Shown here piece after piece: positions 1 to 64,000 of a stretch of 64,000 nucleotides of DNA; position 1 is the stretch's first letter; the number at the start of each line of letters is the position of its first letter. The notes below the pieces were generated by a model, which saw only the letters and a list, made by a program, of their open reading frames with translations, ran no database searches and was not told the DNA's origin. The DNA comes from Henriciella sp. (GTDB taxonomy: Bacteria > Pseudomonadota > Alphaproteobacteria > Caulobacterales > Hyphomonadaceae): positions 411,648 to 475,647 of the forward strand of contig NZ_JAPYPG010000002.1 of NCBI RefSeq assembly GCF_029937755.1, given 5' to 3'. The translations under genes were made by a program, and so were the position numbers.

Positions 1-139
1 GGAAGATGGTATCAGGATCGTCGCCCGGCGGCGCCTGATCGCGCTCGAGGAGGGTAATCCGGCGCCCTGTCGGGGCAAGCGAGAGCGCCGTGCAAAGCCC
101 GCCAATCCCGGCGCCAATGACGAGAACCTCGTCACTCAT
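1..139 (-). CDS. FAD-dependent oxidoreductase, N-terminal part (cut by window edge)
   Basis: Only the first 46 residues are present; the rest lies beyond position 1. They carry a dinucleotide-binding Rossmann motif (VIGAGIGGL, residues 6-14) followed by a beta strand ending in an acidic residue (LLER), as in FAD-dependent monooxygenases and related flavoproteins. The start codon overlaps the stop of the upstream hydrolase in an ATGA arrangement, so it is probably translated as the last visible gene of the minus-strand operon. The substrate cannot be inferred from this fragment. Confidence 0.8.
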   Translation of the reverse strand, partial: MSDEVLVIGAGIGGLCTALSLAPTGRRITLLERDQAPPGDDPDTIF

Positions 140-1098
140 CCGTCAACCTCCTTCAGAAACTTCAGAATGATGTCGTTGACCTCTTCGGGGGCTTCCTGCT
201 GGGTCCAGTGACCGATGCCCGGGATGAGCTCATTGATCCTGAGATCGCGCACATAGGTAGGCATGGCTTGATAGGCCTCGGCAGCCATCAGGATCACCCC
301 GTCATTGGTCCCGGCGGCGAAGAAGGCCGGCTGGTCGATATGCTCCGGGGCGCCCTTGGTAAGCTCCCAGGTCAGATCGTGATTGCGGTAATAGTTGAGC
401 GGCCCGCGCATGCCCGAGCGGGTGAACTCCTGGGTATAGAATTCCAGGTCTGCCTCACTCAGCCAGCCCGGCAGCGTTTCCGGGTCCGGCAGGCTAGAGA
501 ACATGTCGTCATCGGGGCCTTTCGGCGCCAATGTGGTGAGGTCGGTCTCTCCGCCCGCCATGACCAGAAACTTCTTGAGCGCTGTGCGTATATCCGCCTC
601 GAATTCGGCTTCCGCCACACCCGGCTCGAAGAAGTAAAGCTGGTAGAAGAACTGTCCCTTGAACATCTCGCGCATGGCCGGCATCGGCTGAACCGGAGAG
701 CGCGGCATGAACGGCACCGACAGAGCACCGACCGCGCGGACCTTGTCAGGATGGTGCAAGGCGCAAGCCCAGGCTGTCGGCGCGCCCCAGTCATGGCCGA
801 TGACCACCGCCTGCTCATAACCAAGCGCCGGGATCAGGCCGATAACATCCTTGCGGACCTCAACCTGATTGTACGCCTCGATCTCTTGTGGCCTGTCGCT
901 CTTGCCATAGCCGCGCATGTCCGGTGCGACGACATGATAGCCCGCTTCTGCAAGCGGGGCGAACTGATGACGCCAAGAGTACCACGACTCCGGAAAGCCA
1001 TGCAGGAGCAGGACGAGCGGCCCTTCGCCAGCTTCGGCAATATTCAGCTCGATCCCGTTCGTTGCAACACGGCGCTGCGTAACGCCCGGCCAGCTCAT
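136..1098 (-). CDS. Alpha/beta hydrolase, epoxide hydrolase-like
   Basis: A 320-aa alpha/beta-fold hydrolase. It has the oxyanion-hole motif HGFP (about 33-36), a nucleophile elbow GHDWGAP with Asp103 as nucleophile, a later acidic residue in GTNDGV and the catalytic His in GIGHW (about 297). An Asp nucleophile is typical of soluble epoxide hydrolases and haloalkane dehalogenases, and the HGFPESW motif favours epoxide hydrolase. It overlaps its upstream neighbour by 4 nt and its downstream neighbour by 4 nt, indicating translational coupling. It probably opens an epoxide or hydrolyses a ring intermediate within the catabolic operon, but the natural substrate is unknown. Confidence 0.85.
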   Translation of the reverse strand: MSWPGVTQRRVATNGIELNIAEAGEGPLVLLLHGFPESWYSWRHQFAPLAEAGYHVVAPDMRGYGKSDRPQEIEAYNQVEVRKDVIGLIPALGYEQAVVIGHDWGAPTAWACALHHPDKVRAVGALSVPFMPRSPVQPMPAMREMFKGQFFYQLYFFEPGVAEAEFEADIRTALKKFLVMAGGETDLTTLAPKGPDDDMFSSLPDPETLPGWLSEADLEFYTQEFTRSGMRGPLNYYRNHDLTWELTKGAPEHIDQPAFFAAGTNDGVILMAAEAYQAMPTYVRDLRINELIPGIGHWTQQEAPEEVNDIILKFLKEVDG

Positions 1099-2792
1099 TC
1101 GGCCGCCACCAGCTCAGGCTGGCTTCCTTTTTCACCGGGCAGGACAGCGCCACGGGCTTCCTGGTAACCTTCCTTGGCCGACCAGGCGATGCCGCCACCG
1201 ACAATGACCGTATCGACGCCATGGGAGTCACGCACATAGCGGCTGCCATCCCCGGGTACATCCTGCACGAATTTCTCCACGCCCCGGTCAATGGTTTCCG
1301 GATCGAAGATCGCGATGTCGGCGATATAGCCCGGCTGAAGGAGCCCTCGTTCCGGAATGCCCCAGATGGAGGCGGTGTCGGAGGTGACCTTCTTCACCGC
1401 ATCCTCAAGCCGCATCGTCTTCAGGTCACGCACGAAGTGCGCGAGGAGATAGCCCGTATCGCCATAGGTCGAGAAGGAGAGAATATGCGCCCCGCCATCG
1501 CTCGCCCCGATATGCACGCGCGGGTGCTTCAGCAGGCTGACAACCTTGTCATCATTATTGTGGCCCATGCTGGCCGCCAGGAAGTGGGCGTCCAGGCCTT
1601 CCTCGAGTGAGAGGTCGATCATGGCCTCGACCGGCGTGGTGTCGCGCATTTTCGCGATCTCGCCCAGCGTCTTGCCGACATATTTCTGGTTCGCCTCGGT
1701 CTTCACCTGGCGCAGGACCAGGATCGGCCAGAGGTCATTGTAGACCTTCGCTTCCTCGATAAGGGCCTCGCGTTTCCCGGCATCCGAGAAGGTATTCATA
1801 ATATCCTCATGCGTGCCGAAGCGCATGACCCGGTACCAGCCGGGGATGCGGATGAAGAGCAGGCTCGGCACGGCAAAGGAGAATGAAATGTCGATCGGAC
1901 GTGTCTGGACTTGCGGCCAGACGCGAGCGCCGCGCGCGAACTGCTCATCGACACGGTCCATCACCTTGTCGACTGCATCGACATTGTCCGAATTCACGAA
2001 GAGCGGGGAGAAGGTCGTCGGAATGCTGTATTTGATCGACAACTCGGCCAGCTGGTCGAGCCGGGCAATGGTCAGGTCGGGATCGTAGAACTCCGGCACG
2101 ATCTGCAGCATCCGCCCATATTCGCCGAGAACCTCAGCCAGTGCCTCCACTTCCCTGGCATCGGCATAGCGGCTCGGCACGGGCTGCAGCGTCTCGTCCA
2201 TGTCGACATAGCTGGTCGACAGGCCAGCAGCGCCTGCATCGAGACATTCGCGCAGGACGTCCTGCATCTCGGCGAGTTCTTCATCGGTTGCCGTGCGTTC
2301 GGTTGCGGCATCATTCATCACCCAGAGGCGGATGACACTGTGACCGACAAGCGGCGCGACATTGATCGCCAGCCCCTTGCGAATGCGCGTGATGTATTCC
2401 GCAAACGTCTCCCAGTCCCAGACAACGCCTTCGCGGAACGCCTTGTAGGGCATTTCCTCGATCTGGTTGAACATCCCGACCAGCCGCATCCGGTGATCCG
2501 GTTTGAGAGGGGCGAGCGAGAGCGAGCAGTTGCCGGGAACAATCGTCGTCACACCGTGTGAGAGCGCAGGCTTGGCGCAGCCGTCCCAGAGTAGCTGGGC
2601 ATCAAAGTGCGTATGCGGATCAATGAAACCCGGCGCGACGATCTTGCCTTCGGCGTCAATTTCACGCGTCGCGCTTTCCGCGATGCGTCCGATGCGCGCG
2701 ATACGATTGTCCTTTACCGCGATGTCTGCGGTGTAGGCCGGCAGGCCGGAGCCGTCGACCACATTTCCCTGGCGAATGATGAGATCATACAT
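1095..2792 (-). CDS. N-acyl-D-amino-acid deacylase-type amidohydrolase
   Basis: A 565-aa amidohydrolase of the D-aminoacylase family (metal-dependent hydrolase with TIM barrel). The N-terminal beta-sandwich strand MYDLIIRQGNVVDG leads into GFIDPHTHFD with metal ligands His60 and His62. GHSVIR and the late ASDGGAHI motif supply further ligands. Many family members sit in acyl-CoA catabolic operons and act on unknown amide or cyclic substrates, so D-aminoacylase activity itself is not assured. The start overlaps the upstream 90-aa gene by 8 nt and the stop overlaps the hydrolase by 4 nt. Confidence 0.88.
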   Translation of the reverse strand: MYDLIIRQGNVVDGSGLPAYTADIAVKDNRIARIGRIAESATREIDAEGKIVAPGFIDPHTHFDAQLLWDGCAKPALSHGVTTIVPGNCSLSLAPLKPDHRMRLVGMFNQIEEMPYKAFREGVVWDWETFAEYITRIRKGLAINVAPLVGHSVIRLWVMNDAATERTATDEELAEMQDVLRECLDAGAAGLSTSYVDMDETLQPVPSRYADAREVEALAEVLGEYGRMLQIVPEFYDPDLTIARLDQLAELSIKYSIPTTFSPLFVNSDNVDAVDKVMDRVDEQFARGARVWPQVQTRPIDISFSFAVPSLLFIRIPGWYRVMRFGTHEDIMNTFSDAGKREALIEEAKVYNDLWPILVLRQVKTEANQKYVGKTLGEIAKMRDTTPVEAMIDLSLEEGLDAHFLAASMGHNNDDKVVSLLKHPRVHIGASDGGAHILSFSTYGDTGYLLAHFVRDLKTMRLEDAVKKVTSDTASIWGIPERGLLQPGYIADIAIFDPETIDRGVEKFVQDVPGDGSRYVRDSHGVDTVIVGGGIAWSAKEGYQEARGAVLPGEKGSQPELVAAE

Positions 2793-3057
2793 GCGGGGCG
2801 TTTCCTTGGTTTGAAGTTTTATTAGTCAGGTAGCGGGCAGACGATGCTGCGAGAGCGTCACGCACGAGCTCCCAGCCGAGCCCGGTCAGGGCTTCAGGGG
2901 TCTCGGTTCCGCTGGCCTCGAACAGCTTGCGGGTGGCGAACTCGTCAAGCGTCACGAGCGAGCGTCCGCCATTCTCGAATTCGAGCGTGACGATGAGTTC
3001 AGCCACGCCGTCATGCGCCGCGGCGATCTGGACATGACTGATGACCGCCCCGCTCAT
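2785..3057 (-). CDS. Conserved hypothetical small protein (90 aa)
   Basis: I do not recognise this 90-aa protein. It has an N-terminal strand-rich half (SHVQIAAAHDGVAELIVTLEFENG) and a helical C-terminal half, with no signal peptide, membrane segment or Cys pair. It overlaps its neighbours on both sides (4 nt and 8 nt), which strongly suggests it is a real gene in a coupled operon. It may be a partner of the 80-aa protein before it or of the amidohydrolase after it. Confidence 0.7.
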   Translation of the reverse strand: MSGAVISHVQIAAAHDGVAELIVTLEFENGGRSLVTLDEFATRKLFEASGTETPEALTGLGWELVRDALAASSARYLTNKTSNQGNAPHV

Positions 3058-3296
3058 GCGTCAGAGAGCGGAGGTTCGACAAAGATCACATCACTTGGCA
3101 GGACCTGATTGCCCGCGCGCGGGCTGGTCTCCGGCGCCGGGGCCCGCATGAACACATGCAGGTTCCAGCTCTGTAAATCCGAGACGGCCTTGTCTTCAGG
3201 CCGGTCAGCGAGTTCACGCCGCGCAATCGTCGCCCAGGTGTCGTCACCCGTCGGCAGAATTGATTTCCGCACAGGCGAAAGCTCGGAAACACTCAT
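3054..3296 (-). CDS. Small LysM-like protein (80 aa)
   Basis: An 80-aa protein whose layout resembles a LysM-like fold. A DDTWATIARREL segment (about 18-29) recalls the DTLWSIA start of LysM, and the later ILP/VLPSDVIFV stretch recalls the LysM end. There is no signal peptide, so it should be cytoplasmic. The start is supported by GGGAGG a few bases upstream of the ATG. It overlaps the next gene by 4 nt. A 163-bp gap separates it from the enoyl-CoA hydratase upstream, so it could have its own promoter. Fold assignment is tentative. Confidence 0.65.
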   Translation of the reverse strand: MSVSELSPVRKSILPTGDDTWATIARRELADRPEDKAVSDLQSWNLHVFMRAPAPETSPRAGNQVLPSDVIFVEPPLSDA

Positions 3297-3459
3297 AAGG
3301 ACCTCCCATCCGTTATTTTGGAGACCTTACCATGCCCGGCACCGTTTTGGAACATGTTATGATTTTTATCGTGCGGCCTGGATGGCGGTCAACCGAAAGG
3401 GACGGCCATCCTGTGGCGGCCTCTACTTGTCCGCCTGCCAGGATGGCTTGCTTGCGGCC

Positions 3460-4257
3460 TCAGGCGTCGCGGTAGACCGGCTTGCGCTTCTCGAGAAAGG
3501 CCTGCATGCCCTCCTTAACATCCTCGGTTTTCGAGCAGAGGATCTGGTTCCGGTTTTCTATCGCCATGGCCGCTTCGAGGCTGGCGGCATCCACCGCCAT
3601 GTTGAGGCCTTCCTTGGTCAGGCGAAGCCCCATCGGCGAGGTCGCCAGCATTTCGTCGACGAACACCTGTCCGGCCGCTTCCAGTTCATCATCCGGTACG
3701 ATCTGGTTGACCAGCCCGACGGCCAGCGCGCGCTCGGCATGAATGAAGCGGCCCGTCATCATCAGTTCAGAGGCGATCGTCACCCCGACCAGCCGCGGCA
3801 GGAAATAGCTCACCCCCATATCGCAGGCCGAGAGGCCCAGCTTGATGAAAGCGGCATTCATTTTCATGCTCTCGCCACCAATCCGGATATCGGACGCCAG
3901 CGCGAACGCGAACCCGCCGCCACAGGCGGGCCCCTGCACCAGTGAGATGATCGGCTGCGGGCACCGGCGCATCTTCACATAGACATCGGCAAGGTAGCCC
4001 TGAAAACCGAACCCGCCACCAAAGGGCGGCTCACCGCCGTCCTCACGTGCCTTGATATCGAGGCCGGCGCAGAAGGCCCGGCCCGCTCCCTTCATCACCA
4101 CGATACGGCAGCTACGGTCATGATAGAGTTTGCCGAAATAGTCGGCGAGTTCGCCAGCCATCTCTGTGTTGATGGCATTGAGCATGTCCGGCCTGTTCAG
4201 GGTCAGCCAGTGAACATTGCCGCGAACATCCACGTCTATTGTCTTGTAATCGTACAT
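3460..4257 (-). CDS. Enoyl-CoA hydratase/isomerase family protein
   Basis: A 265-aa crotonase-fold enzyme. It has the oxyanion-hole segment GAGRAFCAGLDIKA (about 55-68), followed by the second oxyanion region ACGGGFAFALASDIRIG. The length is normal for the family. It probably hydrates an enoyl-CoA made by the adjacent acyl-CoA dehydrogenases. It begins 11 nt after the SDR gene, consistent with one transcript. Hydratase versus isomerase or hydrolase cannot be decided by eye. Confidence 0.88.
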   Translation of the reverse strand: MYDYKTIDVDVRGNVHWLTLNRPDMLNAINTEMAGELADYFGKLYHDRSCRIVVMKGAGRAFCAGLDIKAREDGGEPPFGGGFGFQGYLADVYVKMRRCPQPIISLVQGPACGGGFAFALASDIRIGGESMKMNAAFIKLGLSACDMGVSYFLPRLVGVTIASELMMTGRFIHAERALAVGLVNQIVPDDELEAAGQVFVDEMLATSPMGLRLTKEGLNMAVDAASLEAAMAIENRNQILCSKTEDVKEGMQAFLEKRKPVYRDA

Positions 4258-4268
4258 TTCTGCGCTCC

Positions 4269-5045
4269 CTACCGGCTGCCCTGCCCGTCATCGACCCGGA
4301 TACTCGTACCGGTCACCGCATCGGAGGCCGGGCTGACCAGATAGAGCAGCGTGGAGTCGAGCTGGGCCGGGTTGCCGATCCGCTTGCGAGGGAAATGCTG
4401 AGCGATATCGCCCATCCGCTCCAGCATGCCATCCATCATTTCGGACTCGAACGCACCGGGCGCGATGGCATTGACGTTGATGTTCTTGCCGGCCCATTCG
4501 ACGGCGAGCGCTTCTGTGATGCGCACGACTGCAGCCTTCGAGACAGAATAGAGGGCAGCCCCCGCACCGGCATAATGATAGGCCGCCGAAGACGCGATGT
4601 TGACGATACGTCCCGGTTGGTCGGCTGCCATAAGCCGGCGGGCAACCTCGCAACTCAGGACAAAAGGCGCCCGGACATTGATATCGAGCACGCGGTCGAT
4701 GAGATCGATCTCCATCTTGTGCGCCCGCTGGGCATCCGGAATGCCAGCATTGTTGACGAGGATCGTGACGAGGCCGAGTTCGGCTTCAGCCTTCGCGACA
4801 GCCGCCTTCAGCTGGTCGGCATCGGTCGCGTCCATTTCCACGGCGAGGGCCTCGCCGCCTGCATCGCGAATCTCCTGCGCAATCGCTTCGAGACGGTCAC
4901 GACGCCGCGCGGCCAGCGCAACTTTCGCGCCCTGACTGGCGAGGACTTTCGCGAACCGCAGGCCGAGTCCGGACGAGGCGCCTGTCACCAAGGCCGTCTG
5001 CCCACTCAAGTCGGTCGAATTATTGGGAAGAGGATAGTCTGTCAT
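4269..5045 (-). CDS. SDR family oxidoreductase
   Basis: A 258-aa short-chain dehydrogenase/reductase. The cofactor motif is TGASSGLG (about 20-27), the structural NNAG motif lies near 100, and the catalytic YSVSK (Tyr-x-x-x-Lys) lies near residue 162. Basic residues after the first strands (AARRRDR) favour NADP(H), though this is weak evidence. It sits between the acyl-CoA dehydrogenase pair and the hydratase and overlaps the upstream dehydrogenase by 4 nt. Its role is probably oxidation of a hydroxyacyl-CoA or ring alcohol. Confidence 0.88.
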   Translation of the reverse strand: MTDYPLPNNSTDLSGQTALVTGASSGLGLRFAKVLASQGAKVALAARRRDRLEAIAQEIRDAGGEALAVEMDATDADQLKAAVAKAEAELGLVTILVNNAGIPDAQRAHKMEIDLIDRVLDINVRAPFVLSCEVARRLMAADQPGRIVNIASSAAYHYAGAGAALYSVSKAAVVRITEALAVEWAGKNINVNAIAPGAFESEMMDGMLERMGDIAQHFPRKRIGNPAQLDSTLLYLVSPASDAVTGTSIRVDDGQGSR

Positions 5046-6298
5046 TTCTTGCGCCCGCTTGTCGGAATGTCTTTGAACGGAACGTCCTTGTCCACGCGGA
5101 TATCCCCCGGAAGCCCAAGCACGCGCTCACCAATGATGTTTCGCAGGATTTCGTCGGAGCCGCCCTCGATCCGCGTCGCCGGGGAGCGCATCAGCATGGA
5201 CTGGAACCGCCCGTTCTGGGGGCTGTCCTCGTCCCACAGCACACCTGACTCGCCCTGCAGATCGAGCGCGAACATGGCGAGCTCCTGCATGGTCGCACCG
5301 GCAACAAGCTTGCCGATGGAGTTCTCCGGACCAGGCGTCTCGCCCTTCGAGAGCGCGGAGATGGCCCGCATGCCGGTATATTTCAGACCGCTCTGCTTGA
5401 CGGCAAACTGGGCGAGCTTCGATCGCACCGCGGAGTCTGCAACCGCAGGCTCGTCATCGACCTCGGCCTCCATGCAGAAGCGGAAGAGTTCAGGAAACCC
5501 GGTCGACATGCCTGACCCAATGGACAGGCGCTCATTCATCAACGTGGTGAGCGAGACCTTCCAGCCTTCACCCACAGCGCCAAGGCGCTGGTCATCCGGG
5601 ATGCGGACATCGGTAAAGTAGACCTCGTTGAAGCCCGACGCGCCATTGGCCTGCTTGATCGGCACGACTTTCACACCGGGCGAATCCATGCGCAGGAAGA
5701 ACATGGTCAGGCCCTTATGCTTGGGCACATCCGGGTCGGTCCGGGTGATGAGCAGGCCCCAGTCGGAGTTCTGGGCGCCGCTGGTCCAGATCTTCTGGCC
5801 GTTGATGATCCAGTCGCCAGACCCGTCATCGGCCTTCACGGCGCGCGTGCGCAGCCCGGCCAGGTCAGACCCGCTGGCAGGCTCGGAAAAGAGCTGGCAC
5901 CAGATCTCCTCGCCACTCGCAAGCGGTGGCAGAAGCCTCTCCTTCCACTCTTCGTTTGCCCAGGCCATCACCGTGGGACCGCACATGCCGTGGCCGATCG
6001 TGAACGGGCCGGACAGCACGGCATACGGGCCTTCCTCCTGCCCCCAGATGACACGCTCCATGGCAGACCGTGCGCCGCCACCATATTCCTTCGGCCAGTG
6101 CAGGCAGGCCCAGCCGGCTTCGGCCTTCTTCTTCTGCCAGGCCTTTCCGGCCTCGATCGGATCCTCGCTGGTCAGGCCGCTGGAGCCGAAGCTCGCGCGC
6201 TTGAGTTCAGGTTCGAGATGTTTCGGCGCATTCGCATCCAGCCAGTCGCGAACGTCCGCGCGGAAGGCTGCTTCTTCGGGTGTGTCCTGAAAGTCCAT
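5042..6298 (-). CDS. Acyl-CoA dehydrogenase (418 aa)
   Basis: A FAD-dependent acyl-CoA dehydrogenase. The N-terminal helical domain (PEEAAFRADVRDWL) leads to the FAD-binding loop FSEPASGSDLAG (about 125-137) and KIWTSGAQ, then a C-terminal helical domain with IEGGSDEILRNIIGERVLGLP. The Glu in IEGGS is at the position of the usual catalytic base. It lies directly downstream of a second, shorter acyl-CoA dehydrogenase. Adjacent pairs of this kind often form heterotetramers in steroid or side-chain catabolism. The substrate is not identifiable. Confidence 0.9.
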   Translation of the reverse strand: MDFQDTPEEAAFRADVRDWLDANAPKHLEPELKRASFGSSGLTSEDPIEAGKAWQKKKAEAGWACLHWPKEYGGGARSAMERVIWGQEEGPYAVLSGPFTIGHGMCGPTVMAWANEEWKERLLPPLASGEEIWCQLFSEPASGSDLAGLRTRAVKADDGSGDWIINGQKIWTSGAQNSDWGLLITRTDPDVPKHKGLTMFFLRMDSPGVKVVPIKQANGASGFNEVYFTDVRIPDDQRLGAVGEGWKVSLTTLMNERLSIGSGMSTGFPELFRFCMEAEVDDEPAVADSAVRSKLAQFAVKQSGLKYTGMRAISALSKGETPGPENSIGKLVAGATMQELAMFALDLQGESGVLWDEDSPQNGRFQSMLMRSPATRIEGGSDEILRNIIGERVLGLPGDIRVDKDVPFKDIPTSGRKK

Positions 6299-6312
6299 CG
6301 TCCTGTCTCCCT

Positions 6313-7434
6313 TTACGCTGCCGCGTCCACATTGCCGGCACTCATCCGCTCGATGAGCAGGCTCTCCCAGGTCGAGAGCGAGCCCAGCGCGAGCGCAAGC
6401 GCGTTCGACCGGCGGTAATAGAGGTGGCAGTCATATTCCCAGGTGAAGCCCATGCCGCCATGGGTCTGGATATTGTTCTTGGCGCAGTGCTGGAACGCCG
6501 TCGTTGCCGAGACACGCGCGGTCGCTGCGGCAACCGGCAGTTCAGCCGCGCTCGTCGCCAGCGCCCAAGCGCCGTAATAGCAGTTCGACCGGGCCAGCGT
6601 TGCGGAGACATACATGTCTGCCAGCATGTGTTTGATCGCCTGGAAAGAGCCGATCTGGCGGCCGAATGCCATCCGTTCGAGCGCATAGTCACGGGCCATT
6701 TCAAGGGCTCGATCTGCCCCGCCCAACTGTTCGAAACCGATCAGGATCGCCGCGCGGTCCATGACCTGCGACGCGATATGCCAGCCATCGCCCGCCCCGC
6801 CGATCCGGCTTGCAGGAACCCCGTCAAAACTCAGCCGCGTCTGCGCGCGCGTCGGATCTATCGACTCCAGCGCTTCGCGGCTCACGCCGTCTGCTTTCAG
6901 ATCGACAAGGCAGAGCGTCACCCCCTCGGCCTCGCGCGCCGCGACAATGGCGACATCGGCAATCGCCCCATCGGCGACAGGCGCTTTGACCCCCGTAAGC
7001 TTGCCGTTCTCGAACCGCGCGGAAACCTTTTCGGCGCGCATGCGGCCACGGCCCTCATTGAGCGCAAAACATCCGATCGCTTCGCCGGCGGCAAGCCGCG
7101 GGAGCCACTCTGATTTCTGTTCCTCTGACCCAGCCTGCATCAGACATTCCGCCGTGAGGTAGATCGAGGACGCAACGGGAACGGGCGCCAGGACGCGCCC
7201 CAACTCTTCCGCAACGACGCAAAGCTCCAGATGACCGAGCCCAACCCCGCCATACTCTTCAGGGATGGCAGCGCCCAGCACGCCGAGTTCGGCAAGCCCC
7301 CTGTACAGCCCGGCATCATGGTCCGGCTCACCCTCAAGGATGTTTCGCACCACCGAAGGTGGACAGTTTTCACCTAGAAAGCGGCGCACCTGATCGCGCA
7401 GCTGCTTCTGCTCATCCGAAAAATCGAGATTCAT
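6313..7434 (-). CDS. Acyl-CoA dehydrogenase (373 aa), first gene of operon
   Basis: A 373-aa acyl-CoA dehydrogenase family protein. The start at 7434 is chosen because GGGAGGA lies just upstream and the protein begins MNLDFSDEQKQLRDQVR, as in homologues; a longer in-frame extension to 7533 has no such support. The C-terminus carries QTHGGMGFTWEYDCHLYYRRS instead of the IEGGSDEI motif of its neighbour. This is a common difference between the two subunits of heteromeric acyl-CoA dehydrogenases. It starts the minus-strand operon, with a perfect 8-bp palindrome 31 bp upstream. Confidence 0.88.
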   Translation of the reverse strand: MNLDFSDEQKQLRDQVRRFLGENCPPSVVRNILEGEPDHDAGLYRGLAELGVLGAAIPEEYGGVGLGHLELCVVAEELGRVLAPVPVASSIYLTAECLMQAGSEEQKSEWLPRLAAGEAIGCFALNEGRGRMRAEKVSARFENGKLTGVKAPVADGAIADVAIVAAREAEGVTLCLVDLKADGVSREALESIDPTRAQTRLSFDGVPASRIGGAGDGWHIASQVMDRAAILIGFEQLGGADRALEMARDYALERMAFGRQIGSFQAIKHMLADMYVSATLARSNCYYGAWALATSAAELPVAAATARVSATTAFQHCAKNNIQTHGGMGFTWEYDCHLYYRRSNALALALGSLSTWESLLIERMSAGNVDAAA

Positions 7435-7757
7435 TCTTTTTTCCTCCCGAGCCTGCACCACAGTCACCCATGAGCCATGGGTGCATGTCAGCTCAGCCAT
7501 GTCGTTTCTGGCGTATGCCGGGAACCTTGCCACCTTGCCGCATATGTCGGCAACGATTTCCCCGCGTCACCCGCCCGGATCGCCGGAGCAGGCAGATAGT
7601 GGCCAGAATGAGCAAAGCCGGGAGGGGCCGCACCAAAAGCGACGCCCGAACCACACCGATCCGCCTTCACGCATGCAGAAAGGCAAACAAGAAATCAGAG
7701 AAGGGCTGACCGCGTGATATCCAGGCCGCCAGCCCCTAGGCACAGAAGTGTGCGGTC
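7435..7757. other. Intergenic region between operon start and PHP gene
   Basis: This 323-bp stretch has no convincing gene. It separates the start of the acyl-CoA dehydrogenase operon from the stop of the PHP gene, both on the minus strand. It should therefore hold the operon promoter and the end of the PHP transcript. The one clear structure is the palindrome listed at 7465-7483; I found no U-tailed terminator. Confidence 0.6.
7465..7483. promoter_or_regulatory. Palindromic candidate operator of the catabolic operon
   Basis: A perfect inverted repeat, CACCCATG - AGC - CATGGGTG, lies 31-49 bp upstream of the ATG at 7434. Its size and position suit binding by a dimeric repressor. No regulator gene is adjacent, so the protein is unknown. 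Confidence 0.45.
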
Positions 7758-8885
7758 TTATTGCCCTGAGACCTGCATATCCAGCGTCAGTTCAAGCGCC
7801 TTGCGGAAACCGATCTGTGTATTCAGGACCTCAAAGGTCAGCGCAATGGAAGGGCTGACAGCACCCGTCCGCACCTGCACAGTGAACGAACCGTTGCGAT
7901 CAACATGGACCAGGTCACCCACATTCTGGAAAGTGGCGTCACCCACATTGTTCAGGGTGAAACTGACCGGGCACTCGTTGACGATCTCGACCGGCAGCAC
8001 GGAGGTTTCATCCGGATATCCGGATGTCTCCAGGCTGAGACAGGCACGGACAAGCGCCTCGACATTTTCCGGCCGGCCGAGCAGGTCGTCATAGGACCAG
8101 GCAACCGTGTCACCTGCAAAGAGAGCCGTCTTCATCGCCTCCTTGGTGCGTGCTTTAGCGAGGATCAGTGTCATCGGACGGTGCCCGCCATGACCGGCTT
8201 CATGCGTCCAGTCGACCAGACCGTGAATGTCGGACGTCCCCATCACCGTCAGACCATGCTCGAGCGCAAGCTGGAGGGCATGTTCAGAATGACCGTCGAG
8301 CGTCCCGTTCACAACCTCGATGCCATGGATCAGGCCCTCCTTGATCAGGCCCAGCTGGTAGTCTGTCAGACGAGCAATCGCATCTGGTGCATGCGGAATC
8401 CAGTTCGGGTGATTGACGAAGACAAAGGCCTGCTGGTCATTCGCTGCCTTGATCGCCTCGCGCGGATCATCAACCAGAAGCGCATTGGCATCATCCAGGA
8501 AGACGGCGTTGATGTGCCCGTGTGGCTGGTTGCGCGTGATCTCCGCACCGTTGATCAGCATCAGTCCGTCCTCCTCGGACTTCTCCAGCGTGTCCCGTGC
8601 AACCTCATATGAGCGGTTGCGATCAGGATGCGGGATGTCTGCCTTGTGCGGCTGGTGCTCAAGATGTTCGGTGACGGCCAGCAGTCCTAGTCCGTCACGC
8701 TGGGCCTCCTTCACGCGGATGGATGGCCAGACCTCGCCATCGGAGAACACCGAATGCGTATGCAGGTCGGCAGCAAGAATGACACGACCGTCTTCGGTCT
8801 CAGGGAACTCTACAGCGCGCTCGTGCGCGAAGGCCGGGGAAATGTGCAGGGCGATAGCGGCGGCCATCAGAAGCTTGATACGCAT
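7758..8885 (-). CDS. Secreted PHP-domain metal-dependent phosphoesterase
   Basis: A 375-aa protein with a Sec-type signal peptide (MRIKLLMAAAIALHISPAFA, cleavage near residue 20) and a PHP domain. The domain shows DLHTHSVFSDG (metal-binding His pair, about 41-51), a Glu-His pair in AVTEHLEH, NGAEI, and GTSDIHG near 240. PHP proteins hydrolyse phosphate esters with two or three metal ions; exported ones probably act on periplasmic organophosphates. A C-terminal domain of about 100 residues without a PHP motif follows. The gene follows phoD on the same strand, so the two hydrolases probably work together. Confidence 0.85.
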   Translation of the reverse strand: MRIKLLMAAAIALHISPAFAHERAVEFPETEDGRVILAADLHTHSVFSDGEVWPSIRVKEAQRDGLGLLAVTEHLEHQPHKADIPHPDRNRSYEVARDTLEKSEEDGLMLINGAEITRNQPHGHINAVFLDDANALLVDDPREAIKAANDQQAFVFVNHPNWIPHAPDAIARLTDYQLGLIKEGLIHGIEVVNGTLDGHSEHALQLALEHGLTVMGTSDIHGLVDWTHEAGHGGHRPMTLILAKARTKEAMKTALFAGDTVAWSYDDLLGRPENVEALVRACLSLETSGYPDETSVLPVEIVNECPVSFTLNNVGDATFQNVGDLVHVDRNGSFTVQVRTGAVSPSIALTFEVLNTQIGFRKALELTLDMQVSGQ

Positions 8886-8914
8886 GGTGGGTGTCCTCGA
8901 TTGATTGTGAGCGA

Positions 8915-10450
8915 TTACATGTCCCGGAGCGTCATCTCTGCGTCCGTGGAAACGGGTGAATCCGGATCGGCCGCGTCTGCCACCGTGCGGAAACTGGCGG
9001 TCCAGTCGCGGGCACCGGCTACGCAGCGCAGGTAACCGCGGTCGGTACCGTTTGCGTATTTCACATGAGGGTTGGCATCGCGGGCCTCGTCGATACGCCC
9101 GTGCCAGGAACAGATTGACGAAATAGAGGTCGCGGCAAAATTTTGCGCGACCGGCAGCGTTGAACGATCATCAGGATCACGATGAACGGTCATGGCTGCG
9201 CCACAATGCCAGTCACCGCTCAGGATCACCGGGTTGGAAACATCATTCGCAAGCGCATCGATGATCCGCTGGCGCTGGACGGGGTACCCATCCCACTGGT
9301 CCATGTTGCGCTTACGGCTCTGCGGATCATCAACATAGTCAAACGGTGCGAACCAGGTTTGCTGGGCCAGGACATTGTAGCGGGCATCACTCTTGCGCAA
9401 TTGCTCCAGCAGCCAGGCCTCCTGAACCTTGCCGGTCATCGTACGGGCGGGATCATCCAGCGCCGTGCACGGTGGGTCTCCGGGAAACCCGTCACCGCAG
9501 ACCTGATCGGAGCGGTACTGGCGTGTATCGAGCAGGTTCACCTGAGCCGGACCGAAGCGATACGCCCCATACATCTGCAGCTCGCCACCAAGGCGCATCA
9601 GATTGGGCGGCATTTCGATCGGCATGTGCTCGTAGAAGGCCTGAAACGCGGCCTGACGGCGTACGGCGAATTCGAGGTCGCTCTGCTTGCCTGGATCCTG
9701 GGGAACAAGGCCCGCCCAATTATTGTCGACCTCGTGATCATCCATGGCGACGATCCACGGTGCGGCGGCATGAGCGGCCTGCAGGTGCGGGTCACTGCGA
9801 TAGAGCGCATACCGGTTGCGGTAGTCGTTGATCGTCGTGATTTCGGCGCTGTTGTGCTGACGGACAACCGTGTAATCCAGCGTTACGCCGCCATAGTCCC
9901 TGCGAACCGGCCCAAGCGTGGAAACACCGCCTTCATAGATATAATCGCCAACGTGAATGACCGCGTCGGGTGCCCACTCGGCCAGATCGCGATAGGCCGC
10001 ATAATAGCCAGTTTCCCAGGCTTGGCAGTTGGCAAGCGCCAGGCGGGCCTCTTTCGCCCTCCCGTCGGTCGTTTTGGTGCGGCCGACAGGGCTCTCGTCG
10101 TCACCGAAATAGAATTGATAGAAGTACTCCCTTCCCGGCTCGAGCCCATCGATACGGACGTGAACGGCGTGCGCCTTCAGGTGGGATGTCGAGACAAGCC
10201 CGGCTCTCACTTCCTGGCGCATCGCCTCGTCATTGCAGACCCGGTAACGAACATCGACAAGGCCGGGTGCCATACCCCCGCCATTAAGCGGATCAGGCGC
10301 AAGGCGCGTCCAGAGGATCACGCTGGTCTCTCGTGGCGTGCCCGACGCCACGCCCAGAGTAAAATGATACTTTGAAGACTGCGCACGGGCGAGTGCCGGG
10401 ACCCAGAGCGCGGCGCTGGATGAGGCGAGAAACAGGCGGCGGGTAAACAT
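8915..10450 (-). CDS. phoD: Alkaline phosphatase D (PhoD-type phosphodiesterase/phosphatase)
   Basis: A 511-aa PhoD-family enzyme. It begins with a twin-arginine-type signal (TRRLFLAS, residues 3-10) ending near ALARA, so it is probably folded in the cytoplasm and exported by Tat. An N-terminal beta domain precedes the calcium/iron metallophosphatase core: ANCQAWETGYYAAY, VIHVGDYIYEGG, MDDHEVDNNWAG and LSGDWHCGAA. PhoD enzymes release phosphate from phosphomono- and diesters in the periplasm. It lies downstream of the TonB receptor gene, separated by a strong hairpin, and 29 nt before the PHP gene. Confidence 0.93.
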   Translation of the reverse strand: MFTRRLFLASSSAALWVPALARAQSSKYHFTLGVASGTPRETSVILWTRLAPDPLNGGGMAPGLVDVRYRVCNDEAMRQEVRAGLVSTSHLKAHAVHVRIDGLEPGREYFYQFYFGDDESPVGRTKTTDGRAKEARLALANCQAWETGYYAAYRDLAEWAPDAVIHVGDYIYEGGVSTLGPVRRDYGGVTLDYTVVRQHNSAEITTINDYRNRYALYRSDPHLQAAHAAAPWIVAMDDHEVDNNWAGLVPQDPGKQSDLEFAVRRQAAFQAFYEHMPIEMPPNLMRLGGELQMYGAYRFGPAQVNLLDTRQYRSDQVCGDGFPGDPPCTALDDPARTMTGKVQEAWLLEQLRKSDARYNVLAQQTWFAPFDYVDDPQSRKRNMDQWDGYPVQRQRIIDALANDVSNPVILSGDWHCGAAMTVHRDPDDRSTLPVAQNFAATSISSICSWHGRIDEARDANPHVKYANGTDRGYLRCVAGARDWTASFRTVADAADPDSPVSTDAEMTLRDM

Positions 10451-10483
10451 GGTCTCGAAACTCCGTCAGGCGTGAAGGGGGTA

Positions 10484-10515
10484 CCGCCGGCAGGGAGGGG
10501 TTGTCCTGCCGGCGG
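10484..10515. promoter_or_regulatory. Strong intercistronic hairpin between TonB receptor and phoD
   Basis: Perfect 11-bp arms (CCGCCGGCAGG and its complement, extendable to 12 bp) enclose a 10-nt loop. It lies between the receptor stop and the phoD start on the minus strand. No U-tract follows on either strand. It looks more like an mRNA-stabilising or expression-uncoupling hairpin than a classical terminator. Confidence 0.6.
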
Positions 10516-10579
10516 TCGACAGGGCCAGTCATGACGTCTCCGGGCGACACGGATGTGACGCCCGGAAACCGGATTGGCC

Positions 10580-13258
10580 CTAGAAGGTGTACTCGTACTG
10601 GATCCAGACCGAGCGCGGTTTGCCGTTCCAGCCATACTGACGGTAGTACGCGCTATCGTTCGGACCGATCTCACCGCGGACAACGGCGCGATCGCGGCTG
10701 TAACCAGAGCCGCCCGAAGCCCGCTCGTAATAGTCCTCGTCGAGCAGATTCACGCCGCGGACCAGGAAGCGGTGCTGCTTCTCGTCACCAAGGAAGTACT
10801 GGATTGATCCGTTAAGGACGAAATAGTCACCGAAATTCAGGTCTTCGACGACACGCTGGCCGTTCTCATCCACGAGACGGGCGAGGCTGGTGCCGGCATA
10901 GGCCCATTCCGGTCCTTGCCAGCGCGGGTTCAGGGAAAAGACCCAGCGGTCCGTCGGCTTGTAGGTAACGAGGCCTGACAACGTCCATTCCGGACGCTCT
11001 GAGGACTGACGGAACTCAGCAGACCCAGCCGCACCAGGCACGACATAGTCGAGATCGGTCGTTGTGCCATCCAGACGGGCCATCACACCCTGAACCGGAT
11101 TAGGCTCCAGCGATTGCATGTCAGTGAAGGAAAAGTCTGCCTGCCACTTCTCGAAGTCGAATGCGACGTCGATGGTAAAGCCCTCGATGTCCTGGGTGGC
11201 CAGGGCATTCACGGCCACCGTTTCGCCGGACTCAAGCCCCTGGGACGCCGCGGTACTGCAGAAGGCGTTCGGCGCGACGATGTTGCGGCGATTGTTCTCG
11301 ATCGCGCTGGTATCATTTACCAGGTTCGGGAAAAGCGGGTCTGCAATATCGTTGGCGTATTCCAGACATACCGCACCGATTGCACGGGACGTGAAGAGGT
11401 TGTCGATCTCGGTCTCGAAATAGCCAAGCTCGATATTGTAGGTGCCGCCGAAGATGTCTCCGTCGATACCGGCCCCGACATTGAAGGCGTTCACCTTCTG
11501 GGGTTCCAGCCCCGGATTGATATTCGAGCCTTCCCCGAACGCGCCGATCTCATCAATCTTTGGCAGGCTGTAGGAGGTACCGCCTGAACCACGGGCATAG
11601 AGACCATATCCAAAGTCCTGACGTAGGCCGACCTTCCAAATCGACTGGTCGTCGAAGTTGTCATTGAAGTCCTGCCGCGCTGCGAAGGAGCCACTGAACC
11701 CGTCCAGGACAGGAAGGGTCAGGCGAAGGTCGCCATAGACACCCGTGCTTGTCAGCGTCACATCACGCACGCCGAAATCATCGTCAGAATTGTCGGTATA
11801 GCTCGTATTCTGCACGCCAGCGACCACCTCGACCCTGTCATTGAAGGTGTAGGTTGCCCGTGCATTGAAGCCGTAATCGACATAGCCGGACTCGCGCTGG
11901 TCAACGGTGCCGAACCCCTTTGTCGGTCCGCCATCACCGAAACTCGCCGTGGACTGGATCACATAGCCGATCGGGTTGCCGATCGGGAATGGATTGTCGA
12001 CGGTTCCATAAGGCTGGCCGTAATAGGGACTGTCGGGATCGTTGTTGACCCAGAAGGCGCGGTCGATGCCTTCCGGCGTGTTCGGAACATCATCATAGGC
12101 CCCGCCGGCCGAACCATTTGGATTGGTCACACACCCGGCAGGAAGGCCGGAGATACCAGCGGCGAATGTCTCGAACTGACTTGCCGTCGCAAAGCCGGTA
12201 ATGCCCTGGTCCGCAGCGATCGCCTGGATATCTTCAGGCAGATCCTGGAGACGCGGGATCTGGCAGATCCGTGCATCGATCTCGTTATTCTTGAGCTGCG
12301 GGTCCTGATAGTGCGCTTCGAGATCAAGCTTCAGCTTGTCACTGAAGCGATGCTCGAACGACCCGAAATAGATGGGAAATTCGGTGAAGTTCGGCTGGAA
12401 AACGGTCGATTGCGGGAAGGAATCGCGGAAATCGATCGTTGTATAGGAAGCGCCGAGACGCAGCTCCGTATCCGGACCGATATCCCAGAGATACTTCGCA
12501 CCAAGGCTGTTGAAGCTGTAGGGAAATTCGTGACGGCCGCCGAGGGCGAGAACGTTGTCTCCGTAGGCTTCCGTATCGAAGATTTCATGAGCATCCGTCT
12601 CGTACGACCGGCCGTAAACCAGCAGAGAATGTTTCCCAGCCTTGTCGATCGGGAAGGAAATGTTTCCATAGAGTTCGCGCGTCTTGTAGGAACCGGTATA
12701 GACGCCAAATTGTCCCTTCAGCGTGCCATCGGGCTCCTTTGTCTTTACACTGACGACGCCCAGGCCGCCGTTCGAACCGAAATAGAGGCTGTTGCCACCC
12801 CTGTAGACTTCGACGCTCTCGATCATGCGGGGATCAATGGCGGTGGCAGGCCAGAGGTCCTCCAGAGGCGAAGACCGGTCGAAGTAAGGGACACCGTCTA
12901 CCAGAAGCAGCGTGTCACGGTCGGTGCCACCATCGATGCGGATGGTAAACTCGCCCTCGTCCGGCGAGTAGCCGATATTGGCACCACGAATGAGACCGGA
13001 GGCAAGTTCGCCGAAATTGGTGAAGCCGCCGGTTTCGATTTCTTCGGACGTGATGACCTGGACCTGTGTGCCGAACTCCGCAAAGTCGACGGCGAGGTCG
13101 CTCACCGACGTATCGACCTGTTGCCCCTCGACGCGGATAGTCTCCAGTCGGCGGGAGCTGTTATCCGGCTCGGGCTCTGCGAAAGCAGCGGGTATCGCCG
13201 TGGTCGACAGCAAGAGGCCGAGCCCCAGGCTGAGTGATCTGTTTACGCGGACTGTCAT
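10580..13258 (-). CDS. TonB-dependent outer-membrane receptor (block B)
   Basis: An 892-aa TonB-dependent transporter. A signal peptide (SLSLGLGLLLSTTAIPAAFA) precedes a TonB-box-like ETIRVEGQQV, a plug domain (about 55-170; IRIDGGTDRDTLLLVDGVPY) and a large beta-barrel ending in the aromatic residue of WIQYEYTF. The ATG at 13258 is chosen because GGAGG sits 8 nt upstream; two in-frame starts 15-18 nt earlier lack this. It sits with phoD and PHP genes, opposite a phosphonate-type ABC importer. It therefore probably imports a phosphorylated or phosphonate ligand, which is inference from context. Confidence 0.9.
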   Translation of the reverse strand: MTVRVNRSLSLGLGLLLSTTAIPAAFAEPEPDNSSRRLETIRVEGQQVDTSVSDLAVDFAEFGTQVQVITSEEIETGGFTNFGELASGLIRGANIGYSPDEGEFTIRIDGGTDRDTLLLVDGVPYFDRSSPLEDLWPATAIDPRMIESVEVYRGGNSLYFGSNGGLGVVSVKTKEPDGTLKGQFGVYTGSYKTRELYGNISFPIDKAGKHSLLVYGRSYETDAHEIFDTEAYGDNVLALGGRHEFPYSFNSLGAKYLWDIGPDTELRLGASYTTIDFRDSFPQSTVFQPNFTEFPIYFGSFEHRFSDKLKLDLEAHYQDPQLKNNEIDARICQIPRLQDLPEDIQAIAADQGITGFATASQFETFAAGISGLPAGCVTNPNGSAGGAYDDVPNTPEGIDRAFWVNNDPDSPYYGQPYGTVDNPFPIGNPIGYVIQSTASFGDGGPTKGFGTVDQRESGYVDYGFNARATYTFNDRVEVVAGVQNTSYTDNSDDDFGVRDVTLTSTGVYGDLRLTLPVLDGFSGSFAARQDFNDNFDDQSIWKVGLRQDFGYGLYARGSGGTSYSLPKIDEIGAFGEGSNINPGLEPQKVNAFNVGAGIDGDIFGGTYNIELGYFETEIDNLFTSRAIGAVCLEYANDIADPLFPNLVNDTSAIENNRRNIVAPNAFCSTAASQGLESGETVAVNALATQDIEGFTIDVAFDFEKWQADFSFTDMQSLEPNPVQGVMARLDGTTTDLDYVVPGAAGSAEFRQSSERPEWTLSGLVTYKPTDRWVFSLNPRWQGPEWAYAGTSLARLVDENGQRVVEDLNFGDYFVLNGSIQYFLGDEKQHRFLVRGVNLLDEDYYERASGGSGYSRDRAVVRGEIGPNDSAYYRQYGWNGKPRSVWIQYEYTF

Positions 13259-13424
13259 GACTTCTGCCTCCATCAATCCCCTCGGCCGCCAGGACCGGCG
13301 GCCGTCAGTTGCCTAATTCGCGGGAGCAGGACTGCTCCGGCAGGGTCGTGCTCTAGAGGCCGAAAGCGACGACTCGATGAACTTTACGCAAAACTTATAT
13401 GAATGATATTTACTTATATGCCGA

Positions 13425-13450
13425 ATTGATTTGAAGAAAATTCAATCAAT
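13425..13450. promoter_or_regulatory. Candidate RpiR-type operator in the divergent promoter
   Basis: An extended inverted repeat: ATTGATTTGAA on the left and TTCAATCAAT on the right around a GAAAA spacer, perfect except for one bulged base. It lies 27 bp before the HAD gene and about 170 bp before the TonB receptor start, in an AT-rich stretch. RpiR-family regulators commonly bind such TTGAA/TTCAA palindromes, and an RpiR gene lies next door. Confidence 0.5.
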
Positions 13451-13476
13451 AGCGTTTCTTGGGTAGAGGCCAATTC

Positions 13477-14256
13477 ATGCTTCATATTACCAACCCGTAT
13501 TCCAGCCATCACGCATGGAGCGACCTTCAGACAGCCAGCGGTTTCCTGCTCGACTGGGACGGGTGCTGCGCGATAAACAACCGTCTCGTTCCGGAGGCGG
13601 CGGACTTCCTCCGCCAGCACCAGCATCGTTCGGCAATCGTGTCCAATAACTCCACCAACACGGTGGAGGATTTTCTCGACCTCCTCTCCGGGGAAGGCAT
13701 AGAGATGCGCGAAGACCAGATCGTCCTCGCCGGGATGAAAGCCCTGCAGCAAGCCGCCGAAACCTGTCCCGGGCCTACGCTTGTCCTGGGCGACCCTCGT
13801 ATGCGCGCCGTGGCGCGGTCGCTTGGCATTGATATTGTGCAAAAGGACGCCGACCTGATCGTCCTCCTCCGCGACACACGCTTTTCCTATCGCCGTCTGG
13901 AGCGTGCGGTGAATGCGCTGCGCAATGGGGGCCGCCTGATCGTGGCCAATCCGGACACGACACATCCGGCCGGACAGGGCTTGCTGATGCCTGAAACAGG
14001 AGCCCTTCTCGCTGCCATAAGAGCCTGCGTGGACATTCCGACCGACGCGGTGGAGATCATCGGCAAACCATCTCCCCACCTTTTCCGGAAAGGCTGTGAA
14101 GCCCTTGGCACGGCGTATGAAGATACCGTGATGATCGGAGACAATCCCCTGACCGATGTGAAGGGTGCCGGCGCTCTTGGAATACGGACCTGCCTGGTCG
14201 ATTCACCACCCGGCGAGTTCTTCCGTCGACTGGAAAAAGCGCTCAGAACCGCTTGA
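13477..14256 (+). CDS. HAD-IIA (NagD-like) phosphatase
   Basis: A 259-aa haloacid-dehalogenase hydrolase. Motif I is DWDGC (nucleophile Asp26 and acid Asp28), motif II is VSNNST, the motif III lysine is in GKPSPHLF, and motif IV is IGDNPLTDVKGA near 215. The order and the cap between motifs II and III match the NagD/phosphoglycolate-phosphatase group. It probably dephosphorylates an imported or hydrolysed phosphoester in the cytoplasm. The ATG at 13477 has GAGG 8 nt upstream. Its 3' end overlaps the convergent RpiR gene by 14 nt. Confidence 0.85.
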   Translation: MLHITNPYSSHHAWSDLQTASGFLLDWDGCCAINNRLVPEAADFLRQHQHRSAIVSNNSTNTVEDFLDLLSGEGIEMREDQIVLAGMKALQQAAETCPGPTLVLGDPRMRAVARSLGIDIVQKDADLIVLLRDTRFSYRRLERAVNALRNGGRLIVANPDTTHPAGQGLLMPETGALLAAIRACVDIPTDAVEIIGKPSPHLFRKGCEALGTAYEDTVMIGDNPLTDVKGAGALGIRTCLVDSPPGEFFRRLEKALRTA

Positions 14257-15124
14257 TGGACAGCACGTCAAACGTCTGCTGAAGCGCCCCGACAGCACTT
14301 TCATAGTCCCGTAACGCCAAGGCCGCGATGAGGGCATCGAGCACGCAGAGCTGGGCAATCCGGCTGGTCATCGCCTCGGTGCGGAACTTCGTCTCGCGCG
14401 CCATGGTGAACAGCTTGACGTCCGCGTAGGCCTGCAAGGGCGAACTTGCGAAATTCGTCACGACGATCGTCCTGGCCCCAGCCTCTCGGGCCAGCCGGGT
14501 TGCTGCAAGGGTCTCATGCGTCGCACCTGAGTGAGAGATTGTGAGCACCGCCACGTTCGGCCCGGTTCGCGACGCGCTGATCGCCTGGATATGGCTGTCC
14601 ACGACGACCCTCGCATCAATCCCGATTCGCAGCATGCGATACTGGGCATCCTCGGCAATCGGTGCGGATGAGCCAATTCCGTAGATCTCGACACGGTCTG
14701 CAGCGTGAATGACACTGGCGGCTTCAGCAATCGCATCCGGATCAAGGACGGAGAGCGTGTCGCGAAGCGCCTGGACGCCGGCATGAAACATCTTGCGGCA
14801 GACCGTTGCTGTATCGTCGCTCTGCTGGAGATCCTCGTGAATGAACTGCACGGGCTGAACCACTTCCTGGGCGAGGCTCAGCTTCAGCTGCTGAAACCCG
14901 GACAGGCCCAGCTGGCGGCAGAGGTTGATTACGCTCCCGTCGCTGGCCCCTGTCGCCTCGGCGAGCTCCGTCACCGACATCCCGACCACCTGCCGCGGAT
15001 TATCCAGGATATAGTCGGCAATGGAACGCGTGCTTGGCCCGAGCGTGCCTTGACGCACCCTGATACGGGTCAGCACATTGTCGATAATCGGCTGATCGGA
15101 CTTGCTACCTTTTCGAGGAGTCAT
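14243..15124 (-). CDS. MurR/RpiR family transcriptional regulator
   Basis: An RpiR-type regulator of 293 aa from the ATG at 15124. That start has a weak AAGG close upstream; an alternative ATG at 15160 gives 305 aa. The N-terminal HTH domain includes SVTELAEATGASDGSVINLCRQLG, and a C-terminal SIS sugar-phosphate-binding domain follows (IYGIGSSAPIAEDAQYRMLRIG, then LTISHSGATHETL). Family members sense phosphorylated ligands. It sits between the HAD gene and the phnD-like gene. It probably controls both the divergent receptor/HAD promoters and the ABC importer. Confidence 0.88.
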   Translation of the reverse strand: MTPRKGSKSDQPIIDNVLTRIRVRQGTLGPSTRSIADYILDNPRQVVGMSVTELAEATGASDGSVINLCRQLGLSGFQQLKLSLAQEVVQPVQFIHEDLQQSDDTATVCRKMFHAGVQALRDTLSVLDPDAIAEAASVIHAADRVEIYGIGSSAPIAEDAQYRMLRIGIDARVVVDSHIQAISASRTGPNVAVLTISHSGATHETLAATRLAREAGARTIVVTNFASSPLQAYADVKLFTMARETKFRTEAMTSRIAQLCVLDALIAALALRDYESAVGALQQTFDVLSIKRF

Positions 15125-15292
15125 CTTTACCTTGCACGCTTGCTCAATAGACGCATCCACTGATTGAATAATTCTCAGAAAAAATCAAGGAATATTTGAG
15201 CCGTAATACCGCTGTCACAGGTCAGCGCTAGACCATGCTGCACTGCAAAACCCGAGAGTGCCGACGCTCCATAACAAGCCTGGGTGACCATC

Positions 15293-16222
15293 ATGCGACA
15301 CACCATTCTGGCCTTGCTGGCCTGTATTCTCCTGCCATTCACCAATCCGGCAGCGGCGCAGCGCGATGGGTCGGCCGAAAAACCGCTTCGGGTCCTGCTC
15401 ATCCCGGCGGATGGCGGAACCGAGGATGGCACAAAGGCCGATTTCCAGCCGCTCTTTGATGCCATGTCCAAGTCCACGGGCCTGCATTTCGAGGTCCATA
15501 CCGGCCAGAGCTATGCTGCGGTCATCGAGGCGATGTGCTCGGGCCTGGCGGAGGTCGCCTGGTTTGGCCCGATGTCCTATCTCGAGGCCCGTGACAGGGG
15601 GTGTGCGGAGCTTCTGGCGATGGAAGAACGCGATGGCTCGGCAACCTATTATGCCGGCCTGTTCATAGCTGCCGGGTCCGGTATCGAGACGATCAGCGAC
15701 CTCGCCGGACGCGACCTGGCGCTTGGCTCGCCCCACTCCGCCAGCAGCTTTGCCTATCCACTTGCCATGATCGCCGAAGCCGGACTCGACCCGATCGCGG
15801 ACCTCGGGGCCATTCGCCTGACCGGCAGCCACGCCAGCAGCCTTATGGCCCTTCGCAGCGGCAGGATCGACGCGGCCGGCGCATCATTCATTTCCTTCGA
15901 GCGAGCCGTCAATCAAGGCAGCCTGGACGCATCGAGGTTTCGTGTGCTGGGCAGGTCCCAGCCCATTCCCAACCCGCCGCTCGCGATGCATGCCGACCTG
16001 CCGGATCACCTGAAGGCGACTCTGCGGACAGCTGTGTCCAGCGTCCATGAAACCCCGGGAATCAATCCGGAAGCGATCCGCGGCTATGGCGGAAAGCGTG
16101 TGGATCGCTATGTCGCCGATATAGACGAAAGCGTTCTGGATAGCGCCGCCAGCGCCATTGCCTTCATCGATGAGGATTTCAGGGCCGCCCTCCTCCAGAA
16201 AGCCAGCCTGCAGACAGACTGA
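15293..16222 (+). CDS. phnD: PhnD-type phosphonate/phosphate-ester ABC substrate-binding protein
   Basis: A 309-aa periplasmic binding protein with signal peptide MRHTILALLACILLPFTNPAAA. Family hallmarks include RVLLIPADGG, GQSYAAVIEAMCSGLAEVAWFGPMSYLEA (the WFGP motif) and a SGIETISDLAGRDLALGSPHSASS segment that lines the ligand site in PhnD/PtxB proteins. It delivers a phosphonate, phosphite or small phosphoester to the PhnE channel. An in-frame GTG at 15284 is an alternative start. It heads a three-gene phnDCE-order operon. Confidence 0.9.
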   Translation: MRHTILALLACILLPFTNPAAAQRDGSAEKPLRVLLIPADGGTEDGTKADFQPLFDAMSKSTGLHFEVHTGQSYAAVIEAMCSGLAEVAWFGPMSYLEARDRGCAELLAMEERDGSATYYAGLFIAAGSGIETISDLAGRDLALGSPHSASSFAYPLAMIAEAGLDPIADLGAIRLTGSHASSLMALRSGRIDAAGASFISFERAVNQGSLDASRFRVLGRSQPIPNPPLAMHADLPDHLKATLRTAVSSVHETPGINPEAIRGYGGKRVDRYVADIDESVLDSAASAIAFIDEDFRAALLQKASLQTD

Positions 16223-16254
16223 CTCCCGTCCTGCTGCCGAAGAGGGTCTTAGCC

Positions 16255-17073
16255 ATGCGGACAACAACACCTCTGTATATCCATAACAGGCCGGGAGATC
16301 TGCCCCATGAGACGCTTCGCGTATACGAGGCGACCAAGACTTTTACGACAGGCCCGGCCGCGCTCGACAAGGTCAGCTTCGGCCTCAAGGCTGGCGAATT
16401 CACGGTCCTTCTAGGCCCTTCGGGATCGGGTAAATCGACCCTCCTGCGAGCCGCTATCGGGCTCGTCCGGTTGACGTCCGGAACCATTAAGGTCTCCGTA
16501 GAAAGGGGCATCGCTCCGGAAAAGCGCAAGCGCCCGGCAATCGGAATGGTGCATCAGGATGGCAGCCTGTCCGACCGCCTGACCGCAGCACAGAATGTCC
16601 TTTCCGCGATGGCGCCGCAAATGGGTTGGTTGCGGGTCCTGTTCCAGGCCTATCCCAAACACCTTCAGGACAAGGCGTGCAGGCTTCTCGACCGTGTTGG
16701 CCTGACGGAGGACCAGGCCAACCGACCTGTTCGAGAACTCTCCGGCGGACAGCGCCAGCGGGTCGGGATCGCACGCGCGCTGATGAACGACCCCACCCTG
16801 ATCCTCGCCGATGAACCGGTGGCGAGCCTTGATCCGGCAACTGCGCGGAAAGTCATGCTTCTTCTCCGCGAGACGGCTCGGGAGTTCGGCGCCACCGTTC
16901 TCTGCAGCCTGCATCAGATCGAACTCGCCTGCGAGTTGGCGGACCGCATCCTCTTGCTCAGACAAGGCCAGCTCATCTTCGACGGCGCCGCCAGTGATAT
17001 GTCTCCCCGAAGCCTGGCTGGCCTGTTTGAGCAAGATAGCGCCGGTCGCCCATTCGATCTAGTGGGAGGGTAG
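16255..17073 (+). CDS. phnC: PhnC-type ABC transporter ATP-binding protein
   Basis: A 272-aa ABC ATPase with Walker A GPSGSGKST (about 59-67), a Q-loop in GMVHQD, signature LSGGQRQR (near 162) and Walker B LILADEP followed by a switch His in CSLHQ. It is most like phosphonate-import ATPases. It lies 32 nt after phnD and 1 nt before phnE and should power that importer at the inner membrane. The first 20 residues precede the conserved core, so a slightly later start is possible. Confidence 0.9.
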   Translation: MRTTTPLYIHNRPGDLPHETLRVYEATKTFTTGPAALDKVSFGLKAGEFTVLLGPSGSGKSTLLRAAIGLVRLTSGTIKVSVERGIAPEKRKRPAIGMVHQDGSLSDRLTAAQNVLSAMAPQMGWLRVLFQAYPKHLQDKACRLLDRVGLTEDQANRPVRELSGGQRQRVGIARALMNDPTLILADEPVASLDPATARKVMLLLRETAREFGATVLCSLHQIELACELADRILLLRQGQLIFDGAASDMSPRSLAGLFEQDSAGRPFDLVGG

Positions 17074-17074
17074 G

Positions 17075-18103
17075 ATGCAGACCGGTTCCGTCAGCCCCGG
17101 GAGCGGCCGCAGCAGTGCGCACACCTGGGCCCTCAAGCCGGTCTTCAGTGCAAGAACAGTGGGGCTGGTGATCCTCGTCCTTCTGGTCCTGGCCTATTCA
17201 GCTCATCGCATGCAGCTGGATGACCTGGTCGGACGCCTTGCGGGAATGGCCGTGAACGCCGCCACGTCCGAAAGCGGTGATGCGGCTGCGGATCCCGGAG
17301 AGGGCGTGCTCGAACGCATGTTCCCGCTCGCAATTGCCGAGCGAACCCCCATCGACCGGATCGCCGATTTCGACCCTGAAGACTTGCCCCTGTTCGCGCA
17401 CCTCGAAACCGCTCCCGAAGAGGTCAGCACGCTTGATCCCGATACGCTGCAGATGACCACGAGGACGGTTGAAAAGACTGTACTGGTCAAGCCCGCGGGC
17501 TATCTGGTCCTCGTCATCCGCAAGATCATCGAGACGATCGAGATAGCACTCTGGGCCAGCCTCATTGCCGTGGTCATGAGCCTGCCGCTCGCCTGGCTAT
17601 CGGCGCGGAATTACTCCCCCCACTGGCTCAGCTATGTGACGGCACGATCGGGCGTTTCCTTCCTGCGCGCAGTTCCCGAGCTCATCAGCGCGCTGTTCCT
17701 GGTCCTGGCGTTCGGCTTCGGCCCCATTGCCGGGATCCTCGCGCTTGCCCTTCACAGTGCCGGCTTCCTCGGGAAGTTCTATGCCGAGGACATCGAAGCC
17801 GCCGACAAGCGTCCGCAGGAGGCCATGCGGGCCATGGGGGCGGGAAGCTTCGCCACGCTCCGCCTCGCCGTCCTGCCGCAGGTCCTGCCGAGCTACGCTG
17901 CCCTGACGCTCTATGTATTGGACCGGAACGTACGTATGGCAACCGTGATAGGCCTTGTGGGCGCCGGCGGGATTGGCCAGGAATTAAAGGGCCGTTTCGA
18001 CATGTTCCAGTATGACCGCGTCGGCACGATCTTGCTGGTCATTTTCATCACCGTACTGCTGCTGGACCAGCTCGCCGCCCATGTACGCCGAAAGCTGCTA
18101 TGA
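17075..18103 (+). CDS. phnE: PhnE-type phosphonate ABC transporter permease
   Basis: A 342-aa inner-membrane permease. One hydrophobic segment lies near residues 28-46, then a periplasmic insert of about 100 residues, then several membrane spans. The EAA-like coupling loop is EAMRAMGAGSFATLRLAVLPQVLPSY, and the typical GLVGAGGIGQELKGRFDMFQYDRV motif follows. It pairs with PhnC. The insert is characteristic of PhnE proteins, though its length has not been compared. No C-P lyase or phosphonatase gene follows. Confidence 0.9.
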   Translation: MQTGSVSPGSGRSSAHTWALKPVFSARTVGLVILVLLVLAYSAHRMQLDDLVGRLAGMAVNAATSESGDAAADPGEGVLERMFPLAIAERTPIDRIADFDPEDLPLFAHLETAPEEVSTLDPDTLQMTTRTVEKTVLVKPAGYLVLVIRKIIETIEIALWASLIAVVMSLPLAWLSARNYSPHWLSYVTARSGVSFLRAVPELISALFLVLAFGFGPIAGILALALHSAGFLGKFYAEDIEAADKRPQEAMRAMGAGSFATLRLAVLPQVLPSYAALTLYVLDRNVRMATVIGLVGAGGIGQELKGRFDMFQYDRVGTILLVIFITVLLLDQLAAHVRRKLL

Positions 18104-18233
18104 CAGTCAGGCTTCAAAAGCCCGACGCCGGACTGACGGTGGGGGCAAGTCCTGGCTCTATAGAATGGGCCGGAAATCAGTCCAATGTCTCCGCACGGGA
18201 CCCGTCGATGCGGCACGCGAATCTTCAGGTCTC

Positions 18234-18412
18234 TATTCCTATTCCCACTCGATGATGAAAGAACGAAAATTCCAATTCCAAATCAAATGGTTACAAAATA
18301 CCTGTGGAAGAATGCCGTCATCAATTCCGGCAACATCGACCCGCAGGCAACTGAATGATGCACGCTATACCATTCATAGCAGTTGGCATGATTCCTGTGC
18401 AGATGACGGTCA
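18234..18412 (+). repeat. Left copy of island-flanking direct repeat (guaA-tail att-like)
   Basis: The first 31 nt (18234-18264, starting TATTCCTATTCCCACTCG) are identical to 32869-32899 in the same orientation. Divergent similarity continues for about 140 nt, including CTGTGGAA, ATTCCGGCAA and GAATGATGCACGC. Read on the minus strand, the core encodes IIEWE-stop, close to the usual TIEWE-stop end of GMP synthase GuaA. The 3' end of guaA is a known integration site for genomic islands, so this is probably an attachment-site remnant. Confidence 0.7.
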
Positions 18413-18819
18413 TAAGCAAAGGCCCGCTTGGCTATAGCGCTTTCAGCCGTGAGCTCGGTTGCGAGCCAGAACCCCATCTGGTTCTTGTAGTAGGAACAGC
18501 GTTTTCCAGCCGGCTCGAAGAGGGGCGTTGTTTTGGAGGTCCCGTACCGACACGAATATCGTACCGGTGCCAGGAGTTGAAGCGGCTGCCCTGTCTTCGA
18601 TACACGTTCAGTGTCCGCATCCAGATAGCTCAGCTATCTCCTGAACTCGCGAATTTTGTCCAAAAGAAACCTCTCCCGTTCATGATCGGCGTTTGGCAGG
18701 AGAACCGCTTTCAACGGGCATGTCGTCGGCCGTCCCGACATGCCGGAATGGCAATTCGAACCACGGGAAGTCAAGGCTGTCCTAACCTGTATTGAAAGCA
18801 TTCAGCAGGCCCAACCGAC

Positions 18820-18833
18820 TGATCGGCATCAGA
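18820..18833. promoter_or_regulatory. Weak FNR/FixK-like site upstream of the MBL operon
   Basis: CTGAT-CGGC-ATCAG is a perfect palindrome matching TTGAT-N4-ATCAA at 8 of 10 positions. It lies 86 bp before the MBL start. It is weaker than the other five sites of the island. Confidence 0.35.
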
Positions 18834-18918
18834 ACCATCCGTATTGTCCCCCATTGCGAGGGGAGTCATGGCGTTCTCTTATCGTCGGATGTGTTCAGCC
18901 AATGCAGGATAGGTGGCA

Positions 18919-20280
18919 ATGACGGACAGGATCACGTTTCTCGGCGGTGTCGGGACAGTCACCGGCTCCAAATACCTGGTCGAGACAGAGGGGAAGCGCA
19001 TCCTTGTCGATTGCGGCCTTTTCCAGGGTTTCAAGCAACTACGCCTGCGCAACTGGAAGCCGCTTCCGGTGGACCCCGCCGAGATTGATATCGTGTTGCT
19101 GACGCATGCGCATATCGACCATTCCGGCTACATCCCGCTTCTGGTTCGCAACGGCTTCAAAGGCGCCATTCACTGCACCGAACCGACAAAAGCCCTCTGT
19201 GAAATCTTGCTGCCAGATAGCGGCCACCTACAGGAACGGGAAGCCGACTACGCCAATCGCAAGGGGTTCTCACGGCATCACCCGGCCCTGCCGCTCTACA
19301 CGCAGGCCAATGCGGAAAAGTGCCTGAAGCAGTTCCGCACCCACGATTTTTCCGAAGCCATTCCCCTGTTTGACGGGGTACACGTCACATTCAAGGGAGC
19401 CGGACACATCCTTGGCGCAGCTTCCATCATCCTGAAGACACCGCACAACACCATCATCTTTTCGGGGGACCTCGGACGATACAACTCGCCGATCATGCAT
19501 GATCCGGCGGTGGTCCGGGACGCCGATTATCTGTTACTCGAGTCAACATACGGCGACGAGACACATCCAGGCATTAATCCCGAGGAGGCGCTGGAAGCCA
19601 TCCTCAACCGGACGCTGGGCCGCGGCGGAACTGTGGTTATTCCATCCTTTGCTGTCGGCCGCGCCCAAAGCCTGCTCTTCCACATCAGCCGCCTGCAGGC
19701 CAGTCAGCGTATACCTCTTGTCCCTGTTTACCTGGACAGTCCAATGGCCATCGATGCCACCGAGCTCTTCGTTCGGTTTGCAGAAGCACACAAGCTTAGC
19801 CAGGCCGAGGCTCGCGCCGCCTGCGGGGTGGCCGACTATGTTCACAATGGCGACGAGTCACGCAAACTCGATAATGATGACACTCCGAAGATCATCATTT
19901 CGGCCAGCGGCATGGCGACGGGGGGCCGTGTTCTTCATCATCTCAAGGCCTATGCCCCCGATCCGCGCAACACCATTCTCTTCGCGGGATACCAGGCGGG
20001 GGGAACACGCGGCGCGGCCATGCTGGCAGGTGCGACGCGTATAAAGATCCACGGCGCCTATCATGCGGTTAGAGCTGAAGTGCAGAACCTGCACATGCTC
20101 TCTGCGCACGCTGACGCGGACGAACTCATGCGCTGGGCCGGAAACTTCACACAAGCGCCCAGGGAAACCTTCCTCGTACATGGGGAGCCTGCCGCGTCGG
20201 ACGCCCTGCGCTTACGGATTGCAGAAGAGCTTGGCTGGCAGGTCACCGTGCCCGAACACGGCGAAACACGAGCGCTGTGA
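18919..20280 (+). CDS. MBL-fold beta-CASP ribonuclease-like protein
   Basis: A 453-aa metallo-beta-lactamase/beta-CASP protein. It has THAHIDHSG (zinc motif HxHxDH, near 62-68), ESTYGDETH, then the beta-CASP part with SAHADADELMRW and LVHGEP. This group includes CPSF73-like and YsgA/RNase-type RNA nucleases, so it probably processes RNA. ATG 18919 is preceded by AGGTGG; a GTG two codons earlier is an alternative. Its stop overlaps the phosphorylase start, forming an operon of RNA nuclease, nucleotide phosphorylase and PRPP synthetase. Confidence 0.88.
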   Translation: MTDRITFLGGVGTVTGSKYLVETEGKRILVDCGLFQGFKQLRLRNWKPLPVDPAEIDIVLLTHAHIDHSGYIPLLVRNGFKGAIHCTEPTKALCEILLPDSGHLQEREADYANRKGFSRHHPALPLYTQANAEKCLKQFRTHDFSEAIPLFDGVHVTFKGAGHILGAASIILKTPHNTIIFSGDLGRYNSPIMHDPAVVRDADYLLLESTYGDETHPGINPEEALEAILNRTLGRGGTVVIPSFAVGRAQSLLFHISRLQASQRIPLVPVYLDSPMAIDATELFVRFAEAHKLSQAEARAACGVADYVHNGDESRKLDNDDTPKIIISASGMATGGRVLHHLKAYAPDPRNTILFAGYQAGGTRGAAMLAGATRIKIHGAYHAVRAEVQNLHMLSAHADADELMRWAGNFTQAPRETFLVHGEPAASDALRLRIAEELGWQVTVPEHGETRAL

Positions 20281-21788
20281 TGAGGCCGGACTCTGCCAAT
20301 CGCCTGCGTGCTCGCCGGCTCGGCTTGCAGAGCCAGCACGAAGCTATTGCGCTGGTGCACACGGATTGCCCGGTATGCCGCTCGGAAGGCGTCAGCGCGC
20401 ACAGCCGTGTGAGGCTGACCCACGGCGAAACCTCGATTATTGCCACGCTTTACCAGATATCTTCGGATTGGCTCTCAAGGGACTCCATCGGTCTTTCGGA
20501 GTCTGCTTGGGCAGGGCTTGGTCTCGCTGATGGAGGCGAGGTTCACGTCACACACGCGCCTCCAATTGCCTCGCTCACGCATGTGCGCCACCGCATCTTC
20601 GACGGGGGGCTGAGCGAAATACAGGTACAATCCATCGTCGCCGACATCGTGAACGGGGCCTATTCAGACATCCACCTGGCCGCGTTCGTCACCGCCATCT
20701 CTGCGCGGCCGCTCTCCAAAAACGAAGTGGTGTTCCTCACCCGCGCCATGATCGAGACGGGCGAGAGAACACAGTGGAGCGACAGCCTGGTCGCCGACAA
20801 GCATTGCGTCGGCGGCCTGCCCGGCAACCGGACAACACCAATTGTGGTCGCGATCGTGGCGGAAACCGGGCTACTCATCCCGAAGACATCTTCCCGCGCC
20901 ATTACCTCGCCGGCGGGGACAGCGGATACGATGGAGGTCATGACCCGGGTCAATCTGGACCGGGAGGAGATGTGGCGCGTTGTCGAAGAGACAAATGGAT
21001 GCTTCATCTGGGGAGACGGAGCCGGATTTAGTCCTGCCGACACGGATATCATCCGGATCGAGCGGGCCCTGAACTTCGACTCTCCCGGTGTGATGATCGC
21101 CTCCGTCCTGTCGAAGAAAATTGCGGCCGGCTCGACCCATGTCGTCATTGACATTCCCGTCGGTCCGACGGCCAAAATCCGCACGACTGCAGAGGCTGAG
21201 ATGCTCTCGCAACTCTTTCTCAAGGTCGCTGCCGCCTTCAGCCTGGAACTGCGTCTCGAGATCACCGATGGTTCGCAACCAGTGGGCCGGGGTATGGGCC
21301 CGGCGCTCGAAGCACGCGACGTTCTGGCCGTGCTGCGAAATGACGAAAATGCCCCTGCGGATTTGCGCGAAAAATCGCTACAGCTGGCTGGTGCTATCCT
21401 TGAGCTTGCGGGAAAAGCCGCTTCGGGGCGAGGCCAGGCCCTTGCCCAGGACATCCTGACAGGCGGACGGGCATGGCAACGATTTCTGATGATCTGCAAG
21501 GCGCAAGGCGGATTTCTTGAACCCCCGTCGGCGCGCCATCAACGCCCTGTGTGTGCGCCTCGTACCGGGCGTATTGGTTCTATCGACAATCGCAAGCTCG
21601 CCCGCGCCGCCAAGCTCGCCGGCGCACCGGACGACAAGGCGGCCGGCCTGGACCTCAAGGTCCGCCTTGGCGACTCTGTTCGTCAGGGTGATCCCCTTTT
21701 TGTGCTTCATACCGAGACGATTGGCGAACTCACCTATGTGCTGGACTATGTAGAAGCCAATCCAGACATCATAGAGATCACGCATTGA
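20280..21788 (+). CDS. Thymidine phosphorylase family, long AMP-phosphorylase-like form
   Basis: A 502-aa protein, longer than the roughly 440-aa DeoA. The extra N-terminal domain of about 90 residues (RARRLGLQSQHEAIALVHTDCPVC) resembles that of archaeal-type AMP phosphorylases and the related bacterial putative thymidine phosphorylases. The catalytic core has KHCVGGLPGNRTTPIVVAIVAETG and the TSSRAITSPAGTADTMEVM phosphate-binding region. It could split nucleoside 5'-monophosphates or pyrimidine nucleosides with phosphate. It starts at ATG 20280 on the stop of the MBL gene and is followed at once by a PRPP synthetase. Confidence 0.85.
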   Translation: MRPDSANRLRARRLGLQSQHEAIALVHTDCPVCRSEGVSAHSRVRLTHGETSIIATLYQISSDWLSRDSIGLSESAWAGLGLADGGEVHVTHAPPIASLTHVRHRIFDGGLSEIQVQSIVADIVNGAYSDIHLAAFVTAISARPLSKNEVVFLTRAMIETGERTQWSDSLVADKHCVGGLPGNRTTPIVVAIVAETGLLIPKTSSRAITSPAGTADTMEVMTRVNLDREEMWRVVEETNGCFIWGDGAGFSPADTDIIRIERALNFDSPGVMIASVLSKKIAAGSTHVVIDIPVGPTAKIRTTAEAEMLSQLFLKVAAAFSLELRLEITDGSQPVGRGMGPALEARDVLAVLRNDENAPADLREKSLQLAGAILELAGKAASGRGQALAQDILTGGRAWQRFLMICKAQGGFLEPPSARHQRPVCAPRTGRIGSIDNRKLARAAKLAGAPDDKAAGLDLKVRLGDSVRQGDPLFVLHTETIGELTYVLDYVEANPDIIEITH

Positions 21789-22708
21789 CCACGACGCCAC
21801 TGCTCTACGCTCTCCCCGGTTCCAGTCATCTGGCTGCGCCGCTGCGGCAAGCCATGCAAGCCGCTTGTGGCGAAGTCGACGTCCATCGATTCCCGGACGG
21901 TGAGAGCTATGTACGCTTTGTGAGTGATCCCGCCGGACAGCATGTGATCCTGTTGTCCTGCCTGAATGAGCCCGATTCCAAACTCATCCCATTGCTGCTT
22001 GCCGCGCGGACAGCGAAAGATCTCAGGGCAGCTTCAGTCGGCCTCGTCGCGCCCTACATGCCCTACCTCCGTCAGGACACGGCGTTCCAGCCCGGGGAAG
22101 CCGTCAGTGCCCGCCATATCGGCGCACTCCTGTCGGAGACATTCTCCTGGGCCGTCACACTCGACCCCCACCTGCACCGCCTTTCCGCTCTGGATGAGGT
22201 CTTCTCCATCCCGGCAGGTGTTGCCAGCGCTGCCGGCTCAGTTTCCGGCTGGGTACGGAACAATGTCGAAAACCCGATTATCTGTGGCCCGGATTCGGAA
22301 AGCGAACAGTGGGCGAGCGCGATCGCGGCAGCCTGCCAGGCCCCTTATGCCGTGTTCCGGAAAACCCGGCATGACGCGCAATCGGTCGATATTCATATCC
22401 CGGACGGACTCGACCTTGCGGGGTATGTTCCCGTGATCGTGGATGACATCGTGTCGACGGGCGGAACGATGATATCGCTCGTCTCGCAATTGCACAGACG
22501 CAACGGAGCGGCGCCTGTATGCTGTATCGTTCACGGCCTCTTCCCGGAAATCACGGGCAACAGGATTTTGCACGCAGGCGCCCGCCAGTTGGTGACGACC
22601 AACTCCATCCGCCACAAGACCAACGCGATCGATATCTCCATGCCACTGGCAACCACATCGGCAGAGACGCTTGACCATTATCTGAGCGGCGACCGCAATT
22701 CCCGCTGA
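21785..22708 (+). CDS. prs: Ribose-phosphate pyrophosphokinase (PRPP synthetase) family
   Basis: A 307-aa phosphoribosyltransferase-fold protein with RFPDGESYVRF (about 37-47), LVAPYMPYLRQDTAF, DPHLHR and the PRPP-binding loop VIVDDIVSTGGTM (near 217-229). It probably makes PRPP, or works backwards from it. It starts at TTG 21785, overlapping the phosphorylase stop (TTGA), so the two are translationally coupled. It is more divergent than a housekeeping Prs and is probably an island-specific second copy, which the window cannot prove. Confidence 0.82.
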   Translation: MTTTPLLYALPGSSHLAAPLRQAMQAACGEVDVHRFPDGESYVRFVSDPAGQHVILLSCLNEPDSKLIPLLLAARTAKDLRAASVGLVAPYMPYLRQDTAFQPGEAVSARHIGALLSETFSWAVTLDPHLHRLSALDEVFSIPAGVASAAGSVSGWVRNNVENPIICGPDSESEQWASAIAAACQAPYAVFRKTRHDAQSVDIHIPDGLDLAGYVPVIVDDIVSTGGTMISLVSQLHRRNGAAPVCCIVHGLFPEITGNRILHAGARQLVTTNSIRHKTNAIDISMPLATTSAETLDHYLSGDRNSR

Positions 22709-22757
22709 GACCATGCTTGCACTGCACCCCACCCCGCATCGCGACCCCTCGCGAGAA

Positions 22758-22771
22758 TTGAGAGAGATCAA
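22758..22771. promoter_or_regulatory. FNR/FixK-type site upstream of lipoprotein gene
   Basis: TTGAG-AGAG-ATCAA matches TTGAT-N4-ATCAA at 9 of 10 positions. It lies 91 bp before the lipoprotein ATG at 22863. Confidence 0.55.
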
Positions 22772-22862
22772 GGAGCGGCACCGATACTGCCCGCAGACTG
22801 TTTTCAGGCTCGAAACAGGCAACCATTCCATGACGCGTAGAAGAGAACCAGGAACGAGCAGA

Positions 22863-23402
22863 ATGAGGTCATCCTTCCGTCAGGGGCTGCAGGGATTGGC
22901 GCTGGCCGCTTTCATGTCAGTGACGGCCTGTCAGACATTGGATCCCACGCCGTACCAGGCCCGCGCCGAGGGCAACGGATATAGCGAAACTGCGCTTGGC
23001 GAGGGAATTTACCGGGTCAGCTTCGAAGGCAACACGTCCACACCCTACCAGACGGTGGAAGACTACCTGCTCTACCGTGCCGCCGAATTGGCACGCGAAA
23101 ACGGAGCCCAGACGTTTACCATCCTTCGCAATGACCAACCGTCCACCTTCGTTGAAAGCCGGCCGGAGCACACAGTCTGCCACTACTCTCCCGCTGATTT
23201 TTCCGAGTTCGTCTTCTACCCCAATGAAACGGAGAGCAAGACAGTCGAGCCGCCGAAGACAAGTTACGAAGCCTATATCGACGTGAAGCTGGGTAAACCG
23301 CCAGCTGGTGCCGCCGATGCGCAGGTCTTCCGGACCGACGAAACGCTTCAATACCTTGCGCCATGCATATCCGGCGCTGGGCAGCAAGGAATCCCGGGAT
23401 GA
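22863..23402 (+). CDS. CC0125/CC1285-family lipoprotein
   Basis: A 179-aa lipoprotein. The start at 22863 has AGGA about 9 nt upstream and gives a compact signal (MRSSFRQGLQGLALAAFMSV) ending in the lipobox VTAC, with the lipidated Cys near residue 24. The mature part has GNGYSETALGEGIYRVSFEGN and TVEDYLLYRAAELARENG, which recall Caulobacter CC0125/CC1285 lipoproteins of unknown role. Its stop overlaps the ATG of the decayed gene after it. An FNR-type box precedes it. Confidence 0.8.
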   Translation: MRSSFRQGLQGLALAAFMSVTACQTLDPTPYQARAEGNGYSETALGEGIYRVSFEGNTSTPYQTVEDYLLYRAAELARENGAQTFTILRNDQPSTFVESRPEHTVCHYSPADFSEFVFYPNETESKTVEPPKTSYEAYIDVKLGKPPAGAADAQVFRTDETLQYLAPCISGAGQQGIPG

Positions 23403-23675
23403 AGTCCTATCCTCAGATGCAGATGGATCTCGAATCCGGTCTGGAAACCTATGCCGGTGACATGCCGAAACTGATGGAGGCCTTTACCGGTGTCCTTGAT
23501 GAGGCAACCGCTCCGCGAGGCTGGCGCCGGGCGAAGCGAGATTGCCGAAGTGCTGAGTGTGGCTGTTCTCATGGGCAGCGGCCCGGCCCTCGCCTATTCC
23601 GTCGCCGCGATGTAGGCCTTTGAGCAGTTCGAGACTGCCGATGCCATCCGCAAGTCCCCGTCGAAATCCCGCTAG
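23399..23675 (+). pseudogene. Decayed AhpD/carboxymuconolactone decarboxylase-like gene
   Basis: The start codon overlaps the lipoprotein stop (ATGA). The first about 38 residues (MKSYPQMQMDLESGL... then AFTGVLDEAT) match the beginning of short CMD-family proteins. A frame change follows, and another frame reads EIAEVLSVAVLMGSGPALAY, then a TAG, then AFEQFE, matching the C-terminal third. The middle part carrying the usual CxxC active site is missing. It is therefore an inactive remnant with an internal deletion, a frameshift and a stop. Confidence 0.7.
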
Positions 23676-23690
23676 CCCTTAACTAGCGGG
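23668..23690. terminator. Hairpin between convergent genes
   Basis: Eight-bp perfect arms CCCGCTAG / CTAGCGGG around a 7-nt loop, overlapping the stop of the decayed CMD gene and that of the convergent host-attachment gene. Probably a bidirectional transcript end, although no U-tract follows. Confidence 0.45.
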
Positions 23691-24128
23691 GGACCACTCA
23701 GAAATGGCCCTTTCCAAGTCGGGCAGCGGCTGTTTGAGCAAGTCGCGCGGAATTTCGGCCATGAGCGCCTTGCGGATTGTCTCGTCATACTGCGCGCGTA
23801 ATTCACCCAGAGTATCCGGATCAGCCACGATGACGAGATGGCGCATTTCGTCATCGTGCGCCATCCGACGAAGCCTTTTCATCAGATCCTTCCCGAAACT
23901 CTGCTCGGTTCGTTCGTGAAGGTCGGCCGCTTCTGGACTTCCGCCTCCCGGTCTGACCCCCGGAAAACGGCCGGGCTTTTCGCGCACCAGCGCTCGCGTC
24001 GGTGGAACGGGCTGGGCTGCGTGTAACAGATGGCGCAGATTGATAAGGTTCTCATCGCCGCGATTGACGAGGAGCAGGTATCGCCCGCCATCGGCCAGAG
24101 CCACGATTGTACCGGTTGGAAGTCTCAT
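23679..24128 (-). CDS. Host attachment family protein
   Basis: A 149-aa protein of the host-attachment (eRF1-like baeRF) family. It starts with MRLPTGTIVALADGGRYLLLVNRGDE, has an acidic and Arg-rich linker, and a second half with LVIVADPDTLGELRAQYDETIRKALMAEIPRDLLKQPLPDLE. Members were linked to plant attachment in Agrobacterium but are widespread, and their biochemical role is unclear. It diverges from the BON gene; one FNR-type box lies midway between them and could serve both. Confidence 0.82.
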   Translation of the reverse strand: MRLPTGTIVALADGGRYLLLVNRGDENLINLRHLLHAAQPVPPTRALVREKPGRFPGVRPGGGSPEAADLHERTEQSFGKDLMKRLRRMAHDDEMRHLVIVADPDTLGELRAQYDETIRKALMAEIPRDLLKQPLPDLERAISEWSPAS

Positions 24129-24187
24129 CTCATCTCCTGCGCAAAATCACCCGTTGCAGTTCCTAGACGCCGGCGCATGTGGGCGAG

Positions 24188-24201
24188 TTGACCCCGATCA
24201 A
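24188..24201. promoter_or_regulatory. FNR/FixK-type site between host-attachment and BON genes
   Basis: TTGAC-CCCG-ATCAA matches TTGAT-N4-ATCAA at 9 of 10 positions. It lies 59 bp from the minus-strand start at 24128 and 67 bp from the plus-strand start at 24269, so it could control both. Confidence 0.6.
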
Positions 24202-24268
24202 AGCGCAGTTCCTGTTGTCGCCTACCCTCACGACTGCGCCCTTTGCGGCGCTGCAATGGAGAGCAATC

Positions 24269-24916
24269 ATGAGTGACAAGACAATACGCGACAGGATCCT
24301 CGCCGAACTCGACTGGGATCCGAGCATCGAAGCGACGGATATTGGTGTCGCCATCGAGGATGGTGTTGTGACGCTGACCGGCCATGTGGCCACCTATGCC
24401 GAGAAGATGTCGGTGGAATCCGCTGTCAAACGGGTGAAAGGCGTCCGCGCCATCGCCCAGGAGGTCGAAATCCGCACGAGCCTTTCAAGCAAGATGACAG
24501 ACGACCAGATCGCCAAGCGGGCGGCCGACGTCATTGACTGGGACGTCACCATCCCGCGCGGCAAGGTCACCATCAAGGTCCAGAATGGCTATGTGACCCT
24601 GTCCGGTGAGGTCGACTGGCAATACCAGCGTCGGCACGCGGAAGAAGCCGTACGCACGCTGACGGGCGTACGCGGTATCAACAATACGATCGCGTTGAAA
24701 GCGCGCGTCTCGGTGCCCGACATCCAGAAACGTATCGAAAGCGCCCTGCAGCGCAATGCGGCCCTTGAAGCCAAAGCCATCAAGGTTTCCGTTGCCGACG
24801 GTCGGGTAACCCTTGAAGGCGAGGTCGATGACTGGACCGAACGCGAAGCAGTCGAGACAGCCGTCTGGGCTGCACCGGGCGTGACGACTGTCGTGGATCA
24901 CCTGCGTATCCATTAG
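24269..24916 (+). CDS. Triple BON-domain protein
   Basis: A 215-aa protein with three BON repeats (about 5-72, 78-147 and 148-214). Each shows the pattern IRDRILAELDWDP or equivalent, a GVVTLTGHV strand and a GVR/GVT turn. It has no signal peptide, so it is probably cytoplasmic, unlike periplasmic OsmY. BON domains bind membranes or phospholipid in some proteins and are typical of stress clusters. The start at 24269 has GGAGAG 6 nt upstream. It ends just before a perfect bidirectional terminator. Confidence 0.88.
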   Translation: MSDKTIRDRILAELDWDPSIEATDIGVAIEDGVVTLTGHVATYAEKMSVESAVKRVKGVRAIAQEVEIRTSLSSKMTDDQIAKRAADVIDWDVTIPRGKVTIKVQNGYVTLSGEVDWQYQRRHAEEAVRTLTGVRGINNTIALKARVSVPDIQKRIESALQRNAALEAKAIKVSVADGRVTLEGEVDDWTEREAVETAVWAAPGVTTVVDHLRIH

Positions 24917-24923
24917 AAAAAAG

Positions 24924-24946
24924 GACGGGCCTCGATGAGGCCCGTC
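24924..24946. terminator. Bidirectional Rho-independent terminator
   Basis: Perfect 10-bp stem GACGGGCCTC / GAGGCCCGTC with a GAT loop. The minus strand continues into a run of six T, so it ends the convergent phasin-like transcript strongly. On the plus strand a mixed CTTCGTTT tail follows the BON gene. Confidence 0.85.
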
Positions 24947-24969
24947 TTCGTTTCCGTCCGGACCTGGGT

Positions 24970-25356
24970 TCAGGCGGCCTTCTTGTGCTTGCCTTTTTTC
25001 GAGTGGCCGCCCTCGTCAGCCGTCCCACCCGCCTCTTCTTCGTGCTCCTGCTCTTCGTGGCGCGCATGCAGTGTGCTCAGCAAGCCGATGATCGCCGCGC
25101 TGGCCACAACAACCGAGGCAGCCGTCGCTACAGGATGCTCCTTGATTTCCTTCTGCGCGCCCTGGGCGATTTCCACCGATTGCTTTTTCGCCTCTTCCAA
25201 CAAGGTCGTAGCCGCCTGTATAAGCGCGGCAGATGCGGCCATCATCGTGTGCTGCACCTGCTCTCCCGTATGCTCTGTCAGCGCGCCGAGATTTTTCAGC
25301 GTCTCGGTGAGCGCATTGTGCACCACGGCGGTCGATTGATTATTTGCCTTCGTCAT
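24970..25356 (-). CDS. Phasin-like protein with membrane-anchor-like segment
   Basis: A 128-aa protein. Long amphipathic helices (NALTETLKNLGALTEHTGEQ and AALIQAATTLLEEAKKQ) are phasin-like. An alanine/valine-rich hydrophobic stretch follows (TAASVVVASAAIIGLLS, about 78-94), then a charged Glu/His/Lys tail. The hydrophobic stretch recalls ElaB/DUF883-type anchors rather than a classical phasin. It may coat PHA granules or bind the membrane. It diverges from the Crp/FNR gene, with an FNR-type box between them. Confidence 0.7.
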   Translation of the reverse strand: MTKANNQSTAVVHNALTETLKNLGALTEHTGEQVQHTMMAASAALIQAATTLLEEAKKQSVEIAQGAQKEIKEHPVATAASVVVASAAIIGLLSTLHARHEEQEHEEEAGGTADEGGHSKKGKHKKAA

Positions 25357-25415
25357 GTCCTTGGACCCTCCTCTGGTATCCGGAAGGAATCATGGCCGGG
25401 CAAAAGTGGACGGCC

Positions 25416-25429
25416 TTGAGAAAGATCAA
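25416..25429. promoter_or_regulatory. FNR/FixK-type site between phasin-like and Crp/FNR genes
   Basis: TTGAG-AAAG-ATCAA matches TTGAT-N4-ATCAA at 9 of 10 positions. It lies 59 bp from the minus-strand start (25356) and 100 bp from the regulator start (25530), allowing autoregulation. Confidence 0.6.
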
Positions 25430-25529
25430 GATTCGCGCACACTAGTATTAGCCGCGTAGTTCTACGTATTAACCAATTCGGCAGGAACCCACACATTCAT
25501 TAGGGGTGTGGACTGCAGGAGATAAAACC

Positions 25530-26294
25530 ATGCGTACAGAGGAGTTCCTGACTGAATTTTGCCTTTGCGAAGAGGCGGACAAACGCGAGGCGCGATACAG
25601 ACCGCATCAATCTCTATATCTGGAAGGCGACCCCGCACGATTAGTGTTCCAGATCACGGCGGGAGTCGTCATCGTTTTCCGGCTGCTGGCCGATGGCCGT
25701 CGACAAATTCACCGGTTCGCCACAAGGGGAGACCTGCTCGCGCTGGATTTCGCAGACCTATATTCTCACAATGCAGAGGCGATCACCGAAGTGTCCGCTG
25801 AAGTCTATGACCGGCCATGGTTCGACCGCACCTTCCAGGACCATCCTGATTTTCGCCGGGGGGTTTTCCGGCATCTGACCGACACGCTTACGGCTTCTCA
25901 GGAGCAGGCCGTGATGCTGGGCAGGAAATCGGCCATGGAGCGCACAGCCTCTTTCATCTGTTTCCTCCTACAAAAAGCCCCTGCTGACGTCAGGCATTCC
26001 TACATCGTCATCCGCATGAGCCGGTATGATATCGCCGACTATCTCGGCCTGACCTTTGAAACGGTCAGCCGCATGCTCCATCGGCTCAAGAAACTGGGAG
26101 TCATCGATCTTCCAAAACCCGACCGGTTCAAGGTGCTCAACTGGCCAGTGCTGGCGCAGCTGGCCGGTGAGGCGGAGACAGCTGGCAGGTACCTGCCTTG
26201 TGCCATGGCGTTGAAGCGGGTGGAACCGGCTGCTTTCACGGCTGGGCCGCTGCCTGCAGAATTTTCCCAACAACGGTCTCAACCTTACAGCTAG
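25530..26294 (+). CDS. Crp/FNR (FixK-like) transcriptional regulator
   Basis: A 254-aa Crp/FNR protein with an N-terminal cyclic-nucleotide-binding-fold sensor and a C-terminal winged helix. Its recognition helix region, DIADYLGLTFETVSRMLHRLKKLG, has the E-x-x-S-R pattern of FNR/FixK proteins that read TTGAT half sites. Only two nearby N-terminal Cys occur (FCLCEE), so a four-Cys [4Fe-4S] cluster is unlikely and FixK-type control is more plausible. ATG 25530 has AGGAG 8 nt upstream. The last residues run over an antisense decayed gene, so the natural C-terminus may have been lengthened. Confidence 0.9.
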   Translation: MRTEEFLTEFCLCEEADKREARYRPHQSLYLEGDPARLVFQITAGVVIVFRLLADGRRQIHRFATRGDLLALDFADLYSHNAEAITEVSAEVYDRPWFDRTFQDHPDFRRGVFRHLTDTLTASQEQAVMLGRKSAMERTASFICFLLQKAPADVRHSYIVIRMSRYDIADYLGLTFETVSRMLHRLKKLGVIDLPKPDRFKVLNWPVLAQLAGEAETAGRYLPCAMALKRVEPAAFTAGPLPAEFSQQRSQPYS

Positions 26295-26600
26295 CGTCAA
26301 GGACTTGCCATTCGTCACCGAGGTTACACGGCTCGACCTGTTCGATCGTCACACTGATATCGGCGTCGGAGGCATCCTCCCCGCGTCCCGATCTCCGGGC
26401 CAGGCGCATGGCAGGACGCGCCTATCACACGGGTCAGCGTCTCAAGGGCGGAACTGACGCCGAATGTAGCATCGGCAATGATGCTGACGCCAGCCGATGC
26501 GGCTTTCGCTGCATGCTCACCCAGCTTACGATATGTCTGCGCGCGTCTTTCTGGCGTAAGGCCCCTCTCCGCCCGTACCGTTTCTAGGCCCGTCGCCACC
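26236..26600 (-). pseudogene. Remnant of a zeta-toxin/kinase-like AAA ATPase gene
   Basis: On the minus strand one frame reads LTPERRAQTYRKLGEHAA then AGVSIIADATF, and another reads RLARRSGRGEDASDADIS and runs on to a stop at 26236. Both pieces match the C-terminal AAA kinase domain of aminoglycoside-phosphotransferase-linked ATPases (DATF, then R...DASDAD). A frame change separates them and the N-terminal part with the P-loop is absent. The remnant overlaps the 3' end of the Crp/FNR gene by 59 bp on the opposite strand. Confidence 0.6.
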
Positions 26601-26644
26601 TGGTGTTCTGCGCTCAGGCTCGCTCGGGCTGGACAGGTTCGCTT

Positions 26645-26658
26645 TTGATCGCCGTCAA
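26645..26658. promoter_or_regulatory. FNR/FixK-type site upstream of hsp20
   Basis: TTGAT-CGCC-GTCAA matches TTGAT-N4-ATCAA at 9 of 10 positions. It lies 52 bp before the Hsp20 start. Confidence 0.6.
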
Positions 26659-26710
26659 GGCCCGGGATGGGATGCAGGAATAGGCAAAAGGACATCAGAA
26701 ACCCCAAGCC

Positions 26711-27217
26711 ATGGAGACGAACGTGCCAAATATCGAGAAATCGCGCCCCACCGCCAGCCGCGTACCGGTTGCCGGATATCCCGGCGAGAGCCCATTTGCG
26801 CGGCTTCGCTCGGAGATGGATCAGGTCTTCAACCAGTATTTTGGCCCGATGCTCCGGAGCAATGGCGACGGCCTACTGTCTGAAGCCTTTGGCAGTCTCG
26901 ATCTGAGCGAGACGGACAATGCGATAGATGTCACCCTGGACGTGCCGGGCGTGGACCCGCAGAACGTCGATATCAAGCTCGTGGGAGACTTACTGCAGAT
27001 AACCGGACACCGGGAAGAAGAGACCACGACCGAAGAAAAGAACTTTCACCGTATGGAACGGTCCTATGGCTCATTCCATCGGCAGGTCACGCTGCCCTGC
27101 GAGGTCAGCGCCGACAAGGTTGAAGCAGAACTCGAGAACGGTGTCCTGAAGATCAGGCTGCCGAAATCAGCCGAAACCAAGCAGAAGACCCGGAAGATCA
27201 AGGTCAAGACGCGTTGA
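26711..27217 (+). CDS. Hsp20/alpha-crystallin small heat-shock protein
   Basis: A 168-aa small heat-shock protein. The alpha-crystallin domain (about 58-150) runs from DLSETDNAIDVTLDVPGVDPQNVDIKL through LLQITGHREEE to the conserved ELENGVLKIRLPK. A basic tail follows. It holds unfolding proteins in the cytoplasm. ATG 26711 is used, but GTG 26723 has a better-spaced GGAG and could be the true start. An FNR-type site rather than a visible heat-shock promoter precedes it, pointing to low-oxygen or stationary-phase induction. Confidence 0.92.
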   Translation: METNVPNIEKSRPTASRVPVAGYPGESPFARLRSEMDQVFNQYFGPMLRSNGDGLLSEAFGSLDLSETDNAIDVTLDVPGVDPQNVDIKLVGDLLQITGHREEETTTEEKNFHRMERSYGSFHRQVTLPCEVSADKVEAELENGVLKIRLPKSAETKQKTRKIKVKTR

Positions 27218-27488
27218 GGCTTTCAGCGCCTCCCGGCGTGACGGCCTTCTGCACACTATTGCGCTTGCAAGCCAGACCGGAAGCGATGTTCCTCGCGCCA
27301 TCCGTGGTCATGAGGCACTCTGGATACGCGGACGTTTCCATGAGGCCGAAACAGCGCATCCGCCTGAGCGGTTTGATTTGCATCATATCGGTCGCAGGAG
27401 TTCAGATGTTCTGATGAAGCTGGGCAAGTCGGCAGCGGTGCCGGACTTCACAAGGCTTCATGGCAAGCCGGACTAGAAGGAGACCACC
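27218..27488. other. Gap between hsp20 and phasin with an unassigned open frame
   Basis: A plus-strand frame without a clear start runs from the end of hsp20 to a TAG near 27477 (ending VLMKLGKSAAVPDFTRLHGKPD in part). It looks protein-like and may be the tail of a lost gene, but I could not assign it. The FNR-type site at 27373 lies within it. Confidence 0.35.
27373..27386. promoter_or_regulatory. FNR/FixK-type site upstream of phasin-phaC operon
   Basis: TTGAT-TTGC-ATCAT matches TTGAT-N4-ATCAA at 9 of 10 positions. It lies 102 bp before the phasin start. Confidence 0.55.
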
Positions 27489-27845
27489 ATGGACGACACG
27501 CAGACCAAGACAACGACGAAGAAAGACAGACCCGACAGTAGCAAAGTGGAAACCCGCTCGTCGAATGCTGACACCCGCACGGCGCCGCTGCCAGGCTTCG
27601 ACACGATGCAGGCCTTCCGGCAAGGCGCGCTGAACCTCGAGCACTGGATATCGACCAGCCAGGATCTGACACGCTTCGCGTCATACAGGATTCGCAAGAA
27701 CCTCGAGACGATCGACGCTATTGCAAAGTGCCGGACCTCCGAGGATTTTATCTCTGCAGTGGCCAGGGCCGCCAGTGATACCGTTCACGATTATGCGAAT
27801 GAGTATGACCGCGTCCTGGCCATCAATCTCGCTTCCGCCCAATAA
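27489..27845 (+). CDS. Phasin family protein
   Basis: A 118-aa phasin-like protein. A hydrophilic Thr/Lys/Asp-rich leader (1-30) precedes helices with FDTMQAFRQGALNLEHWIS and CRTSEDFISAVARAASDTVHDYANEYDRVL, the usual phasin pattern. It probably coats PHA granules. GAAGGAGA-type sequence just upstream supports the start at 27489. The PHA synthase begins 3 nt after its stop, so the two form an operon. Confidence 0.82.
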   Translation: MDDTQTKTTTKKDRPDSSKVETRSSNADTRTAPLPGFDTMQAFRQGALNLEHWISTSQDLTRFASYRIRKNLETIDAIAKCRTSEDFISAVARAASDTVHDYANEYDRVLAINLASAQ

Positions 27846-27848
27846 GTC

Positions 27849-29678
27849 ATGCCCGATACGGCCCGGTTCGAAAGCACGCCCAGGAACGTCGCGACAGACG
27901 TCGAACGGTCGGTCACGAGCCCGCCACATTCAGCCTCATCCTCCTGTGCCTCCTCGGGGGACAGCATGGCCACCGGCTTCGCCTGGATCGACCGCCTCTT
28001 TCGCGGCGCGGCGACCCGATATAGCGCCGGAGCCCCGGTCCTCACTGGCCTTGCTGCCGTGCATGACTGGTCGGTTCATCTCGCCCAGTCACCGGGTCGG
28101 CGCATGGACCTTGCCAACAAGGCCGCCGACGCCGCGCTGCAGCTGCAAGCTTATGCAGCGTGGCGGTTCACCGGATACGTCCCAGACCAGGCACCCGCCG
28201 GCGCCCGGTTCCAGGATCCCGCCTGGACAGCCTTCCCGTTCGACATTCTCGCTCAGGGCTGGCTCGGCATGCGGGACTGGTGGCATGACGCTACCTCGCC
28301 GTCTCGGGGCCTCAATACCTGGTCCAACGAACAGACTGCCTTCTGGGCGGACCTGATGCTGGACGCTCTCTCGCCTGCGAACTTTGCGCTGCTCAATCCC
28401 GAAGTCATTCACCGAACGCTCGAACAGTCCGGGACTAATCTGCAGAGAGGCTGGCAGAACTGGCTGGATGATCTGCGCCGCGAAATCGGCGGTAGGCCGC
28501 AGCCGCCGAGCGAGGGATTCGTCGTCGGCAAGGACCTCGCCGTCACGCCGGGTAAAATTGTTTATCAGAACGATCTCATCGAACTCATCCAGTACGTCCC
28601 GCAGACCGAAACTGTCCAGCGCGAACCGCTGCTGATCGTCCCGGCCTGGATCATGAAATACTACATCCTGGATCTGTCGCCGCACAACTCGCTGGTCCGG
28701 TGGCTGGTCGGCGAAGGGTTCCAGGTCTTCATGGTTTCCTGGAAGAACCCCCGTCCCGAAGATGGTCACTTCCGGCTGAACGACTATCTCGATCTGGGCA
28801 TCCGCGACGCGCTGGATGCGGTCAGGACCATCACGAAGGAGCCACGAATCCATGCCTGCGGCTACTGCCTCGGGGGAACGCTGCTGTCGATCCAGGCGGC
28901 GCGGATGGCCCGCGACGGCGATGACAGTCTGGCAACGGTCTCCCTCTTGGCTGCCCAGACCGATTTCAGCGAGCCGGGCGACATCCGCCTGTTCGTCGAC
29001 GAAGCGCAGGTGACCTTCCTTGAAGACATGATGGAGCTCGAAGGCATCATGCCTGCCCGCTTCATGAGTGACGGGTTCAAGATGCTGCGCTCGGAAACGC
29101 AGGTGTGGGATACCGCGGTCAGGCGATACCTGCTCGGCGAGGCCCCCAAGACCTTCGATCTGCTCGCCTGGAATGAGGACGCCACCCGCATGCCCTGCGG
29201 CATGATGCGCGACTATCTGCGCGGTCTATATCTGGAAAACCAGCTCGCCCTCAGCCGCTACAGGGTCGACGGCCGGGTGGTCTCCATCTCGGATATCCGC
29301 GCACCTGTCCTGGCCGTCGGAACAACACGCGATCACGTCGCCCCCTGGAAGTCAGTCTTCAAGATCACCCGCCTCGCCCGCACAGACGTCACCTTCATCC
29401 TTGCAGACGGAGGCCACAATGCCGGTATCGTTACCGAACCCGGCCATCCGCGCCGCGACCACCTGGTCGGCCATCGTATCGCCCATGAACATTATCTCAG
29501 TCCTGAAGCGTGGCAGGCGGCCGCTGCTCATCGCCAGGGATCCTGGTGGACAAGTTGGCGCGACTGGCTCATCGAGCGGAGCGGCGAACCGCGCAAGGCT
29601 CCGGCTCGTCTTGGCTATGCACGGGCAGGCTATCCGGTCCTGCGGGATGCTCCGGGCACTTATGTTCTGGACCGGTAG
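27849..29678 (+). CDS. phaC: Poly(3-hydroxyalkanoate) synthase, class I-like
   Basis: A 609-aa PHA synthase. The alpha/beta core has the lipase-box-like GYCLGG with nucleophile Cys near residue 340, an Asp in TTRDHVAPW and the catalytic His in DGGHNAGI. The conserved WNEDATRMP and PAWIMKYYILDLSPHNS segments are also present. It polymerises hydroxyacyl-CoA into storage granules, giving a reductant sink when oxygen is short. It lies 3 nt after the phasin gene and 2 nt before the ATPase start. No phaA/phaB genes are nearby. Confidence 0.95.
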   Translation: MPDTARFESTPRNVATDVERSVTSPPHSASSSCASSGDSMATGFAWIDRLFRGAATRYSAGAPVLTGLAAVHDWSVHLAQSPGRRMDLANKAADAALQLQAYAAWRFTGYVPDQAPAGARFQDPAWTAFPFDILAQGWLGMRDWWHDATSPSRGLNTWSNEQTAFWADLMLDALSPANFALLNPEVIHRTLEQSGTNLQRGWQNWLDDLRREIGGRPQPPSEGFVVGKDLAVTPGKIVYQNDLIELIQYVPQTETVQREPLLIVPAWIMKYYILDLSPHNSLVRWLVGEGFQVFMVSWKNPRPEDGHFRLNDYLDLGIRDALDAVRTITKEPRIHACGYCLGGTLLSIQAARMARDGDDSLATVSLLAAQTDFSEPGDIRLFVDEAQVTFLEDMMELEGIMPARFMSDGFKMLRSETQVWDTAVRRYLLGEAPKTFDLLAWNEDATRMPCGMMRDYLRGLYLENQLALSRYRVDGRVVSISDIRAPVLAVGTTRDHVAPWKSVFKITRLARTDVTFILADGGHNAGIVTEPGHPRRDHLVGHRIAHEHYLSPEAWQAAAAHRQGSWWTSWRDWLIERSGEPRKAPARLGYARAGYPVLRDAPGTYVLDR

Positions 29679-29680
29679 TA

Positions 29681-32377
29681 TTGCAGCCCGCCCCGATCTC
29701 TGACTGGCATGCTCTGGAAGCCGCCGACGTCGCTTCGCGGCTAAACACCAGCATAGCGGACGGACTGTCGCTTGCCGAGGCAGGACAGCGGCTTTCAGAC
29801 TGCGGTCCGAACGAAATCTCGGCGGCGGCGAGCCGCTCTCTGATCATGCTGGTGCTGCGCCAGTTCACAAGCGCGCTGGTCCTCATCCTGCTGCTGGCCG
29901 CAGGCCTGTCACTCCTTGTCGGCGAGGTGATCGATGCAGCGGCGATCCTCGTCATCATCGCTTTCAATGCCATTCTGGGTGTCATCCAGGAATGGCAGGC
30001 GCAAAATGCGATCGAGGGCCTGCATAAGATGCTCGCGCCGGTCTGCGAAGTGGTCCGGGGCGGGAAGCAGCAGCAGATATCCTCCGCCAAACTCGTCCCT
30101 GGAGACGTTGTGCTGCTGAGGGCGGGTGACAGAGTGCCGGCAGATCTGAGAATTGCCGAGGCCAGCGACCTGCGAGCAGACGAATCCGCACTGACCGGCG
30201 AATCCATCCCCGTCGCGAAACAGGTCGCGCCCGTAGCCGCTGGCGCCGCCCTATATGAACGGGCATCCCTCCTTTCTTCGGGCACACTCATTTCGGCCGG
30301 TCATGGCCGAGGAGTAGTGGTCGCGACCGGCCGCTCAAGCGAACTTGGCCGGATCGCGGAACTCACCGCCCAGGCCGATCCGGGGGCAACACCCTTGCAG
30401 CGTAAGATCACCCGGCTCGCTGCGCAGCTTGGCGTCGGCGCGATTGCCGCAGCGATCTTCGTCGGCACCATGGGCTGGTCGAGCGGCTGGCCGCTTGCCC
30501 AGTCCCTGATGGCGGGCATTTCGGTCGCCGTCGCCATGGTTCCGGAAGGCCTTCCCGCCGCCATTACCGTGACGCTCGCGCTCGGGGCCCGCGCGCTCGC
30601 CCGGCGCAAGGCCCTTCTGCGCCTGTTACAGGCTGCCGAGACGCTCGGTGCGACAACCACAATCTGCACCGACAAGACGGGCACGCTGACCCGGAATGAC
30701 ATGGTGGCCCGCCATATGTGGATACCCGGAGCAGACGTCATTGTAGAAACTGAAGACAAGCTGGGCCCGGCGCGTTTCATCCTCGACGGGCAACCGGTGC
30801 ACGCGCTGGACCAACCCGGTCTGCAGGCCATGCTGCACTCAGCAGCAGCCTGCAACAATGCCCGTCTGGACAGCGAGGCAGACACCACGGATTTCAAGGG
30901 CCAGCCGACCGAGACAGCCCTTCTCGCTCTCGCCCGCCAGGCCGGACTGGACGTGACCGCACACCGCGCCCGCTGCTTCGAGGCGGCTTTCACGTCCGAA
31001 CGCAAGCGGATGTCCGTCGTGCTGGCAAGCGAACCTCGGCTGCTTCACACAAAGGGCGCCAGCGAGATGGTCCTCCCGCTCTGCTCCAGCATTCTGGTCG
31101 ATGGCCGGCGTGAGGCCCTGTCGGAAGATCACCGGCGGGCGGTGACCGCGGCCGCTGCCCGCCTGTCGCAGGAAGGATTGCGCATCATCGCCGTCGCACG
31201 CCGCAGCCTGACAGACGAAACCTCTCTCTCCGCCGACGATGCCGAGCGCGAGCTTGAATTCCTGGGCCTCATCGGCCTCTACGACCCGCCGCGCTCTGAA
31301 ACCAGAGCAGCCATCGCCGCCACCCGCACCGCCGGCATCAAGGTTATCATGATCACCGGGGATTCAGCCGAAACAGCGCGCGCGATCGCCTCGCAGATCG
31401 GCCTGCCCGAGGCGCCCGCCATTGAAGGCACGACCATGGCTGGCATGAGCGACCGAGAGCTCTCACGTCTCCTGGTCGATGGTGCCGTCTTTGCGCGCAC
31501 CTCCCCGGAGGACAAGATCCGTATTGTCTCCCTCCTCCAGGGTGCCGGCGAGGTGGTTGCGATGACAGGCGATGGCGCCAATGATGCGCCTGCCCTCAAC
31601 CAGGCGGACATCGGCATCGCCATGGGACTTCGTGGCACCGATGCTGCCCGGGACGCCTCCGACCTGGTTCTCGCCGATGATAACTTCGCGACCATCGTCA
31701 CCGCCGTCGAACAGGGGCGGCGCCAGCGTGACAATATCCGCAAATTCGTGCGCTATCTGCTGGCGTCAAACTTGGGTGAACTGGTTGCTATCATTGCCAA
31801 TCTCCTGATTGGCGGCCCACTCATCTTGCTGCCGATCCAGATCCTCTGGATGAACCTCGTCACCGACGGGCCGACGGCTCTGGCGCTCAGCACCGACGCG
31901 GCCGGACGCGATGTCATGAAACGGCTGCCCGAACCGCGCGAAACCCCGCTCATCGACCTGAATGCGCTGACCCACATGATCGCGGTCGCGCTCACCATCG
32001 GCGCCGCGGCTGTAGCCGCGTTTCACTGGCGCCTCATGATGAACCCAACCGCCGAGGCAGAAGCGCGGACCCTGGCTCTCACGGTCATAGTGATCGTACA
32101 GAAGGTCAACGTCTTCTCATTCCGTGCGCTGTCGCAGCCCATCTGGTCGCTCACCCCATGGAGCAACAAATGGCTGCTTGCCGCCGTCGCAGGCACGCTG
32201 CTGGTGCACCTTGCGGCGATCTATTCTCCATTCCTGCAAACCTTCCTCCACACGGCCGCCCTGTCGGGAGAGGACTGGCTCGTCATCGCAATCGCGTCTG
32301 TCGCGCTCCTTGCCATGTCGGAACTATCGAAAAGCATTCTTGGGACCAGACGTCTGGCTGAGGTAAAGGCCGTATAG
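29681..32377 (+). CDS. P2-type cation-transporting P-type ATPase
   Basis: An 898-aa P-type ATPase from TTG 29681, the first plausible start after the phaC stop; further upstream the frame lies within phaC. It has an N-terminal cation-ATPase domain, TGES in the actuator domain, the transmembrane PEGLPAAI motif typical of P2 (Ca2+/Mn2+ or Na+/K+-like) pumps, CTDKTGTLT with phosphorylated Asp331, KGASE, and TGDGANDAPAL near 630. Six C-terminal membrane spans follow. The ion cannot be fixed, but Ca2+ is the default for this group. Such pumps recur in low-oxygen clusters. Confidence 0.9.
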   Translation: MQPAPISDWHALEAADVASRLNTSIADGLSLAEAGQRLSDCGPNEISAAASRSLIMLVLRQFTSALVLILLLAAGLSLLVGEVIDAAAILVIIAFNAILGVIQEWQAQNAIEGLHKMLAPVCEVVRGGKQQQISSAKLVPGDVVLLRAGDRVPADLRIAEASDLRADESALTGESIPVAKQVAPVAAGAALYERASLLSSGTLISAGHGRGVVVATGRSSELGRIAELTAQADPGATPLQRKITRLAAQLGVGAIAAAIFVGTMGWSSGWPLAQSLMAGISVAVAMVPEGLPAAITVTLALGARALARRKALLRLLQAAETLGATTTICTDKTGTLTRNDMVARHMWIPGADVIVETEDKLGPARFILDGQPVHALDQPGLQAMLHSAAACNNARLDSEADTTDFKGQPTETALLALARQAGLDVTAHRARCFEAAFTSERKRMSVVLASEPRLLHTKGASEMVLPLCSSILVDGRREALSEDHRRAVTAAAARLSQEGLRIIAVARRSLTDETSLSADDAERELEFLGLIGLYDPPRSETRAAIAATRTAGIKVIMITGDSAETARAIASQIGLPEAPAIEGTTMAGMSDRELSRLLVDGAVFARTSPEDKIRIVSLLQGAGEVVAMTGDGANDAPALNQADIGIAMGLRGTDAARDASDLVLADDNFATIVTAVEQGRRQRDNIRKFVRYLLASNLGELVAIIANLLIGGPLILLPIQILWMNLVTDGPTALALSTDAAGRDVMKRLPEPRETPLIDLNALTHMIAVALTIGAAAVAAFHWRLMMNPTAEAEARTLALTVIVIVQKVNVFSFRALSQPIWSLTPWSNKWLLAAVAGTLLVHLAAIYSPFLQTFLHTAALSGEDWLVIAIASVALLAMSELSKSILGTRRLAEVKAV

Positions 32378-32388
32378 TCGGGCACGCA

Positions 32389-32760
32389 GCACCGTCTTCA
32401 AGGTCTATGCCCAACCTGACCGCGCGCGAGAATATCGACCTCGTGACCGAGATCGCAGATGGTCCGCTGGACGCCAGCGGAACTCTGGAGCTTGTTGGGC
32501 TTGCAAAGCGCCAGGATCAAGTCTCCTCCCGCTCGGCGCGCTGATCGGCACAGGCCTTGCGGGTGCCATTGAGGCAGGATATCGGGACGGGGCAGCAGGT
32601 CAGTATCCGCTTCACCCATCCGGTCCCGGCCTGCTCCAACCTCGGTCATGGCTACTGTGCGGAAGTGCGTATCGTTGTCTGGGAGACTCCAGACGCGCTG
32701 ACCGTGCCGACAGTGTGGCCGGCCCCGATCAACATCATAGAGAAAGCGCCGGTTCTGAAG
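32389..32760 (+). pseudogene. Remnants of an ABC/membrane-fusion efflux pump
   Basis: Two decayed pieces follow the ATPase. From 32407 a frame reads MPNLTARENIDLVTEIADG, which matches the region between Walker A and the signature of MacB/LolD-type ABC ATPases; the motifs themselves are gone. From about 32560 a frame reads LGHGYCAEVRIVVWE and then TPDALTVPT, which matches the late part of HlyD-type membrane-fusion proteins. The two pieces are out of register and lack starts. They abut the right-hand repeat, so this edge of the island has eroded. Confidence 0.6.
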
Positions 32761-32868
32761 CTGATGGATGAAAATGGTCACCGGCTTTCGCATCCCAGGC
32801 CCCACAGGCTCTTCTCGCTACCCGGTCGAGAAAATCCGAATCTACGCTCGCGCTGAGAACCTGGAGTT

Positions 32869-33043
32869 TATTCCTATTCCCACTCGATGATGAAAGAACT
32901 GCAATTTTTGTATTGAATCAATACCTTGCAAAAAGCCTGTGGAAAACTACCGTCGCCGATTCCGGCAATATCATTCCGTAGGCAAATTGAATGATGCACG
33001 CATGACGTATCGTTGCAGTTGACACGATTCCGGTGCACGGCCT
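32869..33043 (+). repeat. Right copy of island-flanking direct repeat (guaA-tail att-like)
   Basis: The first 31 nt are identical to 18234-18264 and in the same orientation; weaker similarity continues to about 33043 (CCTGTGGAAAA, GATTCCGGCAATATC, GAATGATGCACGCATGAC). Because both copies keep the same downstream arm, they look like the same end of two related elements in tandem rather than attL and attR of one. No integrase gene lies between them. Confidence 0.7.
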
Positions 33044-33309
33044 GAGCGTAGCCGAATTACGGTGTCGGCTCCAGTTCGCCCTGACCTCAGCACTGCCGGA
33101 CTGGGCTTAAGTAGCGGGACGCTCAACACAAAGCTCGGCAAGTTACATTTCATCGGACAGAAGCGCGCCTTGTCCGAGGGTTTGAAACATACCTCAAGCT
33201 ACCAGCCCCCTGACCGACGCACGCGCCGGATCGCGGTCCTCTCGCCGTTTAGCTTTCACGCGCCCCAAGCCTACATTACCATGTGGCGAACCACACACCA
33301 ATCAGCCCC
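33044..33309. other. Intergenic stretch before the AbiE operon
   Basis: About 266 bp with no gene, hairpin or repeat that I can support. Its frames show no protein-like composition. Confidence 0.5.
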
Positions 33310-33344
33310 TTGACTGTCAGAAATACTTGCCCTATTTTCTGACA
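33310..33344 (+). promoter_or_regulatory. abiE promoter with overlapping inverted-repeat operator
   Basis: A TTGACT -35 box (33310-33315), a 17-bp spacer and TATTTT as -10 (33333-33338) form a sigma-70-type promoter. A perfect 9-bp inverted repeat, TGTCAGAAA / TTTCTGACA (33315-33323 and 33336-33344), covers the spacer and the -10. AbiEi antitoxins are known to repress their own promoter through inverted repeats, so this is probably the autoregulatory site. Confidence 0.7.
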
Positions 33345-33358
33345 TAAAGGAGCCGGCT

Positions 33359-33952
33359 ATGGCCATCGACAAGATCAAACGCCGCATCATCGGCAAGGGA
33401 CGCGGGGCTGTCTTTACCCCCGCGGATTTCCTTGATCTCGGCTCGCGCGCCTCTGTCGATCAGACGCTGTCGCGACTGACCGATCAGGGCGTGATCCGTC
33501 GACTCGCCCGGGGCATTTATGACTACCCGAAGACGAGTCCTCGTCTGGGCCGCCTGTCGCCCGATCCTGATGCTGTCGCCGCCGCCATCGCCCGAAAGGA
33601 TGGACGCGTCGTCCAGGTCTCGCCGGCGCGCGCGGCGAACATGCTCGGCCTGACCACACAGGTTCCGGCGAAGGCTGTCTATCTGACAGATGGACCAAGC
33701 CGCACGAAGCAGATCGGGGCGCAGACCATCATCATGCGCAACGCCGCCGCCAGGAACCTTGTCGGCGCTGGCAAACCGACCGGTGCAGTGTTCCAGGCGC
33801 TGCGCTATCTCGGCAAGGATGGGGTGGATGCAAGCGTCGTAGCGCGCCTCTCCAGGACGATTGACGCCGACACCCGCCGCGCCCTCGTTAAAGATGCCCT
33901 TCAGGCACCAGGATGGATGCGCCCGGTGGTTCAGCAGATCGCGGCGGCCTGA
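33359..33952 (+). CDS. abiEi: AbiEi-type antitoxin / DUF6088 family
   Basis: A 197-aa protein with an N-terminal winged-helix region (VFTPADFLDLGSRASVDQTLSRLTDQGVIRRLARGIYDYP, about 18-57) and a C-terminal AbiEi-like domain. In AbiE type IV toxin-antitoxin systems this protein represses transcription and counteracts the nucleotidyltransferase toxin without binding it directly. AGGAG 7 nt upstream fixes the ATG. The toxin gene follows at once, and a promoter-operator precedes it. Confidence 0.85.
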   Translation: MAIDKIKRRIIGKGRGAVFTPADFLDLGSRASVDQTLSRLTDQGVIRRLARGIYDYPKTSPRLGRLSPDPDAVAAAIARKDGRVVQVSPARAANMLGLTTQVPAKAVYLTDGPSRTKQIGAQTIIMRNAAARNLVGAGKPTGAVFQALRYLGKDGVDASVVARLSRTIDADTRRALVKDALQAPGWMRPVVQQIAAA

Positions 33953-33954
33953 CA

Positions 33955-34992
33955 GTGGATGGTTTCGCGCAGGAAACCGCAACCATCCGCGCGGAGGTCT
34001 TTCAGGAGACGGCTGCGCGGATGGGCGTGCAAGCCGCCATTGTCGAGAAAGACTTCTGGGTCTGCTGGACGATCAAGCGCGCTTTCTCACTTGGCGATAG
34101 GATTCCCGGCCTGATCTTCAAAGGCGGCACGTCTCTTTCGAAAGCCTATGGCCTGATCCGCCGCTTCTCCGAAGACATCGATCTCAGCCTTGACCGCCAT
34201 GATCTCGGTTTCACCGGTGAGCGCGACCCGGCCAACGCGACAAGCAATAAGACCCGAAAGGCCTTGCTCGACGAACTCGAAGCCTGCGCCATTGAGGCAG
34301 TCGGCGGTTCGGTCAAAGCCGCTCTGTCAGAAGCGATGAGCGAAGCGCTTGGCAAACCGGTCCTTCTGAAAACTTCAGATGATGACCCGCAAACGCTGAT
34401 CTTCACCTATCCGGAAAGCCTGCCTGCGACAGCCGCCCTGCCCTATGTGCGTTCGTTCGTTCGCCTCGAATTCGGCGCACGCTCGGATCACCTACCGGCA
34501 GAGCAGCGGGACATCTTTCCCTTTGTGAACGAACAGTTTCCGGACCTGTTCTCAGAGCCAGGCGTATCGGTGAAGACCTTGTCAGCTGCCCGGACATTCT
34601 GGGAAAAGGCGACCATCCTTCACATGTTGGCGCACCGGGATGCGGCGAGGCCGCTCGGTGAGAGGATGTCGCGTCACTATTACGACCTCGCGCAACTCGC
34701 CCGATCCAAAACAAGGCCTCAGGCCCTGAGCGATCTGGCGCTTCTTGAAGCTGTGGCGCTCCACAAATCCGTCTTCTTCCGGGCGGCCTGGGCAAATTAT
34801 GAGACGGCCCGACCGCCAACGCTCAGACTCGCGCCAGCGCCTGAACTTGAGGCCGCACTTCGATCTGACTATGCGCAAATGGCTGAAATGCTGTTCGATG
34901 CGCCCGAGCCATTCGACGCCATTCTGGAAACGATCGCAGTGCTCGAAGCGGAGATCAATTCCATCGAGGCTCCTCCCAACAGTATCGCCTGA
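33955..34992 (+). CDS. abiEii: AbiEii-type nucleotidyltransferase toxin
   Basis: A 345-aa AbiEii/COG2253 nucleotidyltransferase. It has VEKDFWVCWTIKRAF, then the catalytic FKGGTSLSKAYGLIRRFSEDIDLSLDR (GGTSLSK and D-x-D, about 46-70). Later parts have ARTFWEKATILHML and SRHYYDLAQLAR. These toxins add nucleotides to tRNA or other RNA and give phage defence by abortive infection. GTG 33955, 2 nt after the antitoxin stop, is chosen; ATG 33913 would overlap the antitoxin by 40 nt and add residues that look like a shadow of its C-terminus. Confidence 0.85.
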   Translation: MDGFAQETATIRAEVFQETAARMGVQAAIVEKDFWVCWTIKRAFSLGDRIPGLIFKGGTSLSKAYGLIRRFSEDIDLSLDRHDLGFTGERDPANATSNKTRKALLDELEACAIEAVGGSVKAALSEAMSEALGKPVLLKTSDDDPQTLIFTYPESLPATAALPYVRSFVRLEFGARSDHLPAEQRDIFPFVNEQFPDLFSEPGVSVKTLSAARTFWEKATILHMLAHRDAARPLGERMSRHYYDLAQLARSKTRPQALSDLALLEAVALHKSVFFRAAWANYETARPPTLRLAPAPELEAALRSDYAQMAEMLFDAPEPFDAILETIAVLEAEINSIEAPPNSIA

Positions 34993-35031
34993 CAGGCCGA
35001 AACTGCCCGGCCAAAGACTTTCGCCGCCCCC

Positions 35032-35066
35032 TTCGTGACCCATTAAAGTTTTGAATGGGTCACGAA
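35032..35066. terminator. Perfect 13-bp inverted repeat between convergent genes
   Basis: TTCGTGACCCATT and its exact complement surround a 9-nt loop (AAAGTTTTG). It lies 39 bp after abiEii and 55 bp before the end of the convergent 241-aa gene. It probably acts as a bidirectional transcript end, although neither strand shows a long T run after it. Confidence 0.5.
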
Positions 35067-35121
35067 ATACCCATTGTGCGACACCCGACGGGCGCGGCTT
35101 CAAGTGCTCGAAGCGATGACG

Positions 35122-35847
35122 TCAATGCAGCGTCACCAAACCGACCTGGTCATCAAACGGGAACAAGAAGGCCTCGGACCAAAGACCGGTGGTGCTGTAG
35201 ACGCGATCTGCGAAATGCTGTCGATCGTCTGACATTGTCTCGGCCAGCAACCCCATCCAGCACAGCGGCTGAAGCATTTGTGACCAGATCATTCCCGGCA
35301 AGCGGTCATAGGGCTGTCCGGCGTCCGGCGGACCGTAAAGGATTTCACGAAGCACGCCGCATGTCACGCCTGGCACCGCCTCCGTATTCAGCACACCGAG
35401 AAACACATCCCAGTTGCCAAGCCTCGGCTCGGGCATCCGCGACGAAGCGGCATGATCGACTTCGAACAACCAGAATGGCGCGATCAGGTTGAAGAGATCG
35501 CCGGGCTTGTCAGCAATGTCCCTGCCCGCCTTGGTGAGCCGACAGGTCAGCTTGTAATGCCGGATCAGCTCGAGTTTCAGCAGAAGGAAATGCAGAGCTT
35601 CGAGCGGCGGAAAATCGTCCTCATTCAGCACCTTATTGACGAGGAACAGCTTGTCCTCTTCCCAGCCCGGCCAGGCGAACTCGGCAGCCGCCCAGTGCAC
35701 GAACTTGCGCTGAAACGCCTTGCCCTTCGTCAGGCCGATCGCATCATGTTCGGCCAGATACGCCAGAAGTTTCTGAGCCGCGCCAATCATGGGCGCACCG
35801 GCAAGTGCACGCTCATCATTCTTCACGGGCTGGAGCAGAAACGTCAT
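35122..35847 (-). CDS. Hypothetical protein of the AbiE neighbourhood (241 aa)
   Basis: I do not recognise this family. The protein is soluble, without signal peptide or membrane segments. It is rich in Trp and Leu (KFVHWAAAEFAWPGWEEDKLF, EALHFLLLKLELIRHYKLTCRLTKAGRD). The latter segment ends in a wing-like LTKAG motif that suggests a winged-helix unit near residues 85-110. Codon use looks genuine, and the frame is closed by neighbours on both sides. Lying beside a toxin-antitoxin system, it may belong to the same mobile or defence cargo. Confidence 0.7.
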   Translation of the reverse strand: MTFLLQPVKNDERALAGAPMIGAAQKLLAYLAEHDAIGLTKGKAFQRKFVHWAAAEFAWPGWEEDKLFLVNKVLNEDDFPPLEALHFLLLKLELIRHYKLTCRLTKAGRDIADKPGDLFNLIAPFWLFEVDHAASSRMPEPRLGNWDVFLGVLNTEAVPGVTCGVLREILYGPPDAGQPYDRLPGMIWSQMLQPLCWMGLLAETMSDDRQHFADRVYSTTGLWSEAFLFPFDDQVGLVTLH

Positions 35848-36285
35848 CGCATATTCATCGTCAGGCTTGTTACCAAACAGGCTAACGACGAAAGCGCGGG
35901 ATGCCTATTCGAGGTGTTCAAGGTTCGAACCCCGAATGTCGCGCCTAACCCGAAGCAGCACAGATCGTCGGGTTTTTTCCGCTTGCAAATCAACGGCTTA
36001 TATAGTTTAGTTTGGCGCGAGTGACGTGCCACATTCCATATTTTTTATCCATATTTTTCAATCACTTACGGGAGGTGTAATCGATTCTTGGTCCTCAGTT
36101 CGGTCTGATTTTGGTCCACAGTTTTGTAGACCGCTTGAGTTCGACGCCGCTCACCGGCACCGATAGCCATAGTTAACGCGGATTGTACTCCCTGCCAAAT
36201 CAAGCTTGATCTATAGAACTAGATTTCACCGCTAACTACAATGCACAGAGCGCCGAAACTCAACACATCATACTAAAGTCAACAC
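35848..36285. other. Intergenic region with structured plus-strand element
   Basis: About 440 bp without a supported gene. The first 130 bp hold the hairpin and terminator listed at 35894-35978. The remainder is AT-rich with no clear signal, apart from two similar CATATTTTT words near 36040. It separates the AbiE cargo from the catabolic cluster. Confidence 0.5.
35894..35978 (+). ncRNA. Possible small structured RNA ending in a terminator
   Basis: From 35907 to 35937 the sequence folds into an 11-bp stem with two single-base bulges and a 7-nt loop, closed further out by GCGCG (35894) with CGCGC (35940). A terminator-like AACCCGA / TCGGGTT hairpin (35947-35953 and 35968-35974) with a T run follows. 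No plus-strand protein gene ends here, so a small RNA or a decayed RNA gene is possible. The GGTTCGAAC word recalls a tRNA T-loop, but the T-stem does not pair. Confidence 0.3.
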
Positions 36286-37908
36286 CTAGCGCTCGACCGA
36301 TATCCGCATCATGCCCAGCAATCCTCCAAGAACGATATCGCCGCCCGGCAGGAGGTGAATGACAGAGTAAGCGCCATTGTAAATGTGGCTATCACCAAGG
36401 CGAAGCCGTGTAACGGCTTCACCCGTCTCCCAATCAAGACCTGTGACCTCCCATTTTCCGTCTACGAAACCATTGACATAGACCTGTTGGGCGCCGCCAG
36501 AAATCATGGGGACGGTTGATGGGCTCGATACAGTGGGATTTGCCCAGGCACGCACCCAGCGGTCAGCTTCAACGTCCCATTCAAACTTTTCAGCACCCGT
36601 CGGTCCTTTGCGTAGTCTACCAGACATGACAACATTCTCCAGCATTGTTGGCAATGGCGATGGCAATGTGTTGTTTACCACCAAGGCACCGTAGCCATAT
36701 ACCGCAACGGATTGCTCAGACTGGGCGCGCTCAAGGTCAGACTTTCCGAAACTAACCTGAATCTGGTCGGCAATTCGACGCGATTTGGTCCCTGGCTTCT
36801 GGACGAAATCCTCTGGAATATCGTCGCGCCAGAAGGCGACGACATTCATAATCAACTCTCCGTCCGTGATGACAACAAGTTTGTCTTCCTCGTCTCCGAA
36901 GCCCATAAGTGAGGGCGTAGAGCCTGATCCGTTGCCGAGACTCACGCCGCCAAGTTTGCCGGTGAAGGAATCGTATTCTGATGACCACGCGCCATACCCT
37001 CTAGAGTGAAGTGTTTCCCCGTCCCAAACCAGTTTATGGAGCCTCCTATTTGAGAGAACATAAATGCCACCACCCTCATCAATGGCGATCGAGTTCGTAA
37101 CCTGCTCATCGTCAGCCAACTCATGAATGATCGGTGCCTGTTCAAAATTTCGGTCTACGATGACGACAACGCCGCCCATCGTCACCAGCGCCAGCATGCC
37201 ATCATAAGTCAGATTCAATCCGAACACAGCATCAGGGTCTTCCAGTGTTGGATTGAAATATTCGCGCGGCAGCTGAAAGCGGCGCTTTTCCACCAGTGGT
37301 GACAGCGGATTGCCGGGTTCGGCATCACCATAAACGACGACATCGTTGTTGACGACAGTGTAGAAGTCACCATTGCGGTCGACGACATTATAGATTGCTG
37401 CTCTGGCGACGACCCGCTCAACATAACGTGGATAGTTCCGATTGAGATAGCCAAGCAGTTCAGCTTCTGAGGCCGTACTATCCATTTCGACGGCGATACG
37501 TTCAGCATCCTCGACAGACATGAAGGGTTGACCTTCCACAGGCAGAGCATTGATCAGTTGAAACTTGCCATCGCTAATCAGGATTTTGGAGATACGATTA
37601 TTGTTGGCGGAGATGGCCACCTGCTCACCTGAAGGATAAGTTGGTAATTGCATAAGCGTGAGGTTCACCAACCCTGCCGGGACCCTTTGAATACCCTCAT
37701 CATCAATCTCGTGAATACCGACCGGCCCAGCAAACGGAAGGGAATCCTGTTGAGCCGGATTAAAATGCGTGGTGGCAAGCTCGCTGTCCACCAGATTTGG
37801 GTTCATTGGAGGAAACTCCGGACCCGACGCATCAAAGACTGGGATAGTGGAGCATGCACCAAGCACGGCTACGATTGCGACTGCAGCAGCAGCGATATGA
37901 GGTTTCAT
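36286..37908 (-). CDS. Lipoprotein of unknown function, propeller-like
   Basis: A 540-aa lipoprotein: signal MKPHIAAAAVAIVAVLGACS with lipidation at Cys19. The mature protein is almost all beta, with repeated blade-like strands (TYDGMLALVTMGGVVVIVDRN, SIAIDEGGGIYVLSNRRLHKLVWDG, HIYNGAYSVIHLLPGGDIVLGGLLGMM). A beta-propeller is therefore likely. It directly follows the PQQ dehydrogenase gene on the same strand, with a 53-bp gap. It may be an accessory or substrate-sensing partner in the periplasm. I cannot name a family. Confidence 0.75.
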   Translation of the reverse strand: MKPHIAAAAVAIVAVLGACSTIPVFDASGPEFPPMNPNLVDSELATTHFNPAQQDSLPFAGPVGIHEIDDEGIQRVPAGLVNLTLMQLPTYPSGEQVAISANNNRISKILISDGKFQLINALPVEGQPFMSVEDAERIAVEMDSTASEAELLGYLNRNYPRYVERVVARAAIYNVVDRNGDFYTVVNNDVVVYGDAEPGNPLSPLVEKRRFQLPREYFNPTLEDPDAVFGLNLTYDGMLALVTMGGVVVIVDRNFEQAPIIHELADDEQVTNSIAIDEGGGIYVLSNRRLHKLVWDGETLHSRGYGAWSSEYDSFTGKLGGVSLGNGSGSTPSLMGFGDEEDKLVVITDGELIMNVVAFWRDDIPEDFVQKPGTKSRRIADQIQVSFGKSDLERAQSEQSVAVYGYGALVVNNTLPSPLPTMLENVVMSGRLRKGPTGAEKFEWDVEADRWVRAWANPTVSSPSTVPMISGGAQQVYVNGFVDGKWEVTGLDWETGEAVTRLRLGDSHIYNGAYSVIHLLPGGDIVLGGLLGMMRISVER

Positions 37909-37961
37909 TTGTTGTCTCCCAGAGTGACAGATTTGTACTGGTTTAGCGAATTGTCAGAATA

Positions 37962-40127
37962 CTATTCAGCTTGAGACGTCGACTGTTGCTCGTCTTGAAA
38001 CGCCATCCAGGCTCGAGAGAGGATGAAATCCTCAATATCATCGACTTCCTGTTGGCTTAGGCGGCCGGCGAAGTTGGGCATGCCAATCGCTTCGCCGGCC
38101 CCTTGAAGGAGGAAAGCATCAAAAGTGTCTATCCCGAGAGTCGCTGACTGCCTCAGATCGGGGAGCGTTCCGGACGAAATGGCCGCGCCGCCATGGCAGA
38201 CACCGCAGAATCGACCGTAGAGGTCTGTGCCCCGTACAACCGCTTCAGCCGAATGCGGCTGTCGCGCTGGCTCAGGCGTTGCCTTCTGCGGAAGCGCGGC
38301 GACGTTTAGCTCGCCCTCTCCGCCAAGTTTGAAGGCAAGTACATGGCCTTCAACCGGGCCTCCTGTCTGCCCGACATAGAAGCCGGCGAGCAAATTGGCA
38401 CCACTGCCCCAACCAGCTGATACAGCAACATACTGCTCGCCATTGACCTCATACGCCACAGGTCCACCGACCATTGCGACACCAACCGGATACGACCACA
38501 GTTCTTCGCCTGTTTTGGCGTTGTAAGCATTGAAAACGCCGCTCGTCGTGCCTTGGAATACCAGATCTCCAGACGTTGTCAGCGTACCTCCATTCCACAT
38601 TCGCTCATGCTGAACACGCCAGACTTCTTTCTGAGCTACCGGATCCCAGGCAGCAAGATGTGCTTGGACAAGTTGGCGCAGAAGTGTGCGACGTGCTTCT
38701 TCTGTTTCCGGTAATGCGTCTGTCAGGCTGACACCGATATTGAATGCGTCTCGGTCAAAGCGGGCAATCTCGCCCTCGATCTGATCGGAATAGAGGAAAG
38801 GAACATCTTGTGCGGGAATATATACCAGCCCTGTTTCCGGATTGAATGACATGGGGTGCCAGTTGTGGGCACCAAATGGGCTGGGTTTGACGAGCGCAGG
38901 TCCACCAGACAGATAGCGCGCCTCGGGGTTTTCAACAGGACGCCCGGTCTCCATATCGATATGTGTGGCCCAGTTAATGGGAACAAATGGCTCTGCGGAA
39001 ATAAGTTCGCCGCTTATTCGGTCGATGACATAAAAGAAGCCGTTTTTCGGCGCTTGCATCAGCACCTGACGAAGCTCTCCCTCGATCTCAAGATCAGCTA
39101 GAATGATATTCTGCGTAGCTGTGTAGTCCCAAGTTTCGCCCGGCGTCGTCTGATAGTGCCAGACATATTCTCCTGTGTCTGGACGTAACGCGACGATTGA
39201 TGACAGGAACAGATTGTCGCCGCCGTCCGGGCTTCGTACTTTCTGATTCCAGGGCGAGCCGTTTCCAACGCCGATATAGAGGAGGTCCAGTTCAGGATCG
39301 AATGCCATGCTGTCCCAGACAGTCCCGCCACCGCCCAGCTTCCACCATTCGCCTGTCCAGGTCTCAGCAGCCATCTCGATGGCTTCGTTTTCGAATCCAT
39401 TATCCGGATTTCCCGGCACAGTGTAGAACTTCCAGGCCTGTTCACCTGTTTCAGCATCATAGGCTGCAACAAATCCGCGAACGCCGAACTCACCACCGCC
39501 ATTTCCGATGATGACCTTGCCTTTCACAATGCGAGGCGCCCCTGTGATCGTATAGGGTTCTTCGAGCGGTACAGTACGGGTCTCCCAGATCTGTTCGCCT
39601 GACTTTGAATCAAGAGCGATCAGACGACCATCCAGCGACCCGAATATGACCTTGTCGTTATAGACAGCCACGCCGCGATTGACGACATCGCAACAAGCAT
39701 GTGCGCCCTTTGATCGGGGAACCTCCGGATCGTAGCGCCAAAGAATTTCTCCTGTGGCAGCATTAAGCGCCAGCACTTCGCTCCACGAACCCGTAGTGTA
39801 CATGACACCATCAACAATGATCGGGGTTGCCTCTACGCCACGATAGCTGCCAAGCGGTGCCGCCCAGGCAAGATCCAGCTGGTCGATTGTTTCCAGATTA
39901 ATGGCGTCAAGCGCGCTAAACCGCGTTTCTGAAAACGTGCCACCATGAGTAAGCCAGTTATGTGGTTCGCCTGCGGCATTGAGCAAACGTTCCTCATTGA
40001 TCCCCTGGGAGGCTTGTGTGGAAGCGTCGCCAGAGTCGACCGCCCCTCCACAGGCAGCCAGAAGACCGATCGTAGCGCCCGTCAGAATGACTTTCAGCGC
40101 TGTAGCGGGCATTTTTTTGCCGTTCAT
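37962..40127 (-). CDS. PQQ-dependent quinohemoprotein alcohol dehydrogenase
   Basis: A 721-aa type II quinohemoprotein. It begins with a lipoprotein-like signal (lipobox LAAC, Cys near 26). An eight-blade PQQ propeller follows, with the adjacent-Cys pair of HACCDVV (near 140), TWDYTATQ with the conserved Asp, and WSYPVG tryptophan-docking segments. A C-terminal cytochrome c domain carries CGVCH heme attachment (about 640) and a distal Met in AIGMPNF. It oxidises alcohols in the periplasm and passes electrons to the respiratory chain. GGGAGG precedes the ATG. PQQ synthesis genes are not in the window. Confidence 0.92.
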   Translation of the reverse strand: MNGKKMPATALKVILTGATIGLLAACGGAVDSGDASTQASQGINEERLLNAAGEPHNWLTHGGTFSETRFSALDAINLETIDQLDLAWAAPLGSYRGVEATPIIVDGVMYTTGSWSEVLALNAATGEILWRYDPEVPRSKGAHACCDVVNRGVAVYNDKVIFGSLDGRLIALDSKSGEQIWETRTVPLEEPYTITGAPRIVKGKVIIGNGGGEFGVRGFVAAYDAETGEQAWKFYTVPGNPDNGFENEAIEMAAETWTGEWWKLGGGGTVWDSMAFDPELDLLYIGVGNGSPWNQKVRSPDGGDNLFLSSIVALRPDTGEYVWHYQTTPGETWDYTATQNIILADLEIEGELRQVLMQAPKNGFFYVIDRISGELISAEPFVPINWATHIDMETGRPVENPEARYLSGGPALVKPSPFGAHNWHPMSFNPETGLVYIPAQDVPFLYSDQIEGEIARFDRDAFNIGVSLTDALPETEEARRTLLRQLVQAHLAAWDPVAQKEVWRVQHERMWNGGTLTTSGDLVFQGTTSGVFNAYNAKTGEELWSYPVGVAMVGGPVAYEVNGEQYVAVSAGWGSGANLLAGFYVGQTGGPVEGHVLAFKLGGEGELNVAALPQKATPEPARQPHSAEAVVRGTDLYGRFCGVCHGGAAISSGTLPDLRQSATLGIDTFDAFLLQGAGEAIGMPNFAGRLSQQEVDDIEDFILSRAWMAFQDEQQSTSQAE

Positions 40128-40285
40128 TTTGTCCTCCCGGACACCCCAGTGGATGAGGTTCTGGATTTTTTCTCATACCAAGCAAGATTGCACTGGAACG
40201 GCGAAGTTTCTCAAGCCCCGCGCAACGCCAATGTTCCGTCATTTTGTGCCAGCGACAAAGCCTGGGACACCTACTTGCAACGGAT

Positions 40286-41392
40286 CTAGTTGCGGGTTTT
40301 CAACTCCTTGAGCAGCTCTTGCTGGTGCTGACCATGCTCAGGTGCTGGACCGGGGATTGCCTGCACGTTCGATTGGAAACGCGGGGCCGGAACAGCCTGA
40401 ACATAACCCTGGCTGTTTTCAAAGATTCCGCGCGCCAGATTATGAGGGTGCAAAGGTGCACTGATCGGACTTTCCACAAGGCCAAAGCATGCATCGGTCC
40501 CCTCTAGTAAGTCTTGCCAGTATGCAGATGGTTCGGTTGCGAAAAGAGCACGAAACTTCTCTGACTGCTTCGACCAGCTATCACGATCATACTGGTCTTC
40601 GAAGTCGGGATCGCCTGCAAGACCGAGGCGCTGTAGAAGTTCTGCGTAAAATTTCGGTTCTAGCGCGCCAAGCGTGATGTCACGCCCGTCTGCACAGCGA
40701 TAGGAACTGTACCAAGGGGAATCATCCAGAAAGCCGCGCCCGCGCTCGGCTTGCATCATGCCGCTGGGCAGCAAATCGAAGATGAGGTTCATCATATGCG
40801 CCGACCCATCGACAATCGCTGCATCAATCACATCGCCCTCACCGGTGGCTCTGGCCTTTAGAATGCCCGCGAGAATGCCAATCGTCAGATAGTTCGCACC
40901 GCCGCCAATGTCCCCGACCAAGCCTGGTGGCGGCAGTGATCGCGTTCCAGTTGGGCTTGCAAACCAGGCAGCTGAACTGACGGATACATAATTGATATCA
41001 TGTCCAGCCGCCTGGGCGAGCGGTCCCGCCTGCCCCCAGCCCGTCATGCGACCAAAGACAAGCTGTGGGTTCCGCCCCAGACAAACTTCCGGACCAAGGC
41101 CCAGGCGTTCCATCACTCCCGGCCGCATGCCCTCGATCAGGGCGTCCGCCGTCGCAATCAGATCCAGCGCGACCGCGCGGTCTTCAGAGTCTTTCAGGTC
41201 CAGAGCGATCGAGCGCTTGCCTCTTTTCAGAATGCCGACAGGCAAAGTCGATCCCGGATCGGAGCCCTTGGTCTTTCGCTCTATGAGAACGACATCCGCG
41301 CCCAGATCGGCCAGATGCATGCCACAAAAGGGCGCCGGCCCAATGCCCTCGATTTCGACAATCCGAATGCCCTGCAGAGGCCCTTTAGACAC
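40286..41392 (-). CDS. CaiB/BaiF CoA transferase, alpha-methylacyl-CoA racemase-like
   Basis: A 368-aa family III CoA-transferase fold protein. The N-terminus GPLQGIRIVEIEGIGPAPFCGMHLADLGADVVLIER and the YVSVSSA and PPGLVGDIGGG segments are closest to alpha-methylacyl-CoA racemases. These isomerise (2R)- to (2S)-methyl-branched acyl-CoA so that an acyl-CoA dehydrogenase can act. It lies 6 nt after the acyl-CoA dehydrogenase gene, which supports a methyl-branched substrate such as an isoprenoid or steroid side chain. A plain CoA transferase remains possible. Confidence 0.87.
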   Translation of the reverse strand: MSKGPLQGIRIVEIEGIGPAPFCGMHLADLGADVVLIERKTKGSDPGSTLPVGILKRGKRSIALDLKDSEDRAVALDLIATADALIEGMRPGVMERLGLGPEVCLGRNPQLVFGRMTGWGQAGPLAQAAGHDINYVSVSSAAWFASPTGTRSLPPPGLVGDIGGGANYLTIGILAGILKARATGEGDVIDAAIVDGSAHMMNLIFDLLPSGMMQAERGRGFLDDSPWYSSYRCADGRDITLGALEPKFYAELLQRLGLAGDPDFEDQYDRDSWSKQSEKFRALFATEPSAYWQDLLEGTDACFGLVESPISAPLHPHNLARGIFENSQGYVQAVPAPRFQSNVQAIPGPAPEHGQHQQELLKELKTRN

Positions 41393-41398
41393 GGGACG

Positions 41399-42556
41399 TC
41401 ACCTGAACGCCGAGACGCCCGTCAGGCTCCGCCCGATAAGGAGTTTCTGGATCTCAGTCGTTCCATCCGGAATGGGTGCGATCATCGCTTCGCGGGCGAG
41501 GCGCTCGACAATGAACTCCTTCGTGACGCCATTACCGCCGTGAATCTGTACTGCCTGGCGCGTTGCACTGACAGCGATTTCGGTACCGTACCATTTTGCC
41601 ATTGCGCACTCCTTGTCGCAGCGCTGTCCGGCGTCAATCATGCCCGCTGCGCGCAAAGACAACAGGCGCGCTGCATCGATCTCTGTGGCCATTACAGCTA
41701 ACTTTTCTGCAATGAGCTGGTGGCCGGCAATTGGTTTGCCATGCTGCGAACGGTCGATTGCATATTTTATTGACTCATCAAGCGCGCGCCGCGCCATGCC
41801 ATAGCCCCACGACCCGACGTGAACTCGCGCGCGTTCGAACAGGGTGAGCGTGTTCTTCAGACCCGAGCCTATTTCACCGATAGTATTCTCGACCGGAACG
41901 CGCACATCATCGAGAAAAACCTGTGATGTTGATTGTCGATTGAGCGCGATCTTTGGAATACCGCGGACTTCATAAGGATGCTCATTGCGATCGAGCAGGA
42001 TATGGGTCAGTTCGTTCTCGCCAGTTCGGCAGGTGCAGATGAAAAAATCTGAGTACTCACCATTGGTGATCCATGTTTTCTCACCAGAAATCACCCAATG
42101 GTCACCATCTCGCACAGCCCTGGTTTTCGCCGCCGCGACATCCGAACCGACATCCGGCTCGGAAATGCCGACAGACGCAAAAAGTTCCCCCGCCAACAAT
42201 CTAGGCAGGTAACGTGTCTTGATGTGCTCCGGCGCGAGTTTGACCAGCATCGACGCTGCGCTGCCATTAACAAGTGCGGCTATCGCCAAGTCTCCCGAAC
42301 TATAGGCAAGCTCTTCAATTAGTTGAACGTGCAGCTTCCAGGACAACCCCAGCCCGCCGGCAGATTCCGGCTGTGGGGCGTTGACGAGACCAAATTCTGC
42401 CAGCTTTTGCGTCCAGCTTTGCATTTTGTCCTTTGGAACGAAGTCTTCCCCATGCGCAGCCAGTTCCGGCTCCAGCTGCTCATCAAGATAGCGACGCAGG
42501 CTTTCGATTGCGGCGAGCTCAGCCTTGTCAAAGAAAATATCTAATCCCCCAATCAT
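41399..42556 (-). CDS. Acyl-CoA dehydrogenase (385 aa)
   Basis: A standard-length acyl-CoA dehydrogenase. It has the FAD-loop motif VGISEPDVGSDVAAAKTRA (about 122-140), GEKTWITNG, and the C-terminal IHGGNGVTKEFIVERLAREAMIAPIPDGTTEIQKLLIGRSL. The Glu of the DGTTEI region and the Arg pattern follow short/branched-chain enzymes. It overlaps the thiolase start by 4 nt and is followed by the racemase-like gene, so all three are probably co-translated steps of one beta-oxidation route. Confidence 0.9.
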   Translation of the reverse strand: MIGGLDIFFDKAELAAIESLRRYLDEQLEPELAAHGEDFVPKDKMQSWTQKLAEFGLVNAPQPESAGGLGLSWKLHVQLIEELAYSSGDLAIAALVNGSAASMLVKLAPEHIKTRYLPRLLAGELFASVGISEPDVGSDVAAAKTRAVRDGDHWVISGEKTWITNGEYSDFFICTCRTGENELTHILLDRNEHPYEVRGIPKIALNRQSTSQVFLDDVRVPVENTIGEIGSGLKNTLTLFERARVHVGSWGYGMARRALDESIKYAIDRSQHGKPIAGHQLIAEKLAVMATEIDAARLLSLRAAGMIDAGQRCDKECAMAKWYGTEIAVSATRQAVQIHGGNGVTKEFIVERLAREAMIAPIPDGTTEIQKLLIGRSLTGVSAFR

Positions 42557-43809
42557 GCATTTGCCCTCTTGAAAATGTTGACCACAGCAACACCCTCCTC
42601 AATGCCAATTAGGCCGCCGCTGTTTTCGTGGATAGCGTGTCGGGCACCATCAACCTGGCGCTTTCCAGCTTCGCCGCGTAATTGGGTGACAAGCTCATGA
42701 ATTTGCCCCAGCCCGGTTGCGCCGATGGGGTGGCCTTTGGACTCCAGCCCGCCAGACGGATTGATCGGGATTGAGCCGCCAATCGTGAAGTCCCCGCGTT
42801 CCGCTGCCGGGCCTGCTTCACCGATCGGAACTAACATCAAGTTCTCGGCGTGCATCAACTCACCAATCGCGGTTGCATCGTGCACCTCGGCAACGTCCAT
42901 GTCTTCTGGTGAAAGGCAGGCCATTTCATACGCCCTCTCAGCGGCAATTCGCGCAACATGGCGTTCCGGTGCATCGGCGCTGCGCGCGGGGTTTCCACTT
43001 GCAACGGCGCTGGCCATAACCTGGACGGCTCGTGACGTAGTGGCACCAATCTTCCTCAAGCCTTCCTCATTGCAAAGGATGACCGCTGCAGCACCATCCG
43101 AGATCGGTGAGCACATTGGCAGCGTCAAAGGGTAAGTGATGGGAGGTGCTGAAAGAATTTCATCAATCGTGTAAGGCTGACGGTATTGCGAATACTCATT
43201 GTGCTCTGAATGCTGATGATTTTTCGCGGCTATCGCAGCAATCTGGCGCTGAGTCGTGCCATAGCGCTTCATATGGTTCCGGCCGAACGCTGCGTAGATT
43301 TTCATGAATACGCTATAAGGGCGTTCAGATTCCGATCCCTCCGGTTCGGCAACACCTTCGCCCAACTGGAGAAGCCTTTTGGCATTCTCCTCAGGTGTCT
43401 CAACATCCCAACCGCCATCGAACACAGCGAACATCCTCGCCTTGTCAGGCACGTTCATTTTCTCGACACCCGCCGCCAGGACAACGTCCTGCATACCAGC
43501 CTTAAGCGCCTGAACAGCAAGGTGAAAGGAGGATGAACTGGACGCACAGGCGTTTTCAATATTGAATGCGGGAATACCTGTCAGCCCGATCTTGCTGAGC
43601 GCAACCTGGCCAGGAACAAAGGTTTGTCCCTGCAAGAACCCTTGGGTCGCACTGGAATGGTAAACTGCCTCCACGGCGGCCTTGGTGCAGCCTGCATCAT
43701 CCGCCGCACGCAAAATGGCGGTGTCCAGCAATTCAGAAATACTTGCTTCCAGATGCCGCCCGAAATGCGTCATGCCGACGCCTACAATATAAATCTTACT
43801 ATCCGACAA
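42553..43809 (-). CDS. SCP-x/SCP2-type thiolase
   Basis: A 418-aa thiolase of the sterol-carrier-protein type. It starts GVGMTHFGRHLEAS, has the nucleophilic Cys in ENACASSSSSFHLA (near 89), the EVHDATAIGELMHAENL region and the late GGLESKGHPIGATGLGQIHEL motif with its catalytic His. A second reactive Cys typical of degradative thiolases is not obvious. These enzymes cleave 3-oxoacyl-CoA of branched or steroid side chains. It overlaps the acyl-CoA dehydrogenase gene by 4 nt. Confidence 0.88.
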   Translation of the reverse strand: MSDSKIYIVGVGMTHFGRHLEASISELLDTAILRAADDAGCTKAAVEAVYHSSATQGFLQGQTFVPGQVALSKIGLTGIPAFNIENACASSSSSFHLAVQALKAGMQDVVLAAGVEKMNVPDKARMFAVFDGGWDVETPEENAKRLLQLGEGVAEPEGSESERPYSVFMKIYAAFGRNHMKRYGTTQRQIAAIAAKNHQHSEHNEYSQYRQPYTIDEILSAPPITYPLTLPMCSPISDGAAAVILCNEEGLRKIGATTSRAVQVMASAVASGNPARSADAPERHVARIAAERAYEMACLSPEDMDVAEVHDATAIGELMHAENLMLVPIGEAGPAAERGDFTIGGSIPINPSGGLESKGHPIGATGLGQIHELVTQLRGEAGKRQVDGARHAIHENSGGLIGIEEGVAVVNIFKRANA

Positions 43810-43836
43810 GACTCTCTCCCCATCTACAGATGGCCG

Positions 43837-44643
43837 CTACTGGCCTGAATATTTCGGTGTTCGTTTCTCACTGAAGGCTGAAAGCCCTTCGAGGAAGTCA
43901 GCGGATTTTGCATGCGCTTCGAGATGGCGCATTTCCAACGCGATGGCTTCGCGCGCGGACAAGTGTGCGCTTCCGGCAACCATCTCCTTCATACGCTGAA
44001 GTACAAGCGGGCTTTTCTCCGCCAGCTTTGCAGCAAGCGCCTCTGCAACCGATGACAAGTCGTCATCCTCAACAACTTGGCTTACAAATCCGGCTTCACG
44101 AAACGCTTCCGCCGACCAATGATCGCCGGAGAATAGGAGATAATTCGCTTTCTTTTCGCCAACATACCTCGGCAAGAGAGATCCCCCGCCGCCCGGCAGA
44201 ACACCAAAATTGGAATGGGCGTCGCCCAGCCGCGCACTGCGCGCCGCCATCACGACATCGCAGGTCATGGCTAGCTCCAGTCCGCCGGCCAAAGTCAATC
44301 CATTGAGCGCTGCAATTGTCGGCTTCGGCAAAGCACGAATAGCCAAAAACACGTTCTGAATGTCGCGAAGGAAGCCAAGAAACCCGGTATTGTCACCAGC
44401 CTGAACTTCCCCCAAAACGCCCTTCAGGTCAGCACCGCAGCAAAAGGCGCGCCCGCTCCCAGTGATAGTCAGCACTCGAATCTCATCGCGCTCGGCAACA
44501 TCTTTCACACATTGCGCAAGTTCATTCACCATTAGAGCGGACAGTGCATTCATGCTGCTCGGACGCGTCAGGGTAATTCGTGCACACGAATCTTCCGCCT
44601 CAAATTTCAGGGTTTCAAACGACAATTGTCCAATTCCAAGCAT
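43837..44643 (-). CDS. Enoyl-CoA hydratase/isomerase family protein
   Basis: A 268-aa crotonase-fold protein from ATG 44643 (MLGIGQLSFETLKFEAED). A GTG at 44691 would add 16 residues; neither has a strong ribosome-binding site. Oxyanion-hole segments are GSGRAFCCGADLKG and NGLTLAGGLELAMTCDVVMAA. The DAHSNFGVLPGGGGS segment is typical of hydratases. It lies 27 nt before the thiolase gene and probably supplies its 3-hydroxyacyl precursor. Confidence 0.87.
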   Translation of the reverse strand: MLGIGQLSFETLKFEAEDSCARITLTRPSSMNALSALMVNELAQCVKDVAERDEIRVLTITGSGRAFCCGADLKGVLGEVQAGDNTGFLGFLRDIQNVFLAIRALPKPTIAALNGLTLAGGLELAMTCDVVMAARSARLGDAHSNFGVLPGGGGSLLPRYVGEKKANYLLFSGDHWSAEAFREAGFVSQVVEDDDLSSVAEALAAKLAEKSPLVLQRMKEMVAGSAHLSAREAIALEMRHLEAHAKSADFLEGLSAFSEKRTPKYSGQ

Positions 44644-44791
44644 TGGGCCGCGTTCGCTCCAAAACTTGGCCCGTTCCAGATGAGGCTTCACTTTATCGGG
44701 CCAGAAAACTTATTGAACATCAGACGCATGTCACCGTGCGCCAAAGCGTCGTCAGTCGAGCCGCCCAAGGCAATGCAGAGCTCTAGCGATG

Positions 44792-45889
44792 TCAGCTATC
44801 GTCCAGCTGGCGCTCATTCTCGAGGAATTCCTGCGGGGACTGCCCCGTTAACCGGCGAAACGCACGGGAGAAATTGCTGGGGTCCTTGTATCCCAACAGA
44901 TACGATATCTCCTTGATGGACCGACGACCTGTCCGCAAATAGCCGATAGCGAGATGCTGGCGAACATCGTCGAGCACGGTGTTGAAGGTTGTGCCCTCAT
45001 CCTGCAATTGGCGCTGAAGACTTCGGTTACTTGTATTTAGCTCTCTTGAAACCGACTCCAGGGAGACAGCTCCATCCGGTAGCATTTCGACAATCGCCGC
45101 CCGGATCCGCGGAATAATTTGTTGTTCATCGAACCGGGCAATGTATTCCATCGCAATCTGGTCATTCCTTCGAACAATGTCGGAATTCGCGCCGCGCAGC
45201 ACGCGCGTATAGTCCTTCTCGGCCACATGCAGCTCTAGACTGTCGTGACCATATTCGATCGGACAACAGAAAAAGGCATCAAATTCATCCATCGCGACCT
45301 TACCAGGTTTCGGACGACGCATTCTTACCAAAACAGGAGAATAGTCCGCTCGGTAAACCATTCTGACGAAGCGAAGCACCGTCGCCAAAAAAACATCCTG
45401 GCGGACCGGCGGCACGTCTTCCTTGAGTTCAATGGAATGAATGAGGCACCCCTTCCTGATTTCAGACCTTGTCTCAGCAGAATGAGAAATTAGCCTGAAA
45501 AAACGATCAAACCGGTGGAAGAATGTTTCCAGCGTTCGGCTTGAGAACAATGAATACCCAAGCGCATGCATTGAGCCGGGCGTATTTCGCTCGGCCAGCT
45601 TCAGCCCGATCGTCTCATCACCTGTCGCCTCTACGATGAGCTCAATGAAGCGACTGAATCGTCTAGACCGCACCCTGGCATTCGGGTCCTGGAGAATATC
45701 AGGATCAACTTCCGCACGCCGCAGTAGATCTGGTACATCAATGGAAAAGTCAAATTCGTCCAATATGGCCACAATCTGTATGAGCCAGGATGCAATGACT
45801 GACCGCGTCTCACTCAATTCTGGTTGCGCCTTACCTGATGATGTGTGGTTCAAATATCGATTGTCCTGTACGACCGTCTTCGATGACAA
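44792..45889 (-). CDS. AraC family transcriptional regulator
   Basis: A 365-aa AraC/XylS regulator of the OruR/ArgR-like long form. An N-terminal Arabinose_bd-like domain (about 30-230; LAERNTPGSMHALGYSLFSSRTL) precedes a double-HTH at the C-terminus: VSRELNTSNRSLQRQLQDEGTTF and then RSIKEISYLLGYKDPSNFSRAFRRLTGQSPQEF. It sits within the catabolic cluster on the same strand. It is the best candidate for its substrate-responsive activator. Confidence 0.9.
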   Translation of the reverse strand: MSSKTVVQDNRYLNHTSSGKAQPELSETRSVIASWLIQIVAILDEFDFSIDVPDLLRRAEVDPDILQDPNARVRSRRFSRFIELIVEATGDETIGLKLAERNTPGSMHALGYSLFSSRTLETFFHRFDRFFRLISHSAETRSEIRKGCLIHSIELKEDVPPVRQDVFLATVLRFVRMVYRADYSPVLVRMRRPKPGKVAMDEFDAFFCCPIEYGHDSLELHVAEKDYTRVLRGANSDIVRRNDQIAMEYIARFDEQQIIPRIRAAIVEMLPDGAVSLESVSRELNTSNRSLQRQLQDEGTTFNTVLDDVRQHLAIGYLRTGRRSIKEISYLLGYKDPSNFSRAFRRLTGQSPQEFLENERQLDDS

Positions 45890-45942
45890 GCTTTATCGGT
45901 TCATGACGGTTTGTCCAATTTTTGAACAGGATTGTACACGCT

Positions 45943-47613
45943 TCAGCCAATACTGCGGACCTGGCCGCCCCAGTATTTCTTACGTACATCCTTTCGCAAC
46001 ACCTTACCAACGACGCTCAGAGGCAGTTCCTCCACGAACAACACGGATTTTGGTGTTTTGAAAGATCCGATCTGCTCTTTTACATAGGCAATCAGGTCAG
46101 ATTCGGCCACCTCAACAGAGTCGTTAAGGATGACTTCCGCATGTACAGCCTCGCCCCATTCTTCGTGGGGAACACCGACAACCGCTGACATCAAAACGCC
46201 AGGATGGGAGTTGACTGCGGCCTCAACCTCAGTCGCATAGACATTGAAACCACCCGTGATGATCATGTCCTTCTTCCGATCAACCAGGTAGCAATATCCG
46301 TTTTCGTCCGTATATCCGATATCCCCTGACTTCCAGTATCCGTTGACGAATTCCTCCTTCGTCTTCTCTGGATTGCCTTCATAGCCAAGACAGGTTGAGC
46401 GCGATCGCAAATAGAACTCGCCGAGTTCGCCTACAGGAACTGGATTACCGTCATCATCGCAAACCGACAGTTCGATCCCGGTTGAGCGTCGACCCGCGGA
46501 CGCGAGTCGGCCTTCAGTCTCAGCGTCCACGATATGATCTTTCTTGCTCAGGCAGAGGGTTGCCGCCAGATGTTCCGTGGAGCCGTACACTTGTGTGAAT
46601 ATTGAACCGAATCGCTCAACCAGGAGCTTGGCCTTGGCCGGGCTCATGGGGGCCGCGCCATACAACACCGTGCGCAATGAGGATAGGTCATACTCTCGTG
46701 CTTCGGGCATTTCCAAAAGGCGGTACGCCAGAGTCGGTACGATGAAGGCGTGAGAAATCTTCTCTTGCTGGATATAGCGGCACCAGTTCTCCAGACTGGG
46801 CTCGTTCATTGTTACCGTGCAACCACCGCTGAACAGAACCGGCAAAAGCATCATACCGCTGCCATGGCTAATGGGAGCTATATGCAGCATGCGGCAGCCA
46901 TCGAAGAAATCCGGGTCTGGAAGTGTCAGGAAACTATCGCGGCACCCCAGAATGTTGTCGATTGAATACTTCGCGCACTTGCTGTCACCAGTCGTGCCTC
47001 CTGTAAAGCGCATGAGCACGACGTGCGTTCGATCATCGATTTCAATATCTGTGTTCTCTGTCGACGCGTTCGCCAAAAGATCGGGAAGGGCCAACACGCC
47101 TGAATATGGCTTGACCAGAGCATCCATCACAACAATCTGAATGCCGCGTTCGGTAAGCGGGCCAGCATGGGAGGCTAGGAGGTCATTCTCGATGAATGCG
47201 ACTTTGGGCTTGACGATGTCGATCTGGCCAAGATGCGTTTCCAGGCTGTCGAGGTAGTTGGCATGACAACATGTTGCATAAGCTTTTGCAGCTGACCCCC
47301 AATGGAACAGGGAGAGATTGTCATTTTGCAGCATACAGACATATCGGTCGCCCGCGCCGAGATTCAGGTTTCCATTGAGAATATGTGCAATCTGATTGGT
47401 TATGATGTGATAGTCACGAAAACTCAGCCGGCGGCCACGCTCAAGATTCACAATCGCCTCACGATCTCCGAAGGATTCCGCGAGCCCTTGCATGACACGG
47501 CTGTAATTTACCCGCCCGCCTTCTGTCGAAACCAATGCTGCAGCAGAACTTGGAGCGACGTCAACAGGCATCAGTTCACGGTCATTGCGCTTTTTTGAGA
47601 AAATTCCGAACAC
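45943..47613 (-). CDS. Acyl-CoA ligase (AMP-binding, class I adenylate-forming)
   Basis: A 556-aa acyl-CoA synthetase. The P-loop-like LMRFTGGTTGDSKCAK (near 200), VYGSTEH, the YWKSGDIGYTDENGYCYLVDRKKDMIITGG hinge region and a C-terminal Lys region (PLSVVGKVLRKDVR) are all present. It uses GTG 47613 as start, with GGAGG 9 nt upstream. It activates a carboxylic acid, probably the product of the aldehyde dehydrogenase encoded upstream, for beta-oxidation. The AraC gene follows it. Confidence 0.9.
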   Translation of the reverse strand: MFGIFSKKRNDRELMPVDVAPSSAAALVSTEGGRVNYSRVMQGLAESFGDREAIVNLERGRRLSFRDYHIITNQIAHILNGNLNLGAGDRYVCMLQNDNLSLFHWGSAAKAYATCCHANYLDSLETHLGQIDIVKPKVAFIENDLLASHAGPLTERGIQIVVMDALVKPYSGVLALPDLLANASTENTDIEIDDRTHVVLMRFTGGTTGDSKCAKYSIDNILGCRDSFLTLPDPDFFDGCRMLHIAPISHGSGMMLLPVLFSGGCTVTMNEPSLENWCRYIQQEKISHAFIVPTLAYRLLEMPEAREYDLSSLRTVLYGAAPMSPAKAKLLVERFGSIFTQVYGSTEHLAATLCLSKKDHIVDAETEGRLASAGRRSTGIELSVCDDDGNPVPVGELGEFYLRSRSTCLGYEGNPEKTKEEFVNGYWKSGDIGYTDENGYCYLVDRKKDMIITGGFNVYATEVEAAVNSHPGVLMSAVVGVPHEEWGEAVHAEVILNDSVEVAESDLIAYVKEQIGSFKTPKSVLFVEELPLSVVGKVLRKDVRKKYWGGQVRSIG

Positions 47614-47670
47614 AGAGACTGTCCTCCCTTTTGTCTACACCACCCTAAGATTGCTGCGTACAGGATCGAT

Positions 47671-49095
47671 TTAAAGCAGCTTTTTAAATAGATTCAGCAA
47701 CCAGCCCGTCTTCGAAGAATAGGGAGGCAGCAATTGGCTAAGCACACTGATCTTCGATTGTGAGAACACCGGCTTCAAATGACTGAACCGCTCGAAACTT
47801 CCCGGCCCCAAATAGGATCCGATCCCGCTTTGCCCGATGCCGCCAAATGGAAGACGGCGCTGGAAGACGTGCATCACCGTGCCGTTCAGGGTCACGCCGC
47901 CAGCATGGGTTTCGCCAAGGATTTTTCGTCGACCTGCACTGTCTTTACCGAAATAGTAAAGTGCCAGTGGCCGCTCGCCAGCATTGATGTACTCGATTAC
48001 TTCGTCTTCCGTACGATAGGTCAGGATCGGCAGAATCGGCCCGAAAATCTCTTCCTGCATCAGCCCCATATCGCTTGCAACATTGGTCACAGCCAGCGGG
48101 GCTATTCGATGAGCAGCCTCGAACATGCCATCGCCACTGCCTGCGAGATTGGTCACTCCGGCACCTTTTGCGCGGGCGTCTTCAACCAGTCCCCGCAAAC
48201 GGTCAAACTGCCGGTGATTTATAATGCTTGTATAGTCCTGATTGGCTTCGATCTCGCCAAAACACTTGTGCACCTGCCTGGCGAGCGCTGACACAAAGTC
48301 TTCTACACTCCCTTCTGGAACGAATGCGTAGTCGACACCGATGCACGTTTGTCCTGCGTTGAGGAGCTTGCCGAAAACAAGGCTCTGCGCGACTTCTGGA
48401 AAATGAGCACTTTTATCAATGATAATGGGGCACTTGCCGCCAAGCTCAAGCGTCACAGGTGTCAAATTGGCTGCGGCCGACTGGGCGACTTTTTTACCTG
48501 TATTGGGCGAACCGGTGAAGAGAATATGATCGAATGGAAGAGACGTCATCTGCTGCGCGACATCCGGGCCGCCGATTACCACTGCTATCTCTTCTTCTGA
48601 AAAATACTTGCGAACAAGACGCTGCGAAATTTCAGCTGAATGAGCCGAAATTTCACTTGGCTTGGCAATAATCCGGTTGCCAGCCGCCAACGCACCCGCC
48701 GCACCGGCGAATACTGTGCCATAGGGATAGTTCCAGGTTCCGAGAATGCCGACGACACCAAGGGGTTGCGGAATTAGCCGCGAAGATCCCGGCAATCCAA
48801 ACGTGTCAGTTTTGACACTGCGCGGCTTCATCCAGTGTTTTAAATGGCGCCGTGCAAATTTCACATCCGACAGAACCAGCATGATGTCTGTCAGGATGGT
48901 TTCATACCGGCTGCGTATTCCGAAATCAGCCCTAACCGCGTTAATGAGTTCGTCTTCATGCGTCTCGAACATTTTCCCAAGACGAGCCAGCAGGTCCATC
49001 CGGGTTTCATAGCTGCGGGACACCTGCTCTCGCGTGAGGGAACGCTGCAGGGTGAATATCCTCTCAAGCTCGGTGATGCCGGTTTCAATCCCCAC
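47671..49095 (-). CDS. Aldehyde dehydrogenase, coniferyl-aldehyde-dehydrogenase-like
   Basis: A 474-aa NAD(P)-dependent aldehyde dehydrogenase of the class 3/coniferyl aldehyde type. It has WNYPYGTVFAGAAGALAAGN, LFTGSPNTGKKVAQSAA, catalytic Glu in LELGGKCP and catalytic Cys in NAGQTCIGVDYAFV (near 250). A hydrophobic C-terminal tail (GWLLNLFKKLL) may touch the membrane, as in fatty aldehyde dehydrogenases. It starts at GTG 49095, sharing one base with the SDR stop (TAGTG). It probably oxidises the aldehyde made by the PQQ alcohol dehydrogenase. Confidence 0.9.
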   Translation of the reverse strand: MGIETGITELERIFTLQRSLTREQVSRSYETRMDLLARLGKMFETHEDELINAVRADFGIRSRYETILTDIMLVLSDVKFARRHLKHWMKPRSVKTDTFGLPGSSRLIPQPLGVVGILGTWNYPYGTVFAGAAGALAAGNRIIAKPSEISAHSAEISQRLVRKYFSEEEIAVVIGGPDVAQQMTSLPFDHILFTGSPNTGKKVAQSAAANLTPVTLELGGKCPIIIDKSAHFPEVAQSLVFGKLLNAGQTCIGVDYAFVPEGSVEDFVSALARQVHKCFGEIEANQDYTSIINHRQFDRLRGLVEDARAKGAGVTNLAGSGDGMFEAAHRIAPLAVTNVASDMGLMQEEIFGPILPILTYRTEDEVIEYINAGERPLALYYFGKDSAGRRKILGETHAGGVTLNGTVMHVFQRRLPFGGIGQSGIGSYLGPGSFERFSHLKPVFSQSKISVLSQLLPPYSSKTGWLLNLFKKLL

Positions 49096-49868
49096 TATCT
49101 CGCCCTCAAACGTGTTGCCGCATCGAGGCGAATTGTTTCACCATTCAAGTATCCATTCTCGACGATGAACTGGCATGCGTGTGCAAATTCCATGGGGTCT
49201 CCGGCGCGGCGTGGCGCCTCGACAGTGTCGACCAGTGAAGCGACCACCTTCTCACCCAGACTCTTCACCATCTGTGTCAAAAACAGCCCCGGTGCGATCG
49301 CGTTGACACGGACGCCGACGGCTCCGAGTTCCCGCGCCGCCGGCATGTTCATACCGATCACACCCGCCTTGGACGCTGAATAGCCGGCCTGACCTATTTG
49401 CCCTTCATAGGCGGCACCGGATGACACATTGATAACGACTCCCCGCTCGCCCAGATCGTCTGGCGCGTTCCTCGCCATGACGGCAACGCATTTACTCATG
49501 ACGTTGAATGTGCCGACGAGGTTGACCATGACCACCTTGGTGAACTTGTCGAGTTGACAAGGTTTGCCGTCCCGGTCGAGAATTTTGGTCGGTGCCGGAA
49601 TGCCTGCCGCGTTGACAGCAATCTGAATGGTCCCGAATTTCTCGACGGTATTTGTCACCGCCTCCGCAACCGATTGATCATCGGTCACATCGACCTTGAA
49701 GAACTGGCAGACCTTGTTTCCAAGTTCGCCACAGAGCGCGTTTCCTGCGACTTCGCTCAGATCGAAGAGCGCGACGCGTGCGCCCTGCTCAACAAAACTG
49801 CGTGCCGCAGCAGCGCCTAGTCCAGAGGCGCCACCTGTAACCACAGCGACTTTTCCATCGAGTTTCAT
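49095..49868 (-). CDS. SDR oxidoreductase, HSD10/3-hydroxyacyl-CoA dehydrogenase-like
   Basis: A 257-aa SDR. It has TGGASGLG (about 12-19), VDVTDDQSV, NAAGIP and catalytic YSASKAG (near 160), and ends with GETIRLDAATRLRAR. The pattern GAAAARSFVEQGARVALFDLSE and the C-terminus are close to type 2 3-hydroxyacyl-CoA dehydrogenases (HSD10), which prefer NAD and branched-chain or steroid substrates. It lies upstream of the aldehyde dehydrogenase with a one-base overlap and downstream of the TonB receptor. Confidence 0.88.
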   Translation of the reverse strand: MKLDGKVAVVTGGASGLGAAAARSFVEQGARVALFDLSEVAGNALCGELGNKVCQFFKVDVTDDQSVAEAVTNTVEKFGTIQIAVNAAGIPAPTKILDRDGKPCQLDKFTKVVMVNLVGTFNVMSKCVAVMARNAPDDLGERGVVINVSSGAAYEGQIGQAGYSASKAGVIGMNMPAARELGAVGVRVNAIAPGLFLTQMVKSLGEKVVASLVDTVEAPRRAGDPMEFAHACQFIVENGYLNGETIRLDAATRLRAR

Positions 49869-49919
49869 GTTCGCAAGCTCCTGACCTGCTATTGTCAGCT
49901 TTCAACCGCTCAAGTCTGG

Positions 49920-49951
49920 AGCAGCCTCCCTTCGATGGAAAGGAGGCTGCT
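49920..49951. promoter_or_regulatory. Strong intercistronic hairpin after the second TonB receptor
   Basis: Perfect 10-bp arms (AGCAGCCTCC and its complement) around a 12-nt loop, lying between the receptor stop (49961) and the SDR start (49868). No T run follows on the minus strand, so it more likely protects or separates the receptor mRNA than ends it. It mirrors the hairpin after the block B receptor. Confidence 0.55.
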
Positions 49952-49960
49952 ACAAGACGA

Positions 49961-52423
49961 TCAGAAATTTATACGGCCTTCGGCACCAATCACGCGCGGC
50001 TCTTCGATCCAGCCAACATACACGCCCGGGCTGAGTGGCGCGTCGACCGAGGCGGTATAGGTGGCTTCATCGGTTAGGTTGCGACCGAATACACGGAATT
50101 CGTAGCGGCCAAACTCCACCCCGACATGAGCATCGAATTTCGTATATCCTTCCTGAAACGCGTTCGGGTCGAGGTCGCCATCCAGGAACATCTCGTCCTT
50201 GAAGTTGGCTCCAATCCGGGCATTCAGATCGAAATTCTCGAAACTGCGATTGAAGGCGAGATAGACGTTACCACTGAACTCGGGCGCAAAGGCCCCGCGT
50301 TCGCCGGCAAGGTCCTTGGTACCCACACCTGCAGAATCCGGGCATGTGCCCAAGCCCGTTTCGATCACTGAACACCCTGCCCCTGGGAAGGACTGGAATT
50401 CGTGATCGAGATAGGCGAACGCCCCGCCAATCTCGATTTCGTCGCTGAGAAGGAACTGGCCATCAAGTTCCAGCCCCTGCACTTGAAGTTCAGCCGCGTT
50501 CCCAACCACGAAGCTTGTCCCACTCCACGAGGTTACCTGCAGGTCTTCTAACTCGCTTCGGAAAATGATTGCCCCGATGCGAGCACGGTCACCCATGAAC
50601 TGGTGCTTGATACCAGCTTCCCAAGCCGTGACTTTCTCATCCTCAAATTCATGACCCGGACGCGGGCTCCCATCCGGTTCCGCCGTGTCAGGACTGAAAT
50701 TGTAACCACCAGATTTATAGCCAGTGGAATAGGAAATATAGGCCGACCCGTTGTCAGCATACTGCCAGCGCAGTTTTACAGATGGATCAAGATGATCTTC
50801 TGTTCGCGTATCGTTGAGGTCAGCAGCAAAGCGGTTGAGCAATGCGGCAAAAGTCGTTGCAGAGTTCAATCCATCTGCACCCCCAACAGTAGCGGCGGCG
50901 GTTAGATATTCGGTTAGATCGGCAGACCCGATCGTGTCTGCGGGTGTGACAAGGCCAACGAAGTCTCGGGGTGTGCCGGCTCCAACAACAACACTCTTAT
51001 CGATGCTCTTCTCATCTTCGGAGTAACGCAAACCTAGTTCAAGTGTGACGCTGTCGGTCAGGTCAATGCCAAGCTCGCCAAAAAGCGCAATCGTTTCGGC
51101 TTGTTGATCGAAGAAAGTGCGTTGAGCAACGTTAACAATACCGCCGGGCAAAATCGATGTTGGCAAAACGCCAAATGTGCCATTGAACGCCGTTGTCTCT
51201 TCAATATAAGCATCCTGGTTTTCATAATACAGCCCGCCCAAGAAATTTATGCGCCCATCCCAGTCTGTGGCAATGCGAAGTTCCTGGCTAAACATGTCCA
51301 GTTCTTCTTCATCAAGATTGTGAATGAAGCTGACAGGCAGAAAATCCACATCGTGATGTTGAGCGAAATCGAAAGAGGAGTAGCCAGTAATCGAAGTGAG
51401 GGTAAAGTTATCGAACTCCCATTCTGCCTTCACAGATCCGCTCAATGATTCAGTTGTCTCCGTGTCGGAGATTGGAGGGTCGCCGACACGGAATGCGGGA
51501 TTGCCGTTGAAGCTGACATAAGCGGTATCTCCAGTAGAAACTCCAAAGTCTGGATGAAGCATTTGTGAGAGCGCTATCGTGCTAGGCGTCGGCAGGCGAT
51601 CATCAATCGCATTAATGGTAAGCTCCTTACCGACCCCGTCCATTTCAAGATAGCTCAGTTTCGTCTCAACGTTTAAACTCTCCGTTGGTTGCCAGGCGAG
51701 CGTCGCCCGGGCGAACATGTCTTCGCGCTCGGCTTCGTCGCGATCAAAGACACGGTTCTCAACATATCCGTCAGTCGTCGTATAACGAATTGCCAACCGG
51801 CCTGCCAAATTATCCGCCAAGCCCGCGGAAAAGACGCCCGAGTAGCTTTGCGTATTGAATTCTGGTTCCCAGGCGACACCGACCCAACCATTGAGTTCTT
51901 CCCCGACTTCTGGCGAGGCCGTTTCAAGCTTGATCGCGCCAGCAACCGTGTTCTTACCGAATAGAACGCCCTGGGGCCCACGCAGAACCTCGACTTGCTG
52001 CAGGTCGAACTGGGACTGTGAGAATTGGCGGCTGCGCGGCTGATAAACGCCATCCACATAAAGGCCAACCGATTGCTCGAACCCCTTGTTGATTCCGGAT
52101 CCGACACCTCGGATAAAGATGTTCGAGGTTTGCGCTCCCCGACCGACCTGCAGGCCCGGCACGCGCGCGGAAATCTGCTCAAGGTTCGTGACCCCTTGCG
52201 CTTCCAGCTCTGCTCCGGAAACGGCGGTCACGGCCACTGGAGCATTGATCAGCGTCTCGTCCCGTTTACGTGCCGTAACAGTCACTGTTGTCAGTCTTGC
52301 TTCCCGCTCCGCTTCTGTTTCGGCAGGGACATCTGCCACTTGCCCATAGGCTGGCGCGGCAAGGGCAATGGCGATCGGCAAAATTGCTGCGCCGCTTAAA
52401 TTGAATCTAAACTTCTGGTTCAT
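49961..52423 (-). CDS. TonB-dependent outer-membrane receptor (block D)
   Basis: An 820-aa TonB-dependent receptor. A signal peptide ending near AAPAYGQ is followed by a TonB-box-like TTVTVTARKRDE, a plug domain (about 55-170; ISARVPGLQVGRG, VDGVYQPRSRQFSQ, VLRGPQGVLFGKN) and a beta-barrel ending in RINF. The plug wording is typical of Caulobacter/sphingomonad receptors for hydrophobic or plant/steroid compounds. GGGAGG upstream supports ATG 52423. It heads the block D catabolic cluster and probably imports its substrate. Confidence 0.92.
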   Translation of the reverse strand: MNQKFRFNLSGAAILPIAIALAAPAYGQVADVPAETEAEREARLTTVTVTARKRDETLINAPVAVTAVSGAELEAQGVTNLEQISARVPGLQVGRGAQTSNIFIRGVGSGINKGFEQSVGLYVDGVYQPRSRQFSQSQFDLQQVEVLRGPQGVLFGKNTVAGAIKLETASPEVGEELNGWVGVAWEPEFNTQSYSGVFSAGLADNLAGRLAIRYTTTDGYVENRVFDRDEAEREDMFARATLAWQPTESLNVETKLSYLEMDGVGKELTINAIDDRLPTPSTIALSQMLHPDFGVSTGDTAYVSFNGNPAFRVGDPPISDTETTESLSGSVKAEWEFDNFTLTSITGYSSFDFAQHHDVDFLPVSFIHNLDEEELDMFSQELRIATDWDGRINFLGGLYYENQDAYIEETTAFNGTFGVLPTSILPGGIVNVAQRTFFDQQAETIALFGELGIDLTDSVTLELGLRYSEDEKSIDKSVVVGAGTPRDFVGLVTPADTIGSADLTEYLTAAATVGGADGLNSATTFAALLNRFAADLNDTRTEDHLDPSVKLRWQYADNGSAYISYSTGYKSGGYNFSPDTAEPDGSPRPGHEFEDEKVTAWEAGIKHQFMGDRARIGAIIFRSELEDLQVTSWSGTSFVVGNAAELQVQGLELDGQFLLSDEIEIGGAFAYLDHEFQSFPGAGCSVIETGLGTCPDSAGVGTKDLAGERGAFAPEFSGNVYLAFNRSFENFDLNARIGANFKDEMFLDGDLDPNAFQEGYTKFDAHVGVEFGRYEFRVFGRNLTDEATYTASVDAPLSPGVYVGWIEEPRVIGAEGRINF

Positions 52424-52753
52424 ATTTATCCTCCCAAGAGCCCTTTTGTTCTCCGTGTTTCCGTTCCACGCTATGATGCATAAGGACGCGAAAGTAGATT
52501 ATGAAATCTGGTGAAAGATCGCTCTGTTAGAGTCATACCAGTTCACGCCAACAGATCGTCATTCCGCGATACGAGAGAGCCTTAACGGTTAAAAATAGGG
52601 GAGACTATCCTTGTACTTACCGATGAACAATCGGAGTCTGGGACAGTCTAGGCGGAACCAAGGCAAGGCTGGGACTGTTGCAGTCACTGATACCGGCCAG
52701 GCCAATACCTGTCGATAAACGACCGGTATGAGCATCTTTCTCTTAGCCTAACA
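52424..52753. other. Promoter region of the TonB receptor and edge of the conjugative element
   Basis: About 330 bp with no gene. It must contain the receptor promoter. An inverted repeat ATACCGG (52690-52696) / CCGGTAT (52723-52729) lies near the far end, close to the stop of the RHH gene. The boundary between chromosome and conjugative element probably falls here, but no att-like repeat is recognisable. Confidence 0.5.
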
Positions 52754-53152
52754 TCAGTCGTCGGAGACTACGGATCCTGGTTCTTTCAACCTGACCATCC
52801 GCCTCGCCACCTGCTGCACGAAGTGATCATATCTGCGCTTGCCCAGCGCATGCGCGGCCTCTCGCTCAGCCTCTGGCAAAGGCTCCATACGCGTGAGCCA
52901 GTACAAGACATATTGGGCAAGTGTTTCTGTGCAGAGTCGAATGTCGGTTTCAATCCGGTCCTGGCGCGCATCGTACCTGTCCATGCGTGTAAGAAGCTCA
53001 CTATCACGCCGCTCGACCTGATCGGGATGGAAGTATTGCATGAGAGCCATCTCGATGATGGCCGTCATACTTGCGTCGTGCAGGCTTGCCTCTAGCACCA
53101 GCTTCTCCCAAAGCGCATCAGTAACGCGAATGTTAATTCGATTTCGTTTCAT
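52754..53152 (-). CDS. Ribbon-helix-helix-like small protein beside traG
   Basis: A 132-aa protein. The N-terminus (MKRNRINIRVTDALWEKLVLEASLHDASMTAIIEMAL) has the strand and two helices of a ribbon-helix-helix DNA-binding domain. A predicted coiled/helical C-terminal part (DRYDARQDRIETDIRLCTETLAQYVLYWLTR) follows. Such proteins are often encoded directly after traG in alphaproteobacterial conjugative elements. It begins 3 nt after the TraG stop. It may regulate transfer or help relaxosome assembly. Confidence 0.78.
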   Translation of the reverse strand: MKRNRINIRVTDALWEKLVLEASLHDASMTAIIEMALMQYFHPDQVERRDSELLTRMDRYDARQDRIETDIRLCTETLAQYVLYWLTRMEPLPEAEREAAHALGKRRYDHFVQQVARRMVRLKEPGSVVSDD

Positions 53153-53155
53153 CGC

Positions 53156-55120
53156 TCACCACCCCGGTATCACATCCTGATCGACTTCATCGAGCGCCAG
53201 CGCCTGGCGCACAGCGTCGAGGTGCTGAGCCACCGCCGGATCGGCAGGATCATCTTCCACTTCATGACCTCCGGGTTCCCCAATATTGTGACTCAGCACA
53301 TCTTCGCGCTCCAACTGGTGGCGCAATTCTCGGCCGGCGTCGTCATCCGACACTGTAGCCATGCTACCCTCTTCGAAACCTTGCTCTGCGATGAAATCTG
53401 ACCATTCCGACGTGTTCTTACTATCGTCTGGCTCGCAAGCAGCCGGTGACAGAACCCGCGTCGTGAAATTCCGGTCCTCAAAATAGCGCAGCTTGTCTGC
53501 GAGCACGGGCGCAGCGCCTGACACCATGACCACTTCCCTGTCGGGCGGGAGCTGCATGATCTCACCGGGCGTCAGCAACTGGCGCTGGGTCTCCTGACGC
53601 GACACCATCATGTGCGATAACCAGGGTGCCAATCTGTGGCCTGTATAGTTTTTCTGGGATCGCTGTTCTGTCTTGGTTCCGAGCGCTTCGGATATCCGCT
53701 TGGCCGTGCGCTCATCGTTGGTCGCGAAGGCGACCCGCACATGGCAATTGTCGAGAATTGCATTGTTCGGCCCATAAGCTTTTTCGATCTGGTTCAGGGA
53801 TTGCGCAATCAGAAAGGCGCGAACACCGTACCCTGCCATAAAGGCGAGCGCACATTCAAAAAAATCGAGCCGCCCCAAGGCCGGGAACTCATCCAGCATC
53901 AGAAGCACTTTCCGGCGACCCGAATCTGGAAGCGTCTCGGTCAGCCGCCGCCCGATCTGATTGAGCACCAGCCGCATAAGTGGTTTCGTCCGCGACAAAT
54001 CCGAGGGCGGAACCACAAGATAAAGCGAGACGGGCCGCGCTCCCTCCACCAGATCGCTGATCCGCCAATCGCTCTCAGATGTAACTGCGGCCACCACAGG
54101 ATCACGGTAAAGCGACAAGAAACTGAGCGCCGTTGACAAAACGCCTGAGCGTTCATTCTCAGCCTTGTTCAGAAGTTCGCGTGCCGCCTGAGCGACAACG
54201 GGGTGAACCGACCGCGCCCCGTCCCCGCGGGCGAGATGCTTTGTGTTCATCATCCGCGAGAGCGTTTCCTTGAAGGGCCGCGAGGGATCCGACAAGAATG
54301 ACGCACATCCTGCCAGCGTCTTGTCTTTTTCGGCGTAGAGCACATGCAAAATGACGCCAACCAGCAAAGCATGTCCGGTCTTCTCCCAATGGCTGCGGCG
54401 CTCAAGCGAGCCTTCCGGATCCACAAGGATGTCGGCAATATTCTGTACATCGCGTACTTCATTCGGTCCGCGCCGAACTTCCATCAACGGATTATATCGC
54501 GGGGAGTTCACATCCGTTGGATCAAACCGGATGCATGGGCCGAGTTTCGAGCGCCAGCCTGATGTCAGGTCCCAGTTCTCGCCCTTGACGTCATGAATGA
54601 CAGCGCTTCCTGTCCAGGACAGCAACGTCGGAACAACAAGGCCAACCCCTTTACCAGACCGCGTTGGCGCGAAAGCAAGCACATGTTCCGGGCCGTCATG
54701 ACGGAGATATTTGCCTTTCCACGTACCAAGGAAGACGCCGTCACCGCCCAGCAGTCTCGCCCGCACAAGATCGCGGCGGCCTGCCCACCGCGATGAGCCG
54801 TAGGTCGTCACGCGGCGTTCCCAGCGCGAACGCCAGACCGACCCGACAACCGCCGCCAGAATGCCGAGCAGGCCGCCACTTGCCGAAATCGCCCCACCTT
54901 TGGCAAAAACCTCCGGGGCATACGCCTCATAGGCATACCACCATTGGAACAGTCTCCAGGGCCGATAGACTGGCTGTCCGTCCAACACGAACCATGGCCG
55001 CCCGAGCGCTGCCTGATAGCCAAGCTCATGCGCAACCCATTGCGTCGCTCCCCACAGGGTCAGCACAATTATCGATAGCACAATGAGAAACTGGCCAATC
55101 AGGATTTTGGACGGCGACAT
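53156..55120 (-). CDS. traG: TraG/VirD4 type IV coupling protein
   Basis: A 654-aa conjugative coupling ATPase. Two N-terminal membrane spans (about 8-28 and 75-95) precede the cytoplasmic ATPase with Walker A TRSGKG (in FAPTRSGKGVGLVVPTLLSW, near 150) and Walker B VLLMLDEFPALGRL (near 405). The sequence AFLIAQSLNQIEKAYG is typical of TraG. It links the relaxase-DNA complex to a type IV secretion channel, whose genes are not in the window. It lies between the relaxase gene and the RHH gene. Confidence 0.93.
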   Translation of the reverse strand: MSPSKILIGQFLIVLSIIVLTLWGATQWVAHELGYQAALGRPWFVLDGQPVYRPWRLFQWWYAYEAYAPEVFAKGGAISASGGLLGILAAVVGSVWRSRWERRVTTYGSSRWAGRRDLVRARLLGGDGVFLGTWKGKYLRHDGPEHVLAFAPTRSGKGVGLVVPTLLSWTGSAVIHDVKGENWDLTSGWRSKLGPCIRFDPTDVNSPRYNPLMEVRRGPNEVRDVQNIADILVDPEGSLERRSHWEKTGHALLVGVILHVLYAEKDKTLAGCASFLSDPSRPFKETLSRMMNTKHLARGDGARSVHPVVAQAARELLNKAENERSGVLSTALSFLSLYRDPVVAAVTSESDWRISDLVEGARPVSLYLVVPPSDLSRTKPLMRLVLNQIGRRLTETLPDSGRRKVLLMLDEFPALGRLDFFECALAFMAGYGVRAFLIAQSLNQIEKAYGPNNAILDNCHVRVAFATNDERTAKRISEALGTKTEQRSQKNYTGHRLAPWLSHMMVSRQETQRQLLTPGEIMQLPPDREVVMVSGAAPVLADKLRYFEDRNFTTRVLSPAACEPDDSKNTSEWSDFIAEQGFEEGSMATVSDDDAGRELRHQLEREDVLSHNIGEPGGHEVEDDPADPAVAQHLDAVRQALALDEVDQDVIPGW

Positions 55121-55224
55121 CGATCGTCATACTCCGCGTGATAAAAACGCACCCAATGTCTCGCGTCTTTTATCGCCCGCACAGTGAGAATGGCGGCAAA
55201 TGCCGGCAACACTTTGCAAAAGCG

Positions 55225-57165
55225 CTATCGCGACAGGCCTCGCCCTCTGCCGGATGGAAATGACCAGGACAGATTTTTTGCCTTTTGTTCGATGATCAGG
55301 GATCGTCCCCGGTGTCGCTCCATTTCCGGCCGCCACGGCACCAGCGCAAAAGTTGTCTCACTTCCAATGAGCGCTCTTCGCCCGGACGCGAGATCGACGG
55401 TCTTTTCAAACTTGCCTTCAAATTGTTCACCTTTTGACAGCGTAACCTGAGATCTGCCGCTCCTTTCCGCTTCAAAGGCGCCTGCTCGCCTGAGCTCTTC
55501 TTCTCGGAGGCGCTTACGTGTCTCATCTGAGAGCTGACCTTCATCCGCCCTAAGCAATCCTCGGTCACGCAAGAAGCTGAGACGGGCCAGCTGCGCCTTG
55601 GCAAATCTCCTGTACGGATTTGCCGCCTCTGCAATCCTTCCATCCAGCCACGTCTCAGCATGGGCCTTGGTCTGGGCGTCCAGTGTCATCCAAGACCGCA
55701 CCTTGAGCTTTGTGCGCCCACCTTGTCTCGTTTCATATTGCGTCGCCTTGTCCAAATAGTCCTCACCAATCTCCCAGACGCCATCCTTGCGGCGCGTCAC
55801 AAATCCCGCTCGCCTTAAGGCTTCGAGCCGTCGTTTGTGAGCTTCCCGGTAATTGTGAGACGCGGTTGGTTCGGCCTCAGCGTGCAGCGCGTCAGAATAG
55901 TATCCGCCTGTCTGCCCGGCTATCTGTGCAATGACCTTATCCGAGGCTCGCGGCGCGGGCTGAGACGGTGCGACTTCAACAATTGCCCCGCGTGGTGGCA
56001 AACCACCGGGCTCTACGCCGCCAGCAGGCACATGCCAGCGCGTACCTTCAAGGTCTTCGATCAGAAGGAAGCGCGTACCGCGCAATTCATCGTCTGGTCC
56101 CTGAGACAAGACAACACCTGTTATTGGCTTCGCATCACTCGGCCGTTCTTCAAAGAAACGTACGCCCCGCGCAGTCTCTCCAGGTTCCAGACCCGCGCTG
56201 AGCGTTCGGACAATATCGCCGCGCCGTCCCATCGCTTTTAGCGCGGTCTGCCAGCCTTCTTTCAGCTGCCAGACGCCTCGGCTCGTTTCAGTTGCAAAAT
56301 GCAGACTTTCCAAATGCCGCAAGCGCTGAAGCTGAAGGCTCCGGCGAAAGCGATCACCGGAACGATGGGCGGGTGCAACCTCAATCCAGTTCGCAACTGC
56401 CTGTTTCTCAAGCTCCCGGTCCAGCGATGTGAACCGATCCTGCGTCGCTTCATGTTGTTGGGCAGCGGCGATCTCCAAGTCGCGGCGAGGTCCGAGCAAA
56501 CCTGTCACGATCTGCTTCGCGCGTCCCCTGATTCCCTTCGTCAGATAATTTCTGGCAATCACAAGATCCTTGCCGCGAGCATCTTTGCCCCTGATGACAA
56601 TATGGGTGTGAGAGTGGCCTGTATTGTGGTGATCGACGGCAACCCAGTCGAGCGGTGTCCCAAGATCACGCTCCATCGCAGCCATCAGCGCGCGTGCACT
56701 GGTCTTTAAGTCGCCGAGCTCGGCGCCATCTTCTGCTGAGACCGTCAGCCTGAACTGGTGCCGGTCATTTCCACTGCGCTCGGCAAATGCCCGGCCATCA
56801 ATGTCGTCACCCTCAGGCCCATACAGTTTGCCACCGCTGCCATCGCGCTCAACGCCGTCACGCTGGATGTATCGTACATGCTCAGAAAATGCGCGCACAC
56901 CACCCCCTCCCCGCGCCCGTGCAATATGGACTTTCACAATGACGCGGCGCATGCGTGCGCGGCTGATCTGCCGAAGCGTTTGCATTGCTTGCGGCGTCGC
57001 CCCATTTCCGCGGCCATTATTGCGTCCGGTAAAACCGCGCTTGCTTGACGGTCTACTAAGCCGGGCGGCAACTCGTTTCACCTGACGCCGAAATGACTTC
57101 CCACCAGCCTCGCCGCGATCTCGGATACGCCCAAGGCGCGGGGTGAAGTCACTGTCCCCTTTCAT
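55225..57165 (-). CDS. VirD2-type relaxase with DUF3363
   Basis: A 646-aa relaxase. The nicking domain lies at about 60-200 with VHIARARGGGGVRAFSEHVRYIQRDG and the metal site DHHNTGHSHTHIVIRG (HxHxH pattern). The long C-terminal DUF3363 region (KRRLEALRRAGFVTRRKDGVWEIGEDYL and beyond) is usual in these integrative elements. A basic N-terminal leader of about 60 residues may help DNA binding. It would nick a nearby oriT; the 230-bp gap before its start is the best place to look. Confidence 0.92.
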   Translation of the reverse strand: MKGDSDFTPRLGRIRDRGEAGGKSFRRQVKRVAARLSRPSSKRGFTGRNNGRGNGATPQAMQTLRQISRARMRRVIVKVHIARARGGGGVRAFSEHVRYIQRDGVERDGSGGKLYGPEGDDIDGRAFAERSGNDRHQFRLTVSAEDGAELGDLKTSARALMAAMERDLGTPLDWVAVDHHNTGHSHTHIVIRGKDARGKDLVIARNYLTKGIRGRAKQIVTGLLGPRRDLEIAAAQQHEATQDRFTSLDRELEKQAVANWIEVAPAHRSGDRFRRSLQLQRLRHLESLHFATETSRGVWQLKEGWQTALKAMGRRGDIVRTLSAGLEPGETARGVRFFEERPSDAKPITGVVLSQGPDDELRGTRFLLIEDLEGTRWHVPAGGVEPGGLPPRGAIVEVAPSQPAPRASDKVIAQIAGQTGGYYSDALHAEAEPTASHNYREAHKRRLEALRRAGFVTRRKDGVWEIGEDYLDKATQYETRQGGRTKLKVRSWMTLDAQTKAHAETWLDGRIAEAANPYRRFAKAQLARLSFLRDRGLLRADEGQLSDETRKRLREEELRRAGAFEAERSGRSQVTLSKGEQFEGKFEKTVDLASGRRALIGSETTFALVPWRPEMERHRGRSLIIEQKAKNLSWSFPSGRGRGLSR

Positions 57166-57398
57166 CTACGCCGATACCGCGCGTATGACACCCAATCCCC
57201 AATGTTCATGGGAAAACACACATAACCTGTATGTCGCAAATTGCGGCAAAAGGCGACGAAAAAAAGACGTGCAGACAAGGCATTAGATGGACGTGTACGT
57301 ACATCCTTTAATCTTGCCCGTTCGGGTTCGCTGGCCCATCCCATGCCACCTTTCGCCGCAAATTGCCGCCATATGCCGGAATACGCCGCCATCTCTGA
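57166..57398. other. Candidate oriT region next to the relaxase
   Basis: This gap carries a 20-bp near-palindrome (57286-57305: GATG-G-ACGT-GT-ACGT-A-CATC). It also carries imperfectly inverted GCGGCAAAAGGCG (57243) and TCGCCGCAAATTGCCGC (about 57353-57369) elements, followed by further GCCGCC/GCCGG words. No protein-like frame is convincing here. Position and repeats suit a relaxase recognition site. Confidence 0.4.
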
Positions 57399-57902
57399 TC
57401 ACCGCCAAGCAAGGATCAGACGCGCCACGCCAACGAGATCATGGATTTCAACGGGTCCGAAATAGCGTCCATCGAGGGAGTCCGGGTGCGCATTCATCAG
57501 GAAGAGCTGGTCTTGCCCAAGCACCATACAGCCCTCCCAGGACGGCAAATCCCGCCCCGAAGAGTCTCGCAATCGCGCCTCTCCCCCGACTTTTCCATTG
57601 ATCAGAAGCTGCGTGTCCCAACGGCAGATTTCATCGCCGGGCAGCCCTGCAATCTGCTTCAATAAAGGCCAATCCCGCCCGACAAATCCTTGGGTCTGAG
57701 CCCACTGCGCGTCATCGCTTCTGGCTGAGACGACGACCCATCGGCCAAGGGTGAATGGCTCGTCGCTCAGCCAGTACAGCCCTTGCGGCGCGCTGCCGGT
57801 CCGGTTCCAGATCAGCCGATCCTGAGGCGTAAAAACTGCGCCGAACAGGGCGAGCCCGATGCCCAGAAGGCCAACGCCGATCACACGTTTCCGCCGTCTC
57901 AT
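57399..57902 (-). CDS. traF: TraF-type S26 signal peptidase
   Basis: A 167-aa S26-family peptidase from ATG 57902, which overlaps the preceding stop in ATGA; a start at 57932 would overlap it by 34 nt. A membrane anchor (VIGVGLLGIGLALFGAVF) is followed by the catalytic Ser in TGSAPQGLYWL and the Lys in LLKQIAGLPGDE. Family relatives process or cyclise conjugative pilin. It follows the AlpA-like gene and precedes the relaxase region. Confidence 0.88.
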   Translation of the reverse strand: MRRRKRVIGVGLLGIGLALFGAVFTPQDRLIWNRTGSAPQGLYWLSDEPFTLGRWVVVSARSDDAQWAQTQGFVGRDWPLLKQIAGLPGDEICRWDTQLLINGKVGGEARLRDSSGRDLPSWEGCMVLGQDQLFLMNAHPDSLDGRYFGPVEIHDLVGVARLILAWR

Positions 57903-58135
57903 GACCGCAGTGGCTCGCCGGTCGAGGCCCATCTCTGGCGGTTAGACCAGTCCACCAGATCAGCTCTCGTGTAGTAGACGCGCCAGCCATGCTTGCGGTA
58001 GATCGGCCCGCGTCCCTGATAGCGGTAATGGCTGAGGGTGATGGGCGACAGGTTCAGAAATTCTGCCGCCTCGATAGCGGTCAGAAGCTCGGGCAGCTCC
58101 TCACGCTGTGGCGGTTTCCGGTTATCTTTGGCCAT
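57899..58135 (-). CDS. AlpA/excisionase-like helix-turn-helix protein
   Basis: A 78-aa MerR-superfamily excisionase-type DNA-binding protein. LLTAIEAAEFLNLSPITLSHYRYQGRGPIYRKHGWRVYYTRADLVDW shows the HTH and wing. In conjugative elements such proteins control excision or transfer genes. It is translationally coupled to traF. Confidence 0.85.
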   Translation of the reverse strand: MAKDNRKPPQREELPELLTAIEAAEFLNLSPITLSHYRYQGRGPIYRKHGWRVYYTRADLVDWSNRQRWASTGEPLRS

Positions 58136-58265
58136 GATGTCAGGCTCCTTCTCGTGGCTGTAAAGTCCACGAAAAGGATGCCGCCAGACGCCGCCATTTG
58201 TAGCCGCAAAAAGCGCATGCGCAATTTTTCACCTGCCTGTTTACCATTGTTTCTACACGCAAAAA

Positions 58266-58292
58266 CCGCCCCGGAGCTGATCTCCGGAGCGG
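58266..58292 (-). terminator. Rho-independent terminator after DUF736 gene
   Basis: On the minus strand CCGCTCCGGAG pairs with CTCCGGGGCGG (10 Watson-Crick pairs, one T-G) around a 5-nt loop and is followed by five T. It lies 24 bp after the DUF736 stop. Confidence 0.85.
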
Positions 58293-58315
58293 CTCGCTTG
58301 CGATGGATCTGCCCC

Positions 58316-58639
58316 CTAGTCCCGCGGGTTCCAGAGGATCACGTGGCGGCCTTTCTTGCCTTTCACAGGGGCGAGGTTCGCGTAGATCTTGCGCGGGCCG
58401 ATCTGCGGGTCTGCGAGGGTGATCGAGACATATTCGCGCCCTGATGCCTTGGCTTTGCGAAGCCATCCGCCGCCGATTTCGGTCGAGGTTTCTCCGGCGA
58501 AGATGCGGTAGTCGGGCTGTCCGTCGGCGGCTTTCTCCGCGTTCTTCTCGATGCGGATGGCAGCGGTGAGGTTCATCATTGCAAGAGCGCCTTCGAAGCC
58601 GGTTTTGGTTTCGCTGACATATCCGAGTGCGTTGGCCAT
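58316..58639 (-). CDS. DUF736 family protein
   Basis: A 107-aa DUF736 protein. It starts MANALGYVSETKTGFEGALAMM, has EKAADGQPDYRIFAG and ends VKGKKGRHVILWNPRD. ATG 58639 has AAAGGAA about 9 nt upstream; longer in-frame extension is not supported. The family is very common on alphaproteobacterial plasmids and integrative elements, but its function is unknown. A 350-bp upstream region carries a large nested hairpin. Confidence 0.92.
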   Translation of the reverse strand: MANALGYVSETKTGFEGALAMMNLTAAIRIEKNAEKAADGQPDYRIFAGETSTEIGGGWLRKAKASGREYVSITLADPQIGPRKIYANLAPVKGKKGRHVILWNPRD

Positions 58640-58757
58640 GGTGATAGTTCCTTTCGTTTCTGATCGTGTCCCGGAGACCCCTTGTCCCCGTCGACGCCGG
58701 ACCGAAAGGACGGCGCAGGGCGGGCCTGAACCGCTCGCGGGCGAAACGCAGTGGAGC

Positions 58758-58829
58758 ACCGGCCCGGAGAAGAATTTTGATCGGCGAGGAGCCGCAAAGC
58801 GGCGGGGAAAATTCTTCGCATGGGCCGGT
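58758..58829. other. 72-nt nested hairpin upstream of DUF736 gene
   Basis: Three stacked stems: ACCGGCCC (58758) with GGGCCGGT (58822), then after a 4/5-nt internal loop AAGAATTTT (58770) with AAAATTCTT (58808), then GCCGC (58791) with GCGGC (58799) around AAA. All pairs are Watson-Crick. It could be a leader RNA of the DUF736 transcript or a DNA site such as a single-strand origin. Confidence 0.6.
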
Positions 58830-58881
58830 TTCAAGGCCCGACAGGCGTCGTCCAGGTCACACGGCATGAGACGGGAACAAG

Positions 58882-58910
58882 GGGTTCGGAGCGCATCAGG
58901 TGGAAACGGA
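58882..58910 (+). repeat. Direct repeat flanking the mer-type cassette, left copy
   Basis: This 29-nt unit (beginning GGGTTCGGAGCGCATCAG) matches 60040-60068 in the same orientation with one mismatch. The two copies bracket the merR-merT-GDCCVxC cassette. Confidence 0.75.
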
Positions 58911-58989
58911 AGGAACTGCGCTACCTGCCAGTCGTCATTGTATCAGCGAACATCGACCGGCACGGAAACTGGCTCGGCCAATGCCATTC

Positions 58990-59385
58990 TCAGCTCCGTG
59001 AGAGCGCATCGATAAGTCCGCATTCGAGATCGCCATCGCTTTGGCAGGCCTTTGTCAGCTCCGCCAGACGCCGTTCCAGACGACGCAGATCGGCGATGCG
59101 GTTTCGCACATCCGATCGGTGACGTTCTGCAATCTCAAAAGCGTCCGCGCAGCATCCAGGTTCGGTCGCAAGGCCCATCAACGAACGCACATCATCGAGA
59201 GGAAAGCCAAGGTCGCGCGCCCGCCGGATGAAGCGCAGGCGCTGGATTGCACCACCGTCATAGAGCCGCCTACCGCCATCGCTGCGGGGAGGTTTCGGAA
59301 CAAGACCGATCTTTTCATAGTAGCGGATCGTCTCGATATGGACGCCCGTTTCCTCGCTCAATCGCCCGATTCTGAACCCGGTCAT
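58990..59385 (-). CDS. merR: MerR-type mercury/heavy-metal regulator
   Basis: A 131-aa MerR protein. The winged HTH (FRIGRLSEETGVHIETIRYYEKIGL, 4-28) is followed by a dimerisation helix and three metal-type Cys: Cys79 (in EPGCC), Cys114 (KAC) and Cys122 (LEC). These correspond in spacing to the Hg(II) ligands of Tn501 MerR. It therefore probably senses Hg(II). It diverges from merT across a short operator region. Confidence 0.85.
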   Translation of the reverse strand: MTGFRIGRLSEETGVHIETIRYYEKIGLVPKPPRSDGGRRLYDGGAIQRLRFIRRARDLGFPLDDVRSLMGLATEPGCCADAFEIAERHRSDVRNRIADLRRLERRLAELTKACQSDGDLECGLIDALSRS

Positions 59386-59396
59386 GAAATTGCCTC

Positions 59397-59417
59397 TTGC
59401 TTCTGTAGCGGCTACAG
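59397..59417. promoter_or_regulatory. MerR operator in merR-merT intergenic region
   Basis: CTGTAG-CGG-CTACAG (59403-59417) directly follows a TTGCTT -35-like box (59397), as in MerR-family promoters where the dyad fills the long spacer. The -10 element (TAGGCC or nearby) is weak. Confidence 0.6.
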
Positions 59418-59433
59418 ATTGTAGGCCATAAAG

Positions 59434-59811
59434 ATGACCGCTGAAACTGACAACGATGTGACTGTGACCAAGGCGTCCCGCGCCAATGGCTGGCTGGCGG
59501 GCGGCGGCGTCCTCGGCGGCTTTTTCGCCTTCCTTGGGGCCTCGTGCTGCGTGCTGCCAATCCTGCTTGTAAACCTTGGCGTCAGCAGCGCGCTTGTCGC
59601 CAATCTTGGCTTCTTCGCCCGCTACAAGAACGCCTTCATGATCGTTGCAATGCTCCTGCTTGCAGGTGCCATTGTTTTCGCCTTGCGCGGCGGTCGGCGT
59701 CCGAAGACGCGGTTCTGGATCAGTGTCTCGGTGGCTGTCCTGCTGCTCGTGGGCGCATGGATATTGCCGTCTTATGAAGGAGCGTTGCTGCGATGGCTGA
59801 ACCTCAGATGA
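59434..59811 (+). CDS. merT: MerT-like mercuric ion transporter
   Basis: A 125-aa inner-membrane protein with three hydrophobic spans. The first carries the Cys pair of GASCCVLPILLVNLGVSSALV (Cys38-Cys39), the hallmark of MerT, which takes Hg(II) from the periplasm. The second Cys pair found in the cytoplasmic loop of classical MerT is absent, so hand-off to a reductase may differ. No merA or merP is adjacent. It overlaps the GDCCVxC gene by 19 nt. Confidence 0.85.
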   Translation: MTAETDNDVTVTKASRANGWLAGGGVLGGFFAFLGASCCVLPILLVNLGVSSALVANLGFFARYKNAFMIVAMLLLAGAIVFALRGGRRPKTRFWISVSVAVLLLVGAWILPSYEGALLRWLNLR

Positions 59812-60023
59812 GCGATGGCTTTGAGCCCTCTTCGACGCTGACCTGTCCCCAATGCGGACATCGGTCCAAGGACCTTATGCCCACTGACGCCTGCCAGTAT
59901 TTCTATGACTGTAAGGGATGCGGGGCGCTGCTGAAACCGCTTCCAGGAGACTGCTGCGTCTATTGTTCCTTCGGCGATGTGAAATGCCCGCCGATCCAGA
60001 TGGGTGATTGCTGCGGCGGGTAA
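59793..60023 (+). CDS. GDCCVxC-domain small Cys-rich protein
   Basis: A 76-aa protein with the naming motif GDCCVYC (about 52-58) and further Cys in CPQCGH, CKGCG and a GDCCGG end, 11 Cys in all. The family is frequently found beside mer genes and probably binds soft metals, but its role is not established. AAGGAG lies about 10 nt before ATG 59793. It completes the cassette bracketed by the 29-nt repeats. Confidence 0.88.
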   Translation: MAEPQMSDGFEPSSTLTCPQCGHRSKDLMPTDACQYFYDCKGCGALLKPLPGDCCVYCSFGDVKCPPIQMGDCCGG

Positions 60024-60039
60024 TGGGCGTTCAGAGGTC

Positions 60040-60068
60040 GGGTTCGGAGCGCATCAGTTGGAAACGGA
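60040..60068 (+). repeat. Direct repeat flanking the mer-type cassette, right copy
   Basis: Matches 58882-58910 at 28 of 29 positions. A shorter third match (CGGAGCGCATCAGG) lies at 63407-63420. Confidence 0.75.
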
Positions 60069-60194
60069 TGAACCGAAGCTGGCCGCCATTTCGGAAAGCC
60101 AAGCGAGACCCAAAGACGAGCGATTTTTTTCGGCGCGGTTCAATCAATGAACCCTCTGCCTGTGCCTAGGCAGCATCAATCAGTGCGCGTAAAA

Positions 60195-60219
60195 CCGCCC
60201 GGCGACTGTCACCGGGCGG
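60195..60219 (-). terminator. Rho-independent terminator after parB-like gene
   Basis: Perfect 8-bp stem CCGCCCGG / CCGGGCGG with a 9-nt loop, followed on the minus strand by TTTT, 33 bp after the ParB stop. Confidence 0.8.
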
Positions 60220-60252
60220 CTCCGTCATCCGCCTGACGAGGAGACTGAACCG

Positions 60253-62025
60253 TCAGGCGGCGTGTGGCCGATCGAAGGCTTGCGTCGCGGCTCCATCAAT
60301 GTCTTCGCCGCGCTCGAACAGCCCCGCGACCCGTGCCCATGCGTCTGCGGGCGGTGAACCTGCCCCCTCGACAAGGCGGGCGGGCGGCACCTGCATCCAT
60401 GCGGGCCGCCAGTCGGGATTGGGCTCGCATCCATGACCCATGATCCGGTTGCCGATGATTGCTTTCTGGACCTTTGCAGTGTCGCTGGCGCAACTCTCCG
60501 CGAGTGACTTCGAGCCGATGTCAGCGACCATGGCATTGATCGCGCGCTTGTCGCGCAACAAGTCGAAGAAGGCTGCGTCTGGTTTCCAGTAGGCGGATAG
60601 GTCCGTCTCGCAGACATGCAGCACGGCCTCGACAACCGGCCCACCTGCTTCCAGCGTCTGCGCCATGGTGAAGGCCAGAACCTCCATGACTTTCTCGTCC
60701 GACATGGCGAGCAAGGCGGCGAAGATTTCGCAGAGCCGGTAGGCGTCGCCATTGCGCCGCGCCTCGGCCGACACGCCCCGCGCCTCAAACAGGGAAGCGA
60801 TGCGGGCGCGCTTTTCCTCTATCTCGGCAGCGGCTTTTGATGCCTCAAGGCTCGCGCGCGTGTCCTCCTTGCGGCTTGTGCATTCATGGGCGCGGACTTG
60901 CCAGAGCGCGCTGCCGGTCATGGCGTGGGCCACCATCAGGCGCAGCGCGATGGCAGGCTGGCCCGCAAGGCTTGCCGTCGCTGCGCCATGACGATGCAGG
61001 AGAATGTATTCCGCCAGCGGGCCGGACATTTCGGGTTTGACGGGCGCGGCAGGCGCATCGTCCTTGCCTGTCTTTGCCGTCTCCTGTCGCCGCGCCTCGG
61101 CCTGTGAAATGAAGCCCTCATGGAAGGTCACTGTGCCGTCATGGCGTAGCTCGACATAGACCTTGCCGCCCTGGCGTTTGGTGCGCGTCTGGTGATCCCA
61201 GCGATGGAAGAAGGCCCCGCGCTCAAGGCAAATGACATCCTTCCAGCCGTCTGCAATGTAAGTCTCGACGCGGTGCGCCACAGCGGCTGACTGCGCCTTC
61301 CAGAAGGCGTCGGGATCGGCAAACACGCCATGCTCGCCGAACAGGTCGGCGGTGATCTGGCCCTCATAGTCTGCAATGTCGAACAGCGCCTTGTCGGTCG
61401 TGATGATCGCCCCGCCCGTGATCCATGCCTTACAGTTCCGGCCACGAGGCGCGCGTTCGTCCTCGCTCTCGTAAAGCCGCAACCATTCGGCCTGCTGGTC
61501 TGGCGTGGCGAGTGTCAGGGCGCGGATCGTCTCGCGGTCGATCTCGTCCTCGGCGTAGAGTTTTCGGATCGGTTCAGCGAGTGAAGCCAGCGCCAGAACG
61601 CGGCGCACCAGAAGCTCGGTGACGCCAAAGAAGCCAGCGATCTCGTCCACGCTGCGCCCCTCATCGTGCAGGCGCTTAAAGGCGGTGTACTGCTCCATTT
61701 CCGACGCTGGCAAGCGTCCGACATTCTCGATGACGGACGCGGCAATGGCGCTCGCGGCGTCTTCCTCGGTCATGATCGCGCAGGGGACTTGCGGGGTTTC
61801 ACCCGTCTCCTTCTCGATCTCCTTGAGGGCAAAATAGCGCCGCCGTCCGGCGACGACGCCATAGTGATCGCCTTCCTTGCGCACCAAGAGCGTTTGCCGG
61901 ACTCCACTCTCGCGGATCGACGGCAGGATGTCGGAGACGTCCGGCTTCTTGCGGCTGTGGCGCATGTTGAGTTTGGAAATCCGAAGCTCGGACAGGGGGA
62001 TAGTTTTGAGAATGGGCTGGGCCAT
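60253..62025 (-). CDS. parB: ParB/RepB/Spo0J family partition-like protein
   Basis: A 590-aa ParB-family protein. The N-terminal ParB/Srx-like domain (IPLSELRISKLNMRHSRKKPDVSDILPSIRESGVRQTLLVRKEGDHYGVVAGRRRYFAL) is followed by an HTH (RSVDEIAGFFGVTELLVRRVLALASL) and a long C-terminal region usual in element-borne ParB proteins. No parA is adjacent, so it may act as an element-specific regulator or stabilisation factor rather than in full partition. It follows three small genes on the same strand and ends at a terminator. Confidence 0.88.
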   Translation of the reverse strand: MAQPILKTIPLSELRISKLNMRHSRKKPDVSDILPSIRESGVRQTLLVRKEGDHYGVVAGRRRYFALKEIEKETGETPQVPCAIMTEEDAASAIAASVIENVGRLPASEMEQYTAFKRLHDEGRSVDEIAGFFGVTELLVRRVLALASLAEPIRKLYAEDEIDRETIRALTLATPDQQAEWLRLYESEDERAPRGRNCKAWITGGAIITTDKALFDIADYEGQITADLFGEHGVFADPDAFWKAQSAAVAHRVETYIADGWKDVICLERGAFFHRWDHQTRTKRQGGKVYVELRHDGTVTFHEGFISQAEARRQETAKTGKDDAPAAPVKPEMSGPLAEYILLHRHGAATASLAGQPAIALRLMVAHAMTGSALWQVRAHECTSRKEDTRASLEASKAAAEIEEKRARIASLFEARGVSAEARRNGDAYRLCEIFAALLAMSDEKVMEVLAFTMAQTLEAGGPVVEAVLHVCETDLSAYWKPDAAFFDLLRDKRAINAMVADIGSKSLAESCASDTAKVQKAIIGNRIMGHGCEPNPDWRPAWMQVPPARLVEGAGSPPADAWARVAGLFERGEDIDGAATQAFDRPHAA

Positions 62026-62073
62026 GATCTGGCTCCTTTTCGATTGAGGGGTTTGTGGATTGGGGGCGCGCCG

Positions 62074-62550
62074 TCACGCGCGCACCCCGCTGGTTTCCAG
62101 CGCCGCGCAAAGGCGGCGGGCGGCGGCGCGCCCTGCGTCCAAGGCTTCGGGCAGAAGCTCCTGCGCGACCTTGGTGAGATAGGCATTGTCGCTACCCGGA
62201 TAGTTCGCTTCGATGCCCCAAAGGCTGGCGGCATGGGCGTCCAGCGTGACACCCTCCAGCGCCACGGACAGAACGATCCCGCAATAGAACCATTCATCCG
62301 TGCGCCATGCTTCCATGACGGCTTCGGCGCGGGCCTGCGCCTCGGCGAAGCGCTGGCGATGGTTCGGACCGGGACCGATAAATCCCGGTGCGTCCTTGTA
62401 GAGTGATGGCCAGAATCCGTCCTGGCGCTCGTCGGGCGCATCGGGACAATCATCGCGCACAATCCGCGCGGTGATCTCGAAGCCTGCGACCTCGCAAGAG
62501 ATGCTGTCGCCCTCGCAGACAAAGTTCTGGAAGCGTTGCGTGAAGGTCAT
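62074..62550 (-). CDS. Hypothetical element-borne protein (158 aa)
   Basis: I cannot assign a function. The start at 62550 is supported by GGAGGG upstream and by an ATGA overlap with the preceding gene. The protein begins MTFTQRFQNFVCEGDSISCEV, is mostly soluble and acidic, and ends in an Ala-rich helix (EALDAGRAAARRLCAALE). Its place between parB and the ardA group is typical of accessory genes in these elements. Confidence 0.72.
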   Translation of the reverse strand: MTFTQRFQNFVCEGDSISCEVAGFEITARIVRDDCPDAPDERQDGFWPSLYKDAPGFIGPGPNHRQRFAEAQARAEAVMEAWRTDEWFYCGIVLSVALEGVTLDAHAASLWGIEANYPGSDNAYLTKVAQELLPEALDAGRAAARRLCAALETSGVRA

Positions 62551-62759
62551 CGTGCGCCCTCCGTGAAGAGTCCGGCAATCGCGATCCAGTGCGGGCCGTA
62601 GACGGCATGTTCGCCGCATTCGTCGCATGGATAAGCGCTCGCATCGGGTTCGCAGCACTCGCGCGGGGCGCGGCAGGCCAAGCAGAAGCCTTCTGACCAG
62701 TCGTCAGCCTGCTGCAGTTCTTCCAAAGTGAAGCGATAGCGGGTGGTTTCGGGAGTCAT
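62547..62759 (-). CDS. Small Cys-rich, zinc-ribbon-like protein (70 aa)
   Basis: A 70-aa protein with FCLACR, ECCEPD and YPCDECGE: a Cys-rich pattern suggesting a zinc-binding knuckle. ATG 62759 has GGAGGG 8 nt upstream. It overlaps the next gene by 4 nt and follows ardA by 14 nt. Its function is unknown. Confidence 0.72.
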   Translation of the reverse strand: MTPETTRYRFTLEELQQADDWSEGFCLACRAPRECCEPDASAYPCDECGEHAVYGPHWIAIAGLFTEGAR

Positions 62760-62773
62760 GTCCAAGCCCTCCG

Positions 62774-63340
62774 CTATCGTGACCAGAAAATGTGGACTTC
62801 ATCGAAGCCCGTCTGGAACACCATGATCTCGCCATTCAGCGCCATGTCGCGGGCAAGGGCCTGCCAGTCGATATAGTAGCGAAGGCTTTCGGGAATCTCG
62901 GTTCCCGTGTCCTCGTGCAGCTGTTCGGCAAAGTCCGCCGCGCTGCGATACTTGCCCGCATAGTCCTCGAAGGCGGCGCGCGCCTCGGCGAGATCGTCGC
63001 CGAAATGACTCATGAGTTTCGCGCCAAGCTCGCCATGTTCCTCGATGAAATCGGCAAGCGCGCACACGGTTTCGAATGAGGCGTATTCGGAAAGGTTCGC
63101 GCCCTCGAAGCCTTCATAATCGTGGATCGCCCATTCTTCGGCGTCGGGCTCCGGTGAGTCCGCCAGCATGGCGCGAACCTGTTCCCAAATCTCGTCAGGG
63201 GTGGTCGCCTCGATCCATCGGCCATGCAGGCAGCCGGAATTGTAGGCTGCAAGGCATGCCACGTAGATGCGCGGGCTATCGGGTCGCGCGGGTGCAGCGC
63301 TGGCTGCAAGAGGTGCAGCGTTTGCGAGTTGGTCAGTCAT
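62774..63340 (-). CDS. ardA: Antirestriction protein ArdA
   Basis: A 188-aa ArdA-family DNA mimic. It starts the conserved part with RIYVACLAAYNSGCLHGRWIEA and is strongly acidic throughout (EEWAIHDYEGFEG, FIEEHGELGAKL). ArdA binds type I restriction enzymes in place of DNA and protects incoming conjugative DNA. It leads the small-gene operon that ends with parB. It is notable that the start of a type I methylase gene lies less than 600 bp away on the other strand. Confidence 0.93.
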   Translation of the reverse strand: MTDQLANAAPLAASAAPARPDSPRIYVACLAAYNSGCLHGRWIEATTPDEIWEQVRAMLADSPEPDAEEWAIHDYEGFEGANLSEYASFETVCALADFIEEHGELGAKLMSHFGDDLAEARAAFEDYAGKYRSAADFAEQLHEDTGTEIPESLRYYIDWQALARDMALNGEIMVFQTGFDEVHIFWSR

Positions 63341-63687
63341 GTCAGTCTCCTTCCCCGCCCTCGTTCTTTTCCCGACAGTCGGGTGGGCGGCGAGGAGGTG
63401 CTCAGCCGGAGCGCATCAGGGCGGCGCGCAAGGGGAAGCTGTAGGTATGACGCCAAAAGACGATGAGAGATGACAAAGTCCCGCCCCCTTGCGCGACGAC
63501 CGCGCTCTGGCAGACGCACCGTCCGCCCACCTGACTGATGGGAACAGATATTGAGGCGGAGGGAGGCTGGGGTGGCCATGTGAGCACGCTGAACGCGAGC
63601 GACACCCCAACGCCGTTTCCCGGTTGTGCTATTTCCCGATTCTGCCTAATTTTCTCAAACAGGCTGATTTCGGCTCAAGGGGCGGTC
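63341..63687. other. Divergent promoter region with nested inverted repeats
   Basis: About 347 bp between ardA (minus) and the AlpA-like gene (plus), with no gene. It holds a CCCGAC-A-GTCGGG palindrome (63371-63383), an outer inverted repeat at 63378-63390 / 63523-63535 (12 of 13 pairs), a perfect inner one at 63425-63435 / 63485-63495 (11 pairs), and the short third copy of the cassette repeat (63407-63420). Confidence 0.6.
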
Positions 63688-63885
63688 ATGGAAACCGACA
63701 TTCTGACCATCAAGGAAGTGGCGGAATATCTGCGCATTACGGAGAAAACCGCCTACCGGCTGGCCTCCGAGCGCAAGATACCAGGCTTCAAGGTCGGCGG
63801 CTCCTGGCGGTTCCGCAAGGGTGAGATCGATGCCTGGATTGACGAAGATGCGCGCAAGCGCGCCAAGGGGGACAAGGATACATGA
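63688..63885 (+). CDS. Excisionase/AlpA-like helix-turn-helix protein preceding hsdM
   Basis: A 65-aa DNA-binding protein. [48 protein letters not shown] is a complete MerR/excisionase-type winged helix. ATG 63688 has AAGGGGC 7 nt upstream. Its stop overlaps the start of the methylase gene (ATGA), a common arrangement in which this small regulator leads a type I restriction-modification operon. Confidence 0.88.
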
Positions 63886-64000
63886 CGGCCAGTGCAACAC
63901 CCGACATCAAATCGCTCAGCGGGTTCGTCTGGTCGATCGCTGAAATCCTGCGTGGGGATTTCAAGCAATCGGAATATGGCAAGGTGATCCTGCCCTTCGT
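63882..64000 (+). CDS. hsdM: Type I restriction-modification methylase HsdM, N-terminal part (cut by window edge)
   Basis: Only about 39 residues are present (through [29 protein letters not shown]). They match the N-terminal helical domain of type I N6-adenine methyltransferase subunits. The catalytic NPPF motif, hsdS and hsdR would lie beyond position 64000. Coupled to the AlpA-like gene by ATGA overlap. Confidence 0.82.

Follow-up and report, generated by a model that had tools for sequence, protein, structure and literature searches.

In Bradyrhizobium, the described targets of the activator FixK2 include a TP-PRPP-MBL operon, hspC2, a host-attachment protein gene, phaC2 and a PNPOx-family gene (PMC9104804; PMC6515984), and these families are activated at low oxygen via matching boxes (PMC9104804), which are placed at -69 to -86 (PMC9104804; PMC6515984). 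The gene cluster discussed here lies in a window of 64,000 nucleotides of Henriciella sp., the whole stretch of DNA that was analysed, and resembles the FixLJ-FixK2 system of Bradyrhizobium diazoefficiens, as far as these sources describe it, in its FixK-type activator, its 14-bp box, its box distances and its candidate targets, namely the TP-PRPP-MBL operon, Hsp20, host-attachment protein, PhaC and PNPOx-family genes (PMC9104804; PMC6515984). That said, the B. diazoefficiens targets described are spread genome-wide, whereas most candidates here surround the regulator gene. What is more, fixNOQP (cco) is a target there, while the stretches around ccoN and fixLJ in our genome hold no FixK-type site at one mismatch or fewer, and the redox-sensitive Cys183 of FixK2 is a serine in the cluster regulator.

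In the Caulobacterales, the FixLJ-FixK system likewise comprises FixLJ, cco and FixK, with FixJ sites before fixK (PMC4999443). However, the targets described for that system are confined to redox genes, cco and fixK among them, whereas here they would be stress and PHB genes. Finally, the lxa (low-oxygen-activated) locus of Burkholderia cenocepacia, which is induced at low oxygen, also clusters Hsp20/alpha-crystallin and BON genes, but it is described as a 50-gene locus of a betaproteobacterium with six universal stress proteins (PMC6127331); among the scanned proteins of our window, no Usp gene was matched. Judging from these likenesses and from the analysis below, we regard it as probable that we are dealing with a locally clustered low-oxygen FixK regulon, in which FixL would act through FixJ on the cluster's FixK, and FixK on stress and PHB genes.

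The cluster and its predicted sites

Table 1. Genes and candidate regulatory features of the cluster (window positions)
Feature	Coordinates	Strand	Remarks
Weak palindrome CTGATCGGCATCAG	18819..18832	.	Two mismatches; 86 bp upstream of bCASP operon
bCASP: MBL-fold beta-CASP/RMMBL nuclease	18919..20280	+	Family match
Thymidine/AMP phosphorylase family protein	20277..21788	+	Family match
Ribose-phosphate pyrophosphokinase	21785..22708	+	Family match
FixK-type site (predicted)	22758..22771	.	One mismatch; 91 bp upstream of lipoprotein gene
CC0125/CC1285-family lipoprotein	22863..23402	+	103 bits, cut-off 40
baeRF family 12 / 'host attachment' protein (baeRF12)	23679..24128	-	Family match
FixK-type site (predicted)	24188..24201	.	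Divergent promoter: baeRF12 59 bp, BON 67 bp
Three-BON-domain protein	24269..24916	+	Domain match
Small phasin-like protein	24970..25356	-	No Pfam/NCBIfam match; name from sequence-only reading
FixK-type site (predicted)	25416..25429	.	Between phasin-like gene (59 bp) and regulator gene (100 bp)
FixJ-type box GTAGTTCTACGTATTAACCA (candidate)	25456..25475	+	Upstream of regulator gene; 7/10 to published GTAGTTTCCC
FixK-type Crp/Fnr regulator	25530..26294	+	Pfam Crp, HTH_Crp_2, cNMP_binding, all above cut-off
FixK-type site (predicted)	26645..26658	.	One mismatch; 52 bp upstream of hsp20
Hsp20 small heat-shock protein	26711..27217	+	Family match
FixK-type site (predicted)	27373..27386	.	102 bp upstream of phasin-phaC-ATPase genes
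Phasin-like protein ahead of phaC	27489..27845	+	No Pfam/NCBIfam match; placed before phaC
PHB synthase PhaC	27849..29678	+	Family match
P-type cation ATPase	29660..32377	+	Family match

By its sequence, the regulator is FixK-like but not an equivalog of Caulobacter FixK, from whose NCBIfam model it is set apart by a score of 131.2 bits, below the cut-off of 300. Its best solved relative, found with a profile of 15, is FixK2 (4i2o, E 1.3e-45), and its recognition helix, ETVSR, is unchanged in 15/15 sequences; the sequence-only reading, which had named it FixK-like, is thereby borne out. As for its neighbours, a phasin-like gene stands ahead of phaC in the same order in L054, and in a screen at 1e-6 of 80 of the more than 588 named regulator-family loci, seven held some module gene besides that of the ATPase, with G024 counted again among these seven.

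Five 14-bp sites depart from TTGATNNNNATCAA at one position each and lie 52-102 bp from start codons, counted from the sequence, just as had been read earlier (9 of 10 positions of TTGAT-N4-ATCAA, in promoter-sized gaps). The weaker palindrome of that reading exists too, with two mismatches, but starts at 18819 rather than 18820. It should be noted that the distances are based on downstream ATG starts, and that two sites, at 22758 and 24188, would come to lie within a reading frame if the longest possible starts were used instead. An ORF of 127 aa on the reverse strand, with no Pfam match, overlaps the site at 26645, and the scan of the 64-kb window gave a further one-mismatch site beyond the cluster, at 8551. 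Sites of the form TTGA-N6-TCAA are present upstream of module genes, as expected for a FixK regulon.

How unusual is such a group of sites? The 3.78-Mb genome contains 94 sites at one mismatch or fewer, so that 0.115 would be expected in the cluster span, against the five observed, and in 20,000 random placements five sites fell in such a span in only 0.045% of cases. For the narrower class TTGA-N5-ATCAA, with 24 members genome-wide and four in the cluster, the corresponding figure was 1 in 40,000 placements. Even on the assumption that the 89 sites elsewhere are all intergenic and that intergenic DNA makes up 10% of the genome, the module gaps (1,277 bp) contain a 16.6-fold excess of sites (P about 1.6e-5). 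Moreover, TTGAT ranks first in these gaps among 1,024 palindromic 5-base halves, with five hits versus two for the next. The signal is located in the intergenic gaps: over the whole window, at two mismatches or fewer, 28 sites were seen versus 21.6 expected, with as many in 12/100 shuffles, which is no clear excess, and across the full 18-33 kb the GCGGC half-site has 11 hits, more than TTGAT with its five (a shared second place).

Conservation of the sites in relatives

In the family genomes, the TTGAT motif occurs in 19/53 upstream regions of module genes, while each of 19 permuted halves occurs in at most one, and the 4-base spacer forms a peak (33 versus at most 13). At the baeRF12 promoter, a site 49-69 bp upstream is found in 13/13 genomes with a close homologue of the regulator versus 1/17 without; in one relative, G001, the site is present and the regulator was undetected. 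The BON site is kept in 2/2 relatives, at 67-68 bp. The bCASP site is found in 5/10 regulator-bearing genomes versus 0/20 without the regulator; it is present in five more distant regulator-bearing genomes and absent from G005 and G010. Beyond these promoters, conservation is thin, the site being kept in 1/6 relatives for the lipoprotein, 1/5 for Hsp20, 1/6 for phasin, 1/4 for PhaC and 0/1 for the ATPase. A tree-aware test of site against regulator had too few independent changes: only two independent supported pairs, which both agree, and no significance. A -10 signal 21-22 bp past the site shows a weak peak (21 rows, one shifted by a base), and a sigma-70 scan at the FixK-type sites found no promoter.

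The earlier idea of an island-wide regulon is not upheld as it stands: the site of the bCASP operon is weak in this genome, and at least one likely target gene lies outside the cluster.

FixL, FixJ and the proposed control of fixK

Both proposed upstream partners are encoded in the genome, and fixL and fixJ both adjoin ccoN. FixL is a kinase whose PAS domain matches FixL 1dp6 at 5.6e-39, with the heme-pocket His and Arg both in place, whose roles there we take to be the usual ones; FixJ matches 5xso at 7.2e-50. Another kinase, that of L089, was compared and is not FixL. The consensus and FixJ sites are those given in PMC4999443. For 14 fixK upstream regions, we obtained a mean best FixJ-box match of 7.93/10, versus 6.67 in shuffles (maximum 7.29, n=500), and 0/400 permuted FixJ motifs matched as well. 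Taken singly, the cluster's own box is near the shuffled mean (7/10 versus 6.7), and both G028 homologues reach 6; by eye, it is identical to the G010 box at 17/20 positions.

The sequence-only reading had instead proposed a FixK that acts on its own gene as well and moves as one unit with its genes; a self-contained version of this, with FixK itself sensing oxygen or redox state, is one we consider unlikely. The site 100 bp upstream of the regulator gene is what autoregulation would call for; however, in relatives a site is found within 250 bp of fixK in only 2/15 upstream regions, both times more than 180 bp away, with a FixJ-type box there instead, so that autoregulation does not come out as a conserved trait. 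For this reason, we assign the site at 25416, as the more probable choice, to the phasin-like gene, which is divergent. The notion that the regulator controls the surrounding units as a low-oxygen module thus keeps its footing in the motif counts, in the baeRF12 contrast and in the FixK2 precedent, but loses its self-regulating part. Sensing by FixK itself is opposed by its cysteines (11, 13, 144 and alignment column 224), which form no FNR-type Fe-S set when judged by the cysteine spacing of FNR. The only N-terminal ones, 11 and 13, are lacking in relatives, and the position of Cys183 is Ser, Thr or Lys, never Cys, in 15/15 sequences.

As to mobility, in 14/14 genomes the genes for the regulator and baeRF12 share a contig and are within about 24 kb of each other, they co-occur (14/14 versus 37/91, P 1.4e-5), presence is patchy, synteny with two relatives ends at 18.08-18.10 kb, and conjugation genes lie at 53-63 kb. 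Against a mobile unit, the two nearest relatives (G005, G010) carry the bCASP operon at another locus, without the site, and module composition is native (4-mer correlation 0.93-0.96 versus 0.89-0.95 for core pieces). In addition, searches found no integrase in the window region, no tRNA and no near-identical plasmid copy, the best of the plasmid matches listed spanning no more than 4% of the module. The claim that the module moves with its own regulator is therefore one we do not uphold.

Returning to the FixLJ-driven regulon, low oxygen would be sensed by FixL, a heme-PAS kinase, which would phosphorylate FixJ, and FixJ would act at the box upstream of the cluster's fixK. Since serine replaces the redox-sensitive Cys183, the regulator should be active once made, and control would consequently lie in fixK transcription. 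FixK would then bind the TTGAT-N4-ATCAA sites. Placed there as is usual for class II activation, it would presumably bring RNA polymerase to five promoters, those of baeRF12/BON, the phasin-like gene, the lipoprotein, Hsp20 and phasin-PhaC-ATPase, and to that of one or more genes elsewhere. We would tentatively go further, with rather less confidence: an accessory FixK with its stress and PHB genes may plug into a core FixLJ-cco system via the FixJ box, most relatives having FixLJ-cco without this FixK, such that the output would be exchangeable, the sensor a property of the host and the redox switch dropped.

Other readings and biological meaning

One could also argue that another Crp/Fnr protein binds the sites and that the local FixK plays a minor part. 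Namely, the genome encodes three solid proteins of this type, and Crp/Fnr sites overlap in general. However, E-x-x-S-R is found only in the local regulator, while the other two (C14:14627 and C18:439355) carry H-V-S-R and are unlikely binders from their helix sequence; as the sites, moreover, accompany the FixK homologue, most clearly at baeRF12, we give this reading very little weight. That the sites are a chance or compositional artefact is barely credible: many of the genome's sites do lie in genes (15/24 in one class, as placed with a crude gene caller, which takes the longest start and so misplaces module sites too), but clustering, motif rank, permuted motifs and conservation all rule against it.

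The principle of FixLJ-FixK control is already known, and the wiring proposed here is a fresh instance of it. If correct, it would offer a FixLJ-FixK regulon that is compact, testable and found outside nitrogen-fixing bacteria, its conserved core being the baeRF12/BON promoter, and a promoter set for asking what the widespread baeRF12, BON and beta-CASP-phosphorylase-PRPP genes do at low oxygen. It would also place accessory survival genes under a core oxygen sensor and, in this way, help explain why close relatives differ so strongly in their low-oxygen responses.

Five FixK-type sites against chance and among relatives

All five sites that the sequence-only reading had placed between the module genes proved to be real, each one mismatch away from TTGAT-N4-ATCAA; the window itself spans 411648-475647 on contig 32 of the 3.78-Mb genome G000. 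Scanning this whole genome gave 94 sites with at most one mismatch, and 0.115 would be expected per 4.6 kb, against five observed. The comparison with the rest of the genome also spoke against chance: such a cluster arose anywhere in 0.045% of 20,000 placements. What is more, four of the genome's 24 sites of the TTGA-N5-ATCAA class lie inside the module, and TTGAT tops the 1,024 palindromic halves in the module gaps (1,277 bp), with five matches against two for the next. Longer stretches held no excess: the whole window at two mismatches has 28 sites against 21.6 expected, and in 11 whole loci of relatives at one mismatch TTGAT ranks just 15th (33 matches), behind GC-rich halves. Among exact palindromes in those 11 loci TTGAT comes first (13 matches, the next 4), and a spacer of four is its peak there (33 against at most 13 at other spacers).

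The regulator has a match of some kind in 74 of the 105 family genomes and one of at least 40% identity in 14. The host-attachment gene baeRF12 is present in 51, including all 14, where it invariably shares a contig with the regulator, within about 24 kb; the two genes are present together in 14/14, and baeRF12 occurs in 37/91 of the other genomes (P 1.4e-5). At 30 loci among the 51 baeRF12 genomes, a site was sought 20-150 bp before the start: it is found in 13/13 with the regulator, every one at 49-69 bp, and in 1/17 without, three of the 17 having no start placeable on a start codon. Before the nuclease gene bCASP the counts are 5/10 and 0/20, the window and the genomes G005 and G010 being among the regulator-bearing ones without this site. 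Because the genomes are related, the P values for co-occurrence and for site versus regulator overstate the significance; mapped onto the baeRF12 tree, the labels require five and six changes, and the only two independent supported pairs agree in nearly all pairings and are too few for significance. Of 53 module-gene upstream regions taken from 15 regulator loci, 19 contain the motif (baeRF12 9/9, BON 2/2, bCASP 2/2, lipoprotein 1/6, Hsp20 1/5, phasin 1/6, PhaC 1/4, ATPase 0/1, TP 0/2, the operon-internal PRPS 0/1, fixK 2/15), and each of 19 permuted halves occurs in at most one.

The regulator, its precedent and its putative input

The regulator matches Pfam Crp, HTH_Crp_2 and cNMP_binding; its best named profile is FixK of Caulobacter, at a score under that profile's cut-off, and its closest solved protein is FixK2 (4i2o). 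The ETVSR helix is invariant across 15 regulator sequences, and both other solid Crp/Fnr-type proteins of G000 carry H-V-S-R helices. Cys183 oxidation is reported to inactivate FixK2, and the C183S form is active and oxidation-resistant (PMC9104804). This place holds Ser in the window protein and 12 relatives, Thr in one and Lys in one.

According to the same source, FixK2 of B. diazoefficiens activates a TP-PRPP-MBL operon (box at -74), hspC2 (-86), a host-attachment protein (-69) and phaC2 (-81), with in vitro transcription stated as validation for hspC2 and phaC2 (PMC9104804); the same gene families are induced in microoxia (PMC6515984). The window module contains these families, the match being by family name. 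A likely target outside the cluster is a PNPOx-family gene on contig 1 of G000, with a site 63 bp upstream; in Bradyrhizobium a FixK2 target named for this family carries its box at -69. Contig 31 has a second bCASP-TP-PRPS operon copy, downstream of a phosphoketolase gene; the adjoining EF-hand gene has a perfect site 78 bp upstream. In G005 and G010 this cassette recurs almost unchanged, next to an IS3-like ORF pair (by eye). We found no paper on Henriciella and FixK, most subscription journals being outside coverage, and none on this gene cluster in titles or abstracts.

As for the putative input, a box resembling the published FixJ sites GTAGTTTCCC and TAAGTAATTTCCC (PMC4999443) is common to the relatives' fixK upstream regions. 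Its mean best match in 14 of these is 7.93/10 against 6.67 in shuffled ones (maximum 7.29, n=500), none of 400 permuted motifs matches as well, and scores of at least 8 occur in 9/14 against 1/56 control regions; the window's own box scores 7 and both G028 homologues 6. Beside ccoN (731.7 bits, cut-off 583), G000 encodes a kinase with the FixL heme-PAS domain (5.6e-39 to 1dp6) and FixJ (7.2e-50 to 5xso). No site with at most one mismatch was seen in the sequence inspected on either side of ccoN and fixLJ; the region between these genes has TACGTA elements and lacks a FixK-type site. Kinases of FixL-like strength (E at most 4e-44) occur in 27/29 genus genomes, the heme pocket having been examined in G000 alone. 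At four loci (L064, L065, L066, L068), HELNQP-box histidine kinases adjoin the fixK homologue, at L068 also with a response regulator.

Features in and beyond the window
Feature	Location	Remark
FixK-type sites	22758, 24188, 25416, 26645, 27373	window
Frameshifted gene remnant	23400-23675	presumably AhpD/CMD-like
Intact 110-aa ORF	L054:1968-2300	counterpart of the remnant
Regulator	25530..26294 (+)	FixK-type
Decayed reverse-strand frame	26295-26710	between fixK and hsp20; presumably kinase-like; its 127-aa ORF has no Pfam match
Catabolic-looking block	36001-52500	lower GC (0.54); deviating 4-mers
Coupling protein, DUF3363/relaxase-like, S26 peptidase, ParB-like, ArdA, MerR genes	52754-63340	conjugative-element segment; no integrase seen
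tRNA-Leu, integrase-like ORF (by eye)	L242 13263-16652	G011
Perfect TTGAT-N4-ATCAA	L228 1522	G000 contig 31
Phosphoketolase, bCASP, TP, PRPS cassette	L228 1581-8022	G000 contig 31
fixL-fixJ beside ccoN	L263 and L265, 215531-219411	G000 contig 16

The question of mobility, and the overall reading

Similarity with G011 and G005 extends to 18078-18097 and then ends; the variable region therefore starts there. At this shared breakpoint G011 carries another insertion. AbiE genes lie to the right of the module and conjugation-type genes at 53-63 kb; the module's composition resembles that of the core, and the block at 36-52.5 kb deviates from it (4-mer correlation 0.80). No integrase was found near the module and no tRNA in the window, and none of the plasmids searched carries the module among the matches listed. 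The suggestion that the module moves with its own regulator was not supported: regulator and baeRF12 are linked in all 14 genomes, but in G005 and G010 the bCASP operon lies at a locus apart from the regulator cluster. The cluster looks more like a re-assorted set than like a unit with demonstrated mobility.

The five-site cluster is a real FixK regulon, probably functional and of an already known kind, whose wiring to the core oxygen sensor, as yet putative, would be unusual.
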